Below are positions 1 through 64,000 of a stretch of DNA of 64,000 nt, one piece after another. The translations under genes were made by a program, and so were the position numbers. Source of the stretch: Thermoclostridium stercorarium subsp. stercorarium DSM 8532 (lineage in GTDB: Bacteria > Bacillota > Clostridia > DSM-8532). The notes beneath the pieces are model-generated. The model did no database searches, was not told the DNA's origin, and saw only the letters and a program-made list of their open reading frames with translations. Position 1 is the first letter of the stretch; each line of letters starts with the position of its first letter. The stretch lies in assembly GCF_000331995.1 (NCBI RefSeq), contig NC_020134.1, positions 2,578,627 to 2,642,626 of the forward strand, read 5' to 3'.

Positions 1-1571
1 TTAAGCACCGATACATTAACCTCCAAACCGGTAACTCTTTTTACGGTATCGGCTATTACTGACATATTGCCGTTCTCGTTCAGTATGCGCCGTTTGAATT
101 CGTCTTCTTCCTGAAATAATATGCCTATGGTTTTATCGTCAGTCCAAACCGCCTTTGTTCCTATCAGGCTGCTATAGAGCTTCATACGCCCAATACCTGA
201 AAGTTCCTTCAGAACGCTTTCCCATTCGGTAAACGGCTTAAACTGCGTTTTATTCTGAGTTTTGGAATTTTCGTCATTTCGTCCGGTATTGGTCTCCAGG
301 CCGTTTTCAAAAGCCTCCGTCACGGGCCTGGTTCCATTTTCACCGTCATTTTTCACAGCACAGTCTGAGGCAAAATCCTGCCGCAATTCCCCTTTAACAA
401 TTCCTTCCTCAATTTCCCTCAATCTGTCTTCAAGAAGTTGAATACGCTCCGCAAGTTCCTCTTCTCCGTAACCAATATCCCTCGAACAAATACGTAAAAA
501 CGCAGTTTCAATCAGAATACGCTGGCTGGAACTCCATCTTAAAGAAGCTTCAAGGCCGGTCAGTTCACGTATTACCGCAAGGCCTAAAGGCATGGACATT
601 TTCCCTGCGAAATTCTGAACAGCCTTTTTTTCCTCCTCGGTTACGCTGTATAAATGGGAAAGGTCGCCGGTGGTTTTAAAAATAAGAATGTCCCGCATGA
701 AACGGATCAAATTATGAATGAATTGCCCCGGATCCATTCCTTCCGAAAATACCAAATCAATCTGCGAAATTGCCTCTCTGCTTCTCCGCTCTAAAAAATA
801 ACCCACCGTATTAATTATCACCGTACCCGGCGCAACCCCGACGATTTTTTGAACCGATTCCAGGTCCAGTTCAGGCTTTCCTGTGGAAATACACTGATCC
901 AGTATGCTTATACCGTCCCTTAAAGCCCCCTCGCTGAGCGAGGCAATAAACAACGCCGCTTCTTCAGACAAAGCCACACCGCAGTCCTTTGCAATGGAAA
1001 TGAGCCTGTTGGCTATTCCCCGTGACGTTATGCGCCGGAAATCAAACCTCTGACATCGTGAAAGCACGGTGGCAGGAAGCTTATGGGGTTCGGTCGTCGC
1101 CAAAATAAATATTACGTGTTCGGGAGGTTCCTCCAGAGTTTTCAGTAAGGCATTGAAGGCGCCAATCGACAGCATGTGCACTTCATCTATAATGTACACT
1201 TTCCTCGAAGCCCTCGTGGGAGTATATACCACTTCGTCAATTATGTTTCTTATATTGTCTACGCTGTTATTGGACGCAGCGTCGATTTCCATGACGTCAA
1301 GTATCGTCCCGTCGATAATTCCCCTGCATATCTCACACTTGTTGCAGGGATTACCGTCAACGGGATTCAGGCAATTAACCGCACGGGCAAATATCTTCGC
1401 CATCGTGGTTTTTCCCGTACCCCGGGTCCCGCAAAATAGATATGCATGGGCTATTTTTTTTGAAATAACCGCATTTTTCAGTGTTGTTACTATATGCTGC
1501 TGTTCCACGACCTCATCGAAGGTCTGAGGTCTATACATTCGGTATAATGCCAGATGTGACGTTTTAATCAC
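1..1571 (-). CDS. dnaX: DNA polymerase III subunit gamma/tau (C-terminus beyond window)
   Basis: Clamp-loader ATPase that places the sliding clamp on DNA and links the polymerases in the replisome. Translating the minus strand gives a frame of about 523 codons that is still open at base 1. It shows the DnaX order: YRPQTFDEVV near the N-terminus, Walker A GTRGTGKT, a zinc-binding four-cysteine motif (CLNPVDGNPCNKCEIC) and the DEVH Walker B. The GTG at 1571 is the longest start and lies 8 bases after the phosphoesterase stop; the ATG at 1538 is a fallback because neither has an ideally spaced ribosome binding site. An A AAA AAG heptamer preceded by AGGAGG lies at 624-637. It is the last gene of a yebC-fabZ-phosphoesterase-dnaX run. 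Confidence 0.95.
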   Translation of the reverse strand, partial: MIKTSHLALYRMYRPQTFDEVVEQQHIVTTLKNAVISKKIAHAYLFCGTRGTGKTTMAKIFARAVNCLNPVDGNPCNKCEICRGIIDGTILDVMEIDAASNNSVDNIRNIIDEVVYTPTRASRKVYIIDEVHMLSIGAFNALLKTLEEPPEHVIFILATTEPHKLPATVLSRCQRFDFRRITSRGIANRLISIAKDCGVALSEEAALFIASLSEGALRDGISILDQCISTGKPELDLESVQKIVGVAPGTVIINTVGYFLERRSREAISQIDLVFSEGMDPGQFIHNLIRFMRDILIFKTTGDLSHLYSVTEEEKKAVQNFAGKMSMPLGLAVIRELTGLEASLRWSSSQRILIETAFLRICSRDIGYGEEELAERIQLLEDRLREIEEGIVKGELRQDFASDCAVKNDGENGTRPVTEAFENGLETNTGRNDENSKTQNKTQFKPFTEWESVLKELSGIGRMKLYSSLIGTKAVWTDDKTIGILFQEEDEFKRRILNENGNMSVIADTVKRVTGLEVNVSVL

Positions 1572-1578
1572 CCCTTGC

Positions 1579-2289
1579 TTAGGTCAGCCATTCCCCCAAA
1601 TAAAGAGGCTCAAATTTCAGATAATCCGCAGACACCAGGTGGTACCTTATCCCGTCAATTTCTCCCTCAGTAGCGGAATTACTGCTTTTGCCATGAAGAT
1701 GACCGTAAATGCATATATTCACACCGTAGTTTTTCATTATATCCACAAACCCTGTAGGGTTACCCCTGGCTGAAAAAGGAGGATAGTGAAGCATTGCAAT
1801 TTTCGTTCCGCCGAAATTTTCGGTTAATTTCAGCGATATTTTCAGCCGTTCCAGCTCACGGTTATATATTTTTTCGTCCTCGGCTGAAAAATCTTCGTCT
1901 TCCGGATTCTTCCATCCTCTTGTTCCGACTATCGCCAGGCTGCCGTAAAAAAAAGCGTTGTTATGAAGAAAGGCAATACTGTTCAATGACAGACTTTCTT
2001 TAAACTTGTTCAGTTTACTGTGGGTTGTCCACCAGTAATCATGATTTCCCTTTGATATTATTTTCTTTCCGGGAAGCGCTTCCAGATACAGAAAATCGGG
2101 AGCGGAATTTTCAATATACGTCGCCCATGATATATCACCGGGAATCAGGACCAGATCATCGTCATTTACGGCTTTAATCCAGTTTTCCCGGATACGGTCC
2201 ATGTAATTTTCCCATACCCGATCAAAAATATCCATGGGTTTGTTTTCGGCCAGTGAAAGGTGTAAATCCGATATCGCAAATACACGCAT
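1579..2289 (-). CDS. Calcineurin-like metallophosphoesterase
   Basis: Predicted cytosolic two-metal phosphohydrolase of 236 residues. Every core metallophosphoesterase motif is visible: DLH (D8, H10), GD at 51-52, GNHD at 81-84, a histidine at 168 and GHLHG at 196-200. The WW after GNHDY and the overall size resemble the uncharacterised COG1768 branch rather than the cAMP or Ap4A enzymes (family recollection). The substrate is unknown. It sits 3 bases after fabZ and ends 8 bases before the dnaX GTG, so it is probably co-transcribed with both. Confidence 0.85.
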   Translation of the reverse strand: MRVFAISDLHLSLAENKPMDIFDRVWENYMDRIRENWIKAVNDDDLVLIPGDISWATYIENSAPDFLYLEALPGKKIISKGNHDYWWTTHSKLNKFKESLSLNSIAFLHNNAFFYGSLAIVGTRGWKNPEDEDFSAEDEKIYNRELERLKISLKLTENFGGTKIAMLHYPPFSARGNPTGFVDIMKNYGVNICIYGHLHGKSSNSATEGEIDGIRYHLVSADYLKFEPLYLGEWLT

Positions 2290-2292
2290 AGC

Positions 2293-2751
2293 CTATTCTT
2301 TTCCCTTTTGTTCAATTATGGCAAATTTAATTATTCCCTCTGCCGCCGTCTGGTCCTGAACCGAAGCACGCACTCTGGCCTTCCCCATCCCATGGCGCAT
2401 CTGAATGAACTCAACTTCAAGCCTTAAGGTATCTCCCGGCACCACCTGTCTTCTGAATTTCAAATCCTCTATTCCTGTAAACAGCGGAATCTTTCCCCTG
2501 TTCTCTTCCAGCATCATCCCCGCTACACACGCTGTTTGAGCAAGGGCTTCAACAATCAGTACACCGGGCATTACGGGATATGACGGGAAATGGCCCTGAA
2601 AAAACGGTTCGTTAATGGTCACGTTCTTAATTCCGACCGCCCTTATCACAGGTTCCAGCTCCAGTTCGGTTATTCTGTCCACCAGAAGGAATGGGAACCT
2701 GTGCGGGATAATTTCCTGAATAGCGGTTATATCCAGCGATTTTTTCTCCAT
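2293..2751 (-). CDS. fabZ: 3-hydroxyacyl-ACP dehydratase FabZ
   Basis: Dehydrates 3-hydroxyacyl-ACP to trans-2-enoyl-ACP in type II fatty acid synthesis. The protein has 152 residues, the usual FabZ length. The hot-dog active site is intact: [12 protein letters not shown] near the N-terminus, the catalytic His in [11 protein letters not shown] and the Glu in VEALAQT. The ATG at 2751 is preferred because GGGAGAG lies 5 bases upstream; an in-frame TTG at 2769 would swallow that site. It stands alone, without other fab genes, between yebC and the phosphoesterase. Confidence 0.95.
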
Positions 2752-2780
2752 AAATACTCTCCCGGACAAAATTTTTTAAA

Positions 2781-3509
2781 TTACCCCTGTTCCCAGTTGT
2801 GATAAATATTCTGCACGTCATCGTGATCTTCAAGCTTTTCTATCAGTTTTTCCATGTTTGCGATCATTTCTTCATTGGTCAGCGTTGTTGTTGTCTTCGG
2901 AATCATGGCAACTTCCGCGCTTTCAAACTTATAGCCTTCCTTTTCCAGTGCATCGGCAACTTTCGAAAAGTCCTGCGGCTCGGTGATTATTTCATAATAC
3001 TCATCCTCAACAGCCACATCAAGAGCACCGGCTTCGAGCGCAGACATCATGAGACTGTCTTCGTCTATGCTGTCGTTTTTTTCAATTATAATCTGCCCTC
3101 TTTTGTCAAACATGAAAGACACACATCCGGTTGTTCCGAGGTTTCCGCCGTATTTGTCAAAAATATGTCTTATATCCCCCGCGGTGCGGTTTCGGTTGTT
3201 CGTAAGGGTTTCCACAATAATTGCAACGCCGCCGGGACCATAGCCCTCATAAACAATTTCCTCGTAATCATCGGTGGATATATCCCCGGCTGCTTTTTTA
3301 ATGCTTCTCATTATATTCTCGTTAGGCATGTTGTTGGCTTTCGCCTTTGCAATTGCATCCTTCAGGCGGGAATTCGTTTCGGGATCGGGCCCGCCGGCCT
3401 TAACTGCCATCGCTATTTCCCGGCCCAGTTTAGTAAATATCTTTCCCTTCTGCGCATCGGTTTTTTCTTTCTTGTGTCTGATATTGGCCCATTTCGAATG
3501 TCCTGACAT
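2781..3509 (-). CDS. yebC: YebC/PmpR family regulator
   Basis: Full-length (242 residues) YebC/TACO1 family protein starting with the signature [14 protein letters not shown] and carrying the conserved GYGPGGVA segment. Family members have been described as DNA-binding regulators and, more recently, as factors that help ribosomes through proline stretches; the sequence does not say which applies here. It is the first gene of the run towards dnaX. In many bacteria it neighbours ruvC instead, so the context gives no functional hint. Confidence 0.93.
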
Positions 3510-3606
3510 AACCTCACCTCAAATAAAATAAATTCATATCGGTTTTTAGTTACAGTATATTCTCTCATGACATCAGAACAATTTCAACATTATTGTATTA
3601 AAATAA

Positions 3607-4257
3607 TCACTTAACAAAATTTCCTTCTTCGTCAAAATAGGCATGTATTTTGTTCCCAAAAACAACCTCGGTTTTTCCGCCGGTAATTTCTGTCAGTCCA
3701 TTGCAAAAAGAATCCTTTCTCCCTTCCTCTATAACCAGTACCACCTCTACGCTGTCGGTAAACCGTGTATCCTTAACCGGATAATTATTTGTCTCAAGAA
3801 AGTTCCGTATCTTGCCGTACAATGCGTAATCCACCCGAACACAGGCCTCACAGCATAATTTTCTTATTACCGTAGTGGTATTGTCAAGGGCGGAAATTGC
3901 AGCCTTGCCGTATGCCCTTACCAATCCCGAGGCACCAAGAAGTATGCCCCCGAAATACCTCACAACCACTACCAGGACGTTTACAAGCCCTTTTTTCCTG
4001 ATGGCCTCAAGTATGGGCAGACCTGCCGTCCCGGAAGGCTCACCGTCATCGCTGAAACGCTGAATCTCCGTTTCATTTTCTATTATATAAGCATAGCAGT
4101 GATGCCTTGCATCATAATATTTTTTTCTAAGAAACTCCAAGTGTGAGAAAACTTCTTCTTCCGAACTTACGGGAAAAACCCACGCCAAAAAACGTGATCG
4201 TTTTTCTTCATACTCTCCTGTACCGATGTTCAAAACGGTACGAATATTTTCGTACAT
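3607..4257 (-). CDS. YigZ/IMPACT family protein
   Basis: Cytosolic protein of 216 residues with the UPF0029/IMPACT N-domain: the ARHHCYAY segment, FSDDGEPSGTAG and VVVRYFGGILLGASGLVRAY are all present. The C-terminal part fits the smaller YigZ C-domain. Eukaryotic IMPACT restrains the kinase Gcn2; the bacterial role is not settled. It appears monocistronic, with gene-free spacers of about 100 and 270 bases on its two sides. Confidence 0.88.
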   Translation of the reverse strand: MYENIRTVLNIGTGEYEEKRSRFLAWVFPVSSEEEVFSHLEFLRKKYYDARHHCYAYIIENETEIQRFSDDGEPSGTAGLPILEAIRKKGLVNVLVVVVRYFGGILLGASGLVRAYGKAAISALDNTTTVIRKLCCEACVRVDYALYGKIRNFLETNNYPVKDTRFTDSVEVVLVIEEGRKDSFCNGLTEITGGKTEVVFGNKIHAYFDEEGNFVK

Positions 4258-4421
4258 CCGACCACTCCGGTAAAAGCTTTTTTAATCACCCTTTATTCTA
4301 TCAGAAAACATGCGGATATGACAAATGAATTATATAGGGATGTGATAAACCGAAAGGCGAATTTTTTCTGTAAATTCCGGCGAAATCACGGCCAGCCAGG
4401 AAATTTACACAGTCCGCCACA

Positions 4422-4455
4422 TTCCGGGAGTAATTTATACAAATTACTCCCGGAA
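4422..4455. repeat. Perfect 15-bp inverted repeat
   Basis: Arms 4422-4436 and 4441-4455 pair perfectly around a 4-base loop, about 70 bases downstream of the Nudix stop. Neither strand has a T-run after the stem, so a classical intrinsic terminator is doubtful. It may be a weak terminator or an operator. Nothing else was seen in the 268-base spacer. Confidence 0.5.
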
Positions 4456-4525
4456 AATTTATATGATATTCAACATTTTATCGGCCAACCCCCAGGCTGA
4501 TCCGTTATTTTCGTTTTTAATCGCT

Positions 4526-4954
4526 TTAGCTTGCAATCTGAACCAGTTCCTTAAATTTCAGATAAGAAACGTGAAGTAATGAACGATCCTGACTGTAAGT
4601 TATTTTTTCCATTGCCTCTTCTATTGTGAAAAATCCGGCATCCTGAAATTTCTCAGGTTCTCCTATTTTATAATCCTCACTTTCGGCGAGCATAATAAAC
4701 CATGTTATACGGTTGCATACGGGCTGTTGCCTTGTTACTGAAAAGAATTCATAGTTGGTTCTACCTGCCGGTGAAATAATTGTGGCATTAATCCCGCCTT
4801 CTTCCCTCACCCTCCGCAGAGCCACCTCGCTTTGCGGCTCATTGTTTCTGATTACTCCCTTCGGAAAAACCCACTCCCCTTTTTCGTTCTTAAGAAGAAA
4901 AACTTTGTGGTTTTTTGAGAAAACCACACCTCCGGCGCAATTGCGCAATATCAT
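4526..4954 (-). CDS. Nudix hydrolase with a variant Nudix box
   Basis: Predicted nucleoside-diphosphate-linked hydrolase of 142 residues, a single Nudix domain. The box runs GVIRNNE-x7-RRVREEGGI at roughly residues 33-55. The two metal-binding glutamates of REEGG remain, but the canonical RE at the start of REUxEE reads RR; the codons are cgg agg, so this is not a frame artefact. WVFPKGV before the box is typical of the MutT/Ap4A-like subgroup. The substrate is unknown. It appears monocistronic. Confidence 0.85.
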   Translation of the reverse strand: MILRNCAGGVVFSKNHKVFLLKNEKGEWVFPKGVIRNNEPQSEVALRRVREEGGINATIISPAGRTNYEFFSVTRQQPVCNRITWFIMLAESEDYKIGEPEKFQDAGFFTIEEAMEKITYSQDRSLLHVSYLKFKELVQIAS

Positions 4955-5032
4955 ATCCCATTACCCCTTTCATTTATTCTTATACGGTTCCCCGTAGTAC
5001 GGACGGAAGGATAAACAGGTTTTAAAGATAAC

Positions 5033-5080
5033 AAAAAAGGCACCATGATGAAATTACCAACAATTTCATTCAGGTGCCTT
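5033..5080 (-). terminator. Intrinsic terminator after the 57-residue gene
   Basis: Long hairpin with outer arms 5037-5044 and 5073-5080 plus an inner ATGAAATT/AATTTCAT pairing. On the minus strand it is followed by six Ts. It lies downstream of the small gene ending at 5170. Confidence 0.8.
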
Positions 5081-5169
5081 ATAAACAGCTTATATAAATT
5101 TTTTAATACACACTTGTTAAAAAAAGTTAAATGAAATCCTTCCAATTTTACTACCTGCTTTCCGGCATA

Positions 5170-5343
5170 TTATTCGAAAAAACTGTTGTTTGCCCTTCTA
5201 AAACCCTGCGCAGTATTTGAAACATCAATAAATTCATAATCAGGATTTCCAAACTGAGGCATGATGTCTTCCGGATTTTTTTTGGAGTATATGTCAATTA
5301 TACGAAGATCCTGTTTCGAAAGCCTGATTTTTTCGTCTGTCAA
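5170..5343 (-). CDS. Small acidic hypothetical protein
   Basis: A 57-residue soluble protein that I do not recognise. The chosen start is TTG at 5343 because AAGGAG lies 9 bases before it; the longer TTG start at 5376 has no ribosome binding site. The composition is charged, with no membrane segment and no cysteines, ending in GFRRANNSFFE. It has its own downstream terminator and lies just after hpf, which suggests a real, separately ended transcript. Confidence 0.6.
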   Translation of the reverse strand: MTDEKIRLSKQDLRIIDIYSKKNPEDIMPQFGNPDYEFIDVSNTAQGFRRANNSFFE

Positions 5344-5482
5344 AATTTCCAACTCCTTTTCAGGAGGATTCAACAAAATGTCACTTAAACCAAAACCGTT
5401 TTTTGTGCATCTCTTACTTATATTTTACCACAAAATTTGATTTTTACTACATCTTTAATAATATTTTAATATTATTTTATGA

Positions 5483-6010
5483 TTAATATTCAGGTTCTAT
5501 TAAACCGTAATTTCCGTCCTTACGTTTATAAACCACGTTTACTTCCTCGGTTTCGGCATTGGTGAATACGAAGAAATTGTGCCCCAGAAGATTCATTTGC
5601 AGTATGGCTTCCTCAACATCCATGGGTTTTATCGCAAACCGTTTGCTTTTTACAACTTTATAATTCTCTTCCTCTATGTCTTCTTTTATGTCAAAATTTT
5701 CAGGGATAACACTTTCCTGGCGAATTCTTTTTCCAAGTTTGGTTTTGTTTTTTCTGATTTGACGTTCCAGTTTGTCAATTACCATATCTATTGAAGCATA
5801 CATGTCATTTGTCGTTTCTTCAGCCCTGATGAAGAGATCTTTGGAAAAAATGGTAACTTCGCAGATGTGACGGTTTTTTTCCACCTTGAACATAATATTG
5901 CATTCGGCGTCAGATTTGAAAAATTTCTCGATTTTGCTCAGTTTCTTTATTGCCCGTTCCCTTAATGCATCGGTCACTTCGATGTTTTTGCCGTTTACAA
6001 TGTACTTCAT
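5483..6010 (-). CDS. hpf: Long-form ribosome hibernation promoting factor
   Basis: Binds the 30S subunit in stationary phase and dimerises ribosomes into inactive 100S particles. At 175 residues it is the long form: an N-terminal S30AE domain (about 1-100) that starts MKYIVNGKNIEVTDALRE, then a linker and a C-terminal dimerisation domain with KSKRFAIKPMDVEEAILQM and LLGHNFFVF. A cluster of DnaA-box-like 9-mers lies in its upstream region. It appears to be transcribed alone or with the 57-residue gene behind it. Confidence 0.95.
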   Translation of the reverse strand: MKYIVNGKNIEVTDALRERAIKKLSKIEKFFKSDAECNIMFKVEKNRHICEVTIFSKDLFIRAEETTNDMYASIDMVIDKLERQIRKNKTKLGKRIRQESVIPENFDIKEDIEEENYKVVKSKRFAIKPMDVEEAILQMNLLGHNFFVFTNAETEEVNVVYKRKDGNYGLIEPEY

Positions 6011-6159
6011 ATCCCATACTCCTTTCGGGAATTAGAATAGTTCTCCTTATCCAATATTATATATTAATATCGGATAATTAACATCCGTTTGTTTATTTTT
6101 TACCCGCAAAGAATTCGCATGAAACATTATTTGCACGCAGTACAGGCGGTTTAAACAGG

Positions 6160-6277
6160 ATATCCACAAATGCACAGCAGTTATTCACAATTTATCTGAA
6201 AAAGCTGTGGATAATGTGAATAACTCTGTGAGTAACTATTACCGGTTGTATCTCAGGTTGTGGATAAGTTATGCACA
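6160..6277. promoter_or_regulatory. Cluster of DnaA-box-like 9-mers upstream of hpf
   Basis: Two perfect DnaA boxes (TTATCCACA, both on the minus strand) lie at 6206-6214 and 6259-6267. Near matches with one or two changes lie at 6160-6168, 6181-6189, 6215-6223, 6227-6235 and 6269-6277. That makes seven 9-mers in about 120 bases of a 378-base gene-free region that otherwise holds only a terminator. DnaA binding is inferred from the sequence only. Confidence 0.6.
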
Positions 6278-6313
6278 TTTTTGTGTATGTATGTGGGGAA
6301 GGTTTTAAGTTCA

Positions 6314-6355
6314 AAACAAAAATGGCCATTATCCGCGCGGGACACTGGCCATTTT
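6314..6355 (-). terminator. Terminator of the glycine-zipper stress gene
   Basis: Arms AAAATGGCCA at 6319-6328 and TGGCCATTTT at 6346-6355. On the minus strand the stem runs into TTTTTGTTTT, 34 bases after the stop at 6389. Confidence 0.75.
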
Positions 6356-6388
6356 CACTGCCTTCAGACAATAGTCGTCCTTTAAGTG

Positions 6389-6865
6389 TCAGTGGGTATC
6401 TACCCTTTCGGCGCCATTCTCATGAAGAATATTGAGTATTTCTTCAACCTTGTCGTCGTCTGTCCGCATTGTGAATACAACTTTTCCCTGTCTGATGTCA
6501 TTCTCATATTTTCTGCTTTCCTGTTCAGGAATACCCAAATCAATAAGCCCTCCGATAATTCCGCCCGCAGCGGCACCACCGATGAGTCCGGTTATCGGTC
6601 CGGCGGCTGCAATAATCCCCAGGCCGGGTATTGCAACCATACCAGCTCCAAGCAGAAGGCCTGCAAGGCCACCTATTATGCCTCCGGTTACAGCCCCATT
6701 GGAAATATTGTCATTGGTCACGCCCTCTACTCTCTGACCGTTCCCTTCATCCTGGTTTTTAACCATTATTGAGATCTCATCGGTACTGTATCCCCGTTCC
6801 TTTATTTCCCTTGCCGCTCTTTCAGCGTTTTCCACCCTGTCAAATATGCCAACTATGGTTGCCAT
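6389..6865 (-). CDS. YflT-like general stress protein with glycine-zipper core
   Basis: Protein of 158 residues. The N-terminal 60 residues (ATIVGIFDRVENAERAAREI) resemble the YflT/general stress protein 17M fold. They are followed by a long Gly/Ala stretch (about 70-120: GGIIGGLAGLLLGAG and similar) able to insert in or lie on a membrane, and then a charged C-terminal part. Homologues accumulate under general stress; the molecular role is unknown. The ATG at 6865 is chosen because AAGGAGGG lies 8 bases upstream; an earlier in-frame start at 6907 lacks one. A SigB-type operon lies elsewhere in this window (30-31.5 kb) and could control it, but no such promoter was identified. Confidence 0.75.
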   Translation of the reverse strand: MATIVGIFDRVENAERAAREIKERGYSTDEISIMVKNQDEGNGQRVEGVTNDNISNGAVTGGIIGGLAGLLLGAGMVAIPGLGIIAAAGPITGLIGGAAAGGIIGGLIDLGIPEQESRKYENDIRQGKVVFTMRTDDDKVEEILNILHENGAERVDTH

Positions 6866-6903
6866 AAAAATATCCCTCCTTACAGCGTCGCTCTGATAAA
6901 GCG

Positions 6904-6952
6904 ACAAAAAAATACTATATATGTTGAATAAAAATTCAACATATATAGTATT
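6904..6952 (-). terminator. Terminator of the TolC-like pair
   Basis: Perfect 19-bp stem (6911-6929 with 6934-6952) and a 4-base loop. On the minus strand it is followed by a run of seven Ts. It ends the transcript of the two TolC-family genes. Confidence 0.85.
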
Positions 6953-6969
6953 CCTGCAAAAATTTACGA

Positions 6970-8073
6970 TTATTCGAATTCAATCAGGTTTCTGAGTACA
7001 TCGTTTTTAATATTGAAATCGCAAATCGCCTCAAGTGTAGCCTGCCTGCGCGCCAGCAGCGAAATTTCGGTGTCTATCATATCCCTGCGGCTTATTACGC
7101 CGGCATTATATTTTATTTCCAGTGTTTTAAACCTGCTGTTTTCCAGTTCTTCCCGTCTCAAGGCCAGATCCAGTGCATCTGATGCGGTAAGAAGCTCGTT
7201 ATATGCATTCCTTATTGATACTTCCAAATCTGTTTCGGCATCATACAAATCCTTTTTTGCCTTTTCAAATTCATAAACTTTTTTTTCATAAAAGTCATGG
7301 CCGGGCTTCAGATGCTGTTTTGTAATTTCAAGCTTTTTTTCCGCCGCTTCCAGAGCCATTTTTTTCTGATAAACCAGGGTATTGTTCTCTTTCGCCTTAA
7401 TTATGGCATTTTCAATGTCAAAAATGTCAAGTACATAAGGCGTTCCTATTTTCTGAAGCTTATAATCAAATTCAATTCTGCAGTCATCGCTTAAGTCCAC
7501 ATGCAGCTTTTGTTTCATATTCAAAATATTTAAAGCCAGAGCGGTTTCCATGTTTTTAAGCTCAAGTCTTTCCACCGACAAAGCCAGTTCCTGTTCTGTT
7601 ATTTCTGCCTCTGAAACAAGCCCCTCGTCAAAACGCTGCAAATCTATCTGATACTTTTCCTCGAGCAGATCTATCCTTTTCTTTTTTATCTCAATGCTTT
7701 CCTGCGCAAGCAATACCTTCATCATTTCCTGGTAGACATCGGCCTTAATCTGCCTTATGTTGTCGGCTTTTTGCCTTTTTGCAACCTCAAGGTTTACCTC
7801 TGCTTCAAAAGGCCCCACTTCTTTTATTATTTTTCTTTCAGCAACTTCCTGGGGCGTTCCGCCTATAAACCCCTTGATCGCCTCTTCCTTTGCCTTTTCC
7901 AATGCGCTTTCCATCGCCTTTATATTATAATCATCCAGTTCGGGCTGAATTGAGTTTTCCACTGCGGTTTCCACCGCCGATTCATAGGTGAATCTGACAA
8001 CATTCTCTTCAGCATGGGCAAACGTACCGGTGGCAAGCATGCAACAAAGGATTAACACAACAAATTTTTTCAT
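6970..8073 (-). CDS. TolC-family (outer membrane efflux-like) protein, second of a tandem pair
   Basis: Exported protein of 367 residues with a signal peptide (MKKFVVLILCCMLATGTFA). The rest is mostly long charged helices with two coiled-coil blocks, matching the OEP/TolC repeat pattern (LEEKYQIDLQRFDEGLVSEAEITE and a C-terminal NAGVISRRDMID). In a single-membrane bacterium such proteins cannot form a classical outer membrane exit duct, so the role is unclear; a periplasm-side scaffold or export adaptor is an inference. It starts 14 bases after its larger paralogue and ends at a strong terminator. No transporter or membrane fusion protein lies beside it. Confidence 0.75.
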   Translation of the reverse strand: MKKFVVLILCCMLATGTFAHAEENVVRFTYESAVETAVENSIQPELDDYNIKAMESALEKAKEEAIKGFIGGTPQEVAERKIIKEVGPFEAEVNLEVAKRQKADNIRQIKADVYQEMMKVLLAQESIEIKKKRIDLLEEKYQIDLQRFDEGLVSEAEITEQELALSVERLELKNMETALALNILNMKQKLHVDLSDDCRIEFDYKLQKIGTPYVLDIFDIENAIIKAKENNTLVYQKKMALEAAEKKLEITKQHLKPGHDFYEKKVYEFEKAKKDLYDAETDLEVSIRNAYNELLTASDALDLALRREELENSRFKTLEIKYNAGVISRRDMIDTEISLLARRQATLEAICDFNIKNDVLRNLIEFE

Positions 8074-8087
8074 TTACACCTCTCCTT

Positions 8088-9263
8088 TCATTCAGTAACC
8101 CCCGGGCCAACCGAGATTGCGCGGTAAAACCTATCCTGCTTGTTTAAATAACTTATCAGGCTCATATTCACAGCAAATTCAAGGTTACTTATCGCAAGTT
8201 CGGTCTGCTCCACCGCTGAGGCCGGTATAAGTCCTTTTTCATACTGCTTTTTCAAAGTCTCGAGCTGATTTTTCTGCCTTTCCAGGTTAAGTTCGGCAAG
8301 TTTCAGATTATTATAACTCTTTTTCAGATCCTTATAAGCCTGACGTATTTCCTTTTCAATATCATATTCCTGCTGAACAAGGGTAAGCTTAAGGTTTTCC
8401 AGTTCATCCTGCGCTTCGGCATAGTCCTTAATCGTATAGTAATCGAATTTGTAAACATTTTTATGACGGTAGATTTCCATTCTCAGTTCAACAAGCTCAA
8501 TCTGCCTCTTTGTACTCCAAATCTCCATGCGGTTTTCCAATGCACTTTTTACAGCCTCGTCCTCGGTTATCCGTATATCTTCTGCATCGGTCCTCGGGGT
8601 ACCAATCAAATCATACCTGAAATCCAGAGGTAGGCCTGCAAGCCGGTTAAATGTACGGTGCATATTTTCAAAATCCCGTTTCGCCTTTTTAACCGAATTT
8701 TCGGCTTCTTTCAAATCCAGCACCGCTTCCTCAAGCTCAAGTTCGGTTATTATGCCTTTATCAAAAAGCTCCTGCTGTCTCTGCAGATTTTTTCTTGCCA
8801 GTTCAAGGCCCTTTTCCGCCAGTTTCACCGAATGATATGTACTGTACAGTCCCAGAAAAAGTTCGTCTGCGGCATTTGACAGAGCATTTTCTGTGAATTT
8901 TACAGTCTTTTCCTTAACTTCATGGCTGAATTTAAGGCTTTCGGGGACAAATTCCTTGGCCATCCTGAGCTGCATCTGTTCGGCCGATGTATAGTAGTAA
9001 TATTCCTCCTCCCCGGTAAAAGGGTTTTCAAATGAAAACTTTTCAATGTCAATGCTCTGCGCTCTGGCCGCCTGCTCCTCGTATTCCTCCTTGGCAAACC
9101 GTTCTTCTTCCTTTGCATTCCAAAGCTGAGTGGAATTCTTTACAACAAGTTCAACCGCAGTTTGCCTGTTCAGAATGTTTTCCGAAACAGCCCGGGCCTG
9201 TGGAATAAACCATACGAAAAAAACGGACATCAATGTAACAAGGGCGGTTACTTTTTTTCCCAT
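8088..9263 (-). CDS. TolC-family (outer membrane efflux-like) protein, first of a tandem pair
   Basis: Exported coiled-coil protein of 391 residues with signal peptide (about 1-27, cleavage near PQARA). It has two OEP-like repeats, recognisable from LELEEAVLDLKEAENSVKKA and the C-terminal YEKGLIPASAVEQTELAISN. The start is ATG at 9263, with AAGGAGGG 5 bases upstream; a longer frame to 9299 exists but has no ribosome binding site. With its 367-residue paralogue it forms a two-gene operon. Both keep the helical-hairpin pattern, so neither looks decayed. Confidence 0.75.
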   Translation of the reverse strand: MGKKVTALVTLMSVFFVWFIPQARAVSENILNRQTAVELVVKNSTQLWNAKEEERFAKEEYEEQAARAQSIDIEKFSFENPFTGEEEYYYYTSAEQMQLRMAKEFVPESLKFSHEVKEKTVKFTENALSNAADELFLGLYSTYHSVKLAEKGLELARKNLQRQQELFDKGIITELELEEAVLDLKEAENSVKKAKRDFENMHRTFNRLAGLPLDFRYDLIGTPRTDAEDIRITEDEAVKSALENRMEIWSTKRQIELVELRMEIYRHKNVYKFDYYTIKDYAEAQDELENLKLTLVQQEYDIEKEIRQAYKDLKKSYNNLKLAELNLERQKNQLETLKKQYEKGLIPASAVEQTELAISNLEFAVNMSLISYLNKQDRFYRAISVGPGVTE

Positions 9264-9450
9264 AATAGCCCTCCTTTTTATCTGTTCTTTGCCCTGCACA
9301 TTTATTATATAAACGTAAATTCATCCTGAAAAGTCTGAAATACGCATTGAGTGCCCGAACTGTTCAGGACGCGTAATCAGCCTGTCTGCAAGGGGTCTTG
9401 CTTAACGGACCGGAACCCGCCCGGAAGCTGAAAAATTATTCCCTGGCAAA

Positions 9451-9501
9451 AAATAAAAAGGGTTCTGCCTCCGGTAATCCTTTCTTAGAGGCAGCCCTTT
9501 T
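9451..9501 (-). terminator. Terminator behind the 57-residue Asn-rich gene
   Basis: GGGTTCTGCCTC pairs with GAGGCAGCCC across 9459-9498. T-rich tracts follow on both strands (TTTTTATTTTTT on minus), so it can work in both directions. The rest of 9264-9574 holds no recognisable gene. Confidence 0.75.
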
Positions 9502-9574
9502 TTTTTTCAATTATTGCGCAAATTAACGCCGGGATTCAGACGCTGAAAGCGTCGTTTCCTCCTTGTGGATGTTT

Positions 9575-9748
9575 TTACTTATTGTTGTTTTTCTTTTTTT
9601 GTTGTTCGTTATTCGGGTTTACCTCCTGCGCAAATTCGGTCAGGTTCTCTCCCAACTGGTCATTGCACAGGTTGGTATTCTTTTTCTTCTGTTCCTGAGT
9701 ATTGTTATTGCGGTTTTCATTCTGATTACGGTTTTGGTTTTTGCTCAC
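9575..9748 (-). CDS. Small Asn/Gln/Lys-rich protein, spore-protein-like composition
   Basis: A 57-codon gene read directly from the minus strand: GTG at 9748, TAA at 9575-9577. GGAGGTG lies 8 bases before the GTG, and the CAP-domain gene ends only 29 bases upstream, so it probably forms a two-gene operon that stops at the 9451-9501 terminator. The first half is extremely rich in N, Q and K (SKNQNRNQNENRNNN); the middle reads LTEFAQEVNPNNEQQ, which resembles gamma-type small acid-soluble spore proteins in style. That resemblance is weak. The hydrophobic plus-strand frame over the same bases is its shadow. Confidence 0.6.
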   Translation of the reverse strand: MSKNQNRNQNENRNNNTQEQKKKNTNLCNDQLGENLTEFAQEVNPNNEQQKKKNNNK

Positions 9749-9777
9749 TTTCCGAACACCTCCATTGATTTCAGTTT

Positions 9778-10560
9778 TTACCGTCCAATAAACATTTGGA
9801 CGAAAATTTTACCGTACTTCGGACTCTGATAAATTCCGATTCCCGTATAATTGAAATTTCCGTTCAGGATGTTTTTTCTGTGTCCTTCGGAATTCATCCA
9901 CGCCTTAACAGCGCCTTCCTCAGTACTGTTCCCTGCTATATTTTCTCCCGCAGATTTAAAACTTATACCAAACTGTCTCATCATATCAAAAGGTGATCCG
10001 TATTTTGGGGACTGATGCGAAAAATAGTTGTTTTCAACCATGTCTTTTGCTTTGAGCCTTGCAACTTCCATAAGTTCAGGATCGGCCTTCAGGGCCGCAA
10101 GACCTGCCTTGGCGCGCTCAGCATTAATCAAATCAAGCAGCTCCTGTTCGTCCTTGGACAGAGTGACACTTGACGGAACCGGAGTAGGTGTCGGCGTTGC
10201 TGTCGCTTTTGGAGTGGAAGTACCTGTATCGGGAGTCTGATTTACTTTGTGAGGTGGCTGCAGATATTTGCTGCTGACACATCCAACCAATCCGGTATTC
10301 GGCTCGAAAATTACGTACCATCCGTCAATCTCCGCTAATACATTGACCCACTGATTCTTCTTCAGCGTACCTATAATTTGATACTTCGTTGACGGTCCTT
10401 TCCGCACATTCAGCTCATAAGCAGTAACAATTCCGCTGATAAAGTCCACCCTTTTCCACGTCATTTCGGCATTGGCCGGGGTCATATCGCGGCTTAACAT
10501 GCCAAACACGCCTGTAAACAGAAAGGTAAGCAGAAGAACTGCTAAGACTTTTCTTTTCAT
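9778..10560 (-). CDS. Secreted SH3-CAP domain protein
   Basis: Exported protein of 260 residues in order: signal peptide (MKRKVLAVLLLTFLFTGVFG), bacterial SH3 domain with LNVRKGPSTKYQIIGTL (about 40-105), Thr/Pro linker (about 110-132) and C-terminal CAP/SCP domain (about 138-260) with LLDLINAERAKAGL, SAGENIAG and WMNSEGHRKNIL. This matches YkwD-type proteins that act at the cell wall or spore coat; the enzymatic role, if any, is unknown. The ATG at 10560 follows GAGGAGGG. The leader of about 140 bases is G-rich and foldable. Confidence 0.88.
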   Translation of the reverse strand: MKRKVLAVLLLTFLFTGVFGMLSRDMTPANAEMTWKRVDFISGIVTAYELNVRKGPSTKYQIIGTLKKNQWVNVLAEIDGWYVIFEPNTGLVGCVSSKYLQPPHKVNQTPDTGTSTPKATATPTPTPVPSSVTLSKDEQELLDLINAERAKAGLAALKADPELMEVARLKAKDMVENNYFSHQSPKYGSPFDMMRQFGISFKSAGENIAGNSTEEGAVKAWMNSEGHRKNILNGNFNYTGIGIYQSPKYGKIFVQMFIGR

Positions 10561-10700
10561 ATGTTCCCTCCTCATACCATAATCTGGATCCCATGGTTTC
10601 ACCCTGCAAAGGCAGTGAAATTTCCTCGCAGTTCCGTTTTTGCCACAGAATCCGCATTGTAATAAATAGTATGTCTCGGGAGCATCAGAATTATTTACAG
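10561..10700 (-). promoter_or_regulatory. Structured leader of the SH3-CAP gene, possibly a riboswitch
   Basis: The minus-strand leader carries GCGGATTC, GCGAGGAAATT and GCAGGGTGAAACC blocks, with TTTCACTGC able to pair with GCAGGGTGAAA. The style recalls the ydaO-type c-di-AMP riboswitch found before wall-remodelling genes, but several conserved blocks of that family are not evident. Weak candidate. Confidence 0.25.
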
Positions 10701-10701
10701 A

Positions 10702-10750
10702 AAATAAAAAAATTACACAATTCAAAGCTTTCTTTGAATTGTGTAATTTT
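10702..10750 (-). terminator. Terminator of popT
   Basis: Perfect 19-bp stem (10709-10727 with 10732-10750), 4-base loop. The minus strand continues into a run of seven Ts. It lies 33 bases after the stop at 10784. Confidence 0.85.
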
Positions 10751-10783
10751 AGTTTAAACAAAAATCCTCGGCTTTATTCCTGA

Positions 10784-11656
10784 TTATATGTCACCGAATT
10801 TTTTACTCATGAATCTGATTAACAAATATCCGAGAATCAGGGTCGCAGCCGAAGCGACTATTTCCAGTACCGCCGGCAGGATTTCAGAAACAACTTCGCC
10901 GGTACCGCCCGAAAGAATTGTGTCAAATCCTTCCGGAAGCCCCGGGAACACCTCTATCACCGACCCTACCACAAAACCAAGTATCAGAAGATATGTCTGC
11001 CTTGGCTTTTTATTCATGCTGTTTTCAAGGATCCTTGTTGTAGTAAGAACCCCGAAAACCACCCCCAAACCGATGGGTATAAGATAGTTCAGCTTAACAT
11101 TGCTTATTGCGTCTATAAAAACGTCATAAAGCCCTATAGCCAGCAACATGAATGAAGTGCTTATCCCGGGAAGGATTAGCGCCACTGCGATTACTATTCC
11201 GGCGACAAAAAGAAAAACAAACTGCAGAATTCCGGTAGAATTTGCAAGATTTACAATCGTTACGTTAAAAAGATTCATAATAAGGACAATGACAAAACCG
11301 GCGGCAAAAAAAATCCAGTCGACCGCCTTTTTATTTCCCGTATCGGTTTTCTTATACAAAACGGGTATGCCGCCGATAATAACGCCAATGAAAAGGTAGA
11401 TCATGGGATACCTGAAATTGGCAAGCAGGTATTCCATGAGCCTGCTGAAGCCGAAAAGGCCTATCACCCCGCCGATTCCTACGGTTGCCAGAAATACGGC
11501 ATTTTTTCTGACATCACTGAAAAATGAACTGATTGAATGAATAATATCATCATACACACCCAAAATAATAGCCATTGTTCCGCCGCTGACACCCGGAACA
11601 AGTGTGGCAATACCTATTATTATTCCCTTTAAGACATTCACAAGTTTATCCATCAA
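10784..11656 (-). CDS. popT: DUF368 polyprenyl-phosphate transporter
   Basis: Integral membrane protein of 290 residues, about eight to ten hydrophobic segments. It begins with the DUF368 hallmark GIATLVPGVSGGTMAIILGVYD and has the mirrored LILPGISTSFMLLAIGLYDVFIDAI in its second half, an internal repeat. DUF368 proteins have been shown to return undecaprenyl phosphate to the inner leaflet of the membrane, so this gene complements uppP at 21.1-21.9 kb in lipid carrier recycling. It stands alone between proS and its own terminator. Confidence 0.85.
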   Translation of the reverse strand: MMDKLVNVLKGIIIGIATLVPGVSGGTMAIILGVYDDIIHSISSFFSDVRKNAVFLATVGIGGVIGLFGFSRLMEYLLANFRYPMIYLFIGVIIGGIPVLYKKTDTGNKKAVDWIFFAAGFVIVLIMNLFNVTIVNLANSTGILQFVFLFVAGIVIAVALILPGISTSFMLLAIGLYDVFIDAISNVKLNYLIPIGLGVVFGVLTTTRILENSMNKKPRQTYLLILGFVVGSVIEVFPGLPEGFDTILSGGTGEVVSEILPAVLEIVASAATLILGYLLIRFMSKKFGDI

Positions 11657-11703
11657 TTCTTCCTCCTGCCGGTCATTACCGCGACCGCGTCAAGACCGTT
11701 TCA

Positions 11704-13140
11704 TTAATAGGCCTTGCCCCAGATCACCATGTGTTTTGCAGGTCTTCCGCAGCATACGCAGGTATCCGAAATATGCTCCTGCTCAAACGGTATGCAGCGG
11801 GCAGTTGCGCTTGTCCTCTCCTTCACGGCATTTTCGCAAGCTTCATCGCCACACCACATGGCTTTAATGAATCCGGGTGTTTTTGTGATAATTTCGTCAA
11901 ATTCATCCATGGTTTTTGCAGTATAAGTCTTTTTATTCCTTTCCTGCGTCGCCCTTACAAGCATGTCTTTCTGAATGCGGTTAAGAATTTCGGGGATCGT
12001 ATCCCCCAGATTATCAAGGGAAACAAAAATCTTTTCTCTTGTATCGCGGCGAACCAGAACGCACCGGTTGTTCTCGATATCCTTCGGTCCCAGCTCAAGG
12101 CGCAGCGGAACACCTTTCATTTCGTATTCGCTGAATTTCCAGCCCGGCATCTTGTCACTGTCGTCAATCTTCACCCGGGCCACCCTGCTTATCCTTTCAG
12201 TTATTTCCCTTGCCTTTTCCAGAACTCCTTCCTTATGCTGCTGTACGGGAATTACCATAACCTGAACCGGAGCCACTTCAGGCGGCAGCACAAGGCCGTC
12301 GTCATCGCCGTGAACCATGATTATCGCTCCGATAAGCCTTGTAGTCATACCCCAGGATGTCTGATAAACATATTTCAGCTCATTGTTTTTGTCGGTATAC
12401 CTGATGTTAAACACTCTTGCAAATTTGTCGCCAAAATTGTGAGACGTACCCGTCTGAAGCGCCTTTCCGTCATGCATCAGGCTTTCTATCGTAAATGTTG
12501 CCTCTGCACCGGCAAATTTCTCCTTTTCGGTTTTCCGGCCCTTAATCACCGGAATTGCCAGAATATTCTCACAGAATTCGGCATATATATTCAGCATTCT
12601 GATTGTCTCTTCCATTGCTTCTTCGGCAGTTGCATGCGCCGTATGGCCTTCCTGCCACAAAAATTCCAGTGTCCTTAAGAACGGGCGAGTTGTTTTTTCC
12701 CACCGCACAACCGAACACCATTGGTTATATAATTTGGGAAGATCCCTGTAGGAATGAATGATATTTGCATAATGCTCACAAAACAGGGTTTCGGAAGTGG
12801 GCCTTACACAGAGCCTTTCGGTGAGTTTCTCATTCCCGCCGTGGGTAACCCACGCCACTTCCGGCGCAAAACCTTCAACATGTTCTTTTTCCTTCTGCAA
12901 AAGGCTTTCGGGGATGAACAGCGGCATATACACATTTTCATGCCCGGTTTCCTTAAACCTTTTGTCCAGATGCTTCTGGATAAGCTCCCAGATTGCATAG
13001 CCATACGGGCGTATTATCATACATCCGCGCACGCTGGAATAATCCACTAAATCGGCCTTCTTCACAATATCGGTATACCACTGGGCAAAGTCTACATCCC
13101 TTGGAGTTATGGCTTCCACAAATTTCTTTTCGTTTGACAT
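11704..13140 (-). CDS. proS: Prolyl-tRNA synthetase (short, type 3-like)
   Basis: Charges tRNA-Pro. At 478 residues it is the short archaeal/Thermus-like form without the YbaK editing insertion. The class II signatures are visible: the dimer motif [15 protein letters not shown], motif 2 with the R of [14 protein letters not shown], and [11 protein letters not shown] before the C-terminal region. The C-terminus keeps a zinc-type cysteine set (CGDEAC and CVCCG) and the terminal Tyr usual for this type. It is preceded by a T-box leader and a good promoter, so expression should follow uncharged tRNA-Pro. Confidence 0.95.
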
Positions 13141-13202
13141 ATATCCGCACTCCTCCTAAAGATCATCTGTTAATCTTATTTCGGTAACAAGCTGGATAAG
13201 GC

Positions 13203-13502
13203 ATGTATATAAAAAAACGTCCCTCACGACAGGGACGGAAAAACCGCGGTACCACCCACATTGGTATTACTACCCAGCTCGAAAGCTTTTATCGCAAGCC
13301 AGACGGCAATTTCATCAATTGCTTCTCCGGGGTGGGAAGAAAAGTCTTTTGTTCAGAAGCCTTCCACCTTATGGCTTCATTCTCTGGGAACAGTTTACTT
13401 TTCGCAGCCCCTTCATCAAATTTGCCGTATGAAGTTTTTCAGAACCCTCCGGCAAATTCAGTCCGTCACTGTACGATGGCAAAGGCTGAATAAACACCGG
13501 AT
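13203..13502 (-). promoter_or_regulatory. T-box leader of proS
   Basis: The minus strand contains the T-box sequence GGGTGGTACCGCGG at 13244-13257. It is followed by a GC-rich terminator stem (13218-13224 with 13231-13237) and seven Ts. About 250 bases of foldable leader lie upstream, back to the promoter. Uncharged tRNA-Pro is expected to stabilise the antiterminator and allow proS transcription. I could not assign the specifier codon with confidence. Confidence 0.9.
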
Positions 13503-13508
13503 ATTCTT

Positions 13509-13537
13509 AATATAGTATAGCTTTTTTTCCGTGTCAA
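13509..13537 (-). promoter_or_regulatory. Sigma-A type promoter of the proS T-box transcript
   Basis: On the minus strand TTGACA (13532-13537) is separated by 17 bases from TATATT (13509-13514). Transcription would start near 13502, at the head of the T-box leader. Confidence 0.75.
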
Positions 13538-13630
13538 GCAACCGGGCAAATTACCGTTTGCCTTTAAATATTTTTGCACTGCAGTAAAAATTCCCCGAAA
13601 CTGCATTTTTTATCCGCGCACTCATCCCTT

Positions 13631-15679
13631 TTAATAAATTGTTCTCCCTTTTTCATCAGGAATTCCGCTTTTCCTGTAGAAATATGAATTTATAACGTCG
13701 CGCCATTCAATAGCGTCCCTTATCTGTATTTCCAGTCTCCCGAGGACGTGTTCAAAGCGTTCCTTATCTATCAGTTCTTTCAGCGTAAGCCATTGTTCCC
13801 TGAATTTCCGGACCTGCTCAACGCCCTCAAAATGTGTATCATAAATATGCTGGATAAGCGTTTTCCCTGATTTCAGCCTGTATGTATACGGCACATAATG
13901 GAAGAACAGCAACAGCTCTTCGGGGCAGGTTTCAATGTTATTGTACATTTCGGCATTTTCTTTGTGGTACCTTCCTGCAAAACCCGTACCTGTTTCAACC
14001 GAACGATCAACGCCGATGCCGAAGCAGTCTGCACGGTGATATGTACCCCACGGCGAATATTCATATCCGTCCACGTTCGGGCCATAATGGTGCCCGGGAT
14101 TAACCATCCAGCCAATGCCAAGCGGTGAAGTGTAATTTTCGTATGTTCTCCAGGATTTCAGCAGAATGCTGCTTATTGTTTTAACTACATAGGGATGCGA
14201 CGAAAAGGTAAGACGAACCCATTCTTCGGTAATTTCCTCAGCGCTCCTGTCAGGATTGAAAGCCAGACATCCGTAACCGTACAGATTGGCCTGGGCAAGA
14301 ACGTGTCCGGTCCAGTTCAAATCGCTGCCGATATTGGAAACCGCAGCAATTCCCCCGTATTTCTGGGGATATATTTTACCGGCTATTATTTCCCTGACCG
14401 TTGAGCCCCTGCCTTCCGCAAAAGTGTCAAAATCAAGGATTTCTTTCCACTGCGGGACAAGATAGCATATATGCTTCTGCTGCCCTGTGTATTCCTGCGT
14501 AATCTGAAGCTCCAGCATCTGATTTGTCTTCGTCAGCCCGCCGAACAACGGCGATACCGGTTCACGCACCTGAAAATCCATTGGCCCGTTTTTGATCTGC
14601 AGTATTACATTATCCATAAATTTTCCGTCAAGGGGCATGAAAGTATCATAGGCTGCGTTGGCTCTGTCGGTCTTTCTGTCCCGCCAGTCCTGCTTGCAGT
14701 TATATACAAAACAGCGCCATATTACAACACCCCCGAAAGGTTCCAGAGCCTTTGCAAGCATATTGGCTCCTTCGGCGTGATCCCTGCCATACGTAAACGG
14801 GCCTGGCCTGTATTCCGAATCGGCTTTTACGAGAAAACCTCCGAAATCAGGTATGTAACTGTATATTTCTTCCGCCTTTTCACGCCACCAGTTCTGAACC
14901 CTTACATCCAGCGGGTCGGCAGTGGGCAGCTCTCCCAGTTCAACCGGGCTTGCGAAATTCACCGACAGGAATACGGTTATGCCGTATTCCCTGAATATAT
15001 CAGCGAGTTTGGCCACTTCAGGAAGGTAAAGTTTTGTTATCAGGCGGGTTTCATGGTAATGAACATTGACATTGTTAATCACAATACCGTTTATACCGAT
15101 GGACGCAAGGAGTCTTGCGTAATCTCTCACCCTTGTTTTGTCGTCTATAAAGCCATTATTGGCGTAAAAGATGGAATTTCCCGCATAACCCCTCTCTATC
15201 GTGCCGTCCATATTGTCCCAGTGGTTGATCATGCGAAGCATGTTCGCCGGATTGTTAACAAGGTTTATTTTCTCAAGCGGAGTCTCCAGCTGTAAAAGCC
15301 TCAGGAACGCGAAAACTCCGTATAAAACCCCCCTGTCGGTTTTCCCGGCTATTATGGTTTTTCCGTCCCGGTACCGGACAATGTATCCCTCTTTTTCAAC
15401 ACCTGATGCCAATTCTTCCGGAAGACTTTTTATGTTTTCGCAAAAGCCCAGGACAATTCCTCCGTCAGAATCCGCCGTATCTGCCGGAGCTTTGCCCAAT
15501 ATTTTTTCAAGGCCAAATTTAAGCTCATTTAATGCGGTTTTAAAAACCAGCGATTCCTCAAGCACAGATATTCCGGAAAAAGCCTCGGTATATTCCTTCA
15601 AAACTTCGGCGTTTTTTATAGTACGATAAGACAGCCAGCAGTCATAAGAAGGGTTTTCTCCGAAATTTGGCAGTTTCAT
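13631..15679 (-). CDS. aguA: GH67 alpha-glucuronidase
   Basis: Removes 4-O-methylglucuronic acid from the ends of xylo-oligosaccharides. The protein has 682 residues, no signal peptide and the GH67 layout: an N-terminal beta domain from SYDCWLSY, a barrel with [21 protein letters not shown] and [10 protein letters not shown], and a C-terminal helical part with [10 protein letters not shown]. It therefore acts inside the cell on imported oligosaccharides. No xylan transporter or xylanase lies beside it. The ATG at 15679 is the only plausible start (a stop lies just upstream in frame), yet the Shine-Dalgarno lies 31 bases away beyond a perfect hairpin. Confidence 0.95.
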
Positions 15680-15687
15680 GGCAGTTT

Positions 15688-15720
15688 AATTACGTAAAAA
15701 ACGTAATTTTCTCTCCTTTC
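15688..15720 (-). promoter_or_regulatory. Hairpin between Shine-Dalgarno and start codon of aguA
   Basis: AATTACGT (15701-15708 read on minus) pairs perfectly with ACGTAATT (15688-15695) around five Ts. AAAGGAGAG lies just upstream and the ATG 8 bases downstream. Folding the stem shortens the effective gap from 31 to about 10 bases. An operator reading of the palindrome is also possible. Confidence 0.55.
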
Positions 15721-15730
15721 CATGCATATT

Positions 15731-16408
15731 TTATATAAGCCCGTTTTCCGCAAAACTGTAGTAATGGTTTCCCGACACGATTATATGATCCACCACCCTG
15801 ATTGATATTGCCCGTAAGGCCTCTGATATCCTCCTCGTTACTTCTATATCGGCGGAAGAGGGTTTCAGACTTCCGCCAGGGTGATTATGCGCCAGTATCA
15901 CACTGTTGGCCTGGTATCTCAGGGCGGTTTCCACAATAATCCGCGGGTAGACAGGTGCTTCGTTAATTGTTCCTTCATGTACAAGCGCGGCATAGTTCAA
16001 CTGGTTCTGGGAGTTAAGGCAGCATACATAGAATGCTTCGTAATTCCTGCCGATGAAAAGTTTGGTTATATACTCGCCTGCTTTGGAAGAGCTGTCAAGC
16101 ACCGGTTTTCTTCCCTGCTTTAATAGCATGTACTTTCTGGCCAGTTCGGGAACCATTGTCAGTAAAACGGCTGTATTTTTGGACACCTTCCCCAACGACA
16201 TAAGTTGCTCGGGCGTGGAATCAAAAATTGCTTCAAGGGTGCCAAATTTTTTTATAAGCCTGTGGGCAATTTCATTGGTATCCTTTCTGGGTATGGCATA
16301 AAACAGCAGCAGCTCCAGCACCTGATGATCTTCAAAGGCCTCAAGGCCTTCTTCAATAAAACGTTGTTTCAGTTTTTCCCTGTGACCTGAATGCAAATTC
16401 TCAGCCAT
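15731..16408 (-). CDS. radC: RadC-family JAB/MPN domain protein
   Basis: A 225-residue RadC homologue. It has the N-terminal helix-hairpin-helix-like part (HREKLKQRFIEEGLEAFEDHQVLELLL) and the C-terminal JAMM domain with HNHPGGSLKPSSAD, so the zinc ligands are intact. Despite its name, a DNA-repair role is not established. The ATG at 16408 is chosen because GGAGAGG lies 5 bases upstream; an in-frame TTG at 16423 would include that site. It lies between aguA and a pseudouridine synthase with no obvious functional link. Confidence 0.92.
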   Translation of the reverse strand: MAENLHSGHREKLKQRFIEEGLEAFEDHQVLELLLFYAIPRKDTNEIAHRLIKKFGTLEAIFDSTPEQLMSLGKVSKNTAVLLTMVPELARKYMLLKQGRKPVLDSSSKAGEYITKLFIGRNYEAFYVCCLNSQNQLNYAALVHEGTINEAPVYPRIIVETALRYQANSVILAHNHPGGSLKPSSADIEVTRRISEALRAISIRVVDHIIVSGNHYYSFAENGLI

Positions 16409-16457
16409 CGCTGACCTCTCCAATACATAATGTTTATTTGCCCATAAAACACCCCAT

Positions 16458-17150
16458 TTAACTCAGTTTAAACAGAGTCCACGGATAACAGGTAGGCGGC
16501 AGTGATGTAAAACTGAGAATTTCATCTTTAACGGGATGCTTAAATGACAACTGATACGACCAAAGGGCCAGGTTATCGGTAAAACCGTTTTTACCGGTCT
16601 TGCCATATTTGGCATCACCAATTACCGGATGACCGTTATGCGACAGCTGTACGCGTATCTGGTGAGGCCTTCCGGTTATTAAATTTATTTTTAAAAGTGT
16701 CATGCCGTCAAACCTGTCAATAACATCGAAATGCAGAACGGCTTCATATGAGTTCGGCGTACCCTCGGGCACAACACTTACTCTGTTTTCATTCCGGTTT
16801 TTGATCAAATAATTGTGCAAAGTTCCGCTTTCGGTTTCAAAAGAACCTTCGGTCACGACAAGATAGGTCTTCTGCATTTTACGGCTGCGAATTTGTTCAG
16901 ACAGCCTTGACGCCGCCTTGGAGGTCCTTGCAAAGACCATCACTCCGCCTACCGGCCTGTCAAGCCGGTGAACCAGCCCTAAAAACACATTGCCGGGTTT
17001 ACTGTATTTTTCCTTTATATAATTCTTTAACATTGACAACAGATCGGGATCCCCGCTGATATCGGCCTGTACGGGTATATTAGGCGGCTTTTCCACCACC
17101 AGCAGGTGATTGTCTTCATATAACACGCTGATATTGTTTCTGACATCCAT
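16458..17150 (-). CDS. RluA-family pseudouridine synthase
   Basis: Converts uridine to pseudouridine in rRNA or tRNA. The 230 residues cover the catalytic domain only, with no N-terminal S4 domain. The catalytic motif HRLDRPVGGVMVFART carries the essential Asp, and the C-terminal GRPHQIRVQLSHNGHPVIGDAKYG block is typical. Lack of the S4 domain resembles the TruC/RluA-like subset rather than RluC/RluD. The precise target cannot be read from the sequence. The 200 bases upstream are AT-rich and gene-free. Confidence 0.9.
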   Translation of the reverse strand: MDVRNNISVLYEDNHLLVVEKPPNIPVQADISGDPDLLSMLKNYIKEKYSKPGNVFLGLVHRLDRPVGGVMVFARTSKAASRLSEQIRSRKMQKTYLVVTEGSFETESGTLHNYLIKNRNENRVSVVPEGTPNSYEAVLHFDVIDRFDGMTLLKINLITGRPHQIRVQLSHNGHPVIGDAKYGKTGKNGFTDNLALWSYQLSFKHPVKDEILSFTSLPPTCYPWTLFKLS

Positions 17151-17349
17151 CTATTTCAACTCCGCCAAATTACAGTCATACATGCACATGCAGACGCAGG
17201 TCTTATCCGCCGTAGTTATATGTAAAAAAACAAAATAACCAAAATTTGTATATTTCATACGCAATTTATATAATATCCGTATTTTCATACTGCGTCAAGT
17301 CATAAATCAGAGCGCGTTATCCGTACAACAGACGTAACTTTTACCGGAA

Positions 17350-18573
17350 TTAACCGTTTAAACTCATATAAACCCTTTGAGCCGGATAAATAGACTTATT
17401 TCCGCTGAAAACATACGCAACTGTTGATATTATGAAAAAATACGGCAGATAATCATACCCGAAAATCTCCGCTCCGACAAAAACAGGAGCGAGAACGGTA
17501 TTTGTAGCGCTGCCGAATACAGCGACAAAACCAAGAGCCGAAACAAATTCGCCAGGCAGTCCGAAAACAGGTGCCAACACAACTCCCAGGCTTGCACCTA
17601 TCGAAAAAAGCGGGGTGACTTCGCCTCCCTGAAATCCGGCGCTCATAGTCAGAATTGTAAGCATAAATTTGAACAGCCAGTCATACGGATATACTTTTTC
17701 ATGAAAAAAAGCGGCTTCTATTAAATTTTCCCCCGATCCTGAATATCTTCCTCCGTGTAAAACCATAACCAGAACACTTAATATGCAGCCCATTATAAAA
17801 ATTCTTAATATCGGGTTGTTAATGCGTTTATTCAAAAAACTTCTGGAAAAACTGAAAACATAAGCAAACAGTCCGCCGGTGATCCCGAAAATAACACCCA
17901 GAAGGATAATTTTAAGAATAAGGAATATACTGAGACTAAAGGTACAATTTAACCCTACGGTAAGCTTTTCAAGCCCCAGCAACCGTGAAGTATAATACGC
18001 TGCGAAAGACGCAATTATTGAGGGAAACATGGCACAGTACTCCATCACGCCGGCGGTGAAAACCTCCATTGCAAAGAAAGCGGCAGCCATAGGTGTCTGG
18101 AACATTCCTGCAAACCCCGCGGCCATTCCGGTGATAAGCAGAACTTTGGACCGGTTTTCAATATTTAACTTTTTCCCCACGGAGTAAGCAATAGTTCCTC
18201 CAATCTGAACGGCAGCCCCTTCCCGTCCGGCGCTGCCTCCAAACAGATGTGTCAGCCATGTACTGCCCATGAGCAATGGAACCAGCCTTTTCGGTATGCT
18301 TTCTTCTTCACCGAATGCCGCAGAGAAAATAAGCGACATTCCTTTTACGCTGTTTGCGCCTATGGTGGAATATGTATACATTATGAGCATCCCTGCTATC
18401 GGCAGAAAAGGCGTCAGTTGAAAAAAATGTCTTTGTCTTATTTCCCCTACTTCCGTTAAAACCCGGCCAAAAAGAGTTTCCACAGCTCCAATCAGAATTC
18501 CCAAAAAGACAGCCGCGACCCCCAGCAAAATTTCATTCCGGTAACGATTCAGCAGCATTTTCACCCATGACAT
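17350..18573 (-). CDS. CLC-family channel/antiporter, CLC-F (fluoride) like
   Basis: Integral membrane protein of 407 residues with the CLC fold. Ion-path motifs are visible: GGSAGREGAAVQIGG with the gating Glu, GMAAGFAGMFQTPMAAAFFAMEV and GGEVTPLFSIGASLG. The LTHLFGGSAGREG context resembles the fluoride/proton antiporter branch more than classical chloride exchangers; that assignment is from memory of the family. A promoter and a hairpin ending in a T-run precede the gene, which would fit fluoride-responsive control. It is transcribed alone. Confidence 0.75.
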   Translation of the reverse strand: MSWVKMLLNRYRNEILLGVAAVFLGILIGAVETLFGRVLTEVGEIRQRHFFQLTPFLPIAGMLIMYTYSTIGANSVKGMSLIFSAAFGEEESIPKRLVPLLMGSTWLTHLFGGSAGREGAAVQIGGTIAYSVGKKLNIENRSKVLLITGMAAGFAGMFQTPMAAAFFAMEVFTAGVMEYCAMFPSIIASFAAYYTSRLLGLEKLTVGLNCTFSLSIFLILKIILLGVIFGITGGLFAYVFSFSRSFLNKRINNPILRIFIMGCILSVLVMVLHGGRYSGSGENLIEAAFFHEKVYPYDWLFKFMLTILTMSAGFQGGEVTPLFSIGASLGVVLAPVFGLPGEFVSALGFVAVFGSATNTVLAPVFVGAEIFGYDYLPYFFIISTVAYVFSGNKSIYPAQRVYMSLNG

Positions 18574-18591
18574 TCTGTTTTCCCTTCTTTT

Positions 18592-18719
18592 TCAAAATAA
18601 AAAGCTAACGCTCCTGAAAACCAGAAGGCATTAGCCGTAAATTGTTAAGTTTTTAACTTCCGAAAACCTTTCTTCATTCCGGAAGTGTAGCAAATATTAA
18701 TACCAAGATCAACCGTCAA
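18592..18719 (-). promoter_or_regulatory. Leader with conditional terminator before the CLC gene (fluoride riboswitch candidate)
   Basis: On the minus strand TTGACG or TTGATC (-35 options) lie at 18707-18719, with TATTTG or TACACT (-10 options) 17 bases on. Downstream come CTTCCG...CGGAAG, TTAAAAACTTAAC and GGCTAATGCCTTCTGG. A strong hairpin (18604-18635) with TTTTTATTTT then ends the leader about 30 bases before the CLC start. GGCTAATGCC resembles the 3' conserved block of crcB-type fluoride riboswitches. It could instead be the spoIIR terminator. Confidence 0.4.
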
Positions 18720-18728
18720 CAAAAGCCG

Positions 18729-19421
18729 TTATTCCACCGCAAGCAGTCCCCTGAAAAGACCTGTAAGCTTTATTTTTGATTCCTGAAATATTTCCACGAT
18801 TTTGAACTTAATTTCAACGGGAATTTCCTTTTCCCCGTCGTTTATAATGATTTTCATTTCCTCATCGGACAATTCTTCTTTAAGGATGTTTAAATATTCT
18901 TCGTCCAGTTCGCCTTTTGCGTCTTCGGTAAAACACAGCGGAGGGAACATAACGCACCACCAGTTTTCACCTTTTGCCTCTCCTATTTCAATTTTAAGCG
19001 CATCATAAAATCCTGCCGGAAGAATTATATTTCCGTACCTTTTGGAAGGAAAAGGATATTTACCGAACGAAACCGTCGCATACTCATTTATTCCTTCCTT
19101 CACCAATACACTATTGGCCACCTGCTCAATCTCACGTATGTTGTTTCTGATGAAGGATATCGCATTACCTTTATTTTTCAGCTCTTTTGCCTTCTCCGAC
19201 ATATAGCCCACAACTGCATCCCTTACCCTGTATTTTAACGCCTGATCGCCTGTACTGTTGCTGTTCGCTACAATATGAAGGCGTATCATGCTGTCGGACA
19301 AATCCCGGTTTACTTTCTCAGCATAACAGTTTAATAACAGAAACACAAATAAAACAGTATATATTATTGCAGCGGCAATTTTCTTAAACATACTTTTATC
19401 TTTATGCAAAACGGCATGCAT
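18729..19421 (-). CDS. spoIIR: Stage II sporulation protein R
   Basis: Forespore-secreted signal that activates SpoIIGA, and so pro-sigma-E processing, in the mother cell. The protein is about 230 residues with an N-terminal signal/anchor (MFKKIAAAIIYTVLFVFLLLN) and the family block IRLHIVANSNSTGDQALKYRVRDAV, plus ENWWCVMFPPLCF. The ATG at 19421 has GGAG or GGGAG upstream; the ATG at 19391 just before the anchor is an alternative. A cluster of DnaA boxes lies in the intergenic region upstream. Confidence 0.93.
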   Translation of the reverse strand: MHAVLHKDKSMFKKIAAAIIYTVLFVFLLLNCYAEKVNRDLSDSMIRLHIVANSNSTGDQALKYRVRDAVVGYMSEKAKELKNKGNAISFIRNNIREIEQVANSVLVKEGINEYATVSFGKYPFPSKRYGNIILPAGFYDALKIEIGEAKGENWWCVMFPPLCFTEDAKGELDEEYLNILKEELSDEEMKIIINDGEKEIPVEIKFKIVEIFQESKIKLTGLFRGLLAVE

Positions 19422-19667
19422 ATCTCCATCACTCCCGTAATACAATAAAATAAATTCAAAAATAACTTAACGCAGTAAAAATTTACGGATATATCACTTT
19501 TGATATAAGTATTGACATAAATTCTAAAAACAATACATTGATAAAATAATTTTTAATACATTCGGGAAATAGAACACCTGATATATCTTTTCTGAAATGG
19601 GTATTTTGGCATCCGGCTTCGACAAATCTTTTGCAACTTTTTATACTTTGGCTTTTATTTTGTCACA

Positions 19668-19753
19668 TTATCAACAGTTAACCATCCACATTATCCACAG
19701 ACTTTTCCACAGAGAATTGTCGTAATATTCCCGGAAAAAATAACTTATCCACA
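19668..19753. promoter_or_regulatory. Cluster of DnaA-box-like 9-mers between tsaD and spoIIR
   Basis: Perfect boxes TTATCCACA lie at 19691-19699 and 19745-19753. Variants TTATCAACA (19668-19676), CCATCCACA (19682-19690) and TTTTCCACA (19703-19711) lie among them, all in the same orientation. This 431-base spacer holds no gene. From memory, B. subtilis has oriC-proximal DnaA-box clusters at gcp (tsaD) and near ywlC/spoIIR, so the location is suggestive. Confidence 0.65.
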
Positions 19754-19852
19754 GAATTCACACGGAGTTATTTGGGATAATCATGTTGAACAAATGCAGC
19801 CGCCCGGTCTAAAATTGCAAAAAAAAAAAACAAACGTTAATAGCTATCCGCG

Positions 19853-20872
19853 TTACCGCTCTCCCAGATCAAGGCCGGGTATTGCGTTCAGGCATTCGGG
19901 CGCAAAATCCTTCTCCACATATGAAAAATATGCCGCAGAAGCAATCATCGCAGCGTTGTCGGTACACAATCCAAGCGGCGGATAAAAAAGCTCTATGCCT
20001 GCCTCTGAACATGCTTTTTCAAGACTCTGACGCAGGAAAGTATTCGCGGAAACACCGCCGGCAATACATACCTTCTGGGATTTTGCGTTCACCGCAGCCT
20101 CAACGGTATTTTCCACAAGAACGTCAACCACCGCTTTCTGAAATGATGCACAGATATCCTCCACAGGAATTTTCTCGTTTTTCTGTTCCAGCTGGTGAAC
20201 TGTATTAATCACCGCAGTCTTTAATCCGCTGAAACTGAAGTCATAGGGCGAATCCTTAAATTTTACCCTCGGAAAATTAAAAGCCTCCGGGTTTCCTTCA
20301 AGCGCTTTTTTTTCTACCTTGGGACCTCCGGGATAGCCCAGACCCAAAACCCTCGCTATCTTGTCAAACGCCTCGCCTGCGGCATCATCCCGCGTGCGCC
20401 CGAGAACAACGGTTTTTTTGTAATCGACAACATTAACAATATGACTGTGGCCGCCCGAAGCCACAAGGCAAATAAAAGGCGGTTCAAGTTCCTCATGGGC
20501 TATATAATTGGCGCAGATGTGCCCGTCTATGTGGTTCACTCCTATAAGAGGCTTTCCAAGGGCAAAAGCGATGGCTTTTGCAGCCGAGAGGCCGACAAGC
20601 AAAGCTCCCACCAGGCCGGGGCCATAAGTTACTCCGACCGCATCCAGCTCTTTCAGTTCCACGCCCGCTTCCCTGCACGCCTTATCAATAACCGGAATAA
20701 TGGCTTCCACATGTTTTCTCGATGCCAGTTCGGGAACCACCCCGCCATATTCGGCGTGTAAATTAACCTGGGTGGCAATAATATTCGACAAAACCCTCCT
20801 GCCGTTAACGACCACTGCGGCTGATGTCTCATCACAGCTTGTTTCAATTCCAAGGATTATTATATCTTTCAC
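19853..20872 (-). CDS. tsaD: tRNA N6-threonylcarbamoyladenosine synthase catalytic subunit
   Basis: Transfers threonylcarbamoyl to A37 of ANN-decoding tRNAs together with TsaB and TsaE. The 339 residues match the usual length. Visible signatures are [16 protein letters not shown], the metal-binding histidines in [13 protein letters not shown], the ASGGHSHIV phosphate-binding segment, [19 protein letters not shown] and [10 protein letters not shown]. The tsaB and tsaE partners are not in the window. It is a single-gene unit, and the DnaA-box cluster follows its stop. Confidence 0.96.
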
Positions 20873-20978
20873 GAAAAACCTCCAAAATCAAGTAAATAGT
20901 TCATGCCTGACAAAAAACAGGCTTTATAAGGTAAATTGTATGTTAAAAACATTTTTTATTCAAGGGAATAACGGGGAT

Positions 20979-21008
20979 AAAAAAAAAGAGAGCTTTAATT
21001 AAAGCTCT
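20979..21008 (-). terminator. Terminator of uppP
   Basis: AGAGCTTT (20989-20996) pairs with AAAGCTCT (21001-21008). On the minus strand the stem is followed by C and then nine Ts. It lies about 110 bases after the uppP stop. Confidence 0.75.
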
Positions 21009-21121
21009 TATAAAAACAGGAGAAATGCTAATGTTCGATATAAAATTAACAAATTTCAACAAAATATTCTATAGTTCTATAGGAGGGCAAAATAGTACTT
21101 TAGTCCTATCAATTTACGTAA

Positions 21122-21916
21122 TCAGAAAAAGATGTGAAGAAATAACTGATCTGCCAAAACCAAGGCACCTATTATCCACAGGTAATATGAGAAATATTTA
21201 AGTTTCTTTTTCTGTATCAGGCTAATCATAAATTTTACGGCAATAAAACCCGATACCGCGGCAAAAATCATACCTGCCGCAAACTGAGCCGTACCTATTG
21301 CAGCCAGGCCACTTCCGCCTGTCTTGACAACTTTGTACAAATCAACCACAACCGCTCCCAGAATCGCGGGAATTGACAAAAGGAACGAAAAATCGGCAGC
21401 AGTCTTTCTTTCTATTCCCAGGGCCAGTGCCGTGGATATGGTCATACCCGATCTGGAAACGGCGGGAAGCATTGCAATTGCCTGCGATGTGCCAATCAGA
21501 AGGGGATCTTTTATGCCCATCTGTTCAATGTTTTTACTTTTCTCTCCCGTACTTTCGGCATACATCAAAACCAGTCCGGTAAAAATAAACCCCGTTCCGA
21601 GGGTGGAGCCTGTTTCAAAGATAGATTCCACAAGATCATTCAAAAGCAGTCCAAGAACGGCTATGGGTATTGTACCGACAATTATGTACAACGGCAGCTT
21701 TGAAAAAGGATTTCTGAGCATCTCAAATATTTTCTTCCTGTAAACCACAACGACCGCAAGGAGTGTGGCAAAATGCAGGGCTATGTCAAAAGTAAGGGCG
21801 CCTTCTTCTATATTAAAAACTTTCTGAAGCAGAACGAGATGCCCCGAACTGCTAACAGGCAGGAATTCTGTCAGTCCCTGCACAATTCCCAGAATAATGG
21901 CTTCAATTATCGACAT
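21122..21916 (-). CDS. uppP: Undecaprenyl-diphosphatase UppP/BacA
   Basis: Membrane phosphatase that dephosphorylates undecaprenyl pyrophosphate outside the membrane, regenerating the lipid carrier for peptidoglycan and wall polymers; it also confers bacitracin resistance. The protein has 264 residues and about eight membrane segments. Catalytic motifs are complete: GLTEFLPVSSSGHLVL near the N-terminus and AVSRSGMTI in the middle. It pairs functionally with PopT at 10.8-11.7 kb and with the wall-polysaccharide genes at 56-63 kb. Confidence 0.95.
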   Translation of the reverse strand: MSIIEAIILGIVQGLTEFLPVSSSGHLVLLQKVFNIEEGALTFDIALHFATLLAVVVVYRKKIFEMLRNPFSKLPLYIIVGTIPIAVLGLLLNDLVESIFETGSTLGTGFIFTGLVLMYAESTGEKSKNIEQMGIKDPLLIGTSQAIAMLPAVSRSGMTISTALALGIERKTAADFSFLLSIPAILGAVVVDLYKVVKTGGSGLAAIGTAQFAAGMIFAAVSGFIAVKFMISLIQKKKLKYFSYYLWIIGALVLADQLFLHIFF

Positions 21917-21951
21917 GTCTGATACTTCCTTTCCTTATGTATTTTATAAGC

Positions 21952-23301
21952 TTACTGCCCTTCCGGCAAAAAGGCTTCCTCCACATAATTATTACGCGCA
22001 TTCCAGAAAATCCATTCCTCATATCCTGCATCATATACCGCCTGTATCTGTGCGCGGTATTCCTCAACACCGTATTTCTTCCAGTACCCCTCCGGCAGGT
22101 AGTCGGCCGTAAACCCCTGAATATACGGCCTGCACTTTACATTATAACCATCAACCGATTCAATTCTCCTCTTTCCGACCATAAGCGTGTTATAAACCAC
22201 TTCATAGGGATAAAGATCCGGATGGGTGAATTTAATGCCGTTTATCACCTGCCCCACTCCGTTGGCCATTGAACCCCTGGGCGCACTGTTTGCAAAATGG
22301 GAAGGATAGATCATCGGAGAGATATAATCCAGATTCCATCCTATCGACTCAAGAGTCTGACCAATTTCACCGTAATCCTTGGACGATATAAGAGGCATCC
22401 CAAAAATATCGGCGGAAAGAATGGTTCCTTCAGGCACGTTTTTCCTTATATACGCGAGGAATTCCTCTATATATTCATGCCTCTCCTTTCCCTCTTCAAG
22501 GTTAGCAAGTTCATATTTATAAAGGGATGTTTCGGGAAAACGGACATAGTCAAACTGGATTTCGTCAAAACCGAAATCTATCGCCTCCCTGACTATCGCC
22601 AGAATATAATCCCAGCTTTCCTTCCTTGTTGCGTCAAGCCAGTAAACGCCGCTGCCGTTTCCGCTCTGGTCAAAGAGTTTCCCGTCGTGATGAATTGCCA
22701 GCTCGGGTTTGTATTTCGTTATAACGCTGTCCTTGAAGGTAACCACCCGTCCTATTACCCTGATATTGTTATCGTGAAATTTTTTAATGATTTCACGAAT
22801 ATCTATGTCATCACGGCATGCCTTCGCAGCCCTGACATCTTCAATTTCGGACCTGTATGTAATCGTGCCCCAGTCACTTTTTATGTCAATAACGTAGGCA
22901 TTTATTTCTGTCCTGTTTGCCAAATCAATATAATGATCAAGCGTGGTTGGATTTTGAAAGGATTCAGGCTTCAGATACAATGCCCTGACCGGCTGAAATT
23001 CAGGCTTTGGTGCAGGCGTTGCCGTTGGCGAGGGTTCGGGCGTAACAGAGGGTTCTTCGGCGGGAATTTCGGTTGGATACGGCGCTCCCGTAGGTTCCGG
23101 CGTCACGGTGGGTGTTATTGTGTTTAATGCTCCTGACCGATCTGCGCCGTTTCCGTCACGGCTGTCTGATGAGCTGTGCCGTATGTACAGGGCAAGTAAT
23201 GACAACGATAATAAAACCAGCACGGTCAGAACAACAATTGAAACTGTTTTTTTCTTTTGTTTTCCCGTTTCTACATTTATCATTTGTTTTTTGTTTTCCA
23301 T
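21952..23301 (-). CDS. Membrane-anchored DUF4015 putative glycoside hydrolase, paralogue 1
   Basis: Protein of 449 residues: short cytoplasmic start, one membrane anchor (SIVVLTVLVLLSLSLLALYI, about 20-40), an extracytoplasmic Pro/Thr/Glu-rich linker (about 65-105) and a barrel-like DUF4015 domain to the end. The domain shows NAYVIDIKSDWG, GRVVTFKD, FGFDEIQFDYVRFP, LSADIFGM, ISPMIYPSHF and WIFWNARNNYV, a clear sugar-hydrolase-like pattern with acidic residues at strand ends. The substrate is unknown. GGGGGAG precedes the ATG. A close paralogue lies immediately upstream. Confidence 0.85.
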   Translation of the reverse strand: MENKKQMINVETGKQKKKTVSIVVLTVLVLLSLSLLALYIRHSSSDSRDGNGADRSGALNTITPTVTPEPTGAPYPTEIPAEEPSVTPEPSPTATPAPKPEFQPVRALYLKPESFQNPTTLDHYIDLANRTEINAYVIDIKSDWGTITYRSEIEDVRAAKACRDDIDIREIIKKFHDNNIRVIGRVVTFKDSVITKYKPELAIHHDGKLFDQSGNGSGVYWLDATRKESWDYILAIVREAIDFGFDEIQFDYVRFPETSLYKYELANLEEGKERHEYIEEFLAYIRKNVPEGTILSADIFGMPLISSKDYGEIGQTLESIGWNLDYISPMIYPSHFANSAPRGSMANGVGQVINGIKFTHPDLYPYEVVYNTLMVGKRRIESVDGYNVKCRPYIQGFTADYLPEGYWKKYGVEEYRAQIQAVYDAGYEEWIFWNARNNYVEEAFLPEGQ

Positions 23302-23340
23302 TGAAGGGCTCCCCCTTGTCCATATTTATTTAAATTAACC

Positions 23341-24618
23341 TTACTGTTCAGGCAGAAACGCATCCTCCACATAGTTGTTCCCTGAATTCCAGAATATCCA
23401 TTCTGAGAATCCCGCGTCGTAAACCGCCTTAATCTGCGCTTTGTACTGTTCCACCCCATAATTTATATAATATCCCTGCGGCATATACGAAGCAGTAAAA
23501 CCCTGAAGATACGGCCTCACCTTCACGTCAATACCGGCTTCCTCAAGCCTCTTTTTTGTAATAATCAGCGTATTGTAGATTACTTTATAGGGTTCCAGGT
23601 CGGGTTTTTCAAAAAGGATACCGTTGATTTTCGTTCCTACGCCGTTTCCTGTATAATGGTTGCTGTTATTGGCGAAATGCGACGGGTAAATCATCGGTGA
23701 AATATAATGAATTCTTTCACTGATGGTTTCAAGGGTCTGGCCTATTCCTCCCACATCCTTTGTCTGCAGGCAGATGCTTCCGAAAATATCGGCTGAAAGT
23801 GTAACATTGGGCATCTGTTCAATTGCAGTTTTTATAAAATTGTCGATATATTCGCTTTTTTCCTTCTGAAAATAACTCATATCGTATTTATAGTTTGTGG
23901 TTTCGGGAAAACGGATATAGTCAAACTGGATTTCATCAAATCCATAGGAAACCGCTTCCTTGGCTATATCGATAATGTATTGCCACGCCTTTTCATTTGT
24001 GGGATCCAGCCAGGCAAGGCGGGAATTGCCCACAGGAGCCGTAAAAACTTCCCCGTTGGTGTTTTTGAGGCTCAATGAAGGCTCTTTCAGCGGCATATAA
24101 GGATCGTTGAAACAAACCACCCTGCCTATTACTTTAATATTGTTTTCATGAAGTTTCCGTATAACTTCCTTTACGTCGTATTTCTTCTCCCACGCACCAT
24201 GTTTCACCGCAAGCGGCACCTGAGTTTCATAACATACCTTGCCGTGATCGTCCTTTACGTCTATAACAAACGCATTTATCTCGGTTCTGTTCGCCAAGTC
24301 AATAAAATGCTGAAGTCTTGAAGGGTTTCCCGCGGTATTTGCGGTCAGATACAAACCTTTGACTTCAACCGAAGCAAGTGCCGACGGTGTCGGAGTGGGT
24401 TCGGGCGTCGGAGTGGGGGTAATTGTAGGTTCTGGTGTTACAGCGGGTGAAATTTCAGGTTTATCGTCATAAGCCACATCGGCGGGGGACGGTGTTATAT
24501 GTATGTCGCCGTTCCGGCCGTTGTCGCTAATCAGCAGACTTAACATAATACCAATACTGCATCCCGCCACAATTATAACAATTATGCCAATAATCAGATT
24601 TAAGCGTCTGCGTCTCAT
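23341..24618 (-). CDS. Membrane-anchored DUF4015 putative glycoside hydrolase, paralogue 2
   Basis: Protein of 425 residues with the same build as its neighbour: an N-terminal anchor (LNLIIGIIVIIVAGCSIGIML), a Pro/Thr linker of PTPTPEPTPTPS type and the DUF4015 barrel with NAFVIDVKDDHG, GRVVCFND, YGFDEIQFDYIRFP, ISPMIYPSHF and WIFWNSGNNYVEDAFLPEQ. The tandem arrangement, 39 bases apart, points to local duplication. The domains are conserved while the linkers and anchors have diverged. It is probably the first gene of a two-gene operon acting at the outer face of the membrane. Confidence 0.85.
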   Translation of the reverse strand: MRRRRLNLIIGIIVIIVAGCSIGIMLSLLISDNGRNGDIHITPSPADVAYDDKPEISPAVTPEPTITPTPTPEPTPTPSALASVEVKGLYLTANTAGNPSRLQHFIDLANRTEINAFVIDVKDDHGKVCYETQVPLAVKHGAWEKKYDVKEVIRKLHENNIKVIGRVVCFNDPYMPLKEPSLSLKNTNGEVFTAPVGNSRLAWLDPTNEKAWQYIIDIAKEAVSYGFDEIQFDYIRFPETTNYKYDMSYFQKEKSEYIDNFIKTAIEQMPNVTLSADIFGSICLQTKDVGGIGQTLETISERIHYISPMIYPSHFANNSNHYTGNGVGTKINGILFEKPDLEPYKVIYNTLIITKKRLEEAGIDVKVRPYLQGFTASYMPQGYYINYGVEQYKAQIKAVYDAGFSEWIFWNSGNNYVEDAFLPEQ

Positions 24619-24660
24619 AAAACGGGCACCCCATTGCTCTTTTTCTTTTGTTTCAACAAG

Positions 24661-24685
24661 TCAGGTGGAGTTTTACTCCACCTGA
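24661..24685. repeat. Perfect 10-bp inverted repeat behind spoVAE
   Basis: TCAGGTGGAG (24661-24670) and CTCCACCTGA (24676-24685) pair across 5 bases. The stem is GC-rich but lacks a T-run on the minus strand. It may be a weak terminator of the spoVA operon or an operator for the DUF4015 genes. Confidence 0.45.
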
Positions 24686-24789
24686 AAAGGAAAAACCTTA
24701 CAGGAAATATAATTCAGCAAGGTCATAATCTGATTATAATGAAAACCCTTTTCCTGTGCAACATACACTTGATTAGATTTCCGGTTAAT

Positions 24790-25152
24790 TTACGCCTTAT
24801 TTTTTGTTTTTGGTTTTGATACCACCGCCATAATGTATCCGAAAAACACGGCTGCCGCTATTCCTACAGCTCCTGCCCTTACTCCGCCGCTGAACGCGCC
24901 GATCAGTCCTTTTTGCTCAACATCCTCAATAACACCTTTGGCAAGCACATTCCCGAAACCTATAATCGGTACGGTCGCCCCTGCGCCGCCCCATTCAACA
25001 AGCATGGGATATATTCCAAGCATTCCGAGAATAACACCCGCCACAACAAATATAACCATTATCCTTGCCGGTGTAAGTTTTGTCAGGTCAATAAGCAACT
25101 GCCCTATTACACAGATTATTCCTCCGAGTAGAAAAGCCCGTACAAATTCCAT
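24790..25152 (-). CDS. spoVAE: Stage V sporulation protein AE (SpoVAEb type)
   Basis: Small membrane protein of 120 residues with about three hydrophobic segments, beginning FLLGGIICVIGQLLID and containing VEWGGAGATVPIIGFGN. It belongs to the SpoVA channel that moves dipicolinic acid into the forespore and out during germination. It lies last in spoVAC-spoVAD-spoVAE. It shares the GGIICxIGQ and GAGAxxPxxGF patterns with SpoVAC, which reflects their common ancestry. Confidence 0.93.
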   Translation of the reverse strand: MEFVRAFLLGGIICVIGQLLIDLTKLTPARIMVIFVVAGVILGMLGIYPMLVEWGGAGATVPIIGFGNVLAKGVIEDVEQKGLIGAFSGGVRAGAVGIAAAVFFGYIMAVVSKPKTKNKA

Positions 25153-25170
25153 TTGTTTTCACCCCCGACT

Positions 25171-26181
25171 TCATACCATTTCAATACCGACCGCATGGGC
25201 TATGGCCGGTATGCTTTCCCCCTGCTGAACGCTTATCGGGCTGTGAAGTGCCCCCGTTCCGACAAAAAGCACCCTGTTCAGTTCCCGCCTGGACAACTTC
25301 TCAAGGATGTATCCCGCCAGCACCACCGCCGAACATGCGCACCCGCTCCCGCCACAGTCGGTTTTCTGTTTCTGCTGATCGTAAATCATAACCCCGCAGT
25401 CATCAAAAAAATCCTTAACAGTTATCCCGTTTTCCTCCAGCAGCCGCAGACACAGATTTTTGCCGTGTATCCCCAGGTCTCCCGTTACTATTAATTCATA
25501 GTAATTCAGCGGGAGGCCGGTTTCCCTGAAATGGGCGGTTATTGTATCGCACGCGGCGGGTGCCATTGCCGATCCCATGTCGTTTGCATCGGTTATTCCC
25601 ATGTCCACTATTTTGCCCGTTGTAACATGAACCACTCTCGGGCCGTCGCCGGCTTTTCCGACCATTACACCGCCCGCCCCGGTAACCGTCCATTGTGCCG
25701 TGGGCGGCCGCTGATTTCCGAATTCCAGCGGAAACCTGAACTGTTTTTCCGCCGAACAGAAATGACTGGATGTTATGCAGACACATCGTTCCGCAAAGCC
25801 ACCCTCCACCATCAGGCTTCCAAGCGTCAGAGATTCGGCCATCGTGGAGCAGGCACCATACAGCCCAAAAAAAGGTATTTCGCTTTCCCGCAGGCCAAAA
25901 TTCGCAGCTATGCACTGGTTAAGAAGGTCTCCCGCAAATATATACTGTATGTCGCCGGTTGATACTTTACCTTTCATCAGTATTTTCGACAATGTCTCCC
26001 TTAAAAATTTGCTTTCGGCCTTCTCAAAACTTTCCTCGCCAAAATACTCGTCCTCCACAATTTCATCAAAAAACCTGCCCAACGGACCATGCCCTTCCTT
26101 CGCGCCTACAATTGAGGCCCACGACTGTATTACGGGTTTGCTGTCAAGCCTTATTGTCTGTTTTCCAAGCCTTGTGCCCAT
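25171..26181 (-). CDS. spoVAD: Stage V sporulation protein AD
   Basis: Soluble thiolase-fold protein of 336 residues that binds dipicolinic acid and works with the SpoVA membrane proteins. Visible signatures are GPLGRFFDEI, AGDLLNQCIAANFGLRE, the FGLYGACSTMAESL segment and DCGGSGCACSAVVLAGY. The start is ATG at 26181 because AAGGTGG lies 5 bases before it; a longer frame starting with TTG at 26205 is less likely. It lies 46 bases downstream of spoVAC. Confidence 0.95.
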   Translation of the reverse strand: MGTRLGKQTIRLDSKPVIQSWASIVGAKEGHGPLGRFFDEIVEDEYFGEESFEKAESKFLRETLSKILMKGKVSTGDIQYIFAGDLLNQCIAANFGLRESEIPFFGLYGACSTMAESLTLGSLMVEGGFAERCVCITSSHFCSAEKQFRFPLEFGNQRPPTAQWTVTGAGGVMVGKAGDGPRVVHVTTGKIVDMGITDANDMGSAMAPAACDTITAHFRETGLPLNYYELIVTGDLGIHGKNLCLRLLEENGITVKDFFDDCGVMIYDQQKQKTDCGGSGCACSAVVLAGYILEKLSRRELNRVLFVGTGALHSPISVQQGESIPAIAHAVGIEMV

Positions 26182-26227
26182 AATTACCACCTTCCCCGTA
26201 TTCAAGCAATGGAATGTTAAAAATTTT

Positions 26228-26671
26228 TCAGGTTATAAGATAATAAATAATTCCTGCTATTATTGAGGATATAATTCCGTAAACAAGAACAGGACCTGCT
26301 ATGAGGAACATTCTCGCCCCCACTCCCATCACGTATCCTTCCCTTTTATACTCCATGGCCGGAGATACAATGGAGTTTGCAAAACCTGTTACGGGAATTG
26401 CAGCCCCTGCACCGCCTATTCTTCCGATTTCGTCGTATACATTAAGACCGGTCAGAAATGCGCCCAAAAATATCATGAAAAGCGTGGTTAATGAACTGGC
26501 ATCGTTTTTCGGCATTCCGGTGTTTAACAGCGCTCTTAAAATTACCTGGCCTATTGTGCAGATTATTCCTCCCACCAGGAAAGCCATAACCGAGTTTTTA
26601 ACCTTTGGACTTTTTGGAGCCTGTTCCTGTGCCCATTTTTTGTACTCTTCCTTCGTCCTTTTCTGTTCCAT
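26228..26671 (-). CDS. spoVAC: Stage V sporulation protein AC
   Basis: Membrane protein of 147 residues with about four hydrophobic segments and a basic cytoplasmic start. It contains MAFLVGGIICTIGQ, RIGGAGAAIPVTGFANSI and MEYKREGYVMGVGARMF, all typical of SpoVAC, which acts as a mechanosensitive part of the dipicolinate channel. Genes spoVAA and spoVAB are absent, as in many clostridia. A 56-codon membrane protein gene lies 38 bases upstream in the same direction. Confidence 0.95.
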   Translation of the reverse strand: MEQKRTKEEYKKWAQEQAPKSPKVKNSVMAFLVGGIICTIGQVILRALLNTGMPKNDASSLTTLFMIFLGAFLTGLNVYDEIGRIGGAGAAIPVTGFANSIVSPAMEYKREGYVMGVGARMFLIAGPVLVYGIISSIIAGIIYYLIT

Positions 26672-26709
26672 AAGCCGTTCCTCCCCTGTAAATGCCTCAT
26701 TTTCGGAAA

Positions 26710-26880
26710 TTATTCCGTCAGACTGTAAGTTTCGTTAAAAACAAACACTCCCTTTTGCGGAATATGATCCTTTGCCCGTGTTGAGTAGAGGAAAAACGCA
26801 ATAGCTGCTGCAACCGCCAGAACAGACAGGATAACAGCTATCCACAGGTATTTTGTCCTGTTTAAAATTCTTCCCGTCAT
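26710..26880 (-). CDS. Small single-pass membrane protein at the head of the spoVA operon
   Basis: A 56-residue gene read directly from the minus strand: ATG at 26880, TAA at 26710-26712. GGGAGG lies 7 bases before the ATG. The protein has a basic start (MTGRILNRTKY), one strong membrane helix (about 12-31: LWIAVILSVLAVAAAIAFFL) and a short polar tail ending NETYSLTE. spoVAC starts 38 bases after its stop, so co-expression in the forespore is likely. I do not recognise the family. Confidence 0.7.
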   Translation of the reverse strand: MTGRILNRTKYLWIAVILSVLAVAAAIAFFLYSTRAKDHIPQKGVFVFNETYSLTE

Positions 26881-26982
26881 CGTCATTCCTCCCGGAATTT
26901 CATCAGAAAATCATGATTATTTTTTGATGCTTGCTGTTAAAATATTCGGAAAGCATAAAAAAGAACAAGGCAAAATAAAAAG

Positions 26983-27018
26983 GCAAAAAAAAAGATCCGG
27001 CCTGAAACCGGATCTTTT
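26983..27018 (-). terminator. Terminator of the ClpE-like gene
   Basis: AAAAGATCCGG (26990-27000) pairs perfectly with CCGGATCTTTT (27008-27018). On the minus strand the stem is followed by nine Ts, 19 bases past the stop at 27037. Confidence 0.85.
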
Positions 27019-27036
27019 AAGTTCATGGTAAAATTT

Positions 27037-29334
27037 TCAATTGTTTGCAGGTGTTAAATTCCGTATTTCAAAGGTGAATTTGTTCCCGTCATAGTCAACC
27101 GAAACAACAGAACCGTTTGAAATTTCGCCCTTTAAATACTTTTCGGCAAGCTCGTCTTCTATATACTGCTGAATCTTCTTCCTGAGCGGCCTTGCTCCGT
27201 ATTTCGGGCTGTAGCCCTTTTCCACCAGGGCGTCCTTTGCCTTCTGACTGACCACAATGTCTATACCTTTTTCCGCAGCGTTTCTCCGCACTTCTTCTAT
27301 CATCATGTTGACAATGGCATTGAGCTGCTCTTTCGTCAATTCCTCAAATACAATAATTTCATCCACCCTGTTCAGGAATTCGGGCCTGAAAGTGCTTTTT
27401 ACCGCATCCATAATCTGCTTTTCCATGTTAACGACGTTCTCATTATTATAACCTATGCTGTAGGCCCTGTTACTGGTTCCGGCATTAGACGTCATGATAA
27501 TGATTGTGTTTTCAAAGCTGACCGTTCTTCCCTGACTGTCGGTAAGCCTTCCGTCTTCCATAATCTGCAGCAGGATATTGAACACATCGGGATGGGCTTT
27601 TTCAATCTCGTCCAGCAGGATAACCGAATAAGGCTTTCTGCGTACTTTCTCGGTTAACTGCCCTCCCTGATCAAATCCTACGTATCCCGGAGGTGCGCCT
27701 ATCAATTTCGAAACTGTATGTTTTTCCATATATTCCGACATATCAAGACGTATCATTGCATCCTCGCTGCCAAACAGTTCCTCGGCGACAGCACGGGCAA
27801 GCTCAGTTTTTCCGACACCGGTGGGCCCGACGAAAATGAACGAACTGGGCTTACGCTTCCTTCTGAAATCAGATCTGTTCCTTCTTATGGCTTTAGCCAC
27901 ACTTTCAACAGCCCTGTTCTGTCCTACAACCCTTCTGTGAAGGCGTTCCTCCAGCGAGATCAGTTTCTGGGCTTCGGCTTCCGTTATTCTGCTTACCGGT
28001 ATCTTTGTCCATGACTCAATAACATAAGCAACATCGTCCTTTGTGACATCCATCGTCCCGTATTTCGCGGTAAGTTCATTGATTTTTTCCTGCAGCCTGC
28101 ATTCCTCCACTTTATAGTCGGCCGCTTTCTTGTAATCATCATGCAGCGCCGCCTGTTCCTTGGCTTCCTGGACTCTCTGCAGCTCCTGCTTTAAAGCCTC
28201 CAGTTCCACAAGTCCCTGATTCATCAGATTTACCCTTGAGCCTGCCTCGTCAATCACGTCAATCGCCTTGTCGGGCAGAAATCTGTCATGGATATATCTG
28301 TCCGACAGCATTACCGCGTATTCAATAACATCATCGGGTATTCTGACATGGTGGTATTCCTCATAGTATCCCTTAATACCCTTAAGAATTTCTATTGTCT
28401 CCGCAACGGTAGGCTCATCTACCATAACGGGCTGGAACCGTCTTTCCAGTGCCGCATCCTTTTCAATGTATTTTCTGTATTCATCCAGTGTGGTTGCACC
28501 TATTACCTGCACTTCCCCACGGGCAAGGGCGGGTTTCAGAATATTGGCCGCATTCATTGCTCCGCCTTCGGCATCTCCCGCACCTATTATATTGTGCAAT
28601 TCGTCTATTACAAGGATAATGTTTCCGTTTTCCTTTGCCTCCTTCAATATGGATTTCATCCTTGCCTCAAACTGGCCCCTGAACTGTGTTCCTGCCACAA
28701 CTGCGGCCAGATCCAGCAAATAAATCTCAGTGGAAAAGAACCTTGCCGGTACCTGCTTGTTAACAATCCGCACCGCCAGCCCCTCGGCAATCGCGGTTTT
28801 ACCTACACCGGGCTCACCGATAAGCACGGGATTGTTCTTGGTACGCCTGTTGAGAATCTGGATAACGCGATCTATCTCGCACTCGCGGCCGATAATCCTG
28901 TCAATTTCACCTTTTGCGGCCTTCTCGGTCAAATTTATCCCATACATGTCAAGATATTTACGTCTTCCTTTTTTGGTCTTAATCCTGACATTGTCGTAAC
29001 CTCCGTTTTTTTTGTCATCATCGGAAGCTCTGTCATCGGATACCATATTGCCAAATGGCCGCAGCAACTGGTTGCTTCTTCCCTCTTCATTATCGGAAAA
29101 AGCGTCTTCAAAGCCTTCCATATCCATATTCTCAAACAAACTCATCATCTGATTGCTTAAATTCTCAAAATCCTGTGGCGTCAACCCAGTCTGCTGGAGT
29201 ATATGATTTAGCGGGGCAATCCCCTGTTTTTGTGCGCACTGCATGCATAAACCTATCGGTTCCTGTTTTCCGTTAACTACCTTGGTTATAAAAATCACTG
29301 CAATATTTTTCTTGCATATTGAACACTTAATCAT
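27037..29334 (-). CDS. clpE: ClpE-like AAA+ unfoldase with N-terminal zinc finger
   Basis: Hexameric ATP-driven unfoldase that would feed substrates to ClpP. The protein has 765 residues. It starts with a four-cysteine zinc finger (CSIC and CMQC, about 4-35) instead of the double Clp_N repeat, then a disordered acidic linker (to about 115), AAA-1 with Walker A GEPGVGKT (173-180), a UVR-like coiled middle region and AAA-2 with GPTGVGKT. This layout is that of ClpE rather than ClpC. The start is ATG at 29334, with GGAGATG 6 bases upstream. No clear CtsR operator was found. Confidence 0.85.
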
Positions 29335-29526
29335 ATATATCATCTCCATTCATGTTTGGATGTTTTCCGATCCAGAACCTTGGTGCCACATATCCCGTTA
29401 AATTCCCGTCTATATTAAAAAACCTTATTTTCATTCCCGCAATTAAATTTTACCACATTATTGCTTCTTTGACCAGAAAAAAGTTTGTCCTTCCCTAACC
29501 TTTATGGCATAAAATGGAAAAACCCT

Positions 29527-29958
29527 TCAAATCAACCGTTTTGTCACCCGTATACAGTTGCCTCTCTGATTAAAGGTTATATCATCGCATAAACTCTTCA
29601 CTATCTGAAGTCCCCTGCCGCATTCAGGCAAATCCAGAATATCGCACTCGGTCTGGTTGTTTTTCATATCCAGCACCTTCCTCACATCAAACCCCTGTCC
29701 CTGATCCTTTATAGTAATATTCAGGACATCACTTTCGCGTATACACACATCCATATAAACCTTCTTATTGCAGTCCAGAAGGTTGCCGTGCTCTATAGCA
29801 TTCTGAAGCAGCTCGTTTAATATTATCTTGATGTCGAAGCACTGATCGCTGTCTATTCCCAACGAGTTTTCCAAATAGGAAATAATATTCCTCACTGTTT
29901 CACATACGGCATTCACATCATTCAAAATAAACCCTCTGTAGATTTTCCTTACTTTCAT
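29527..29958 (-). CDS. HATPase-domain anti-sigma/serine kinase-like protein
   Basis: GHKL-type ATPase of 143 residues with the RsbW/SpoIIAB fold: an N-box region ILNELLQNAIEHGNL and a G1 box DQGQGFD, followed by GRGLQIVKSLCDDI. Such proteins bind a sigma factor or phosphorylate a STAS partner. It is the last gene after a complete rsbV-rsbW-sigma set, so the operon holds two kinase-like proteins. The ATG at 29958 has GGAG 8 bases upstream. It may sense a different input or control another regulator. Confidence 0.8.
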   Translation of the reverse strand: MKVRKIYRGFILNDVNAVCETVRNIISYLENSLGIDSDQCFDIKIILNELLQNAIEHGNLLDCNKKVYMDVCIRESDVLNITIKDQGQGFDVRKVLDMKNNQTECDILDLPECGRGLQIVKSLCDDITFNQRGNCIRVTKRLI

Positions 29959-30033
29959 CCGATCAGCTCCAACAGTCTCACCTGCGTAAAATGAAACCAC
30001 AAAAATCCTGCTTATTATATACCACCATTTCGG

Positions 30034-30786
30034 TTATTTTTTCAGAATTCTTCTGAATTTCTCCAAAGTTTTTCGTTCCAGCCTTGAAATATACATCTGA
30101 GATACGTTAAAATTTTCGGCAATTTCCTTTTGGGTCTTGTTTTCAAAGTATCTTAGCCTGATAAATTTCTTTTCGGTCTCATTGAAATGTTTCAGCGATT
30201 TTTCAAGGAAATCCCTGTTGTTAATTTTTTCAAATGTCTCGTCATCCTCGCCTATGGCCTCATGAAGCTCCACATCGTCATCATCATAAATCGTCTGATC
30301 AAAGGACTGAATTTTATATACATTCCATGATTCAATTATTTCCAGAATTGTCTCTTCGCTGAGGTTCAGATATTCCGCAATCTCGTCCACCCTCGGCGCC
30401 CTTCCGTTTTTCTGCATAAGCAGTTCCCTGGTCTGGTTAACTTTCTGGTATATCTCATATATTCTTCTCGGTACCCTTATTACCGAAGCCTTGTCACGGA
30501 AATAACGCTTAATTTCGCCTATAATTGTAGGCGTTGCAAAGCTTACGAACTTAACATTGGCATTCACGTCAAAACGTTCAACGGCATTAATAAGCGCCAT
30601 GCAGGCAACCTGATACAAATCATCGTATTCCACACCCCGGTTGATAAATTTTTTCGCAAGAATTTCAGCAAGATACAGATACCGGGAAACAATCTCATTA
30701 CGTATGTTTACGTCCTTGGTTTTTCTATACTGCTCAAACAACTCCTTATCCGAAACTTCGTGCCGGTTTTCCTTATTTTTATCCAT
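30034..30786 (-). CDS. SigB/SigF/SigG-family RNA polymerase sigma factor
   Basis: Alternative sigma-70 factor of 250 residues, with region 2 (YDDLYQVACMALINAVERFD and FVSFATPTIIGEIKRYFRD), region 3 (EIAEYLNLSEETILEIIES) and region 4 (TQKEIAENFNVSQMYISRLE). Length and order match SigB-type general stress or sporulation factors. The ATG at 30786 overlaps the end of the anti-sigma gene (stop at 30779-30781), indicating coupled translation. Linked rsbV/rsbW genes suggest partner-switch control. Whether it is a stress or a forespore factor is not settled; spoIIAB-sigF also has this order. Confidence 0.88.
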   Translation of the reverse strand: MDKNKENRHEVSDKELFEQYRKTKDVNIRNEIVSRYLYLAEILAKKFINRGVEYDDLYQVACMALINAVERFDVNANVKFVSFATPTIIGEIKRYFRDKASVIRVPRRIYEIYQKVNQTRELLMQKNGRAPRVDEIAEYLNLSEETILEIIESWNVYKIQSFDQTIYDDDDVELHEAIGEDDETFEKINNRDFLEKSLKHFNETEKKFIRLRYFENKTQKEIAENFNVSQMYISRLERKTLEKFRRILKK

Positions 30787-31177
30787 TAACGGAATCCCCC
30801 AAATTTTTCCCAATAGTGATTATACAGTTATCGCTGCATGTAATGCTGAATTCATCGGTAAGTGATGATATAATTGCTTTTGCAAACTCTCCCGAATCCC
30901 CTTCAAACAGGCATTGGGCCAAGCAATGCGGCACTTTAAAGACAGCCTGAAATCCGTCTTTGTACAGTTTAAATTTTATGTCGTAATACTGGTTAGGATC
31001 ACAGTCCGACGAAACAATCCTCGAACAAATCTCCGAAACTACGACCTTTATGTCCTCAACGGTATCAATGTCAAATCCGATTTTTGACACAAGACCTGAT
31101 ACAGTAAGTCTTACAAAACTCAGATATTCGGCTTTTTTGGGGAGATTTATCGTAATTTCATCAAAGTTCCCGCTCAT
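30779..31177 (-). CDS. RsbW-like anti-sigma factor
   Basis: HATPase-fold protein of 132 residues. It starts ITINLPKKAEYLSFVRLTVSGLVSKIGFD and contains VEDIKVVVSEICSRIV in the N-box position. The G boxes are poorly conserved compared with SpoIIAB, so ATP binding is uncertain. It lies between the STAS antagonist and the sigma factor, overlapping both by a few bases, so it is the expected inhibitor of that sigma factor. The weak G boxes are the main oddity. Confidence 0.8.
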   Translation of the reverse strand: MSGNFDEITINLPKKAEYLSFVRLTVSGLVSKIGFDIDTVEDIKVVVSEICSRIVSSDCDPNQYYDIKFKLYKDGFQAVFKVPHCLAQCLFEGDSGEFAKAIISSLTDEFSITCSDNCIITIGKNLGDSVNG

Positions 31178-31494
31178 ACGGCTTCCTCCAGGATAAATAC
31201 TTTGTCAAGACCGGTTATTTTGAAGAGTTTCTTTATATTGTCCCGCAGATGATATATATAAACATTATTCTGATGATTTTTAACCCTCTTCAGAGCGCCA
31301 ACCAGTATACCCAGTCCGGTACTGTCTATGTAAGACAGTCCGTCGCAAACAAGCTCAATGTCTTTTGTCCCGTCTCCGATTAAATCGTATAATCTGGTTT
31401 TAAACTCAGGTGCCGTTGCTATGTCGATTTCTCCGCTCAGAATAATCCTAACCTTTCCATTGTCGTTATGGTTGTCCACCTTCATCTCGAACAT
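31174..31494 (-). CDS. STAS-domain anti-sigma factor antagonist (RsbV/SpoIIAA-like)
   Basis: Single STAS domain of 106 residues. GEIDIATAPEFKTRL and YIDSTGLGILVGALKRV are diagnostic, and Ser58 in DSTG is the expected phosphorylation site. When unphosphorylated it should bind the kinase/anti-sigma partner encoded next, freeing the sigma factor. AAGGAGG lies 7 bases before the ATG. Its stop overlaps the start of the anti-sigma gene. It lies 30 bases after a membrane J-domain-like protein gene. Confidence 0.9.
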   Translation of the reverse strand: MFEMKVDNHNDNGKVRIILSGEIDIATAPEFKTRLYDLIGDGTKDIELVCDGLSYIDSTGLGILVGALKRVKNHQNNVYIYHLRDNIKKLFKITGLDKVFILEEAV

Positions 31495-31524
31495 CGCCGA
31501 GCCTCCTTTCCTAAACGCTTATCT

Positions 31525-32400
31525 TCAGTTCCCCAGGCTTCTGATGAATTCCAAAGCGCTGTCCATCCTTTGGGTATTACGTGCTATGGCTACTATTGCA
31601 CTTTCTGCATGGATATTGTTGTTTTTAATGAATTCACTGCCGGTAATATCAATACCGTAAATCTGCTCCGGCCCTTTTATGACATTGCCGTCTTCGGTCT
31701 CATCGATTATTTCGCTGCCTCGTATATAACTCTCCTCCGGGAACCCCAGTTCGTCAGCCAATTCATCCAGTGAAAGGAATATCCCCTGGGAAGCGTTTAT
31801 ATCAAAGTTTTCCCTGTCCATTATAATAATGTCTATTTCCTTTGCGGCTATCATCGCAACAAATTTCATCTGCGAAGCATATACATACTGGGGATCGTCG
31901 GAAACGGTTGCTAAAAACTGGACCGACGGAGTTGTAATTCCCGGCACTCTCTCCTTTACATTTTCCTCAACAGCGGTCTGATCTGCAGCAAAGATATTTC
32001 CGTAGCAGACTATCGTAAAATCAGGATCCACCCGGTTGATGCAGCTTCGAATCGAAAAGAACAGAATAACGATTACCGCAAGGCCGACGAGCATATGTAT
32101 TTTATAATAGTGAAAGAAATTCTCCAGTTTTATCGGATCCACTCTGAGGATCCGGGCAAGTAAAGGAGGGTTTTCCCGCAGTCTCTTCTGCCGTTCTTCT
32201 TCTTCCTTATCCACATATGTTATTCCCATCAGAAGATTGTACGCATCGGTTATGTCGTTAAGGGTATAGCCCCTTTCATCCTTTTCCAAGGTTTTGAACT
32301 TTCTTGTCAGGATACTGTACCTTTTAGATACCTCATCCTTTGTCGCATCCGGGCTAAGTTCCAGAATCTCCAGCGCTTTTTCCCTTGTAAGCTGATTCAT
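31525..32400 (-). CDS. Degenerate J-domain-like membrane protein
   Basis: Protein of 291 residues in three parts: an N-terminal J-domain-like helical region (about 5-60: ALEILELSPDATKDEVSKRY), a membrane helix (102-117, LVGLAVIVILFFSI) and a 170-residue extracytoplasmic domain with a solute-binding-protein flavour (DFTIVCYGNIF, AAKEIDIIIMDRENFD). The HPD motif needed to stimulate Hsp70 is replaced by KTL, so it is not a classical DnaJ. It directly precedes the sigma operon, so a sensing role is possible but inferred only from position. AAGGAGGG supports ATG 32400. Confidence 0.7.
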   Translation of the reverse strand: MNQLTREKALEILELSPDATKDEVSKRYSILTRKFKTLEKDERGYTLNDITDAYNLLMGITYVDKEEEERQKRLRENPPLLARILRVDPIKLENFFHYYKIHMLVGLAVIVILFFSIRSCINRVDPDFTIVCYGNIFAADQTAVEENVKERVPGITTPSVQFLATVSDDPQYVYASQMKFVAMIAAKEIDIIIMDRENFDINASQGIFLSLDELADELGFPEESYIRGSEIIDETEDGNVIKGPEQIYGIDITGSEFIKNNNIHAESAIVAIARNTQRMDSALEFIRSLGN

Positions 32401-32428
32401 AGAAGAACCCTCCTTCAAAACCGCACCG

Positions 32429-33931
<1,503 letters not shown>

Positions 33932-34009
33932 TTATAGTCCTCCTGAAACCAGATTACTTGTATTGCGCTTAAGAAGGAGAAAATCTCCAAAAATACAAAA
34001 ACATACACA

Positions 34010-34041
34010 AAAACAGCTTACACGTTAATGTAAACTGTTTT
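34010..34041 (-). terminator. Hairpin between greA and lysS
   Basis: AAAACAG-TTACA type arms at 34010-34022 and 34029-34041 with one mismatch. On the minus strand they are followed by TTTTTG. It may attenuate or end the greA transcript before lysS. Confidence 0.6.
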
Positions 34042-34093
34042 GTTATAAACAATATTATAACCCATGCACACCGTATTAACAATACCGACCTTA

Positions 34094-34570
34094 CTACTTA
34101 TAGATTTCAAGCACCTTAAGCCTTACAACTCCGTCGGGAACTTGAACGGTTACAATGTCGCCCGGTTTTTTGCCCATAAGAGCACGCCCAACAGGTGAAT
34201 CATTTGAAATCTTCTGTTCCAGCGGATCAGCCTCAGTTGAACCCACTATATAATAATCCATCTCTTCATCCAAATCCATGTCGTATACTTTCACTCTGGT
34301 TCCCAGTCTGACCGAGTTGGTATCCACCTCATCCTCATCTATTACAACGGCATTCTTAAGCATATTTTCCAGCTGCGCAATGCGCATTTCATTTTTTGCC
34401 TGTTCACTTTTGGCTTCATCATATTCTGAATTTTCGGAAATATCTCCAAAAGCAAGAGCCTGCTTTATTCTTTCGGCAATTTCCTTTCTTTTTTCACCTT
34501 TCAGACGTTCAAGTTCTTCTTCCAGTTTTTTAAGTCCCTCATATGTTAAATAAATTTCCTTGCCACTCAT
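34094..34570 (-). CDS. greA: Transcription elongation factor GreA
   Basis: Enters the secondary channel of RNA polymerase and triggers cleavage of backtracked RNA. The protein has the standard 158 residues: an N-terminal coiled coil (about 8-75) with [17 protein letters not shown] at its tip carrying the acidic D/E pair, then the C-terminal FKBP-like domain ending [19 protein letters not shown] and LKVLEIYK. Upstream lies a 254-base gene-free spacer likely to hold its promoter; I could not single one out. Confidence 0.96.
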
Positions 34571-34824
34571 AAATGATGCTCCTTTTCAGTTTTCTCCTTC
34601 TAATCCCCCATTAAAGATTTTCAATAAAGAGTTATATTAATTTATCCCGTAACAATACTTTTATTCCTGGTGCATAAATGCTTTTATTCTGACGGGAGAT
34701 TCAGAGGTAATTTCAAATTGTCCTTATTTATAAAATACGTTTATCGGCATTTTCTGTTCAAAAGTTTATAATGGGAGAAATACTTCCCCCATTACATTGC
34801 TAACATTATAAAGCAGACACTCGG

Positions 34825-35727
34825 TTATGTCAAGAACGCATATTTCTGTATTTCATCCGGGAAAATGGAAATCTTTACACCTAATAATTCCTCAGCTTCT
34901 GATATTGTGATTTCTTTCCTGTTTATTACCATAAACATTAAAAATTCAGCCAGTATCTGAGGATTAAACTTTTGGACCACCGCGGCTCCTATCCTTTTCA
35001 GCAATTTCCGCTGCAGGGAATACCCTATCCGGTAGCGCTTATCCAGCCCGCAGCCGGTTATTTTTTTTGAAGAAAGAGCTACCTTTATTCCGTCAAAAGG
35101 ATAATCAACCTCCTTTTCCTCATATGAAATCCAAACATCACTTCTTGAAAGTACTCCGAAATCTTCGGTGATACAGACAGGCACACCTGTCTCTGCCATA
35201 AATTCATCCCATATTCCATCCATTTCATTATAAGAAGCCGTTACATTGACCATTTTGAAATTTCCGAGGACGTTCAAAAGCTTAGGGTTAATGAACCCTT
35301 TCTCAATTCCTGACAGGGTAATGGTCATATTCCGCATTTCAAGCCCCTTTAACGGTTCCATCGAAAAAAGCAGGTGCACATTCCGCCGTATGCTTTCATC
35401 AAGATATCCGTTCGGTTTCATTGTCCATTCCCGGTTTAAATATTCCTTTAACGGCTGTTCAAGCAAATAATGCTCAATATTATTGTTTTTCACAACCGCC
35501 GCCCATTTTTTAAGCGTCCGTTTCCTTCCCCTCCTGTTTTTGAGAAAAAACATTTCCGGCAGAGGCATTGTAATAATATATAAAAGCAAATTTTCGTCAA
35601 TTTCCCTGAAACTTACATGAATCCTGGCAGGAAGAAAAGCCGTAATCATATCTTTAATTTTACTAAACGGCGAAAAACCCTTTTCAGTTTCTTCCTTCTC
35701 AGATGCAACAACCAGTGCATACGCCAT
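34825..35727 (-). CDS. Conserved-looking hypothetical protein, 300 residues
   Basis: Soluble protein I do not recognise. No signal peptide and no clear membrane helix, although the first third is rich in hydrophobic and basic residues (MPEMFFLKNRRGRKRTLKKW). The middle has an alternating strand-helix pattern (MVNVTASYNEMDGIWDEFMAETGVPVCI followed by EDFGVLSRSDVWISYE) that could be a Rossmann-like fold. The C-terminal tail is basic then acidic (LLKRIGAAVV and TISEAEELLGVKI). It sits between uvrC and greA with about 135 and 250 bases on either side, apparently as a lone gene. Confidence 0.7.
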   Translation of the reverse strand: MAYALVVASEKEETEKGFSPFSKIKDMITAFLPARIHVSFREIDENLLLYIITMPLPEMFFLKNRRGRKRTLKKWAAVVKNNNIEHYLLEQPLKEYLNREWTMKPNGYLDESIRRNVHLLFSMEPLKGLEMRNMTITLSGIEKGFINPKLLNVLGNFKMVNVTASYNEMDGIWDEFMAETGVPVCITEDFGVLSRSDVWISYEEKEVDYPFDGIKVALSSKKITGCGLDKRYRIGYSLQRKLLKRIGAAVVQKFNPQILAEFLMFMVINRKEITISEAEELLGVKISIFPDEIQKYAFLT

Positions 35728-35796
35728 AACAGACCCCGGCGCCCGAACATATGCTCCATGTATTTTATTATTATGGCTTATACCACAGGAATATTA

Positions 35797-35836
35797 CAAA
35801 TAAAAAGGCTTCCGGAAAAATCAAACTCCGAAAGCC
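35797..35836 (-). terminator. Terminator of uvrC
   Basis: GGCTTCCGG (35807-35815) pairs with CCGAAAGCC (35828-35836), one mismatch. On the minus strand TTTTTATTTG follows. It lies 26 bases after the uvrC stop. Confidence 0.75.
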
Positions 35837-35861
35837 GTCAGGAAACCAAGCCCAAAAAGCA

Positions 35862-37688
35862 TCAGCTTAAAGACTCCTTGATTTCCTCTGCCAGTTTCCT
35901 GCTTATGCCTTTAACACTGCAAAGCTCCTCCACCGTTGCCTCACGAATTCTCTTAACCGATCCGAACTTTTTCAGCAGGGCTTTTTTCCTTTTCGGGCCA
36001 ATCCCCTCTATTTCATCAAGGATTGATTCCTTTTGCAGCTTCTTTCTCTTCAGCTTGTGGAAGCTCAGCGAATACCTGTGGACTTCTTCCTGTATGGCAG
36101 CAATAAGAAAATGTAATTCAGGTTCTTCCTTCAGCTCAATGTCAATTTTGTCATTGACAAGCCTCTGGGTCCGGTGCTTGTCATTCTTCGCCATGCCTGC
36201 CACGGGAATACTCATTCCCAGTTCTGCAAAGACTTCCTCCGCTGCATGTACATGGCCTATACCCCCGTCTATCAGTATAAGATCGGGGCGTTCGGAAAAG
36301 CTCGCGTCTTCATCCCCTTCCTTCAGCCGTTTTAGCCTTCTGTATAAAACCTCCTGCATACACGCATAATCATTCTGCTCATTGATGCTTTTTATTTCAT
36401 ACTTCCTGTAGTGGGATGTCTTCTTAATACCGTCTTCAAAAACCACCATGCCGGCAACCATACCCTTATTTCCGGTATTAGAAATATCATAAGCCTCAAT
36501 CCTGTGAGGTATGTCAGGCAATTCCAGAATCTCTTTCAGCTTATCAAGCGCCGTTTCTATATCTTCCTGCTTACTGACATAATTTATCCGGTATTTCTGG
36601 AATTCCTCCTCAGCGTTTTTGACTGCCAAGTCTATTTGTTTTTTTCTGTCGCCGCGTACAGGCACACTCAGATTAACCGATTTCCCGCGGACTGATTTCA
36701 GCCACTGCTCAATAAGCTCACCGCTGGCCGGGTAGTGAGTCAGAAGAATTTCAGGAGGTATCTCCCTTCCGTTTCCGTAGAACTGGGTTAGGAAAACCTC
36801 CATAACCTCCTCATCGGACATATTATACGTCTTTTCCATAAAATTTACGTTTTTGCCCATCAGTTTTCCGTTGCGCACAAAAAGCACAATGACCAGGCTA
36901 TTGATTTCATCCCTGACCAGCGCGCACAAATCCCTGTCTTCAAATTTTGTTGATAAAACAAGCTGTTTTTCGGTTATTTTCGTTATGCTTTTTATCTTAT
37001 CCCGAATGGATGCGGCTTTCTCAAACTCCAGATTCTCGGCGTATGCCTCCATACGCTTCCGCATCTCGTTTAATACCTCGTCCTGCCTGCCTTCAAGGAA
37101 TCTGTAGGTTTCTTTTACAATTTCATTATAATCCTTGCTGCTTATCAATCCGGCACAAGGCGCAGAGCAAAGCTTTATATGATAAAAAAGGCAGGGACGC
37201 TGGTTATCCCCCTCTTTGATCTGCCTGTTGCACGTTCTGAGAGGAAATATTTTTCTCAGCGCTTCCAAAGACTTTCTGGCATCGGAAACTTTCGTATAAG
37301 CACCAAAATATCTTGAACCGTCCCTTTTTATCGTCCTTGTGAGTTCAATTTTAGGAAATAACTCCTGGGTGGTAATACGTATATAAGGATATGTTTTGTC
37401 ATCTTTAAGAAGAATATTATATCTTGGCTTATGCAGCTTGATAAGGGTATTTTCAAGTATAAGCGCTTCGGCTTCGGTTTCGGTTACGATTGTTTCAATC
37501 GTGTTTATTTTCGACACAAGGGTCTTTGTTTTCGGATCTTTTTCCTCAGGACTCTGAAAATATTGCCGGACACGATTTTTCAAAACTTTAGCCTTCCCGA
37601 CATATATAATCCTGCCCGACTTATCCTTCATCAGATATACACCAGGTGATTCCGGAATATTCTCAAGCAATTCCCTGATTCTGTCCAT
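35862..37688 (-). CDS. uvrC: UvrABC excinuclease subunit C
   Basis: Makes both incisions in nucleotide excision repair. The protein has the usual 608 residues: a GIY-YIG domain (about 13-90, SPGVYLMKDKSGRIIYVGKA), a cysteine-rich segment (CLFYHIKLCSAPC), a UVR motif (about 200-235), an RNase H-like endonuclease domain with IEAYDISN and DLILIDGGIGH, and C-terminal tandem helix-hairpin-helix motifs (IEGIGPKRKKALL and VKGISRKLAEEI). The HPr-like gene ends 14 bases upstream. Confidence 0.97.
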   Translation of the reverse strand: MDRIRELLENIPESPGVYLMKDKSGRIIYVGKAKVLKNRVRQYFQSPEEKDPKTKTLVSKINTIETIVTETEAEALILENTLIKLHKPRYNILLKDDKTYPYIRITTQELFPKIELTRTIKRDGSRYFGAYTKVSDARKSLEALRKIFPLRTCNRQIKEGDNQRPCLFYHIKLCSAPCAGLISSKDYNEIVKETYRFLEGRQDEVLNEMRKRMEAYAENLEFEKAASIRDKIKSITKITEKQLVLSTKFEDRDLCALVRDEINSLVIVLFVRNGKLMGKNVNFMEKTYNMSDEEVMEVFLTQFYGNGREIPPEILLTHYPASGELIEQWLKSVRGKSVNLSVPVRGDRKKQIDLAVKNAEEEFQKYRINYVSKQEDIETALDKLKEILELPDIPHRIEAYDISNTGNKGMVAGMVVFEDGIKKTSHYRKYEIKSINEQNDYACMQEVLYRRLKRLKEGDEDASFSERPDLILIDGGIGHVHAAEEVFAELGMSIPVAGMAKNDKHRTQRLVNDKIDIELKEEPELHFLIAAIQEEVHRYSLSFHKLKRKKLQKESILDEIEGIGPKRKKALLKKFGSVKRIREATVEELCSVKGISRKLAEEIKESLS

Positions 37689-37702
37689 AATTTAAACTCT
37701 TT

Positions 37703-37975
37703 CTATTTTTGCTGATCGGTCATACCCCTTTCCACAAACTTCTCAAGCTCACTTATCGCCAGTTGCTCATCCGGGCCGTCGGCTATTAGCAGTACCTTTT
37801 CCCCTCTGCTGATACTGAGGGACAATATTCCCAGCAAACTCTTTGCATTTGCCCTTCGATCATTTTTTTGAATCCATATGTTGGACTCAAAACCGGAGAC
37901 TTTTTGTATCAGCCGTGCTGCAACCTTTGATTCCAACCCGGATTCATTCTTTATTGTAATTTCTTTGCTTATCAT
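37703..37975 (-). CDS. crh: Crh-like HPr-family protein lacking the catalytic histidine
   Basis: HPr fold of 90 residues. The PTS phosphate carrier His15 is replaced by Glu (SGLESKVAA instead of SGxHARPA), and the neighbouring Arg and Pro also differ, so it cannot pass phosphate to sugar permeases. Ser46 and its context (NAKSLLGILSL) are kept, as in B. subtilis Crh, where HPr kinase phosphorylates it for CcpA-mediated repression. GGGGG lies 7 bases before the ATG at 37975. It is probably co-transcribed with uvrC. hprK is not in the window. Confidence 0.8.
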   Translation of the reverse strand: MISKEITIKNESGLESKVAARLIQKVSGFESNIWIQKNDRRANAKSLLGILSLSISRGEKVLLIADGPDEQLAISELEKFVERGMTDQQK

Positions 37976-38115
37976 TTCAGTTCCCCCTGCCAATTTTTTT
38001 CTTTTTTACCAGGTAGCTCTGTTTAAAAATTTCCGCCATTACCTATTATACAATGACGGGGCAGGGTTTTCAAATAAATTATTTATCCGGGGCAATAAAA
38101 TGCGCAGCAGTGTAT

Positions 38116-38637
38116 TTAAACCTTGCGCAGGGATTTTCTGTTTACCGTAAAATAAATGCCGCCCGCAATCAAAACAATGCCTGTAGCCATTCCCGTTATT
38201 TCCATTGATTTAAACAGGGCAATTACGTCCACTGCTTCCCATTTGGCCGAATTTATAAATTCAAGGCTTTCATTAAGCATAAATGCCATGGTGTTATTGT
38301 AAAATCTGCGCAGAAAATTTATTACCGGCTCAAACAGCAGGTTAAGGCTTAAAACCACTGATAAAACATACAGAAGCACAGGTACCGATATTCTGAATTC
38401 GTCATGCCAGACAACATTTACCGGTACGTTTTTTATTTTCTGCATGATTTTATTCTCCAGCCCGTCAAGCTCAAAATCATACTCCAGCCCTTCGAGATAA
38501 GCATACAGTTCCTTCCACTCTGCCAGTCTCTCACTGCATTTCCGGCATACAGAAAAGTGTTCTTCCAGTTTTCTCTGTTTTTCGGAATCAAGCCGGTTGT
38601 CAAGATATAAAGATATATCTCTTTCCCGTATATGCAT
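38116..38637 (-). CDS. Membrane anti-sigma factor with zinc-finger-like N-terminus
   Basis: Protein of 173 residues. The N-terminal 40 residues carry the H-x3-C-x2-C pattern (HFSVCRKCSERL) of anti-sigma zinc fingers, followed by two membrane segments (about 83-103, VPVLLYVLSVVLSLNLLF, and 145-165). Such proteins hold a cognate ECF sigma factor at the membrane. The sigma gene ends 2 bases upstream, so the two are one operon. The signal it senses is unknown. Confidence 0.85.
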   Translation of the reverse strand: MHIRERDISLYLDNRLDSEKQRKLEEHFSVCRKCSERLAEWKELYAYLEGLEYDFELDGLENKIMQKIKNVPVNVVWHDEFRISVPVLLYVLSVVLSLNLLFEPVINFLRRFYNNTMAFMLNESLEFINSAKWEAVDVIALFKSMEITGMATGIVLIAGGIYFTVNRKSLRKV

Positions 38638-38639
38638 AT

Positions 38640-39182
38640 TTACGCCTCCCTGTAATATTCGGCCATTTTTTCCTTCAGCATTTTTCTGGCTCTGTAAATC
38701 CTGTTTTTAACAATGCTTAAAGGTACATTCATGGTTTTTGCAATTTCTTCATAACTCAGCCCTGCCTGGTGAAAAAGAAGAAGCGGGGTTTTGTAATCCG
38801 GTTTAAGCGCCCTTATCTGCTCTTCCAGCCAGTGTTTTTTTTCCTTTCTGACCAGTATCTCATCAGCTGCCTCCGCCGTATCCTCCACAACCGGATTTTC
38901 TTCTGCGGAAACCGAATAGTTTTTATTTTTCCTCAATGTGTCAATACATGTATTATGAGCTATCCTGCTGATCCACGCCGAGAACTTCATATTGGTGTCA
39001 TACATATAAAGTTTTCTGTACGCCTTAAAAAACACTTCCTGCGTAACATCCTCGGCAAGATGCGGATCGTTAAAAAAACGAAGAGCTATGGAATATACAA
39101 GCTTTTTATACTTCGTAACCAGATATTCAAAAGAGTCAGTATCGCCGTTTAAGCATCTTTCCACAATCATCCTGTCTTCCAT
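38640..39182 (-). CDS. ECF-type RNA polymerase sigma factor
   Basis: Sigma-70 family member of 180 residues with only regions 2 and 4: region 2 with FEYLVTKYKKLVYSIALRFF and DVTQEVFFKAYRKLYMYD, region 4 with LSYEEIAKTMNVPLSIVKNRIYRARKML. GAAGGG precedes the ATG at 39182; a longer frame to 39242 lacks support. It pairs with the zinc-finger anti-sigma gene immediately downstream. Most such factors activate their own promoter; none was identified upstream. Confidence 0.9.
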   Translation of the reverse strand: MEDRMIVERCLNGDTDSFEYLVTKYKKLVYSIALRFFNDPHLAEDVTQEVFFKAYRKLYMYDTNMKFSAWISRIAHNTCIDTLRKNKNYSVSAEENPVVEDTAEAADEILVRKEKKHWLEEQIRALKPDYKTPLLLFHQAGLSYEEIAKTMNVPLSIVKNRIYRARKMLKEKMAEYYREA

Positions 39183-39392
39183 GAACTTTCCCTTCAGCAA
39201 CCAATAACTTTCCAGGAACTCATATCTTAATGCAACTTGCATTAGAACCTTTTCATTCGGTAATATCAGCTTTCAATAAAATATGTACGATTGTCTCATA
39301 CCGAAAGTCTGAAATCCGCAGGTTTACTATTGCGTTGCCAGCCCCTGGACAACGGATGAGGTTTTAATCCAAACCGGCCTTTCATTAAATAT

Positions 39393-39419
39393 TTAACAAT
39401 ATAACACACTTGCCGATAA
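39393..39419 (+). promoter_or_regulatory. Sigma-D (sigma-28) type promoter of the chemoreceptor
   Basis: TTAA (39393-39396), a 15-base spacer and a perfect GCCGATAA (39412-39419), matching the flagellar sigma consensus TAAA-N15-GCCGATAA. The start would be near 39426, about 70 bases before the chemoreceptor ATG. The rest of the 316-base spacer shows nothing else clear. Confidence 0.75.
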
Positions 39420-39498
39420 AAAATAATGACAGAAGGACTTCAGTTTTTTATTTTTCCGATTAATTTCATTTTAACCTTTAAAAGTGTGGGGGTCTACT

Positions 39499-41613
39499 AT
39501 GTTCGAAAAATTTAAGCAAAAACTTATTTCTGGTAAGGATATTCTTAAGAAAGCATCCGACCTTCAGAAAATCGACATCAAAAACCTGGCCATCAGCGAA
39601 AGAATTAAATTCCTGCGAAAAATAAAAATACGGCAAAGACTGATCATTTCTTTTTTAATCCTGTCCATTCTTCCGCTGATTGTTTTGGGTCTTATATCAT
39701 TTAGCAGTGCCAGGACACTTTTATCAGGCGTTATCAAACAGTATACCGAACAGGTGGTAATGCAGTTCGGAAACAATATTTCAGCCGAATTAAACAAAAT
39801 AACTGAAACCACAAATTCATTTCTTTTTTCTAATTATGTACAGAAAACCTTTTTTAATTATGACGAACTTGAAATTTACGACAGGGGAGTTGCATTCAAC
39901 GACCTTCTGAAAGAAATGAATGTGATATCTTCCCAGAATAAAAGCATTTCAGAATTGAGGCTGGTTTCTCCCGCCAATTCAGTCATATATGTAGGAGTCA
40001 GTTCGAATTCAATAGATTATGACAATTTAAACAGCAATTTCAGCGAAAGCGGGCAGGTATTCAAGTGGTATGTTTTCGGGAATGAAATTGTATATGCAAG
40101 AAAAGTGGTTTATATTACAACAAACAAATGGATGGGAAATTTTTTTGTCACCCTTAACAGTTCAAGATTAAACCAACTGTTTGATTCCCTCGAATTCGGT
40201 AAAAAAGTCGAATTGTTGCTGCTTGCCGAAGACGGAACGGTGATTTACTCAAGCGATGAATCCAAAGCCCCCGGGACGGAATACCCGTACAGCTACTTAA
40301 TCGGAAACATTCTGTCGTTAACCGGCAGTGGTGAGAATTACGGCAGTTTTGAAATCAGCCTGAAGGAAAAATCTTACTGCAGTTATTACAGTATTCCCTC
40401 CACACCTTTCTATATAGTAATCATAACCCCGTATTCATTTTTAAACAGTGCCGCAAATGCCATTGGCGCAAGTATCATTATCACACTGGGTATAGTTATT
40501 GTCTTGTCGGTCGTGCTTTCCTTCGTAATTTCGAACAGTATTTCCACTCCCCTTGCAAAGCTGGTTAACCTGATGAGAAGGGCCAGTTCGGGAGATTTCA
40601 CCGAAACCGTAGCCGATACGGCAAATGATGAAATCGGTGAAGTGATAAAAAACTACGATAATATGATTCAGAACATTAAAAAGCTCATTGAAAAGGTGCA
40701 GATTTCCGTCAACGACGTTTCGACCAGTGCGGAGAGAATAGCCGGATCATCCGAACATACCCTTGCCGCGTCCGAGCAGATTGCCCTGACCCTTCAGGAA
40801 GTGGCTAAAGGTTCTTCCGAACAGGCTCAGGAAGTATCCAAGACCGTTGAATATATGAATGATCTTTCTGACGGCATTAACAAAATGACAGGAAAACTTT
40901 CAAACATGTCCAAACTGATATCAACCACCGAAGAAACAAGCGCAGAAGCAATAAACAAGGTTAAGATCCTGAATGACAGGGCAAATCAGACGAAAGAGGC
41001 TTCCCAGAAAATAGTTGATGAAATAAACAGCCTCAATAATGACATGAAGCAAATCCGTAAAATTACCAAACTCATTGTCGGCATTTCAGATCAGACAAAT
41101 CTGTTGTCTCTGAATGCCGCAATCGAAGCAGCACGTGCGGGTGAGGCCGGCCGCGGTTTCGCCGTAGTCGCCGACGAAGTCAGAAAACTCGCGGAGCAGA
41201 CCAAGGAAGCTTCGATTATGATAAACAACATCATAAACGAAATAAACAGCAAAACCGAACACGCCGTATTTGAAGCAACCAACACCAGTAATATCGTTAA
41301 TGAGCAAATGGTTGCCGTTGAACAGACCAATGAGGCGTTTAACACAATTTCAGCCTCAATGAAGGAAATTAACGAGTTTATGAACGAAGTGGAAAAAGCC
41401 GTAGGCGACATGCTTACACTCAGGCAGAAAACCCTTTCGGCAATGGAAAATATTTCGGCGGTATCGCAGGAAGCTGCAGCTACATCCGAGGAAGTATCGG
41501 CAAGCACGCAGGAACAGATGGCAAGCGCCGAAGTTCTTACCAATCTTGCAAAGGAACTGGACAGAATGGCAAAGGAACTGCAGACGGCAGTATCCATGTT
41601 CAAAATCAATTAA
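39499..41613 (+). CDS. Methyl-accepting chemotaxis protein
   Basis: Transmembrane chemoreceptor of 704 residues: a basic cytoplasmic start, membrane helix 1 (about 48-68), an extracytoplasmic sensor domain of about 250 residues (Cache-like by size), membrane helix 2 (about 319-344), a HAMP domain and a long signalling coiled coil. The CheA/CheW contact tip [21 protein letters not shown] is near 546-567. The ligand is unknown. GGGGG lies 6 bases before ATG 39499. No other chemotaxis gene is nearby, so it is an orphan receptor under sigma-D control. Confidence 0.93.
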
Positions 41614-41654
41614 GGCCGCATAAGCAATCTCTCAATAAACGGCACGCAAAATAT

Positions 41655-41695
41655 AAACCGAACGGCATAACCGAAATGGTTATGCCGTTCGGTTT
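41655..41695. terminator. Bidirectional terminator between the chemoreceptor and rnfB
   Basis: Perfect 18-bp stem (41655-41672 with 41678-41695) and a 5-base loop. A TTTT tract on the plus side and a TTTATATTTTG-like tract on the minus side let it serve both convergent transcripts. Confidence 0.85.
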
Positions 41696-41730
41696 TAAAA
41701 GCAAATTTCTTATTCAAGAAAACATTTACA

Positions 41731-42528
41731 TTACATCAGAACGGTATATTTCGCAATTGCGCCCGTTGGGCAAACCTTAATGCATTCACCGCAGTTTTCA
41801 CATTTGGCTGTGTCTATTACAGCTTTAAAATTCACAATAGTAATGGCTTCTTTCGGGCATGTCTTCACGCACTTTCCGCATGCAATGCAGGCTACCTTGC
41901 AGTTTTTGCGCGCCACGGCACCTTTTTCTTCATTGCTGCACGCCACCGAATACCCTGATCTCGCAGGAACCAGTTTAATAATCAGTTTGGGACATTCGGC
42001 TATGCATTTTCCGCAACCGGTGCATTTTGTCTCATCAATTCTCGCAAGCCCGTTTTCCACCGTAATGGCACCAAAGGCGCATGCCTTTTTACAGCTTCCC
42101 ATTCCGACGCATCCGTAAACGCAGGACGAAGGACCGCCTGACATCGACGCAGCCGAACGGCAGTCCATAATACCGTCATAGTCAAATTTAATATTAACTT
42201 TATCCCATGAACCCTGGCACATAACGCGGGCTACCATCTTCTCACCGGCCTGGTTCTCAACTCCCATAATATCGCTGAGTTTTGCCACAAGTTCAGGCCC
42301 GCCGACAGGGCACCGATTAATTTCGGCTCCGTTCACAATGGCCTCGGCATAATTATCACAGCCTGAAAAACCGCAGGCACCGCAATTTGCACCCGGAAGG
42401 GCTTCACGTACTTTGGCTATTCTGTCATCAACCTTCACTTCAAACTTCACCGAGGCATAGGAAAGAATCAGTCCAAATATCAGCCCCAAACCCGATACAA
42501 GCGCAACGGGGAACAAAACCGTTTCCAT
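41731..42528 (-). CDS. rnfB: Rnf complex subunit B (ferredoxin-type)
   Basis: Electron-entry subunit that takes electrons from reduced ferredoxin in the Rnf complex. The protein has 265 residues: one N-terminal membrane helix (about 4-24), the RnfB-specific cluster CGACGFSGC, then four cysteine-rich motifs including [28 protein letters not shown] and [16 protein letters not shown] for [4Fe-4S] clusters. It is the last gene of the operon, separated from rnfA by a spacer of 120 bases with a threefold repeat. The order C-D-G-E-A-B is the usual clostridial one. Confidence 0.97.
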
Positions 42529-42560
42529 AATACCACCACTCTTTCCGTTAAAAGTTCACA

Positions 42561-42624
42561 TTTCCGCTTTTACTTCAAATAAAACTTTTCTGCTTTTACT
42601 AAAAACAACATTTCTGCTTTTACT
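42561..42624. repeat. Three direct repeats in the rnfA-rnfB spacer
   Basis: TTTCYGCTTTTACT occurs at 42561-42574, 42587-42600 and 42611-42624, with starts 26 and 24 bases apart. The copies differ at one base. No stem or T-run is evident. A protein-binding array or an mRNA-processing site is possible; nothing similar was seen in other spacers. Confidence 0.6.
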
Positions 42625-42648
42625 AAATATTAGATTAAAATGTATTTA

Positions 42649-43230
42649 TCATATGCCAAACAATCCCTGGAAGCCAAAAAACGCTACGGATACCAATGCA
42701 GCCGCAACCAGCGTAATCGGAAGACCGCGGAATGCCACAGGTATGTCATTTGTCTCAATTCGCTCCCTTACACCCGAAAACAGCACAAGTGCCAGTGTAA
42801 AACCAACCGCAGCTGAAAAACCGAAAACCACTGCCTGCAAAAAGGTATATTTTCTTTCGGCAATTAACAGCGCGGAACCTAAAACAGCGCAGTTTGTCGT
42901 GATAAGCGGCAAATAAATTCCAAGCGCTCTGTACAGCGGCGGCATGAACTTTTTCATAACCGTTTCCACCAACTGTACAAGTGCGGCAATGACGAGAATA
43001 AAAACTATCGTCTGCAAATAGGTAAGATCGTTCGGTATAAGCAGATATTCATTTATAACCCATGTAACAGTTGAAGAAATGGTGATTACAAATATTATAG
43101 CTCCTCCCATACCAACAGCGGTGGACGTTTTTTTGGAAACACCCAGGAAAGGACAAATGCCCAAAAACTTTGACAAAACAAAATTCTCAACAAAAATCGC
43201 AGTTATGGCAATGAGCACTATTTCCCTCAT
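42649..43230 (-). CDS. rnfA: Rnf complex subunit A
   Basis: Integral membrane subunit of the Na+/H+-translocating ferredoxin:NAD oxidoreductase. The protein has 193 residues and six predicted helices, beginning EIVLIAITAIFVENFVLSKFLGICPFLG, with the conserved cysteine of LGICPFLG that helps hold a membrane-embedded FeS cluster with RnfE. The second half carries TTNCAVLGSALLI. Its start overlaps the end of rnfE by one base. Confidence 0.97.
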   Translation of the reverse strand: MREIVLIAITAIFVENFVLSKFLGICPFLGVSKKTSTAVGMGGAIIFVITISSTVTWVINEYLLIPNDLTYLQTIVFILVIAALVQLVETVMKKFMPPLYRALGIYLPLITTNCAVLGSALLIAERKYTFLQAVVFGFSAAVGFTLALVLFSGVRERIETNDIPVAFRGLPITLVAAALVSVAFFGFQGLFGI

Positions 43231-43928
43231 TATTTGTCACCTCCGTTGTGAGCGGCCGCACAACCGGCACAGTTCATGTCACATCCTGAAACAGTTTCAC
43301 CTGACGCTATTTCCTTGTTTCTGACCTTAAGCACCGATAATTTCTGAATAACCGCAACTACAAATCCAAAAGCCAGAAAACCTCCCGGAGGAAGAATCAT
43401 TATAACAGCAGGATCAAACAAATTCTTCGTTACAGGTATACCCATCCATGTGCCCGCACCGATAATTTCACGTACCGAGCCCATTATCAGCAGGGCCATC
43501 GTAAATCCGGCACCCATTCCCAATGCATCCAGGATGGACGCCACGACACCGTTCTTGCTGGCAAACATTTCGGCCCTTGCAAAGATGATGCAGTTAACCA
43601 CAATAAGGGGGATATATATTCCCAACTCCTTGTACACATCGGGAAGATAAGCATGAAGCAGCATATCCACAATGGTTGTAAACCCGGCAATTACGGTAAT
43701 AAACACCGGTATTCTGACCTTATCCGGAACAATTTTGCGAATCAGCGAAATAACTATATTGGAACCCAATAACACAAACGTTGCGGCTATTCCCATGCCA
43801 ATGGCGTTTCTGGCCATTGTTGTAACGGCAAGAGTGGGGCATGTACCAAGCACCAGTTTCAAAACCGGGTTTTCCTTCATAATACCGTTTGTAAGAACTG
43901 AAAGCGCTTTCTTGTCAGACTTTGCCAT
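43230..43928 (-). CDS. rnfE: Rnf complex subunit E with a cysteine-rich tail
   Basis: Membrane subunit homologous to RnfA and arranged in inverted topology. The protein has 232 residues, with NPVLKLVLGTCPTLAVTTMARNAI near the start and VNCIIFARAEMFASKNGV in the middle, the pair of conserved Cys that coordinate the shared FeS cluster. Beyond the usual core the C-terminus ends GCDMNCAGCAAAHNGG, three closely spaced cysteines in a soluble tail. It overlaps rnfA by one base. Confidence 0.96.
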   Translation of the reverse strand: MAKSDKKALSVLTNGIMKENPVLKLVLGTCPTLAVTTMARNAIGMGIAATFVLLGSNIVISLIRKIVPDKVRIPVFITVIAGFTTIVDMLLHAYLPDVYKELGIYIPLIVVNCIIFARAEMFASKNGVVASILDALGMGAGFTMALLIMGSVREIIGAGTWMGIPVTKNLFDPAVIMILPPGGFLAFGFVVAVIQKLSVLKVRNKEIASGETVSGCDMNCAGCAAAHNGGDK

Positions 43929-43929
43929 A

Positions 43930-44502
43930 TCAATTCACCCCATTCATGATTAATTTAACGGCATCCAAAGCAGCCTGAACCCCATCGGTGACCGCACGTG
44001 ATGTAATTGTTGCGCCGCTAATGGCCTGGATTTCATTTGCCGATTTTTTGCCCTGTTTTACTACACTTAGGGTATCATTCACCGTTACTTCCCCGAACTG
44101 ATTTATAAAATCAGGTTCCTTCGCCTTTGAACCCAGACCGGGCGTTTCACTGTTATCTCCCACAATGACTCCCGTAACATGCCCATCGGTATTCACTCCG
44201 ACAGTTAAATTTATCGTGCCGCCATAACCTTTTGTTGTAACATCCACAACATAACCTATCAGATTATCCTGGCTGTAGGCTTCGTAAACTCCGGCCACTT
44301 TATCCGACAATAAACCTTCTTCTTCCAGTTTCACAAACCTGTCGGCCCCGTTCATTACCTGTATTCTGTACTGCTCCTGTTCCTCTTCTGTTCTTGCCAG
44401 TATAATATCTTTCGTCATCCCGTTAACATAAGCCAAAGCACCTGTCACTACCGCACAAACAATAAAAAGGACCAATGTCGGCTTAATAATACTATCCCAC
44501 AC
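43930..44502 (-). CDS. rnfG: Rnf complex subunit G (covalent FMN)
   Basis: Extracytoplasmic electron carrier with one N-terminal membrane helix (about 7-25) and a flavin domain; 190 residues. The Thr of AISGATITSRAVTDGV is the site where FMN is attached by a phosphoester bond. The start is GTG at 44502 because GGAGGTG lies 6 bases before it, and it overlaps rnfD by 11 bases; a longer in-frame start at 44559 lies inside rnfD and is unlikely. Confidence 0.95.
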   Translation of the reverse strand: MWDSIIKPTLVLFIVCAVVTGALAYVNGMTKDIILARTEEEQEQYRIQVMNGADRFVKLEEEGLLSDKVAGVYEAYSQDNLIGYVVDVTTKGYGGTINLTVGVNTDGHVTGVIVGDNSETPGLGSKAKEPDFINQFGEVTVNDTLSVVKQGKKSANEIQAISGATITSRAVTDGVQAALDAVKLIMNGVN

Positions 44503-45460
44503 GTTTTTCACCTCCGAAAGCAACGGGTATCGTATGCCTGTCAATAAGCGGCGTAACAATGTTCATTAAAATTATTGCAAAGGAAACGCCTTCGGGCATA
44601 TTCCCGTAGAGTCTGAACAGAACGGTAAGAATTCCGCAGCCCAATGCGTATATAATCTGTCCTTTCCGTGTCACCGGGCATGTCACGTAATCGGTTGCCA
44701 TGAACACCGCCCCCAGCAGCAACCCACCTGCCAGTACATGGTACAGAGGATCACCGGTGAAAAGACCGTCGGTTCCCAGAATCCATGTTAAAAGCGCCAC
44801 TGTACCGGTATATATAACAGGTATATGCCATGTAATTACCCTTCTTATCAGTAAGTACACAAATCCCAGCAAAATTGCCAGTGCTGAAGTTTCACCGATA
44901 CAACCGGGTACCCTGCCGAGGAACATATCCAGATATGAATACCACACACTTCCTTCAACGGGAGTGGCTGTCGTGGTAGCATCCAGCAGGCTCAGGGGCG
45001 TTGCGGAAGCAACGGCATCAACAAAGGGTTCTGTCCATGTAGTCATATGTTTTGCCCAGGCAACAACAAGAATAACCCTTGCGCCCAGTGCGGGATTCAT
45101 AAAATTCTGTCCAAGACCGCCAAATAACTGCTTAATAAGCCCGGTTGCAATGACCGCTCCCACAACCGCTATCCATAAAGGTATTGACGGAGGAAGATTC
45201 AGAGCCAAAAGAAGACCTGTAACAACGGCACTTAAATCCGAAATTGTCTGTTCCCTTTTCAAACCCTTTCTCATAAGGTATTCGGTCAGTACCGATGCCG
45301 AGACGGTTACAGCAATTACCAATGCCGCACGTAACCCAAAAAACAGAATACCCGCGACCGTTGAAGGAATTAATGCGATAATTACATCCAACATTAATCT
45401 CTGCGTGGTCACATTATCCCTTAAATGTGGAGACGAACATACAAACAGCCTGTTTTCCAA
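44492..45460 (-). CDS. rnfD: Rnf complex subunit D
   Basis: Membrane subunit with about nine helices and a covalently bound FMN on the outer side; it forms part of the ion path. The protein has 322 residues. The modification motif is VASATPLSLL (Thr), and FGGLGQNFMNPALGARVIL is a family block. I prefer TTG at 45460 because GAGGTGA lies just before it and the resulting start (MENRLFVCSSPHLRDN) matches RnfD N-termini; the GTG at 45469 lies inside that site. Confidence 0.95.
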   Translation of the reverse strand: MENRLFVCSSPHLRDNVTTQRLMLDVIIALIPSTVAGILFFGLRAALVIAVTVSASVLTEYLMRKGLKREQTISDLSAVVTGLLLALNLPPSIPLWIAVVGAVIATGLIKQLFGGLGQNFMNPALGARVILVVAWAKHMTTWTEPFVDAVASATPLSLLDATTTATPVEGSVWYSYLDMFLGRVPGCIGETSALAILLGFVYLLIRRVITWHIPVIYTGTVALLTWILGTDGLFTGDPLYHVLAGGLLLGAVFMATDYVTCPVTRKGQIIYALGCGILTVLFRLYGNMPEGVSFAIILMNIVTPLIDRHTIPVAFGGEKRVG

Positions 45461-45470
45461 TGCCCTCACC

Positions 45471-46787
45471 TCAATTTCTGTTCACTTTCAGCCTTCTGAC
45501 TGCATCTTTACCAATGCGGATGGACTGCACAAGATGCCTCTTTGACGGGCATGAATAAGAACAGCTTCCACATTCTATGCAATCGAGAATATGGTATCTT
45601 TCCAGTTCGTCAATTTTATTGGCCAGTACAAGACGATTTATTTCCAGAGGCAGTAAATTCATCGGGCAGGCTTCGACACATCTTCCGCAGCGGATGCATG
45701 GCCACTCGGAAGGAAGATCTCCCTCTTTTTTGTCAAATGCAAGTATTGCGTTAGTATTTTTAATAACCGAAGTCTCAAGGGAATATTGGGCAATTCCCAT
45801 CATAGGCCCGCCCATCAGTACTTTGTACGGAGTTGACTTAAAACCCCCGCAAAAATCAAAAAGTGTCTGTAAAGATGTTCCGATCGGCGCCAAAACATTT
45901 TTAGGCTGGTTTACCACAGGCCCGTCCACGGTTACACGTCTTTGTACAAGAGGCATGCCTGTTTTGACATAAGAAGCTATGAACGCAACCGTGTTAACGT
46001 TAAGAACCACACAGCCCACGTCAGCAGGCAGTTTCCCCGAAGGAATCTTCCTGCCGGTAAGCGCGTAAACCAGTGTTTTTTCCGCCCCCTGGGGGTAACG
46101 GGATCTTAGGCTTTGCACCGAAATCCGATTATCGTTTTGAGCCTTTTCCTTTAACAGTTTATATGCCTTCGGTTTGTTGTCTTCAATACCCATAATGGCT
46201 TTGGGAATGCTAAGATAATCCAGTACAAGCTTAATCCCTTCAATTATTCCATCGGGATTCTCAAGCATTTCCCTGTAGTCCGACGTAATATAAGGCTCAC
46301 ATTCCGCGCCGTTAACGATAAGACAATCAATTACTTTATCCTTCGGAGGATTAAGTTTTACATGGGTTGGAAAGCCCGCGCCGCCCAGGCCGACGAGACC
46401 GGAACTCCTTACGGCTTTAAGAAAGTCTTCCCGGTTTTTTATTTCAGGCGGTGAAATGCCTTCATATACTTCCTGCTTGCCGTCGGTTTTAATTTCGACG
46501 GACATGACAAGATTGCCGCCTGCAAAAAGCATCGGTTCAACTCTCGTTACCGTGCCCGAAACACTGGAATGAATCGGAGCAGACACATACGCTTCACTGT
46601 CGCCAATCTTCTGTCCCACTTTCACTGTGTCACCCGGCTTGACAGTGGGCGTACATGGGGCACCTATATGCTGGACCATCGGTATTACCACTTTCTCCGG
46701 GATGTCGAGAACAGAGGTCTCCGACTCGGCGGTATTTTTGCGATGTGGTGCAGATACACCGCCATGAAACACCCATTTTAATGGCAT
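45471..46787 (-). CDS. rnfC: Rnf complex subunit C
   Basis: Peripheral subunit that reduces NAD+ at the cytoplasmic face; first gene of the operon. The protein has 438 residues: an N-terminal barrel (HIGAPCTPTVKPGDTVKVGQ), the NADH/FMN-binding region with VGLGGAGFPTHVKLNP and LIVNGAECEPYITSD, and two C-terminal [4Fe-4S] motifs (CIRCGRCVEACP and CIECGSCSYSCPS). GAGGTGA 4 bases upstream supports ATG 46787. It starts about 140 bases after the complex-I-like large subunit gene and faces the same way. Confidence 0.97.
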   Translation of the reverse strand: MPLKWVFHGGVSAPHRKNTAESETSVLDIPEKVVIPMVQHIGAPCTPTVKPGDTVKVGQKIGDSEAYVSAPIHSSVSGTVTRVEPMLFAGGNLVMSVEIKTDGKQEVYEGISPPEIKNREDFLKAVRSSGLVGLGGAGFPTHVKLNPPKDKVIDCLIVNGAECEPYITSDYREMLENPDGIIEGIKLVLDYLSIPKAIMGIEDNKPKAYKLLKEKAQNDNRISVQSLRSRYPQGAEKTLVYALTGRKIPSGKLPADVGCVVLNVNTVAFIASYVKTGMPLVQRRVTVDGPVVNQPKNVLAPIGTSLQTLFDFCGGFKSTPYKVLMGGPMMGIAQYSLETSVIKNTNAILAFDKKEGDLPSEWPCIRCGRCVEACPMNLLPLEINRLVLANKIDELERYHILDCIECGSCSYSCPSKRHLVQSIRIGKDAVRRLKVNRN

Positions 46788-46877
46788 AGACTCACCTCGT
46801 TTCATTTTGACGTAAAAAATCTACAAGTTAATAATATCATACGGCCAGTAAATTGTGAATATGGATTATGTTTTTTG

Positions 46878-46911
46878 TATACAAGACAAAAGCGTCAAAA
46901 AACCTTGTATA
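46878..46911. repeat. Inverted repeat before rnfC
   Basis: TATACAAG (46878-46885) and CTTGTATA (46904-46911) flank an 18-base centre in the spacer between the complex-I-like module and rnfC. No T-run follows on the minus strand, so an operator is more likely than a terminator. No convincing promoter was found in the spacer. Confidence 0.45.
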
Positions 46912-46924
46912 ATGCTGATTTCCT

Positions 46925-48292
46925 CTATTTTTCCATAGCGGAAAAATCAAGATCCAGACTTGCTATGACCAGAGGCACGTCATTTAATTCGGTGCCTTTT
47001 AAAATGCCGTCCAGAAATGGGAAGTTTATTGTGGATGAATTTCGTATTTTTATATTGGTAACAAGCTCTTCGTCAAGGCTGACATGAATAACCAGCTCGC
47101 CAAAAGCCTCGGGTTCGCGGACAAGTATTTCCCCATTGCTTTTCAGCCTTGGCCTGTCAGATGTCCTTATATCTCCCTCATGCATTATTTCCACTGTCTG
47201 ATCAATAAGTGACAGGGACAATAATATGTCTTCAAATATAAGCATCGTGCGGGTAAAACTATTGCTTTCGCCGGCTGTTGGAATTTTATATGACAATACA
47301 TGATAAGGGAGTCTGGACAGTTTACGTACATCCTCCCTTAAACCTGCCGCGCGTGCGGCACGTCCAGTCATTCTCGCGGCGGTATTTTTGTCTATTTTTC
47401 CGGTGGCTTTCATTCTTTCTGTAATGGACTGGGTATTGTTCCACCTGTCCCGCATAGCCGATAAAACGCCCACCATTTCCTGAAGAATTACATTAACCCG
47501 CACCAGCGTCTCGATTCCTGTGTCAATGCTCAGGCCTCCGGGAACAAGTATGCCTTTAAGCTGTGGATCATTGGTTATTAATAATGCCGCTTCATTATAC
47601 AGACTGATTAATTTAAAAATTTCCGAGCTGTCCGATAAAAGTCCGAGGCATTTGGTAATATGGCTAAGGCTGTACAGATTGGCACGCAAAAAACTCATTT
47701 CGTTTAAAATAAGCCTGAGTAAATTTGCCTTGGGAGGAACCGCAATTTCGTTTATTGCTTCAACTGCGTGTAAAAAAGCCAGCCCTATCGAAAATCCGTT
47801 TACCGACGATATTCTTTCCAGCATGTCCAATACATTCGGAATTTTTTCACCAATGCATAATCTTTCTATCCCTCGGTAATTATACCCTGTTTCAATACAA
47901 ACTTTATCTATCACGTCATCCTTAAGGGAAAATCTGAATAAAACAGGTTCCTGAAGCAAAGGGTGAAATGGCCCCCATTCAAAGGACAAACCGTCATTTT
48001 TTTCATGTTCTTTATTATGTGATACGAACATTACAGGATAAGTTCCGGCTATTTCCCTCTCCATTTGTGCCCCTTCGGGAAAAACTCCGGTTATTGACGG
48101 GAAAGTACCGTTTTCCGGTAAATCTGTTTCCACCGTTTCAATATACCCGTCCTTTTCAAGCATATATTGCAGTTTAACATACCCGTCATCACAGGCGCTT
48201 TTAATGAAAACCAGCCTGTACCCCATCAATTTATATCCAAACATCTTGCCCATAAATGCCCTTCCCTGTTTTTCATTCCAAGAACGTTTCAT
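46925..48292 (-). CDS. Complex I/group-4 hydrogenase-like large subunit lacking the NiFe cysteines
   Basis: A 455-residue NuoC-NuoD-type fusion. The N-terminal third resembles NuoC (FPSITGVFPEGAQMEREIAG). From about 105 on it follows the large-subunit pattern: EWGPFHPLLQEPVLFRF, GYNYRGIERL (canonical GYxHRGIEK) and MLERISSVNGFS where hydrogenases have ERICGxCG. The C-terminal SLDLDFSAMEK aligns with SxDPCxxCTDR. All four NiFe-ligand cysteines are thus replaced, and the HRGIE His is Tyr. It cannot be a hydrogenase; an Ehr-type or novel oxidoreductase is the best guess. Its ATG overlaps the stop of the small-subunit gene (ATGA). Confidence 0.8.
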   Translation of the reverse strand: MKRSWNEKQGRAFMGKMFGYKLMGYRLVFIKSACDDGYVKLQYMLEKDGYIETVETDLPENGTFPSITGVFPEGAQMEREIAGTYPVMFVSHNKEHEKNDGLSFEWGPFHPLLQEPVLFRFSLKDDVIDKVCIETGYNYRGIERLCIGEKIPNVLDMLERISSVNGFSIGLAFLHAVEAINEIAVPPKANLLRLILNEMSFLRANLYSLSHITKCLGLLSDSSEIFKLISLYNEAALLITNDPQLKGILVPGGLSIDTGIETLVRVNVILQEMVGVLSAMRDRWNNTQSITERMKATGKIDKNTAARMTGRAARAAGLREDVRKLSRLPYHVLSYKIPTAGESNSFTRTMLIFEDILLSLSLIDQTVEIMHEGDIRTSDRPRLKSNGEILVREPEAFGELVIHVSLDEELVTNIKIRNSSTINFPFLDGILKGTELNDVPLVIASLDLDFSAMEK

Positions 48293-48738
48293 ACTGCATT
48301 CCTGCCTTTTCCCCAATGATAATCAGCCTCACCGGCATTTTCCAGCGCACGTACAACCGCTTCGAGCATTTCGTTTGCCCCGGGAGTACATCCCCTTATC
48401 CACGAATTAACAGGCAACACTTCCTCTGCGGTATAAAGCCCGTTATTTTCCTTACGGAACAGTCCTCCTGAACATGTACATGCACCTACTGCTATAACGG
48501 CCTTTGGAGACGGGATCTTTTCATACACTTCAAGAATCTTTTTCCTTGACTTTTCGTTAATACAGCCGCAAATGAGCATGCAGTCGGCATGCTTGGGATT
48601 ATCGGTAACGGTTATACCCCTGATTTCACCGTTTCCGCACAAAGCCATCGAAAACTGGAAGTTACAGTCTCTACAGCCACCGGCCTGTACAATAAAAACC
48701 GATATCGAACGTGTCCTGAATTTTTTAAACCATTTCAC
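48289..48738 (-). CDS. NuoB/EchC-like small FeS subunit
   Basis: Small subunit of 149 residues. All four ligands of the proximal [4Fe-4S] (N2-like) cluster are present: C22 and C25 in GGCRDC, C87 in VIAVGACTCSGG and C117 in IRGCTPG. The NPKHADCMLICG segment fits the family's HADVLLVTG. Extra cysteines (34, 53, 57, 59, 89) are notable. With the large subunit having lost its NiFe site, this cluster would be the main redox centre. It overlaps the large-subunit gene by 4 bases and lies 36 bases after the NuoH-like gene. Confidence 0.85.
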   Translation of the reverse strand: MKWFKKFRTRSISVFIVQAGGCRDCNFQFSMALCGNGEIRGITVTDNPKHADCMLICGCINEKSRKKILEVYEKIPSPKAVIAVGACTCSGGLFRKENNGLYTAEEVLPVNSWIRGCTPGANEMLEAVVRALENAGEADYHWGKGRNAV

Positions 48739-48774
48739 CTGTAAGCACTCCTTTTTTCTTATTAAACTTCTGAA

Positions 48775-49616
48775 TCAAAAATAAAAAACGTATATAAAGT
48801 TTATAAGGGACATACCGGCAGCCCAACCCCAGGACAGCCTTGCGGCCTTTTTCCACTCCACCGTTGAAATAAACCTGTCCAGAAGCATAAAAGCAAGGTA
48901 TAACACCGAAATGATTAAATAGGATACAGATTTTACAACCGGAAGGAAATATGAAAGTATTTTAATCCATACACCCATTTCAATCCACTGGGCCATCTGA
49001 ATTACCGCCAGACTCCATCCGCTGTACGGCGAATAAAGGGCATCACCGAAAACAGACATTTCGGTACCCGACAGTCCGAAATCAAAATGCATCAGATTAC
49101 CCTTCATAAGCAGAATTATAAACAACGAAACAAAAGTAAACGGAAGGTCTATAATAATACAGTTGCTTTCCGAAAGCCGGGATATTTCACTGAGTTTAAG
49201 AGTTCTACAAACTTTATAAATCGTCGCCGAAGAAACAATTGAAGCAAACAGCCAGATTATAAACCTTGAAAGTCCCCTTTTGGCCGATACCCTGCCCGAA
49301 AAGTCGTTACTGCTGAAAGCGCCCGTTATAACAAGCAAATCCATCATTGACAGCACCGAAACCACAAAAAGGAAATTATATCCGGAAACGGCCATATAAA
49401 GCGCAATTAATGAAAATAAACATGCTCCGGCCGAAAAAAATACGAAGGAAAATTGCTGCCGTCGTCCTTCTTTCCAAAAAACTTCAACAGCCTGTAGACA
49501 GGCTGAAGTGCGTAAGTTTTGCTCTGTCCTGGCATCAGCGAATTTATATAATTGTATGCAATATATATCACCGGAACTGACAGGATTATGGCAATGAACC
49601 ACGCTATTTTAAGCAT
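48775..49616 (-). CDS. NuoH/EchB-like membrane subunit, split by a -1 frameshift
   Basis: Two overlapping frames together give one NuoH-like protein. Frame 1 starts at ATG 49616 and reads a membrane helix then SLMPGQSKTYALQPVYRLLK, the family's GRxGPxxLQPxxDxxK block; it stops at 49407. Frame 2 (open from 49602) runs to 48775 with further helices and a YSGWSLAVIQMAQWIE block. They join by a -1 step at the T7 run 49434-49440 (T TTT TTT in frame 1), giving about 280 residues, the usual length. The cause may be programmed slippage, a real mutation or a sequencing error. It overlaps the antiporter-like gene by 13 bases. Confidence 0.75.
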
Positions 49617-50938
49617 GACAGACTCACCCCCAGAGTAATGGCCGCCGTGGTAATATAACCTATTTTAATTATAAGGCGGAAATTTATGTTGAACGGGAGA
49701 ATGTAATTAACGGGATGTTCATCGTTTGTGTCGGTTGTATTACCCGTATGTGTGAATATCGTAGAAATCCACAGAATTATATATGCCACGGTCAGAACAA
49801 TTCCGGCAATAACCAGCAGCAGTGGTATCGGATTGTCTGAAAGAAATCTCACATGGGACGGAATGTTCTTAAAGGCAGTAGCCACCGCAAGGCCCGATAT
49901 GCTCATGATTAAACTTAAAATACTGTGCCTGTTCCTGTAAAACAAAAGGGCAAAATATGCCCCTGAAAATACCAGAATTCCTCCGTATATCATCATAAGG
50001 GAAATAACATTGCCGTCAAGGTTATTAAACAGCTGCCGGAATTTCAACAGTACACCGTAGGGCGCAAATAACGAAAAAATAATTAAATAAAGACCCGTCC
50101 CGGGAACAATTTTCAGTGTGTCAAACCAGTGTACGCAATTTTCGGGAATCAGCATCCCCATTAAAATTGCGGATGTGAAAATGATCAACGCCAAAAGTTC
50201 GGAAACTTTTCCAAAACCGTCTATAAAATCCGCCATTGCCAGTGAACCCGTTAATTTATAGGCTGTCACGCCAGCGGCCAGAAAAAGCGTAAGTGCCGCC
50301 TGCTGAAAATAAATAACCGTACGCGGAATGTTGTTTTCATTCCGGGAATCGCGAAAGCCTTTTAAAAATATATACGCCGATATAAACTGCCATTGCCAGA
50401 ACAGAAACAAGCCTGTCATGCTGCTGGATGAAATAAGCCCTGCAAAAGAAGAAAGCAGAAGGGCAAATCCCATGGTAAAATATCTGAGTTTATCGGGTAA
50501 ACCTTTATAATGCTTTTTCAGTAAATAAATTATAAATGGAATAAAAAACAAAACAATAACAGCACCAAAAAGTAACAAATATTTCTCTTTTATATTCAGG
50601 TATAAAAAACTTGCAGGCTCATCAGGCAGTAAAATAACTTCGAATAAAATGAGGATTAACGCCTGAACAGCGGCAAACACCGATATAATAAACTGCCTGT
50701 CCTTTATTGAGCGTAAAAAAATAACAATAACGGTGGCAACCGAAATAATTCTCCATATGACCGCGGGTACTGTGAAGTTTACCGAACCGGGAACCGCTAA
50801 TGTTAAAATGGCACACAGCAAAAACAGAAGACCCGATATTGCCGTTACCAGATATATGCTTTTTTCCCTTTCCAAAAAAATTGTAACGAAAAACATAATC
50901 AGCGGCACAATAACCGGACACAGCACCAGTAAATCCAT
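49604..50938 (-). CDS. NuoL/M/N antiporter-like membrane subunit with altered pump residues
   Basis: Membrane protein of 444 residues with about 13 helices, first gene of the complex-I-like module. The segment SSSSMTGLFLFWQWQFISAYIFLKG (here about 170-194) matches the helix-5 block of NuoM/NuoN, but the conserved Glu of FWEL appears as Gln (about 182). The expected Lys/His block around helix 7 (KSAQxPFHxWLP) reads as ILMGMLIPENCVHW, with the Lys apparently missing. Proton pumping by the classical route is therefore doubtful. GGAGGACAAGTT precedes the ATG. The alignment is by eye. Confidence 0.7.
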   Translation of the reverse strand: MDLLVLCPVIVPLIMFFVTIFLEREKSIYLVTAISGLLFLLCAILTLAVPGSVNFTVPAVIWRIISVATVIVIFLRSIKDRQFIISVFAAVQALILILFEVILLPDEPASFLYLNIKEKYLLLFGAVIVLFFIPFIIYLLKKHYKGLPDKLRYFTMGFALLLSSFAGLISSSSMTGLFLFWQWQFISAYIFLKGFRDSRNENNIPRTVIYFQQAALTLFLAAGVTAYKLTGSLAMADFIDGFGKVSELLALIIFTSAILMGMLIPENCVHWFDTLKIVPGTGLYLIIFSLFAPYGVLLKFRQLFNNLDGNVISLMMIYGGILVFSGAYFALLFYRNRHSILSLIMSISGLAVATAFKNIPSHVRFLSDNPIPLLLVIAGIVLTVAYIILWISTIFTHTGNTTDTNDEHPVNYILPFNINFRLIIKIGYITTAAITLGVSLSCLK

Positions 50939-51002
50939 AACTTGTCCTCCAGCATAATTTATCTTTAATTAGTATATTAATTTTTGTATAATTCCACAAG
51001 GA

Positions 51003-51824
51003 CTATTTATCATAGGAAATAATACCTGCTTCGGCTCTTTTCTCGGCTGCCTTGAAAACTATCAGTGCGGCGGCAATAGCGGCGTTAAGCGAGTTAATTT
51101 TCCCGAACATCGGGATTCTGATAAGCACATCACAGTTTTCCCGTACCAGTCGGCTTATTCCTTCCCCTTCACTGCCGATTACAATCGCCAGAGGACTTTT
51201 ATAATCATATTCGCTATAATCGGTTTCACCGTGCATATCGGCTCCGGCAATCCAGAGCCCTGCTTCTTTTAAATCCTGTATTGTTCTTGTAAGATTTGTA
51301 ACCCTTGCAATAGGGATATATTCCGCGGCGCCGGCCGCAACTTTTGCCACAACGGGGGTAAGCGCAGCCGCTCTTCTTTTGGGCAGAATAATCCCGTGCA
51401 CTCCCGCGCACTCCGCGGTTCTGACAATGGAACCAAGATTATTCGGATCGGTTATTCCGTCAAGTATTAATATCAGCGGGGGCTGATTAAGGTTTCTGGC
51501 TTTTTCCAGTATATCCTCAACGTCGGCATACGAATAGGGAGCCACATCGGCAATTACTCCCTGGTGGTTTCTGGTTTCCGATAACTGATCCAGCCTGGAT
51601 TTTTCCACGTATGATACAACAATCCCCTTACCTCTTGCAACGGCATAAATCTTTTCCAGAACGGGATCCTTTGAACCTTTTTCGATATAAATCCTGTTTA
51701 TCGTGCGATCTGCCTTAAGCGCCTCAAGCACCGGGTTTTTCCCTTCGATTTTTCCGGTCTCTTCATGCTGCTCACCGGTGTTTTCGCGGTAATATTTCCC
51801 GTCCTCATTCTTCCTTTTCCCCAT
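51003..51824 (-). CDS. rlmB: 23S rRNA 2'-O-methyltransferase RlmB (TrmH family)
   Basis: SPOUT-class methyltransferase, 273 residues. It has an N-terminal substrate-binding domain (about 22-100, GKNPVLEALKADRTINRIYI) and a knotted SAM-binding domain with ILDGITDPNNLGSIVRTAECAG, VIGSEGEG and MFGKINSLNAAIAAALIVF. AAGGAG lies 9 bases before the ATG at 51824; earlier in-frame starts exist inside mrnC. It overlaps mrnC by 20 bases, a common clostridial pair. The complex-I-like module starts 65 bases after its stop. Confidence 0.92.
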   Translation of the reverse strand: MGKRKNEDGKYYRENTGEQHEETGKIEGKNPVLEALKADRTINRIYIEKGSKDPVLEKIYAVARGKGIVVSYVEKSRLDQLSETRNHQGVIADVAPYSYADVEDILEKARNLNQPPLILILDGITDPNNLGSIVRTAECAGVHGIILPKRRAAALTPVVAKVAAGAAEYIPIARVTNLTRTIQDLKEAGLWIAGADMHGETDYSEYDYKSPLAIVIGSEGEGISRLVRENCDVLIRIPMFGKINSLNAAIAAALIVFKAAEKRAEAGIISYDK

Positions 51825-52245
51825 TGTGTTTTTCTCCTTCCTGCTCATTTTCAATTATTTCAGCGGCCATATTCAGAATCTCTTCAAGGCGTTCATTCAT
51901 ACCAAGGAGATACAAATATCCCAGAACCGCTTCAAAGGCGGTGGCCCTGCGGTAATCCAAAACGTCCGCGTGCTTGGGTATTGTGGCCGATTTGGTATTT
52001 CTCCCCCTTCTTAATATGTTTTTTTCTTCATCATTAAGCTTGTCCTGCAGTTTGCTCACAATTTTGCTCTGCGCCGAGGCTTTGACGTAATTTATGGCTT
52101 TGACATGCATCATGTGCGCCGATTCATTTTTTTTCATTACAAGGCGGCTTCTTATAAAAAGGTTAAACACCGCATCTCCGACAAATGCCAGAACAAGCGG
52201 CGAAAGCCGGTTAACATACTGTATATCAGGTTTTTCAGTTTTCAT
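51805..52245 (-). CDS. mrnC: Mini-ribonuclease III
   Basis: Trims 23S rRNA precursor ends; an RNase III catalytic domain without the dsRNA-binding domain. The protein has 146 residues. Catalytic-region features are LVLAFVGDAVFNLFIRSRL near the N-terminus and RRGRNTKSATIPKHADVLDYRRATAFEAVLGYLYL in the second half, carrying the acidic residues. It heads an mrnC-rlmB operon. cysS, the usual upstream neighbour, is absent; instead a 790-base gene-poor region follows. Confidence 0.93.
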   Translation of the reverse strand: MKTEKPDIQYVNRLSPLVLAFVGDAVFNLFIRSRLVMKKNESAHMMHVKAINYVKASAQSKIVSKLQDKLNDEEKNILRRGRNTKSATIPKHADVLDYRRATAFEAVLGYLYLLGMNERLEEILNMAAEIIENEQEGEKHNGEKEE

Positions 52246-52475
52246 AAAATCAACCCTCGTTCTTTATTATATCCATAAAAAATAAAACACAATTCAGACC
52301 CCGTTAAATTGTGGAATTAAATCAGATTATGCCATCCCTGACAACTCCGCAAATTTACAATACAATTCTACAGTAATGCGTATAATCTATCAACAACCGA
52401 TTAACGCGCCAAATAAGCGGACTTTTTTAATAAATCTAAAAATTGAACAAACATTTTGTCGGTAATTTTTTTAAA

Positions 52476-52550
52476 TTAGTTGAATTTGTCACTTGTTCGC
52501 GCCGAAATAAAATCACTATAATTAATAGCGTACACTGATACTTTTAACAT
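52476..52550 (-). CDS. Possible 24-residue peptide
   Basis: ATG at 52550 with a very strong AAAGGAGG (52558-52565) 7 bases upstream, then 24 codons (start MLKVSVYAIN) and TAA at 52476-52478. The same AGGAGG, read on the plus strand, is CCTCCTTT inside a candidate small RNA, so only one reading may be biological. No homologue is known to me. Confidence 0.35.
   Translation of the reverse strand: MLKVSVYAINYSDFISARTSDKFN
52493..52522 (+). promoter_or_regulatory. Candidate promoter of a plus-strand small RNA
   Basis: TTGTTC (52493-52498), an 18-base spacer and a perfect TATAAT (52517-52522). Transcription would start near 52529 and end at the 52604-52627 terminator. No gene lies between them on that strand. 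Confidence 0.45.
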
Positions 52551-52628
52551 ACTTTTACCTCCTTTCTTTTATGACTATATATATAAAACATTTTTTGGCG
52601 AACGGAGCTTAAGCTCCTGTTTTTTTTC
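52529..52628 (+). ncRNA. Candidate 100-base small RNA with an anti-Shine-Dalgarno stretch
   Basis: Bounded by a TATAAT promoter and an intrinsic terminator. The interior is unstructured and carries TTTTACCTCCTTTCTTTT, complementary to strong ribosome binding sites. The 787-base gap 52246-53032 otherwise holds only two possible tiny frames. Transcription is not proven, and the opposite-strand peptide gene is a competing reading. Confidence 0.35.
52604..52627 (+). terminator. Intrinsic terminator on the plus strand
   Basis: GGAGCTT (52604-52610) pairs perfectly with AAGCTCC (52611-52617), followed by TG and eight Ts. No annotated plus-strand gene lies directly upstream. Confidence 0.7.
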
Positions 52629-52864
52629 CTTTTTCCGGCATTTATGATACTCCCGCTGCCGCTTGGATTTTACCCCTTTATTCCAAAATAGGACATAATC
52701 CCAAATTTTTTCTACAATATTGTTTTATCCGTCTAAGGGCTGTCTGTTTTCTCACACCGCATTCCCGGTCATTTTCTGCGTAATTTATATTTCACCGCTT
52801 AATTGAAATACTAACAAACAAAAGAGGAATTGCACCTTAAGCAAATAAGAGGATGTTGTTTTTG

Positions 52865-52969
52865 ATGGGCGTTGAGATAAAAACTTTCAGTCCTGCGTGT
52901 TTACCGCCAGCTCCTTATACTGAGAAGGCAAAATTGCAGGTTAATTTTTTCCGCAAACAGGGTATATAA
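52865..52969 (+). CDS. Possible 34-residue peptide before the thioredoxin reductase fusion
   Basis: ATG GGC start at 52865 (or an in-frame ATG at 52853), TAA at 52967-52969. The product is MGVEIKTFSPACLPPAPYTE and on, ending NFFRKQGI. AGAGG lies 12 bases upstream, which is far. It lies 63 bases before the trxB-like ATG and could be a leader peptide or chance. Confidence 0.25.
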   Translation: MGVEIKTFSPACLPPAPYTEKAKLQVNFFRKQGI

Positions 52970-53032
52970 ATATTAACAATCCCGAGTGTAAATGATTACC
53001 GGTACAAAGGGGGGATTATTATAAACAGCGTT

Positions 53033-54301
53033 ATGGAAATTACCGAAAAAGAGTTTGAAACTGCAGTACTGAGCTGTAATCTGCCCGCAGCGGCTATTTT
53101 TTACAGCGACGGTTGTCCCGCAATCAGTTCGGTAATGCCTGTTTTTGAAAATATATCCGCCATGTTTTCCGATAAAATGCGGTTTGTCAAGGTCAATAAG
53201 GATGCAAATCCCGGACTTGCAAGAAAATATAATGCAGAGCACGGTTCAACAATAGTGTTTTTCAGAGACGGGAAAAATTTCGGCAAAACCATTTCAGGCT
53301 ACACCGATGAAACTGAATTAAAACGCGCTATCGAAGACGTCCTGTCCAATAAATGCGAATACCTTGAACGTGATAAAACCTCCTGCGATGTCTTGATTCT
53401 GGGCGGAGGCCCCGCAGGGCTTACCGCGGCAATATACGCAGCCCGTGCCAGACTTTACACCGTCATTGTTGATGAAAACACGGTCGGCGGCCAGGTCGCC
53501 ACCACTTACCAGGTTGCCAACTATCCGGGAACAAACGGGGTTATCAGCGGCATTGACCTGGTTAACAATATGAAAAAACAGGCACTGGATTTCGGAGCCC
53601 GGATTGATGACTTGCAGGATATATTAAAAATCGACCTTACAGGGGAAATAAAAAAACTTAAAACCAAAAAGACGGATTATTACGCCCGCGCTGTTATAAT
53701 AGCCACAGGAGCGACACCGCGTAAATTGGGAATTGAGGGCGAAGAAAAATTTACCGGGAAAGGTGTACACTACTGTGCAACCTGTGACGGCGCCCTTTAT
53801 TATGATGCCAATGTGATAGTCGTAGGCGGCGGGGATGCGGCCGTCGAGGAAGCGGTATTCCTTACGCGGTTTGCCAAAAAGGTGACTGTCGTACACAGAA
53901 GGGATCACTTTACCGCTGTAAAATCGGCACAGGATGAGCTTTTTAAAAATCCTGCCATTGAGGTGTTGTTCAATACCGAAGTAAAGGCTATACATGGAAC
54001 CGATTTTGTTACCGGGGTTACATTGTTTAACAATAAAACCAACAGCAGTTATGAGATGCCGATTGACGGAATTTTCATATATATCGGCAATGAACCGAAA
54101 AGCCAGATGTTTAAAGGCCTGCTCGAGACCGATGAGCGCGGCTACATTATGACCGACGAGAACATGCAAACATCGGTTAAAGGGGTTTTTGCCGCCGGTG
54201 ACGTCAGGAAAAAGGAAGTTCGTCAGATTACAACCGCGGTCGGAGACGGTACGGTTGCCGCCATAATGGCCGGACGTTATCTGGCTGCGAATGGTAATTG
54301 A
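53033..54301 (+). CDS. trxB: Thioredoxin-like domain fused to thioredoxin reductase
   Basis: Flavoprotein of 422 residues, about 110 longer than TrxB. Residues 1-105 form a thioredoxin-like fold whose active site reads GCPAIS: one Cys (C28) is kept and the second is lost. From about 118 a complete NADPH-type reductase follows: GGGPAGLTAAIYAARA for FAD, the redox pair CATCDG, GGGDAAVEEA and HRRDHF for NADPH, and GVFAAGDVR. GGGGGG lies 18 bases before the ATG, unusually far; in-frame ATT/ATA codons lie nearer. A glutaredoxin gene follows, forming a thiol-redox operon. Confidence 0.88.
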   Translation: MEITEKEFETAVLSCNLPAAAIFYSDGCPAISSVMPVFENISAMFSDKMRFVKVNKDANPGLARKYNAEHGSTIVFFRDGKNFGKTISGYTDETELKRAIEDVLSNKCEYLERDKTSCDVLILGGGPAGLTAAIYAARARLYTVIVDENTVGGQVATTYQVANYPGTNGVISGIDLVNNMKKQALDFGARIDDLQDILKIDLTGEIKKLKTKKTDYYARAVIIATGATPRKLGIEGEEKFTGKGVHYCATCDGALYYDANVIVVGGGDAAVEEAVFLTRFAKKVTVVHRRDHFTAVKSAQDELFKNPAIEVLFNTEVKAIHGTDFVTGVTLFNNKTNSSYEMPIDGIFIYIGNEPKSQMFKGLLETDERGYIMTDENMQTSVKGVFAAGDVRKKEVRQITTAVGDGTVAAIMAGRYLAANGN

Positions 54302-54351
54302 CATAAATATACAGAATTTTGGCCAATATAAACTGAAAGGAGTGTTGATAA

Positions 54352-54582
54352 ATGAAAGTTACTGTTTATTCCACGCCCACATGTCCGTACTGCGTAATGG
54401 CAAAAAATTATCTTGCGGAAAGAAATATACCTTTTGAAGATATCGATGTATCCGCTGATCCTGCGAAAGCAATGGAAATGATAAAGAAATCAGGCCAAAG
54501 GGGTGTGCCGGTTATAGATATCAACGGAAATATAGTAATCGGTTTTGACAGGGAAAGAATTGACGAGTTGCTTAATCAATAA
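54352..54582 (+). CDS. Glutaredoxin-like protein (YruB/NrdH type)
   Basis: Thioredoxin-fold protein of 76 residues with active site CPYC (TPTCPYCVMAK), a cis-proline segment GQRGVPVIDI and the C-terminal GFDRERIDELL. Small proteins of this type accept electrons from thioredoxin reductase, so the fused reductase 50 bases upstream may be its donor; the lost cysteine in that fused domain makes this plausible. GAAAGGAG precedes the ATG. A terminator follows directly. Confidence 0.9.
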   Translation: MKVTVYSTPTCPYCVMAKNYLAERNIPFEDIDVSADPAKAMEMIKKSGQRGVPVIDINGNIVIGFDRERIDELLNQ

Positions 54583-54606
54583 GCGGCCGCGGATTCTTCC
54601 CTCCGG

Positions 54607-54643
54607 AGAGCTGTCTCAGCTATTGCTGAGGCAGCTCTTTTTT
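54607..54643 (+). terminator. Terminator of the thioredoxin reductase-glutaredoxin operon
   Basis: AGAGCTGTCTCAG (54607-54619) pairs with CTGAGGCAGCTCT (54626-54638), followed by six Ts. The 213 bases from there to the next gene show no other feature. Confidence 0.85.
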
Positions 54644-54856
54644 ATGGTTCTCCGGCTATTGCCTGGCCTAATTTAAGTAAAATGAGTTCATATAAATTTA
54701 CCGACAGATGTTTATGCTTGATTGTCTTCTTTTCAGGTTTGTGTCTGGAACAACTTTAAACCTTACTGTACTTTTTCACCTCATGTTTACACTCAAGTCG
54801 CTTTTTTCTCATTATTAATTGAAATGCAAATCCAAAAAATTTAAAGGGGTGTTATT

Positions 54857-55897
54857 ATGGGTGGAATTGATTTTAGTAAGGGACAAAGTTATGACGGCAC
54901 AATTATCGACGGAGGTTTCATCTATGCAAATGGACCGGAGAATATATGCAACAACTTAATAAACACAGACGCAAAGGGTAAATGCTATGTTGCAATTCCT
55001 CTTCAGAGTGGAAAAACCTATGAAGCAGAGTTTTATAAATGGAATTATTCCAGTAAAACAATCCGCATCGGTATTGGCATTAAAAACGACTCCACAACAC
55101 AGCAGGGCTCAGTTACCATTTTAAAATCAGCAATAATGTCCGGATATGTAAATGAATCTAATCCAAGCCAGTATATCGGAGCAGACATGTGTCTTTCCTT
55201 TATGCAAAGCTCATTATCAACTAATGTTACAATACCTGTCGGAACTTCCGGAAACCCAACTCAAGGTTTTAAGGCTTTAATATCACAAGCTGTATCCGGT
55301 TGCAAAGTTATAAATGGGCGTGTAAGATTTAGAGTAAATTCAGGAAATTTGCTTAAATGTAAAATATTTTTTGTAGAAGATGGCTCTGACTGGGAAAAAA
55401 GAGCCGGTTTGACAAGTCTAATTAGCATTAATGATTTAAATCTCTATGATGAAGCTTTCGAGGTTCCAAAAACTTATTATGAACAAGGCGGTTCTACCGG
55501 GCTTTATAAATACATTCAAAGATATGGCCCGATAGGAACAGAGCCCCAAATATTTGCATTGGGTAATGGCGCAGGAAAAGTAGTAACGGATAAATACAAT
55601 ACCGATGAATTTGAGGAACCAGAATATACGCTACCATTTGAAAGAAAAGGAAATATGGCTAACTGGGGTATTGTGTACACATTTTACGGCACAAATCCCA
55701 ATGCTAAAAAAGTTAAATTAACTCCGCTTGGTAAAAAGTTACCGGCGGTATATGTAGTTAAGGAAAATGGTATATGGAAAAAAGTAACCGCAACACAACT
55801 TTCGCCTGCAACCCTTACTTTAACGGGTGGGACAACATTCTGGTTCATTTTACCTGGAGGAAACGGCGGAGAAGTGAAGATTCAATACGTAGAATAA
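54857..55897 (+). CDS. Orphan beta-rich protein, 346 residues
   Basis: I do not recognise this protein. AAAGGGG lies 7 bases before the ATG. It has no signal peptide or membrane helix and is rich in Gly, Ser, Thr, Asn and aromatic residues with beta-type alternation. An N-terminal half (about 1-200) ends KIFFVEDGSDWEKRAG; a C-terminal half has IQRYGPIGTEPQIFALGNGAG and ends TLTGGTTFWFILPGGNGGEVKIQYVE. The AT content is visibly higher and codon use differs from its neighbours (many AAA/AAT, few GCG/CGG), which hints at transfer. It has its own terminator and sits before the polysaccharide genes. A tail or surface protein is possible. Confidence 0.7.
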   Translation: MGGIDFSKGQSYDGTIIDGGFIYANGPENICNNLINTDAKGKCYVAIPLQSGKTYEAEFYKWNYSSKTIRIGIGIKNDSTTQQGSVTILKSAIMSGYVNESNPSQYIGADMCLSFMQSSLSTNVTIPVGTSGNPTQGFKALISQAVSGCKVINGRVRFRVNSGNLLKCKIFFVEDGSDWEKRAGLTSLISINDLNLYDEAFEVPKTYYEQGGSTGLYKYIQRYGPIGTEPQIFALGNGAGKVVTDKYNTDEFEEPEYTLPFERKGNMANWGIVYTFYGTNPNAKKVKLTPLGKKLPAVYVVKENGIWKKVTATQLSPATLTLTGGTTFWFILPGGNGGEVKIQYVE

Positions 55898-55959
55898 TCT
55901 TATGAGTAAGTGGAAGCAAGAATTGAAAACCCATATATCAATTTATCTAATGTCAGAAA

Positions 55960-55990
55960 AGGGCTATCTAAGGTTGAGATAGCTCTTTTT
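55960..55990 (+). terminator. Terminator of the orphan beta-rich gene
   Basis: AGGGCTATCT (55960-55969) pairs with AGATAGCTCT (55977-55986) with one G-T pair, followed by five Ts. The remaining AT-rich spacer to 56263 holds only a promoter candidate. Confidence 0.75.
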
Positions 55991-56201
55991 ATGTACAGCA
56001 TTAATACCAACCAAATACAACTGTTGAAACAGAATTATATATAAAACCAAAGTTGTATTATTTCCTGGAGTTTTTTGAATGCAGTGCATATTTTAAATTA
56101 AAATTTATTTTGACATCTTTACCTGCAATTCTTTTATTTCAAAACATCAGCCATAAAAAATATAAAACTATTTTTACTTATTTGAGCGGAAATGGAATTA
56201 C

Positions 56202-56228
56202 TTGCGAAATTATTCTGATTGCTATAAT
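56202..56228 (+). promoter_or_regulatory. Candidate promoter of the polysaccharide operon
   Basis: TTGCGA (56202-56207), 15 bases, then a perfect TATAAT (56223-56228), about 35 bases before the CapK-type start. The spacer is short, so strength is uncertain. Confidence 0.45.
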
Positions 56229-56263
56229 ATAAATAGAGTTATATGAAGCCTGAAAGGAGATTT

Positions 56264-57625
56264 ATGATGGATTTAAATGCTGCTGTAATACGAAGGATAG
56301 TTTTCCCCCTTATGCACATTGTAAAAGGTAACAACATTGCGGAATACTTAGTATCCTTGCAGCAGAGCCAGTATTTTTCAAAAGAAGAGCTTCATAACCT
56401 TCAGAAAGAAAAACTGAAAAAGCTGTTGCTTCATTGTGTTAAATATGTGCCCGCATATGAGCCGTATAAATATTTAATTCCCTTAATAAACGAAGATCCA
56501 TTTGGTGCGTTATCCGAGTTTCCCATACTTACAAAACAACAGGTAAACAAACACATGAACGATCTGATTTACATCAATGCTGACAGAAGCAGGCTGATTC
56601 CCAACAGAACAGGCGGTTCCACAGGAGAACCTGTAAGGTTTTTTATTGACAGGCCCACTTCGGAATATTCCGAAGCCGCAAGGTGGCGCGGACTTTCGTG
56701 GTGGGACATAAACATCGGCGACAAGTGCCTTATGGTGTGGGGAAATCCTCTGGAATTAAACAAAAGGGAAAATCTCATATATAATATGAAAGAAAGGTTT
56801 TTGAAAAACATAATTTTTATTTCGGCCTTCAGCCTTAATCCCCAATCCATTGAGAAATATTCAAAAATGATAAATTTGCAAAAACCGAGGTATTTTTACG
56901 GTTATGCTTCGGCATTATACCTTTTGGCACAGTTAATGATGAAAAAAAATATAAAGTTAAAATACAAACTCACGGGCATAGTTTCCACGTCCGAAACACT
57001 TTATGATTTTCAGCGCGAGACCATTGAAAAGGTGTTTGACTGCCCGGTGATTAATGAATACGGTGCGAGAGACGCAGGTATAATAGCATATGAATGCCCC
57101 TGCGGAAAAATGCATCTTTCAGCTGAAAACATGATTGTTGAGATATTGGACATTGAAACCAAAAAAAGGGTTGGCTCCGGACAAACCGGCCTTGTTGTTG
57201 TAACAGACCTGAACAACTATTCAATGCCAAGGATAAGATATCTTCTCGGTGACGTTGCGGCGCTGTCGGAAGAGGACTGTAACTGCGGAAGGTCTCTTCC
57301 TGTTATTGAAAAAATCGAGGGCCGCGAAGATGATATATTTATATCCTTAAACGGAAATTATGTTCATGGTGTTTATTTTTGCAATCTTGCACGCAATTAT
57401 TCAAGCATAAGGCAGTTCCAGGTCATACAAAAGACCAGAAGCGACATACTGCTGAAAATAATTAAAAGCGATAATTTCAACGAAAGCGAAATTCAGTCTT
57501 ATATTAATGAAATACATAAAATAATGGGTCCCGTTAACATCAAGGTTGAATATACCGATATTATTGAACCTACCGCATCAGGCAAGATCAGATATTCAAA
57601 ACGGGAATTCCCCATTAGCGTTTGA
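56264..57625 (+). CDS. CapK/PaaK-family adenylate-forming enzyme
   Basis: Predicted acyl- or aryl-adenylate-forming enzyme of 453 residues related to phenylacetate-CoA ligase and to CapK proteins of capsule clusters. Motifs: NRTGGSTGEPVRFFID (P-loop like), NEYGARDAGIIAYEC, LGDVAA and the C-terminal SGKIRYSKREF with the catalytic Lys. Cysteines in ECPCG and CNCGR may hold zinc. In this context it probably activates an acyl or amino acid decoration for the wall polymer. AAAGGAG supports ATG 56264 (or 56267). Confidence 0.8.
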   Translation: MMDLNAAVIRRIVFPLMHIVKGNNIAEYLVSLQQSQYFSKEELHNLQKEKLKKLLLHCVKYVPAYEPYKYLIPLINEDPFGALSEFPILTKQQVNKHMNDLIYINADRSRLIPNRTGGSTGEPVRFFIDRPTSEYSEAARWRGLSWWDINIGDKCLMVWGNPLELNKRENLIYNMKERFLKNIIFISAFSLNPQSIEKYSKMINLQKPRYFYGYASALYLLAQLMMKKNIKLKYKLTGIVSTSETLYDFQRETIEKVFDCPVINEYGARDAGIIAYECPCGKMHLSAENMIVEILDIETKKRVGSGQTGLVVVTDLNNYSMPRIRYLLGDVAALSEEDCNCGRSLPVIEKIEGREDDIFISLNGNYVHGVYFCNLARNYSSIRQFQVIQKTRSDILLKIIKSDNFNESEIQSYINEIHKIMGPVNIKVEYTDIIEPTASGKIRYSKREFPISV

Positions 57626-57735
57626 CATAATTTTTTATTTGCATCATAATCATAATCACTGAATTGTTTTTATTTATAAGCTTTTTGCCATACTGTCTTG
57701 AGAAAAATTAAATTTAGAAAGCAACAGGTGATCGC

Positions 57736-59226
57736 TTGAATACGCATGAAGTAAAAAAAACAATGGTTAAAGATACACTGCTGTATCTTCCGGCAAGAAT
57801 AATAGAAGGCTTAATCGGCCTTATTACGATAACGCTATATACCAGTTTCTTCGCACCTGAGGTATACGGTTATTACGGCCTTATAACCACTACAATAAAT
57901 ATTTCCTCTTTTTTGCTGCTGGGATGGCTGATCCAGTCGGTTTACCGGTATGTAAACTCCTACGACACCGACAAAAGGCGTACTCTTTTTTATTCCACGT
58001 CCTTTACGCTGTGGTTGTCCGCAAACGTACTGGTTGTGGTTGTGGTGGGCATTGGCTTACTTCTTACCGGGAGGACAAGGGAAGATTATATTAATGAATT
58101 ACTTCTCCTCAGCCTTTTCATGTTTGTCACATACAATACCAGTCAGGTCCTTATATCTGTTTTGTCGGCAACCCGGAAAACCAAGCTTCTTCTTTTTCTT
58201 TCCATTTTTTCGGTTTCAATGAAGCTTCTGCTCACCGTTTTCCTGGTTCATACGTATCAGAACAATGACTATACTCCCGCTTCCGCCGTTATAAGCAATA
58301 TAGCTGTGGATTTTATAGTAATAGCGGTAATCGTGTTCAGAATAAAAATATACAAATATTTTACCCTTAAATATTTTTCCAAAAGAATCCTGAAAAAATT
58401 TATGGCATACAGTCTTCCCCTTGTTGGGGTAAATATTACAATGAGTATTCTGAACCTCTCGGACAGATATGTAATTACACCGTTACTGGGCACCGAACAG
58501 ATGGGAATATACCATGCCAACTACACCATTTCCTCAACGGTTTTCAATCTCATCCTTGTTGCCGTAATGCGCGGTGTTTACCCGTCAATACTGAAAAACT
58601 GGCGTCAGAACAACAAGGAACAGACCGAATATTTTCTTTCTCAGGCAGTGAGGTATTATTTGCTGGTATCCACACCCGCCCTTACCGGACTGTGTATTTT
58701 ATCGAGCACCGTTTCAAAACTTTTTCTTGATGCCGCATATTTTGAAAACGGTTTTGTAATAATATGGGTTGCAATAGGAATGTTCCTGTACGGCCTTGCC
58801 GAATACAGCAACAAAGCCTGGGAACTTACTTCAAACACAAAACCCCTTTTCTACAATACGGTAATAAGTGCTGTATTAAATGTGGTCCTTAATATTGTTT
58901 TTGTTAAAATATACGGTTACAGGGCTGCGGCAGTGAATACCGCGCTGGCTTACCTTGTATATTTGGCCCTTTCCCTCTCCAGAAGCAGAAAAATATTGAA
59001 AATCACATTCAACCCGTCAAGTATGGCACGCATTGTCCTTAGTTGCGTTATAATGGGGCTGGTTGTATGGACCGAAATCCGTTTTATGCAAATTTCCGTT
59101 ATAACCCTTGCTTTATCCGTAATAACAGGGTGTGTTGTGTATTTTGCATGCCTGACTGTAACGGGTGAATTAAAGACTGAAATGAGCTATCTGATGAATT
59201 GGATAAAGAGCATGAAAAAACAGTGA
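57736..59226 (+). CDS. Wzx-like oligosaccharide flippase
   Basis: Integral membrane protein of 496 residues with about 14 helices of the MATE/Wzx type (polysaccharide biosynthesis protein family). It would flip a lipid-linked repeat unit across the membrane. TLLYLPARIIEGLIGLITITLYT opens the protein, and SLPLVGVNITMSILNLSDRYVITPLLG is a typical central block. The start is TTG at 57736, with AGGTGAT just upstream; the first in-frame ATG (57763) lacks a ribosome binding site. It lies between the CapK-type gene and the GT4-CsaB fusion. Confidence 0.88.
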   Translation: MNTHEVKKTMVKDTLLYLPARIIEGLIGLITITLYTSFFAPEVYGYYGLITTTINISSFLLLGWLIQSVYRYVNSYDTDKRRTLFYSTSFTLWLSANVLVVVVVGIGLLLTGRTREDYINELLLLSLFMFVTYNTSQVLISVLSATRKTKLLLFLSIFSVSMKLLLTVFLVHTYQNNDYTPASAVISNIAVDFIVIAVIVFRIKIYKYFTLKYFSKRILKKFMAYSLPLVGVNITMSILNLSDRYVITPLLGTEQMGIYHANYTISSTVFNLILVAVMRGVYPSILKNWRQNNKEQTEYFLSQAVRYYLLVSTPALTGLCILSSTVSKLFLDAAYFENGFVIIWVAIGMFLYGLAEYSNKAWELTSNTKPLFYNTVISAVLNVVLNIVFVKIYGYRAAAVNTALAYLVYLALSLSRSRKILKITFNPSSMARIVLSCVIMGLVVWTEIRFMQISVITLALSVITGCVVYFACLTVTGELKTEMSYLMNWIKSMKKQ

Positions 59227-59263
59227 TATTGGAATGCGTAAAAACGGAATGAGGAGTTGTTCT

Positions 59264-61504
59264 ATGAAAGTATTGCATTTAATTGGCGGCGGAGACGAGG
59301 GCGGCGCAAAAAGCCATGTTCTGTCCCTCGTTCAGCAGCTTGGGAACCATATAAGCGTAAAGCTTATAAGCCTGCGTCCCGGTCCTTTCGCCGAGGACGC
59401 AAAAAAAATGGGTATTGACGTGGAAGTAATACACACAGGGAATATTTTTAAGGATATCAGTCTGGTGAGAAAAATCATTGAAAACGGCAGGTATGATATC
59501 CTCCATACCCATGGCGCAAAAGCAAATATGATTGGCGTTTTTATGAAAAAACAGACCAAAATCCCGGTGGTTTCCACAATACATAGTGATTACCGGCTGG
59601 ATTACCTGAACAGTATATGGAAAATGTATACATTCGGTCTTATAAACACGGTATCGCTGAGGTTTCTGGACTATTATGTCGCCGTTTCGAATAATTTCAG
59701 GGAAATGCTGATAAAAAGAGGTTTTCCGCCCCAGCGAATTTATACGGTTTATAACGGTATTCCTTTTGACAAACCCGTAGACATAATGCCTCCCGAGGAT
59801 TTTGCGAAAAAATACGGTTTTCCTATACAGCCCGGAGACATTTTTATAGGGATTCTTGCAAGACTCGACCCTGTTAAGGGACATACAGTTTTTCTTGACG
59901 CAGCGGCCAAAGTTGCGAAAAAATGCCCACAAGCCAGATTTTTAATCGGAGGTCCGGGCGACGATTTGAGGCCTTCCCTTGAAAAAAGGGCAAGCCGGCT
60001 TGGAATTTCCGACAAAGTTTTCTTTCTCGGCAAGGTAACCGAGCCCTACTCGTTTTTTAACCTTATAGATATAAACGTGTTGGCGTCCTACAGCGAAAGT
60101 TTCCCTTACGTTATACTTGAGGGTGCAAGGATGAAAAAAGCAACTGTCTCAAGCCGTGTCGGCGGCCTTGAAGATTTGTTTGTGCAGGGCGAAAACGGCT
60201 ATCTTTTCACTCCGGGCGACAGCGATGCTCTTGCCGATTACCTTATCGAGCTTATATGTGATGAGGAGAAAAGACGCCGTTTTGGGGAAAATATTTACAA
60301 ATCGGCCAGCGAGAGGTTTTCGTTAAAAGCTATGACCGAAACCCAACTGAGTATTTACAGCCGAATAATGAAGCAGGTGAAAAAATCGAAGTCGGACCGG
60401 AAGAAATATGATATTGCAATACTGGGTTATTACGGGTACCGTAACAGCGGCGATGATGCAATACTGAAATCGATAATCGGGCAGCTTAAGCAAAAAAACG
60501 AAGAATTGTCCATTGTGGTTCTGTCAAACGACCCCCATGAAACCCGCACTCTTTACAAGGTCCAGGCCGTGCATCGTTTTAATCCGTTCAGCGTCCCGGC
60601 CGTTTTATCCAAAACCCGGCTTTTCATTGCCGGCGGCGGAACGCTTATTCAGGACGGTACAAGCAGCAGATCGCTGTGGTATTATCTTTTCGTCCTGCAC
60701 CTTGCGAAAAGCAAAGGGGCCCGGACCGTGCTGCTTGCAAACGGGCTGGGGCCGCTCACGGGTAAAGGCAACAGAAAAGTCGCAGCCAGGATACTTAACA
60801 GGATGGATGCAATCACGCTGCGTGATTCCAACGCTTACGATGAACTGATATCACTGAACGTAACAAAGCCTGTTATCAAGATCACCGCAGATCCCGCTTT
60901 AATTCTGACATCATGCGATCTTTCAGCAGGGGCCAGGATTCTGCGAAAAGAAGGCATTCCTGCCGACAGGAAACTTGTGGCATTGTGCGTCAGAAAATGG
61001 AAGAAAGTTAAAAACGCCGTTCAGATTCTCGCATCTGTAGCTGACAGAATAGTAACCGACTTCGGTGCCACGCCCGTATTTATCTCCATGCAGCACCCTG
61101 ACGATTTGCGTTTTTCGGAAAAGGTCCTTAAACAGATGAAACAGAAAGGATATATTCTCTCGCAGAGGTATACGGTGGATGAAACCCTTTCAGTAATGGG
61201 AAACATGAGCCTGGTTATCGGCATGCGCCTGCATTCGCTGATATATGCCGCGAACCTGAACATCCCCATGGTCGGCCTTGCCTATGAACAAAAAGTGGGC
61301 TCTTTCATGGAATCAATAAATCAGCCGTATGTAGACTGGAATGAAAATTTCAGCATGGACGAGTTGTTAGCCAAATTAAGCGACGTATGGGAAAACCCGG
61401 ACAGGATAAAAAGGGAGCTGGAGGAAATCAAGCCGCAGCTTGAGAAAATGGTAATTGATTCGGTGGATCTCACCCTTTCCTTCCTGCCTGCCGATCCGAA
61501 ATAG
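59264..61504 (+). CDS. csaB: GT4 glycosyltransferase fused to CsaB-type pyruvyl transferase
   Basis: A 746-residue two-enzyme fusion. Residues 1 to about 370 are a GT-B retaining glycosyltransferase (LHLIGGGDEGGAKSHVLSL, YTVYNGIPFD, LARLDPVKGHTVFLDA, SESFPYVILEGARM with the E-x7-E type motif). From about 381 follows a polysaccharide pyruvyl transferase (ILGYYGYRNSGDDAIL, FIAGGGTLIQDGTS and VIGMRLHSLIYAANLN). CsaB adds ketal pyruvate to the wall polymer that binds SLH domains. GAGGAG lies 7 bases before ATG 59264. The 3' end overlaps the convergent ligase gene by 35 bases. Confidence 0.88.
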   Translation: MKVLHLIGGGDEGGAKSHVLSLVQQLGNHISVKLISLRPGPFAEDAKKMGIDVEVIHTGNIFKDISLVRKIIENGRYDILHTHGAKANMIGVFMKKQTKIPVVSTIHSDYRLDYLNSIWKMYTFGLINTVSLRFLDYYVAVSNNFREMLIKRGFPPQRIYTVYNGIPFDKPVDIMPPEDFAKKYGFPIQPGDIFIGILARLDPVKGHTVFLDAAAKVAKKCPQARFLIGGPGDDLRPSLEKRASRLGISDKVFFLGKVTEPYSFFNLIDINVLASYSESFPYVILEGARMKKATVSSRVGGLEDLFVQGENGYLFTPGDSDALADYLIELICDEEKRRRFGENIYKSASERFSLKAMTETQLSIYSRIMKQVKKSKSDRKKYDIAILGYYGYRNSGDDAILKSIIGQLKQKNEELSIVVLSNDPHETRTLYKVQAVHRFNPFSVPAVLSKTRLFIAGGGTLIQDGTSSRSLWYYLFVLHLAKSKGARTVLLANGLGPLTGKGNRKVAARILNRMDAITLRDSNAYDELISLNVTKPVIKITADPALILTSCDLSAGARILRKEGIPADRKLVALCVRKWKKVKNAVQILASVADRIVTDFGATPVFISMQHPDDLRFSEKVLKQMKQKGYILSQRYTVDETLSVMGNMSLVIGMRLHSLIYAANLNIPMVGLAYEQKVGSFMESINQPYVDWNENFSMDELLAKLSDVWENPDRIKRELEEIKPQLEKMVIDSVDLTLSFLPADPK

Positions 61505-62876
61505 CCAAATCCTCTTTCCTGGTTACATTATTCTGTCCGTACGCGAGGAACATAATTATTCCTGCAAACATCCAGAAGTACGACGACAGAAGGGGTATTT
61601 CCAGCATATTCTCGGTAAGGTTATACAAAATTACACATACAAGCCCTGCCAGAATGCCCATTGCCCAGTCTTTCTGTTCCTGATCGGCGATTTTCGATAA
61701 AGCCCTGTAGCAGTGTATAAAGGTATTGTATAACAGCACAATAAGCGCAATAAGACCGACCAGTCCCATTTCCACCGCGGTTTTTATGTAATAGTTGTCC
61801 ATTGAGAAGGTATTGTTAAGTTTATGGCTCAGAGCCACCGAACCGCCAAATTGGCCAAGCCCCATTCCAAACAGCGGATATTGCTTCCAAAGCTCAAAGC
61901 CCTTTATCGCCCGGTAAATTCTTCCGCCGCTGCTGCTGCTCGCATAATAGGCCGGCGAAAAAAGGTACAATATCCTGTTTGCCACCGAAGGCATGAATAT
62001 GACCGACAGGATAAACAGCGCCAGCATACATAAAAGCATCGGAACAATGAATTTTCTGTTTTTCATCCACACATAAAACAGCATGGCGCAGAAACAGAAA
62101 ATCCATCCGCTTCTGGACAGCGTGAACAGAAGGGCAAAGCCCATGCAGGCCGTAACAATTCCGTAATATATCTTCCTTGTTCTGTTCCTTTCTGCAAATA
62201 ACATCCCCACCGACACGGGTATGAGCAAAGAAAGGTAACCGGCCAGCATATTGGGAGACGTAAATATCGAAAAGGCACGGGTACGAACCTTTCCTTCGGC
62301 CTGATCCACCCAGCTTGACGGTATTTCAACCCCTACAATAAACTGATAGATTCCGTACAGAGCAACAAACAAAGCCGTCAACAGTACAATATTTATAATT
62401 CTTTTTGCACCCTTCGGGGTTTTCAGAAGTTGGGTTACAACGAAAAACCAAAACATATACTGAATTACAACCCTCAAACCTTCAACACCGATGGCAAAAT
62501 CCGGAGCTGCAATAAACAGCAGCGCAACCGATACCAGCATGAAAAGTACAATGGACAAATCCAGCGGCGTTGAGCGGTAAGGCGTCTGGCCTCTGAAAGC
62601 GAACCACTTGTAGAACCATATCCCGAAGCATAAAAGCAGAGCAACCTCATCCCATATGCTTGATATCAAAGGATGACCTATCAAAGTTCTGAGTACAAAT
62701 TCAAACACTGTAAACAAAGCCACGATTATCGTTGCTTTTTCGTAATCGGCAAAAAACATTATTGCGGCAGTACCGCAAACCAAAACCGCCGTAACGGGCA
62801 ACATTCCCAGATATGATGACAGAATTCCCAATACAAATATCACTGAAAAAAGAACGGTCCAATACCATCTTTTCAT
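61470..62876 (-). CDS. O-antigen ligase/polymerase-like membrane protein
   Basis: Membrane protein of 468 residues with about 11-12 helices and the Wzy/WaaL family outline: a large extracytoplasmic loop near residues 310-350 with GGRIYRAIKGFELWKQYPLFGMGLGQFGG, which matches the conserved GxGxGxF region. It would polymerise or attach the repeat units moved by the flippase. It starts 11 bases after an unknown membrane protein gene, and its stop codon lies inside the last codons of the convergent fusion gene. Confidence 0.88.
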   Translation of the reverse strand: MKRWYWTVLFSVIFVLGILSSYLGMLPVTAVLVCGTAAIMFFADYEKATIIVALFTVFEFVLRTLIGHPLISSIWDEVALLLCFGIWFYKWFAFRGQTPYRSTPLDLSIVLFMLVSVALLFIAAPDFAIGVEGLRVVIQYMFWFFVVTQLLKTPKGAKRIINIVLLTALFVALYGIYQFIVGVEIPSSWVDQAEGKVRTRAFSIFTSPNMLAGYLSLLIPVSVGMLFAERNRTRKIYYGIVTACMGFALLFTLSRSGWIFCFCAMLFYVWMKNRKFIVPMLLCMLALFILSVIFMPSVANRILYLFSPAYYASSSSGGRIYRAIKGFELWKQYPLFGMGLGQFGGSVALSHKLNNTFSMDNYYIKTAVEMGLVGLIALIVLLYNTFIHCYRALSKIADQEQKDWAMGILAGLVCVILYNLTENMLEIPLLSSYFWMFAGIIMFLAYGQNNVTRKEDLAISDRQAGRKG

Positions 62877-62887
62877 TTAACTACACC

Positions 62888-63424
62888 TTATTCCAATACA
62901 AGTAGATATAATTTGTAAAACCAGCTCTCCCTGAAATATTTCTTTAATTTTTCCCGGTCAGCAAATAAAACCGCTGCAGCGAAAAACATAAGGGACAAAA
63001 ATACCACATCCCGTATCCGCAGCCTGTTAAAAAGCAGTCTCCCCACAAAATATCCCATGCCGAATACGGGTGCTGCAAGCGGAAAAATCCTTTCCTTTGA
63101 AGCTCTCGCAACAAACCTGAACAAACCGCACAGCAGACTTCCGTCCGACCATTTACACAACAGCCCGGACATTCCCAAAACCAACCGGTCAAGCCAACTG
63201 TACAGCCTGTTAAAGCCTTTCCTGATAAAAGCAGCAGAACGGGCAATAAACGAATACCGGTAAAAATACCTGCATCTTCCGACAGCACGGAAAAATCCGG
63301 CAGTGCGGCTGTTTCTGCAGCACATTGCAAAGGCTGCGAAGAACTTTCTTGTCCCGCTGTGCCCGTAGTATGAAAACAGTTTTTTAAGTATACCGTATAT
63401 AACGCTTCCTTCCAAAACCCACAT
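62888..63424 (-). CDS. Hypothetical membrane-associated protein upstream of the ligase
   Basis: Arg/Phe/Tyr-rich protein of 178 residues with one or two hydrophobic segments (about 115-135 and 140-155) and many basic residues in the first half (FFRAVGRCRYFYRYSFIARS). I do not recognise a domain. Position suggests it works with the ligase, for example as an assembly or regulatory partner; similar N-terminal regions occur fused to clostridial O-antigen ligase genes (from memory). Only 2 bases separate it from the DUF4330 gene. Confidence 0.65.
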   Translation of the reverse strand: MWVLEGSVIYGILKKLFSYYGHSGTRKFFAAFAMCCRNSRTAGFFRAVGRCRYFYRYSFIARSAAFIRKGFNRLYSWLDRLVLGMSGLLCKWSDGSLLCGLFRFVARASKERIFPLAAPVFGMGYFVGRLLFNRLRIRDVVFLSLMFFAAAVLFADREKLKKYFRESWFYKLYLLVLE

Positions 63425-63426
63425 TG

Positions 63427-63918
63427 TTACTGCTCCTGTTTAACAACGCTGGTAATAACGCCCGGAATTTCCACGTACTGAGTTTTCAACACCAGTTCCT
63501 TGCCCACAGTTGCATGTAACTGACCAATCCATAACATCGGATCGTCAGGTTTGCTGTTTACCTTGACGGTAACATAAATGTCCTTTTTCTCAGGATGAGT
63601 GGAAACCGTTATGGTTCCGTCATCAAGCATAACATCTATTTTCGCAGGTTCAACGCTGACATCGGTGATAACCACATCGGTAAAACCGTTGGCATAGTAA
63701 AGCCTGTCACCGACATGCAGGTAATCGGCAATGCTTCCGTCAAGTTCAGGACACTTTATCGTAACATAATATGATTCAACGGGACCCGTATCCGTTTCAC
63801 TCTGCCTTGAGACAAGCCAAATTCCCCCTGCGACAATAACTACCAGCACAACCAGCACAAACAGGTCAATAATATTGATAATGCCAAATAACCTTCCTTT
63901 TTCGTCCAAAACCTTCAT
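63427..63918 (-). CDS. DUF4330-domain protein
   Basis: Single-pass exported protein of 163 residues. It starts VLDEKGRLFGIINIIDLFVLVVLVVIVAGG, the DUF4330 hallmark (a membrane helix at about 17-36), followed by a beta-rich extracytoplasmic domain ending VEIPGVITSVVKQEQ. Its biochemical role is unknown. It is commonly found beside polymerase-like ligase genes, as here, and is first in a DUF4330-hypothetical-ligase operon. The upstream 82 bases are cut by the window edge. Confidence 0.82.
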   Translation of the reverse strand: MKVLDEKGRLFGIINIIDLFVLVVLVVIVAGGIWLVSRQSETDTGPVESYYVTIKCPELDGSIADYLHVGDRLYYANGFTDVVITDVSVEPAKIDVMLDDGTITVSTHPEKKDIYVTVKVNSKPDDPMLWIGQLHATVGKELVLKTQYVEIPGVITSVVKQEQ

Positions 63919-64000
63919 TTTTAAGTTCCCGCTCCTTTAAAATATAGTTGTAATTCCGGATAATAAAGTGAAAAAAATGTATTTTATTTAAATTTTAACA

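Follow-up and report, generated by a model that had tools for sequence, protein, structure and literature searches.

Organisation of the locus

The window, by which we mean the whole stretch of 64,000 nucleotides that was analysed, contains a block of four genes on the minus strand (46925-50938), which is followed by rnfC and then by rnfD, rnfG, rnfE, rnfA and rnfB (Table 1). The block, here called the module, is separated from rlmB by 64 bases; we take its two upstream neighbours to be an rlmB-like and a mini-RNase III-like gene. The NuoCD reading frame opens at 48316, upstream of its ATG, and one extra minus-strand ORF of at least 80 aa (50622-50999) lies within the first gene but is read in a different frame. 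As had been predicted, no ORF of at least 80 aa in the block is ferredoxin-, NuoE/F- or NuoI-like, and a search of 41000-53000 against Rfam at gathering thresholds gave no match.

Table 1. Features of the module and its surroundings, in positions of the window
Feature	Position	Strand	Remark
mini-RNase III-like gene (mrnC)	51805-52245		accompanies rlmB
rlmB-like rRNA methyltransferase gene	51003..51854	-	conserved upstream neighbour
antiporter-like NuoL/M/N (EchA-type) membrane subunit, short form	49604..50938	-	444 aa
NuoH/EchB-like membrane subunit	48775..49616	-	two frames in the window: N-terminal part from 49616 to ~49441 in one, remainder in that of a 275-aa ORF
homopolymer, A7 on + strand, T7 on coding strand	49434..49440		nuoH frame breaks here
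NuoB/EchC-like small subunit	48289..48738	-	149 aa
fused NuoC-NuoD (EchD-EchE) large subunit, NuoCD	46925..48292	-	455 aa from ATG at 48292
gap before rnfC	46806..46924		holds the two elements below
conserved palindrome TTGTATACAA	46875-46884		in gap before rnfC
-35/-10-like pair	46859-46831	-	in gap before rnfC
rnfC	45471..46805	-	
rnfD	44492..45469	-	syntenic in relatives
rnfG	43930..44559	-	syntenic in relatives
rnfE	43230..43928	-	syntenic in relatives
rnfA	42649..43230	-	syntenic in relatives
rnfB	41731..42528	-	syntenic in relatives

The gap in front of rnfC measures 119 bases and not the approximately 140 of the original prediction, which also had all four genes reading into rnfC; that arrangement by itself does not establish a single transcript. 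A conserved promoter-like element sits in this gap, and since rnfC thus has an element of its own, co-transcription with the module is not implied.

The small and large subunits

Pfam matches bear out the proposed NuoB and NuoC-NuoD counterparts, the small subunit matching Oxidored_q6 (E 2e-17) and the large subunit Complex1_49kDa (E 7e-22). The four FeS ligands of the small subunit, in its CxxC, GAC and GC motifs and predicted to hold one [4Fe-4S] cluster, are present in all 11 module genomes, as was claimed from the window, and six Cys are invariant in total, with an extra one in GCINE. The loss of the NiFe ligands from the large subunit is equally general: none of the 11 module proteins has any of the four Cys, which the Ech and Mbh rows aligned alongside do have, and the PRG arginine is replaced in every one of them. 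In the former active-site pocket the place of the leading Cys is taken by Ser in the L1 pair and by Asp in the C-terminal pair. The C-terminus reads D-x-S-x-M-E-K throughout (11/11), the residues E159, S162, D449, S451, M453, E454 and K455 are invariant, and there is a GPxHPxxxEP-type motif.

A "dimeric Ni-Fe hydrogenase" co-located with Rnf in C. stercorarium is already in print (excerpted text of PMC4102724). That the locus encodes a [NiFe] hydrogenase, as annotated there, agrees with MbhL and MbhJ being, among solved structures, the nearest to NuoCD and NuoB, but is scarcely credible given the missing ligands and arginine and the maturation gene hypD, which 10 of the 11 module genomes lack. 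Among 61 genomes hypD occurs in 11, exactly those with another group-4 match, and the sole module genome that has it, G012, possesses a separate Cys-bearing large subunit and NiFe-type operon. We rejected a hydrogenase identity on the grounds of both ligands and hypD.

The module can be compared with Ech, which has the same subunit types in the same order, A(L)-B(H)-C(B)-D/E(C/D). It gives profile matches with EchA and EchB of relatives and shares the GPxHPxxxEP-type motif of the large subunit. It differs in lacking the NiFe Cys and, in ten of the genomes, hypD, in the fusion of EchD and EchE, in the loss of pump residues (TM5, TM7 and TM8 in 11/11), and in that no EchF ferredoxin ORF of at least 80 aa is found in the window block, while EchF is present in the Ech operons of relatives. 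Mbh differs in possessing the NiFe ligands, along with Na+/H+ antiporter subunits of the Mrp type. Its structure (6cfw) is the best sequence match among solved ones for NuoCD (E 2e-19), NuoB (2e-21) and the NuoH profile (1e-8).

Likeness to complex I is seen in the predicted folds, NuoCD superposing on NuoD (Z 24, rmsd 2.1 over 240; model pLDDT 72) and the antiporter-like subunit on NuoL (Z 20, low-confidence model), and the C-terminus of the large subunit resembles that of NuoD in shape. The module has however only four genes, and the NADH module, NuoI, NuoJ, NuoK and NuoA are not seen in the block. The fold and the C-terminus would fit a minimal complex I-type quinone reductase, but NuoB of complex I has tandem Cys where the module has the hydrogenase-type CxxC, and in none of the 11 module genomes is there a match to the futalosine route (PF02621) or a menD above the cut-off. 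Weaker menD matches occur in 10 of them, as in all 14 controls, and UbiA, tried as a quinone marker, was uninformative as it is found in all 11 and in every control too. Because both routes lack such a match, quinone use by the module seems unlikely from the gene content, and a quinone reductase extremely so.

Ehr complexes, e.g. Geobacter ehr and the Mbx-like ones, have group-4-like large and small subunits without NiFe ligands (PMC7894505 and PMC6349859, as excerpted). The module is like them in this respect and in having antiporter-like and NuoH-like membrane subunits. Geobacter ehr has a HyfE-like subunit, EhrC (excerpt of PMC7894505); none is found among the minus-strand ORFs of at least 80 aa in the window block. 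The Ehr-like locus L021 has an FeS-domain extension on its small subunit that the module lacks, and the large subunits of L021 and L025 do not group with those of the module, although their placing is unsure with such long branches.

The membrane subunits

The NuoH-like subunit matches NADHdh in Pfam (E 2e-7) and the EchB profile of relatives. The proposed counterpart is borne out, but the gene is not one open frame in the window, where the first ~60 codons, from the ATG at 49616, are out of frame with the rest and the frames part at the A7 run. In all 10 relatives nuoH is a single open frame, also at the site of the run. The two halves of the window gene have dN/dS of ~0.09-0.14, like intact copies. 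Since nuoH is frame-broken in this strain, its complex may be incomplete. Aligned with E. coli NuoH and six EchB, the 10 module proteins in the alignment have no acid at D63, D111, E157, E220 or E228, and most acids of the E-channel are lost; those that remain are D213 (7/10), E216 (3/10), E36 (7/10) and E218 (1/10).

The antiporter-like subunit gave no credible match in Pfam, NCBIfam or PDB sequences, and its proposed kinship with NuoN/M/L holds by fold and profile instead. Hhalign against EchA gives a probability of 97% (E 4e-11) at 17% identity, and the model of a long-form relative superposes on NuoL, MrpD and MbsH with Z ~20, at a pLDDT of only 53.7 and with remote alignments of 11-18% identity. 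Structure predictions covered this long form and NuoCD. The window form has 444 aa compared with open frames of 529-642 aa in other genera; the short form is shared by the four searched members of the genus, in which the TM12 segment is missing. In genome L030 the ORF (529 aa) lacks the C-terminal part, perhaps through an assembly fault.

A count of the charged residues conserved within helices predicted by hydropathy told module and Ech apart poorly (2 vs 4 and 2 vs 2 columns), and we relied instead on mapping the residues on E. coli NuoL/M/N and six EchA. By this mapping the TM5 Glu is Gln, the TM7 Lys is C, M, I, L or S, and the TM8 Lys (NuoM K265) is hydrophobic, in each case in all 11 module genomes. 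For TM7 E. coli HycC was left out, having no Lys in that column (likely misaligned); at TM8 NuoN K247 maps to a different column, which holds Ser in 11/11 module proteins. At TM12 a basic residue is kept in 5 of the 7 long forms. This residue and the remaining NuoH acids leave room for some ion-channel function.

Ion translocation is presumed for the known Ehr complexes (excerpt of PMC6349859), and one might read the module as an ion-pumping complex of that type with its pump residues substituted by others. The predicted NuoL/MrpD/MbsH-like fold, the TM12 residue and the leftover NuoH acids are consistent with this, but the uniform loss of the TM5, TM7 and TM8 residues and of the five NuoH acids, together with the missing TM12 segment in four genomes of the window's genus, makes it quite unlikely; in the two Ehr-like loci, moreover, the TM7- and TM11-type motifs still contain Lys (judged by eye). 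The earlier idea of a minimal Ehr variant is supported as regards the Ehr-like, NiFe-less make-up, while the lost pump residues, which it had overlooked, count against a minimal energy-converting Ehr.

Distribution and selection

The module lies between rlmB and rnfC in 11 of 32 family genomes, belonging to four genera, and the order rlmB-LMN-H-B-CD-rnfC is the same in the window and in all 10 relatives. Also mrnC and rnfDGEAB are syntenic, except where contigs end (L030 before mrnC, L031 after rnfD), in a survey of phmmer matches with E up to 1e-4. Identity to the window's NuoCD is 43-69%. In the family genomes the module scores 735-781 bits, and nowhere below 733; the other group-4 homologues that turned up reach at most 228, in searches of 32 genomes of the family, 391 of the class and 398 of the phylum. 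With the A4 profile only the four genus members exceed 227 bits in the class sample and only the window's own genome in the phylum sample, at most four first-look candidates being scored per genome; g4-g6 genomes were covered by the family search and not the class sample, and a scan of genome contigs yielded two loci only. None of the relatives found in these searches combines the module genes with NiFe motifs that are still in place.

In the tree, which keeps 43 of 59 matches (those with 250 or fewer aligned residues, or identical, were dropped), the 11 module large subunits group together as a single clade, which sits on a long branch; support at the base is 57/36, with only two Ehr-like rows (L021 and L025) and long branches that meet there. 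A compact, Ehr-like and NiFe-less module, as first proposed, is conserved in a clade, directly before rnfC in 11/11.

All four module genes are under purifying selection, with dN/dS of ~0.09-0.28 for unsaturated synonymous pairs, compared with 0.06-0.11 for rnfC. The frame break in nuoH and the shortened antiporter-like subunit in 4/4 genus members might be taken as signs of a decaying relic, at least in the window's genus, but there too dN/dS is 0.09-0.17 for all four genes (unsaturated pairs), both halves of the window nuoH look constrained and a single break is found across the four genes. We regard decay as very unlikely, and a decaying copy in one strain only is at odds with a module found in four genera.

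Relation to Rnf

Linkage to Rnf was originally read as a sign of electron exchange or coupling, for which we find no support: rnfC is present without the module in 19 of 30 rnfC-bearing family genomes and has its promoter-like element, and the conserved Cys of the Rnf proteins are unchanged. In a comparison of 10 or 11 module rows with 12 lacking the module, 6 of these from the family, each Rnf subunit has at most one clade-specific fixed swap, with no conserved Cys gained or lost by the criterion applied, and nothing larger than a single-column gap, one each in RnfG and RnfB. The idea that Rnf was remodelled to dock the module was rejected on this basis and, as no clade-specific Cys change is seen, it is neighbourhood alone that links the two.

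The module could then be a redox-active complex unrelated to Rnf, a mere neighbour perhaps expressed with rlmB and serving another reaction. The element in front of rnfC, the absence of co-adapted change in Rnf and the short distance to rlmB would all fit, but adjacency to rnfC has been kept in 11/11 across four genera with NuoCD as diverged as it is, and we consider this rather unlikely.

Function of the module

With the NiFe Cys and most of the pump residues gone, and hypD missing from 10 of 11 genomes, the module would work neither as a hydrogenase nor as a pump of the conventional kind. Judging from sequence, we tentatively favour, with a probability of about 0.45, a non-pumping membrane redox module beside Rnf, derived from Ech/Ehr, that has given up H2 chemistry and conventional pumping. 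The four products would form one membrane complex from the group 4 hydrogenases (Ech/Ehr branch, complex I superfamily), which the NuoH-like and antiporter-like subunits would now merely anchor in the membrane. The NuoB cluster may pass single electrons with a low-potential donor, which would be an outside one, soluble or Rnf-borne (reduced ferredoxin, RnfB or RnfC), because the module has no ferredoxin-type subunit. The old NiFe pocket may hold another acceptor or a small ligand, and the unit might work as a non-pumping redox branch or a redox sensor; we infer cluster binding, electron donor and electron acceptor alike. That the complex, its catalytic metal site and pump residues lost, has been re-used specifically for Rnf, either to conduct electrons or as its redox-sensing partner, and that the pocket has acquired a new ligand, is an unlikely extension of this.

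Among the titles and abstract openings listed from the open-licence literature, none describes this unit of four genes without NiFe ligands or the loss of its pump residues, nor do the excerpted texts of PMC12174285 and PMC3492117 mention the unit. New, going by the alignments, is the change of the TM5 Glu to Gln and of the TM7 and TM8 Lys to non-basic residues in 11/11, with NuoH Glu157, Glu220 and Glu228 replaced in the 10 aligned.

That selection still keeps this relic complex suggests that an old machine has taken on a new task. Comparisons among complex I, Mrp and group 4 hydrogenases serve to identify the residues that pump. A natural, selected member without the channel Glu and Lys and the NiFe site, which keeps the fold and one predicted FeS cluster, would reveal the role of the scaffold alone, and the published "dimeric Ni-Fe hydrogenase" annotation beside Rnf, as excerpted from PMC4102724, would be corrected.

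Conservation of the module

A search of 60 relatives with the NuoCD of the window gave ten full-length orthologues with 43-69% identity, together with weaker group-4 homologues. In all ten surroundings the gene order is rlmB, antiporter-like gene (LMN), nuoH, nuoB, nuoCD and rnfC, with mrnC before and rnfDGEAB after, except where contigs end (locus L030 without mrnC, L031 without rnfG-B), and two of the records, L002 and G003, are apparently one and the same. The gene-neighbourhood check proposed with the original prediction thus found the four genes together with rnfC in 10/10 relatives with an orthologue. Within the family the module is present in 11 of 32 genomes, from the genera g1, g4, g5 and g6, at 735-781 bits, and everything else found in the genomes searched from the family (32), the class (391) and the phylum (398) scored at most 227 bits (228 when rescored as ORFs). 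With rnfC matched (E 1e-20 or better) in 52/61 relatives and 30/32 family genomes, it is the module that is distinctive, Rnf itself being widespread. Around the rnf genes of 12 module-less genomes there were no matches to the module, rlmB or mrnC within the stretch examined, which 5' of rnfC extended over no more than about 0.4 kb for L046 and over 1.6-2.4 kb for L050, L052 and L054.

The dN/dS values (Nei-Gojobori), which are rough because of high synonymous change, were about 0.12-0.28 for the antiporter-like gene, 0.11-0.26 for nuoH (for the window only the part after its frame break), 0.09-0.19 for nuoB and 0.12-0.20 for nuoCD, and for comparison 0.06-0.11 for rnfC; saturated pS left all L002 pairs, and for nuoB the window against L028, without a value. 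The module is real, conserved and under selection.

Gene layout and subunits

The four genes are tightly packed on the minus strand between an rlmB-like gene and rnfCDGEAB, and the distance to rnfC, first given as about 140 bases, is 119 bases. Elsewhere in the window, at 13631-15679, lies an ORF whose translation, inspected by eye, resembles an alpha-glucuronidase (GH67).

Positions of the features (window coordinates unless a locus is named)
Feature	Position	Strand	Remark
antiporter-like gene	50938-49604	minus	overlaps nuoH ATG
nuoH	ATG 49616, end 48775	minus	36 bases to nuoB
A7 run in nuoH	49434-49440		frames part here
nuoB	48738-48289	minus	stop overlapped by nuoCD ATG
nuoCD	ATG 48292, end 46925	minus	
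rnfC	start 46805	minus	119 bases past nuoCD end
palindrome TTGTATACAA	46875-46884		
TTGTATACAAAAAACA-type element	46875-46884		
TTGTATACAAAAAACA-type element	L085 1501-1516		
TTGTATACAAAAAACA-type element	L088 1501-1516		

The expected counterparts of NuoB and NuoC-NuoD were recognised by Pfam and NCBIfam, as was NuoH, weakly; the latter aligned with EchB at a profile probability of 99.85%, and the NuoCD fold is that of NuoD (Z 24, rmsd 2.1 over 240 residues). A recognisable NuoN/M/L was borne out in part: neither Pfam, with 11 orthologues searched, nor PDB sequences gave a credible match to the antiporter-like gene, but hhalign related it to the EchA of relatives (probability 97%, E 3.6e-11, 494 columns), and the predicted structure of a long orthologue, although of low confidence (pLDDT 53.7), superposes on NuoL, MrpD, MbsH and MbhH (Z 19-20, rmsd 4.4-5.0, about 410-440 residues); its identity comes from these two results. 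As predicted, there is no ferredoxin-type subunit among the ORFs of 80 aa or more in the module block of the window.

The nuoH gene is a single frame in 10/10 relatives compared, and in the window the N-terminal part and the remainder are in different frames, parting at an A7 run. The two halves look equally conserved, with dN/dS of about 0.14 and 0.13 against L027 and 0.09 and 0.13 against L028. The first 454-based sequence of C. stercorarium had 35 homopolymer errors that were corrected by RNA-seq, and in the accessible part of that report (PMC4102724) no correction is listed between 2,365,983 and 2,656,461, an interval which includes the module at about 2.628 Mb if the coordinates agree. 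The break may therefore have arisen recently by mutation, it may be an error left uncorrected, or it may be bypassed at the T7 run.

Large and small subunits: NiFe and FeS ligands

In an alignment with the large subunits of Ech and Mbh, the NuoCD of all 11 module genomes (the window and ten relatives) has S-x-x-(N/S) for the L1 CxxC pair and D-x-x-(G/A/S) for the C-terminal pair, and the PRG motif, which has a role at the NiFe site, is also gone. This agrees with the original claim that the large subunit cannot bind NiFe. The former pocket is still constrained, since S162, D449, S451, M453, E454 and K455 are invariant. The gene hypD, required for NiFe sites, is present in 11/61 genomes searched, exactly those with another group-4 match, and among the module genomes in one, G012, which also encodes another large subunit, one that has the two Cys pairs. 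With the pairs missing in 11/11 and hypD missing in 10/11, the module is very unlikely to be a hydrogenase.

Among other large subunits, the Ech- and Mbh-type ones bear the Cys pairs; L022 has variant CxxC pairs, and the fragments L023 and L026 have one pair each. Two Ehr-like loci, L021 and L025, encode a fused NuoC-D without the NiFe cysteines, and the L021 small subunit by eye has an N-terminal FeS-type motif. Mbh-like operons in L044, which belongs to G012, and L041 encode several large hydrophobic proteins, probably of Mrp type.

The four FeS ligands expected in the small subunit, CxxC...G(A/T)C...(G/S)C, are retained in 11/11. The NuoB-like protein has an additional invariant Cys in GCINE, absent from the eight Ech/Mbh rows, and another two residues after the third ligand, which several Ech/Mbh rows share. 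A quinone is an unlikely acceptor, given that the 11 module genomes have no match to PF02621 and no menD above the cut-off; below it, menD was matched in 10/11 of them and likewise in all 14 controls. UbiA was uninformative as a quinone marker.

Membrane subunits

The roles of the residues compared here are known from work on complex I. With E. coli NuoL, NuoM, NuoN and six EchA as references, the TM5 Glu (NuoL E144) is Gln in all 11 antiporter-like proteins, the TM7 Lys (K229) is C, M, I, L or S and a hydrophobic residue stands in place of the TM8 Lys (NuoM K265). Because the alignment is remote (17% identity), TM7 and TM8 are placed with less certainty than TM5. At the TM12 position the long forms of other genera (529-642 aa) are basic in 5/7 and have Gly in two; the four short forms of the window's genus (444 aa in the window) lack the segment, and the position with it. 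NuoH has no acid at E. coli D63, D111, E157, E220 and E228 in 10/10 module proteins; these positions are acidic in all six EchB. The acids retained are E216 (3/10), E218 (1/10), D213 (7/10) and E36 (7/10), and the LQPxYRLxKxxxK-type helix is also kept. With these residues replaced, the module is probably not a conventional pump.

The gap before rnfC

The 119-base gap contains the palindrome TTGTATACAA followed by a -35/-10-like pair, and the palindrome with its downstream TTCACA hexamer is found in the rnfC gap of 11/11 genomes. A scan for promoter-like sites gave no excess overall (24 against a shuffle mean of 23.0), so the evidence for the element is its conservation. The 16-base pattern TTGTATACAAAAAACA, allowing one mismatch, has six matches in the genome against one for the control. 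The two exact copies are in the rnfC gap and upstream of what we take to be a pta-ackA pair. A copy with one mismatch lies upstream of a presumed HydC/NuoE-like gene; an ORF that we likewise take to be NuoE/HydC-like is at about 998.7-998.8 kb. Its position agrees with the interval Clst_0899/900 at 998,883, which adjoins the bifurcating hydrogenase genes Clst_0900 and 0902-4 in the accessible part of PMC4102724. From the conservation and these copies, rnf seems to be served by a promoter of its own within a redox-related regulon, perhaps with a single redox or fermentation regulator behind the sites. The gap yielded no terminator-like site, so that read-through from nuoCD into rnfC would be possible. 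Further copies of the palindrome precede EchA (L039, L042) and rnfC (L049), and variants differing by one letter lie close to EchA in L037 and to rnfC in L046.

Relation to Rnf and to known complexes

The tie to Rnf that the original prediction proposed stands as far as adjacency is concerned, which is conserved in 10/10 relatives, but not in the Rnf proteins themselves: in a comparison of 12 module-less genomes with those that carry the module (10 or 11 for each subunit), no conserved Cys was gained or lost, and no subunit has more than one fixed swap. It is thus the conserved adjacency that links the two. This adjacency is already in print for C. stercorarium, as a 'dimeric Ni-Fe hydrogenase' co-located with Rnf (PMC4102724), and the accessible part of that report does not mention that the module is NiFe-less, that it has two membrane subunits or that the pump residues are lost. 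The nearest known kind, as far as the accessible parts of PMC6349859 and PMC7894505 describe them, are the Ehr complexes. The module is a new, strongly reduced variant within the Ech/Ehr kind, and its most likely reading, to which we give a probability a little below one half, is that of a non-pumping redox module beside Rnf, with which it may possibly form a direct partnership.
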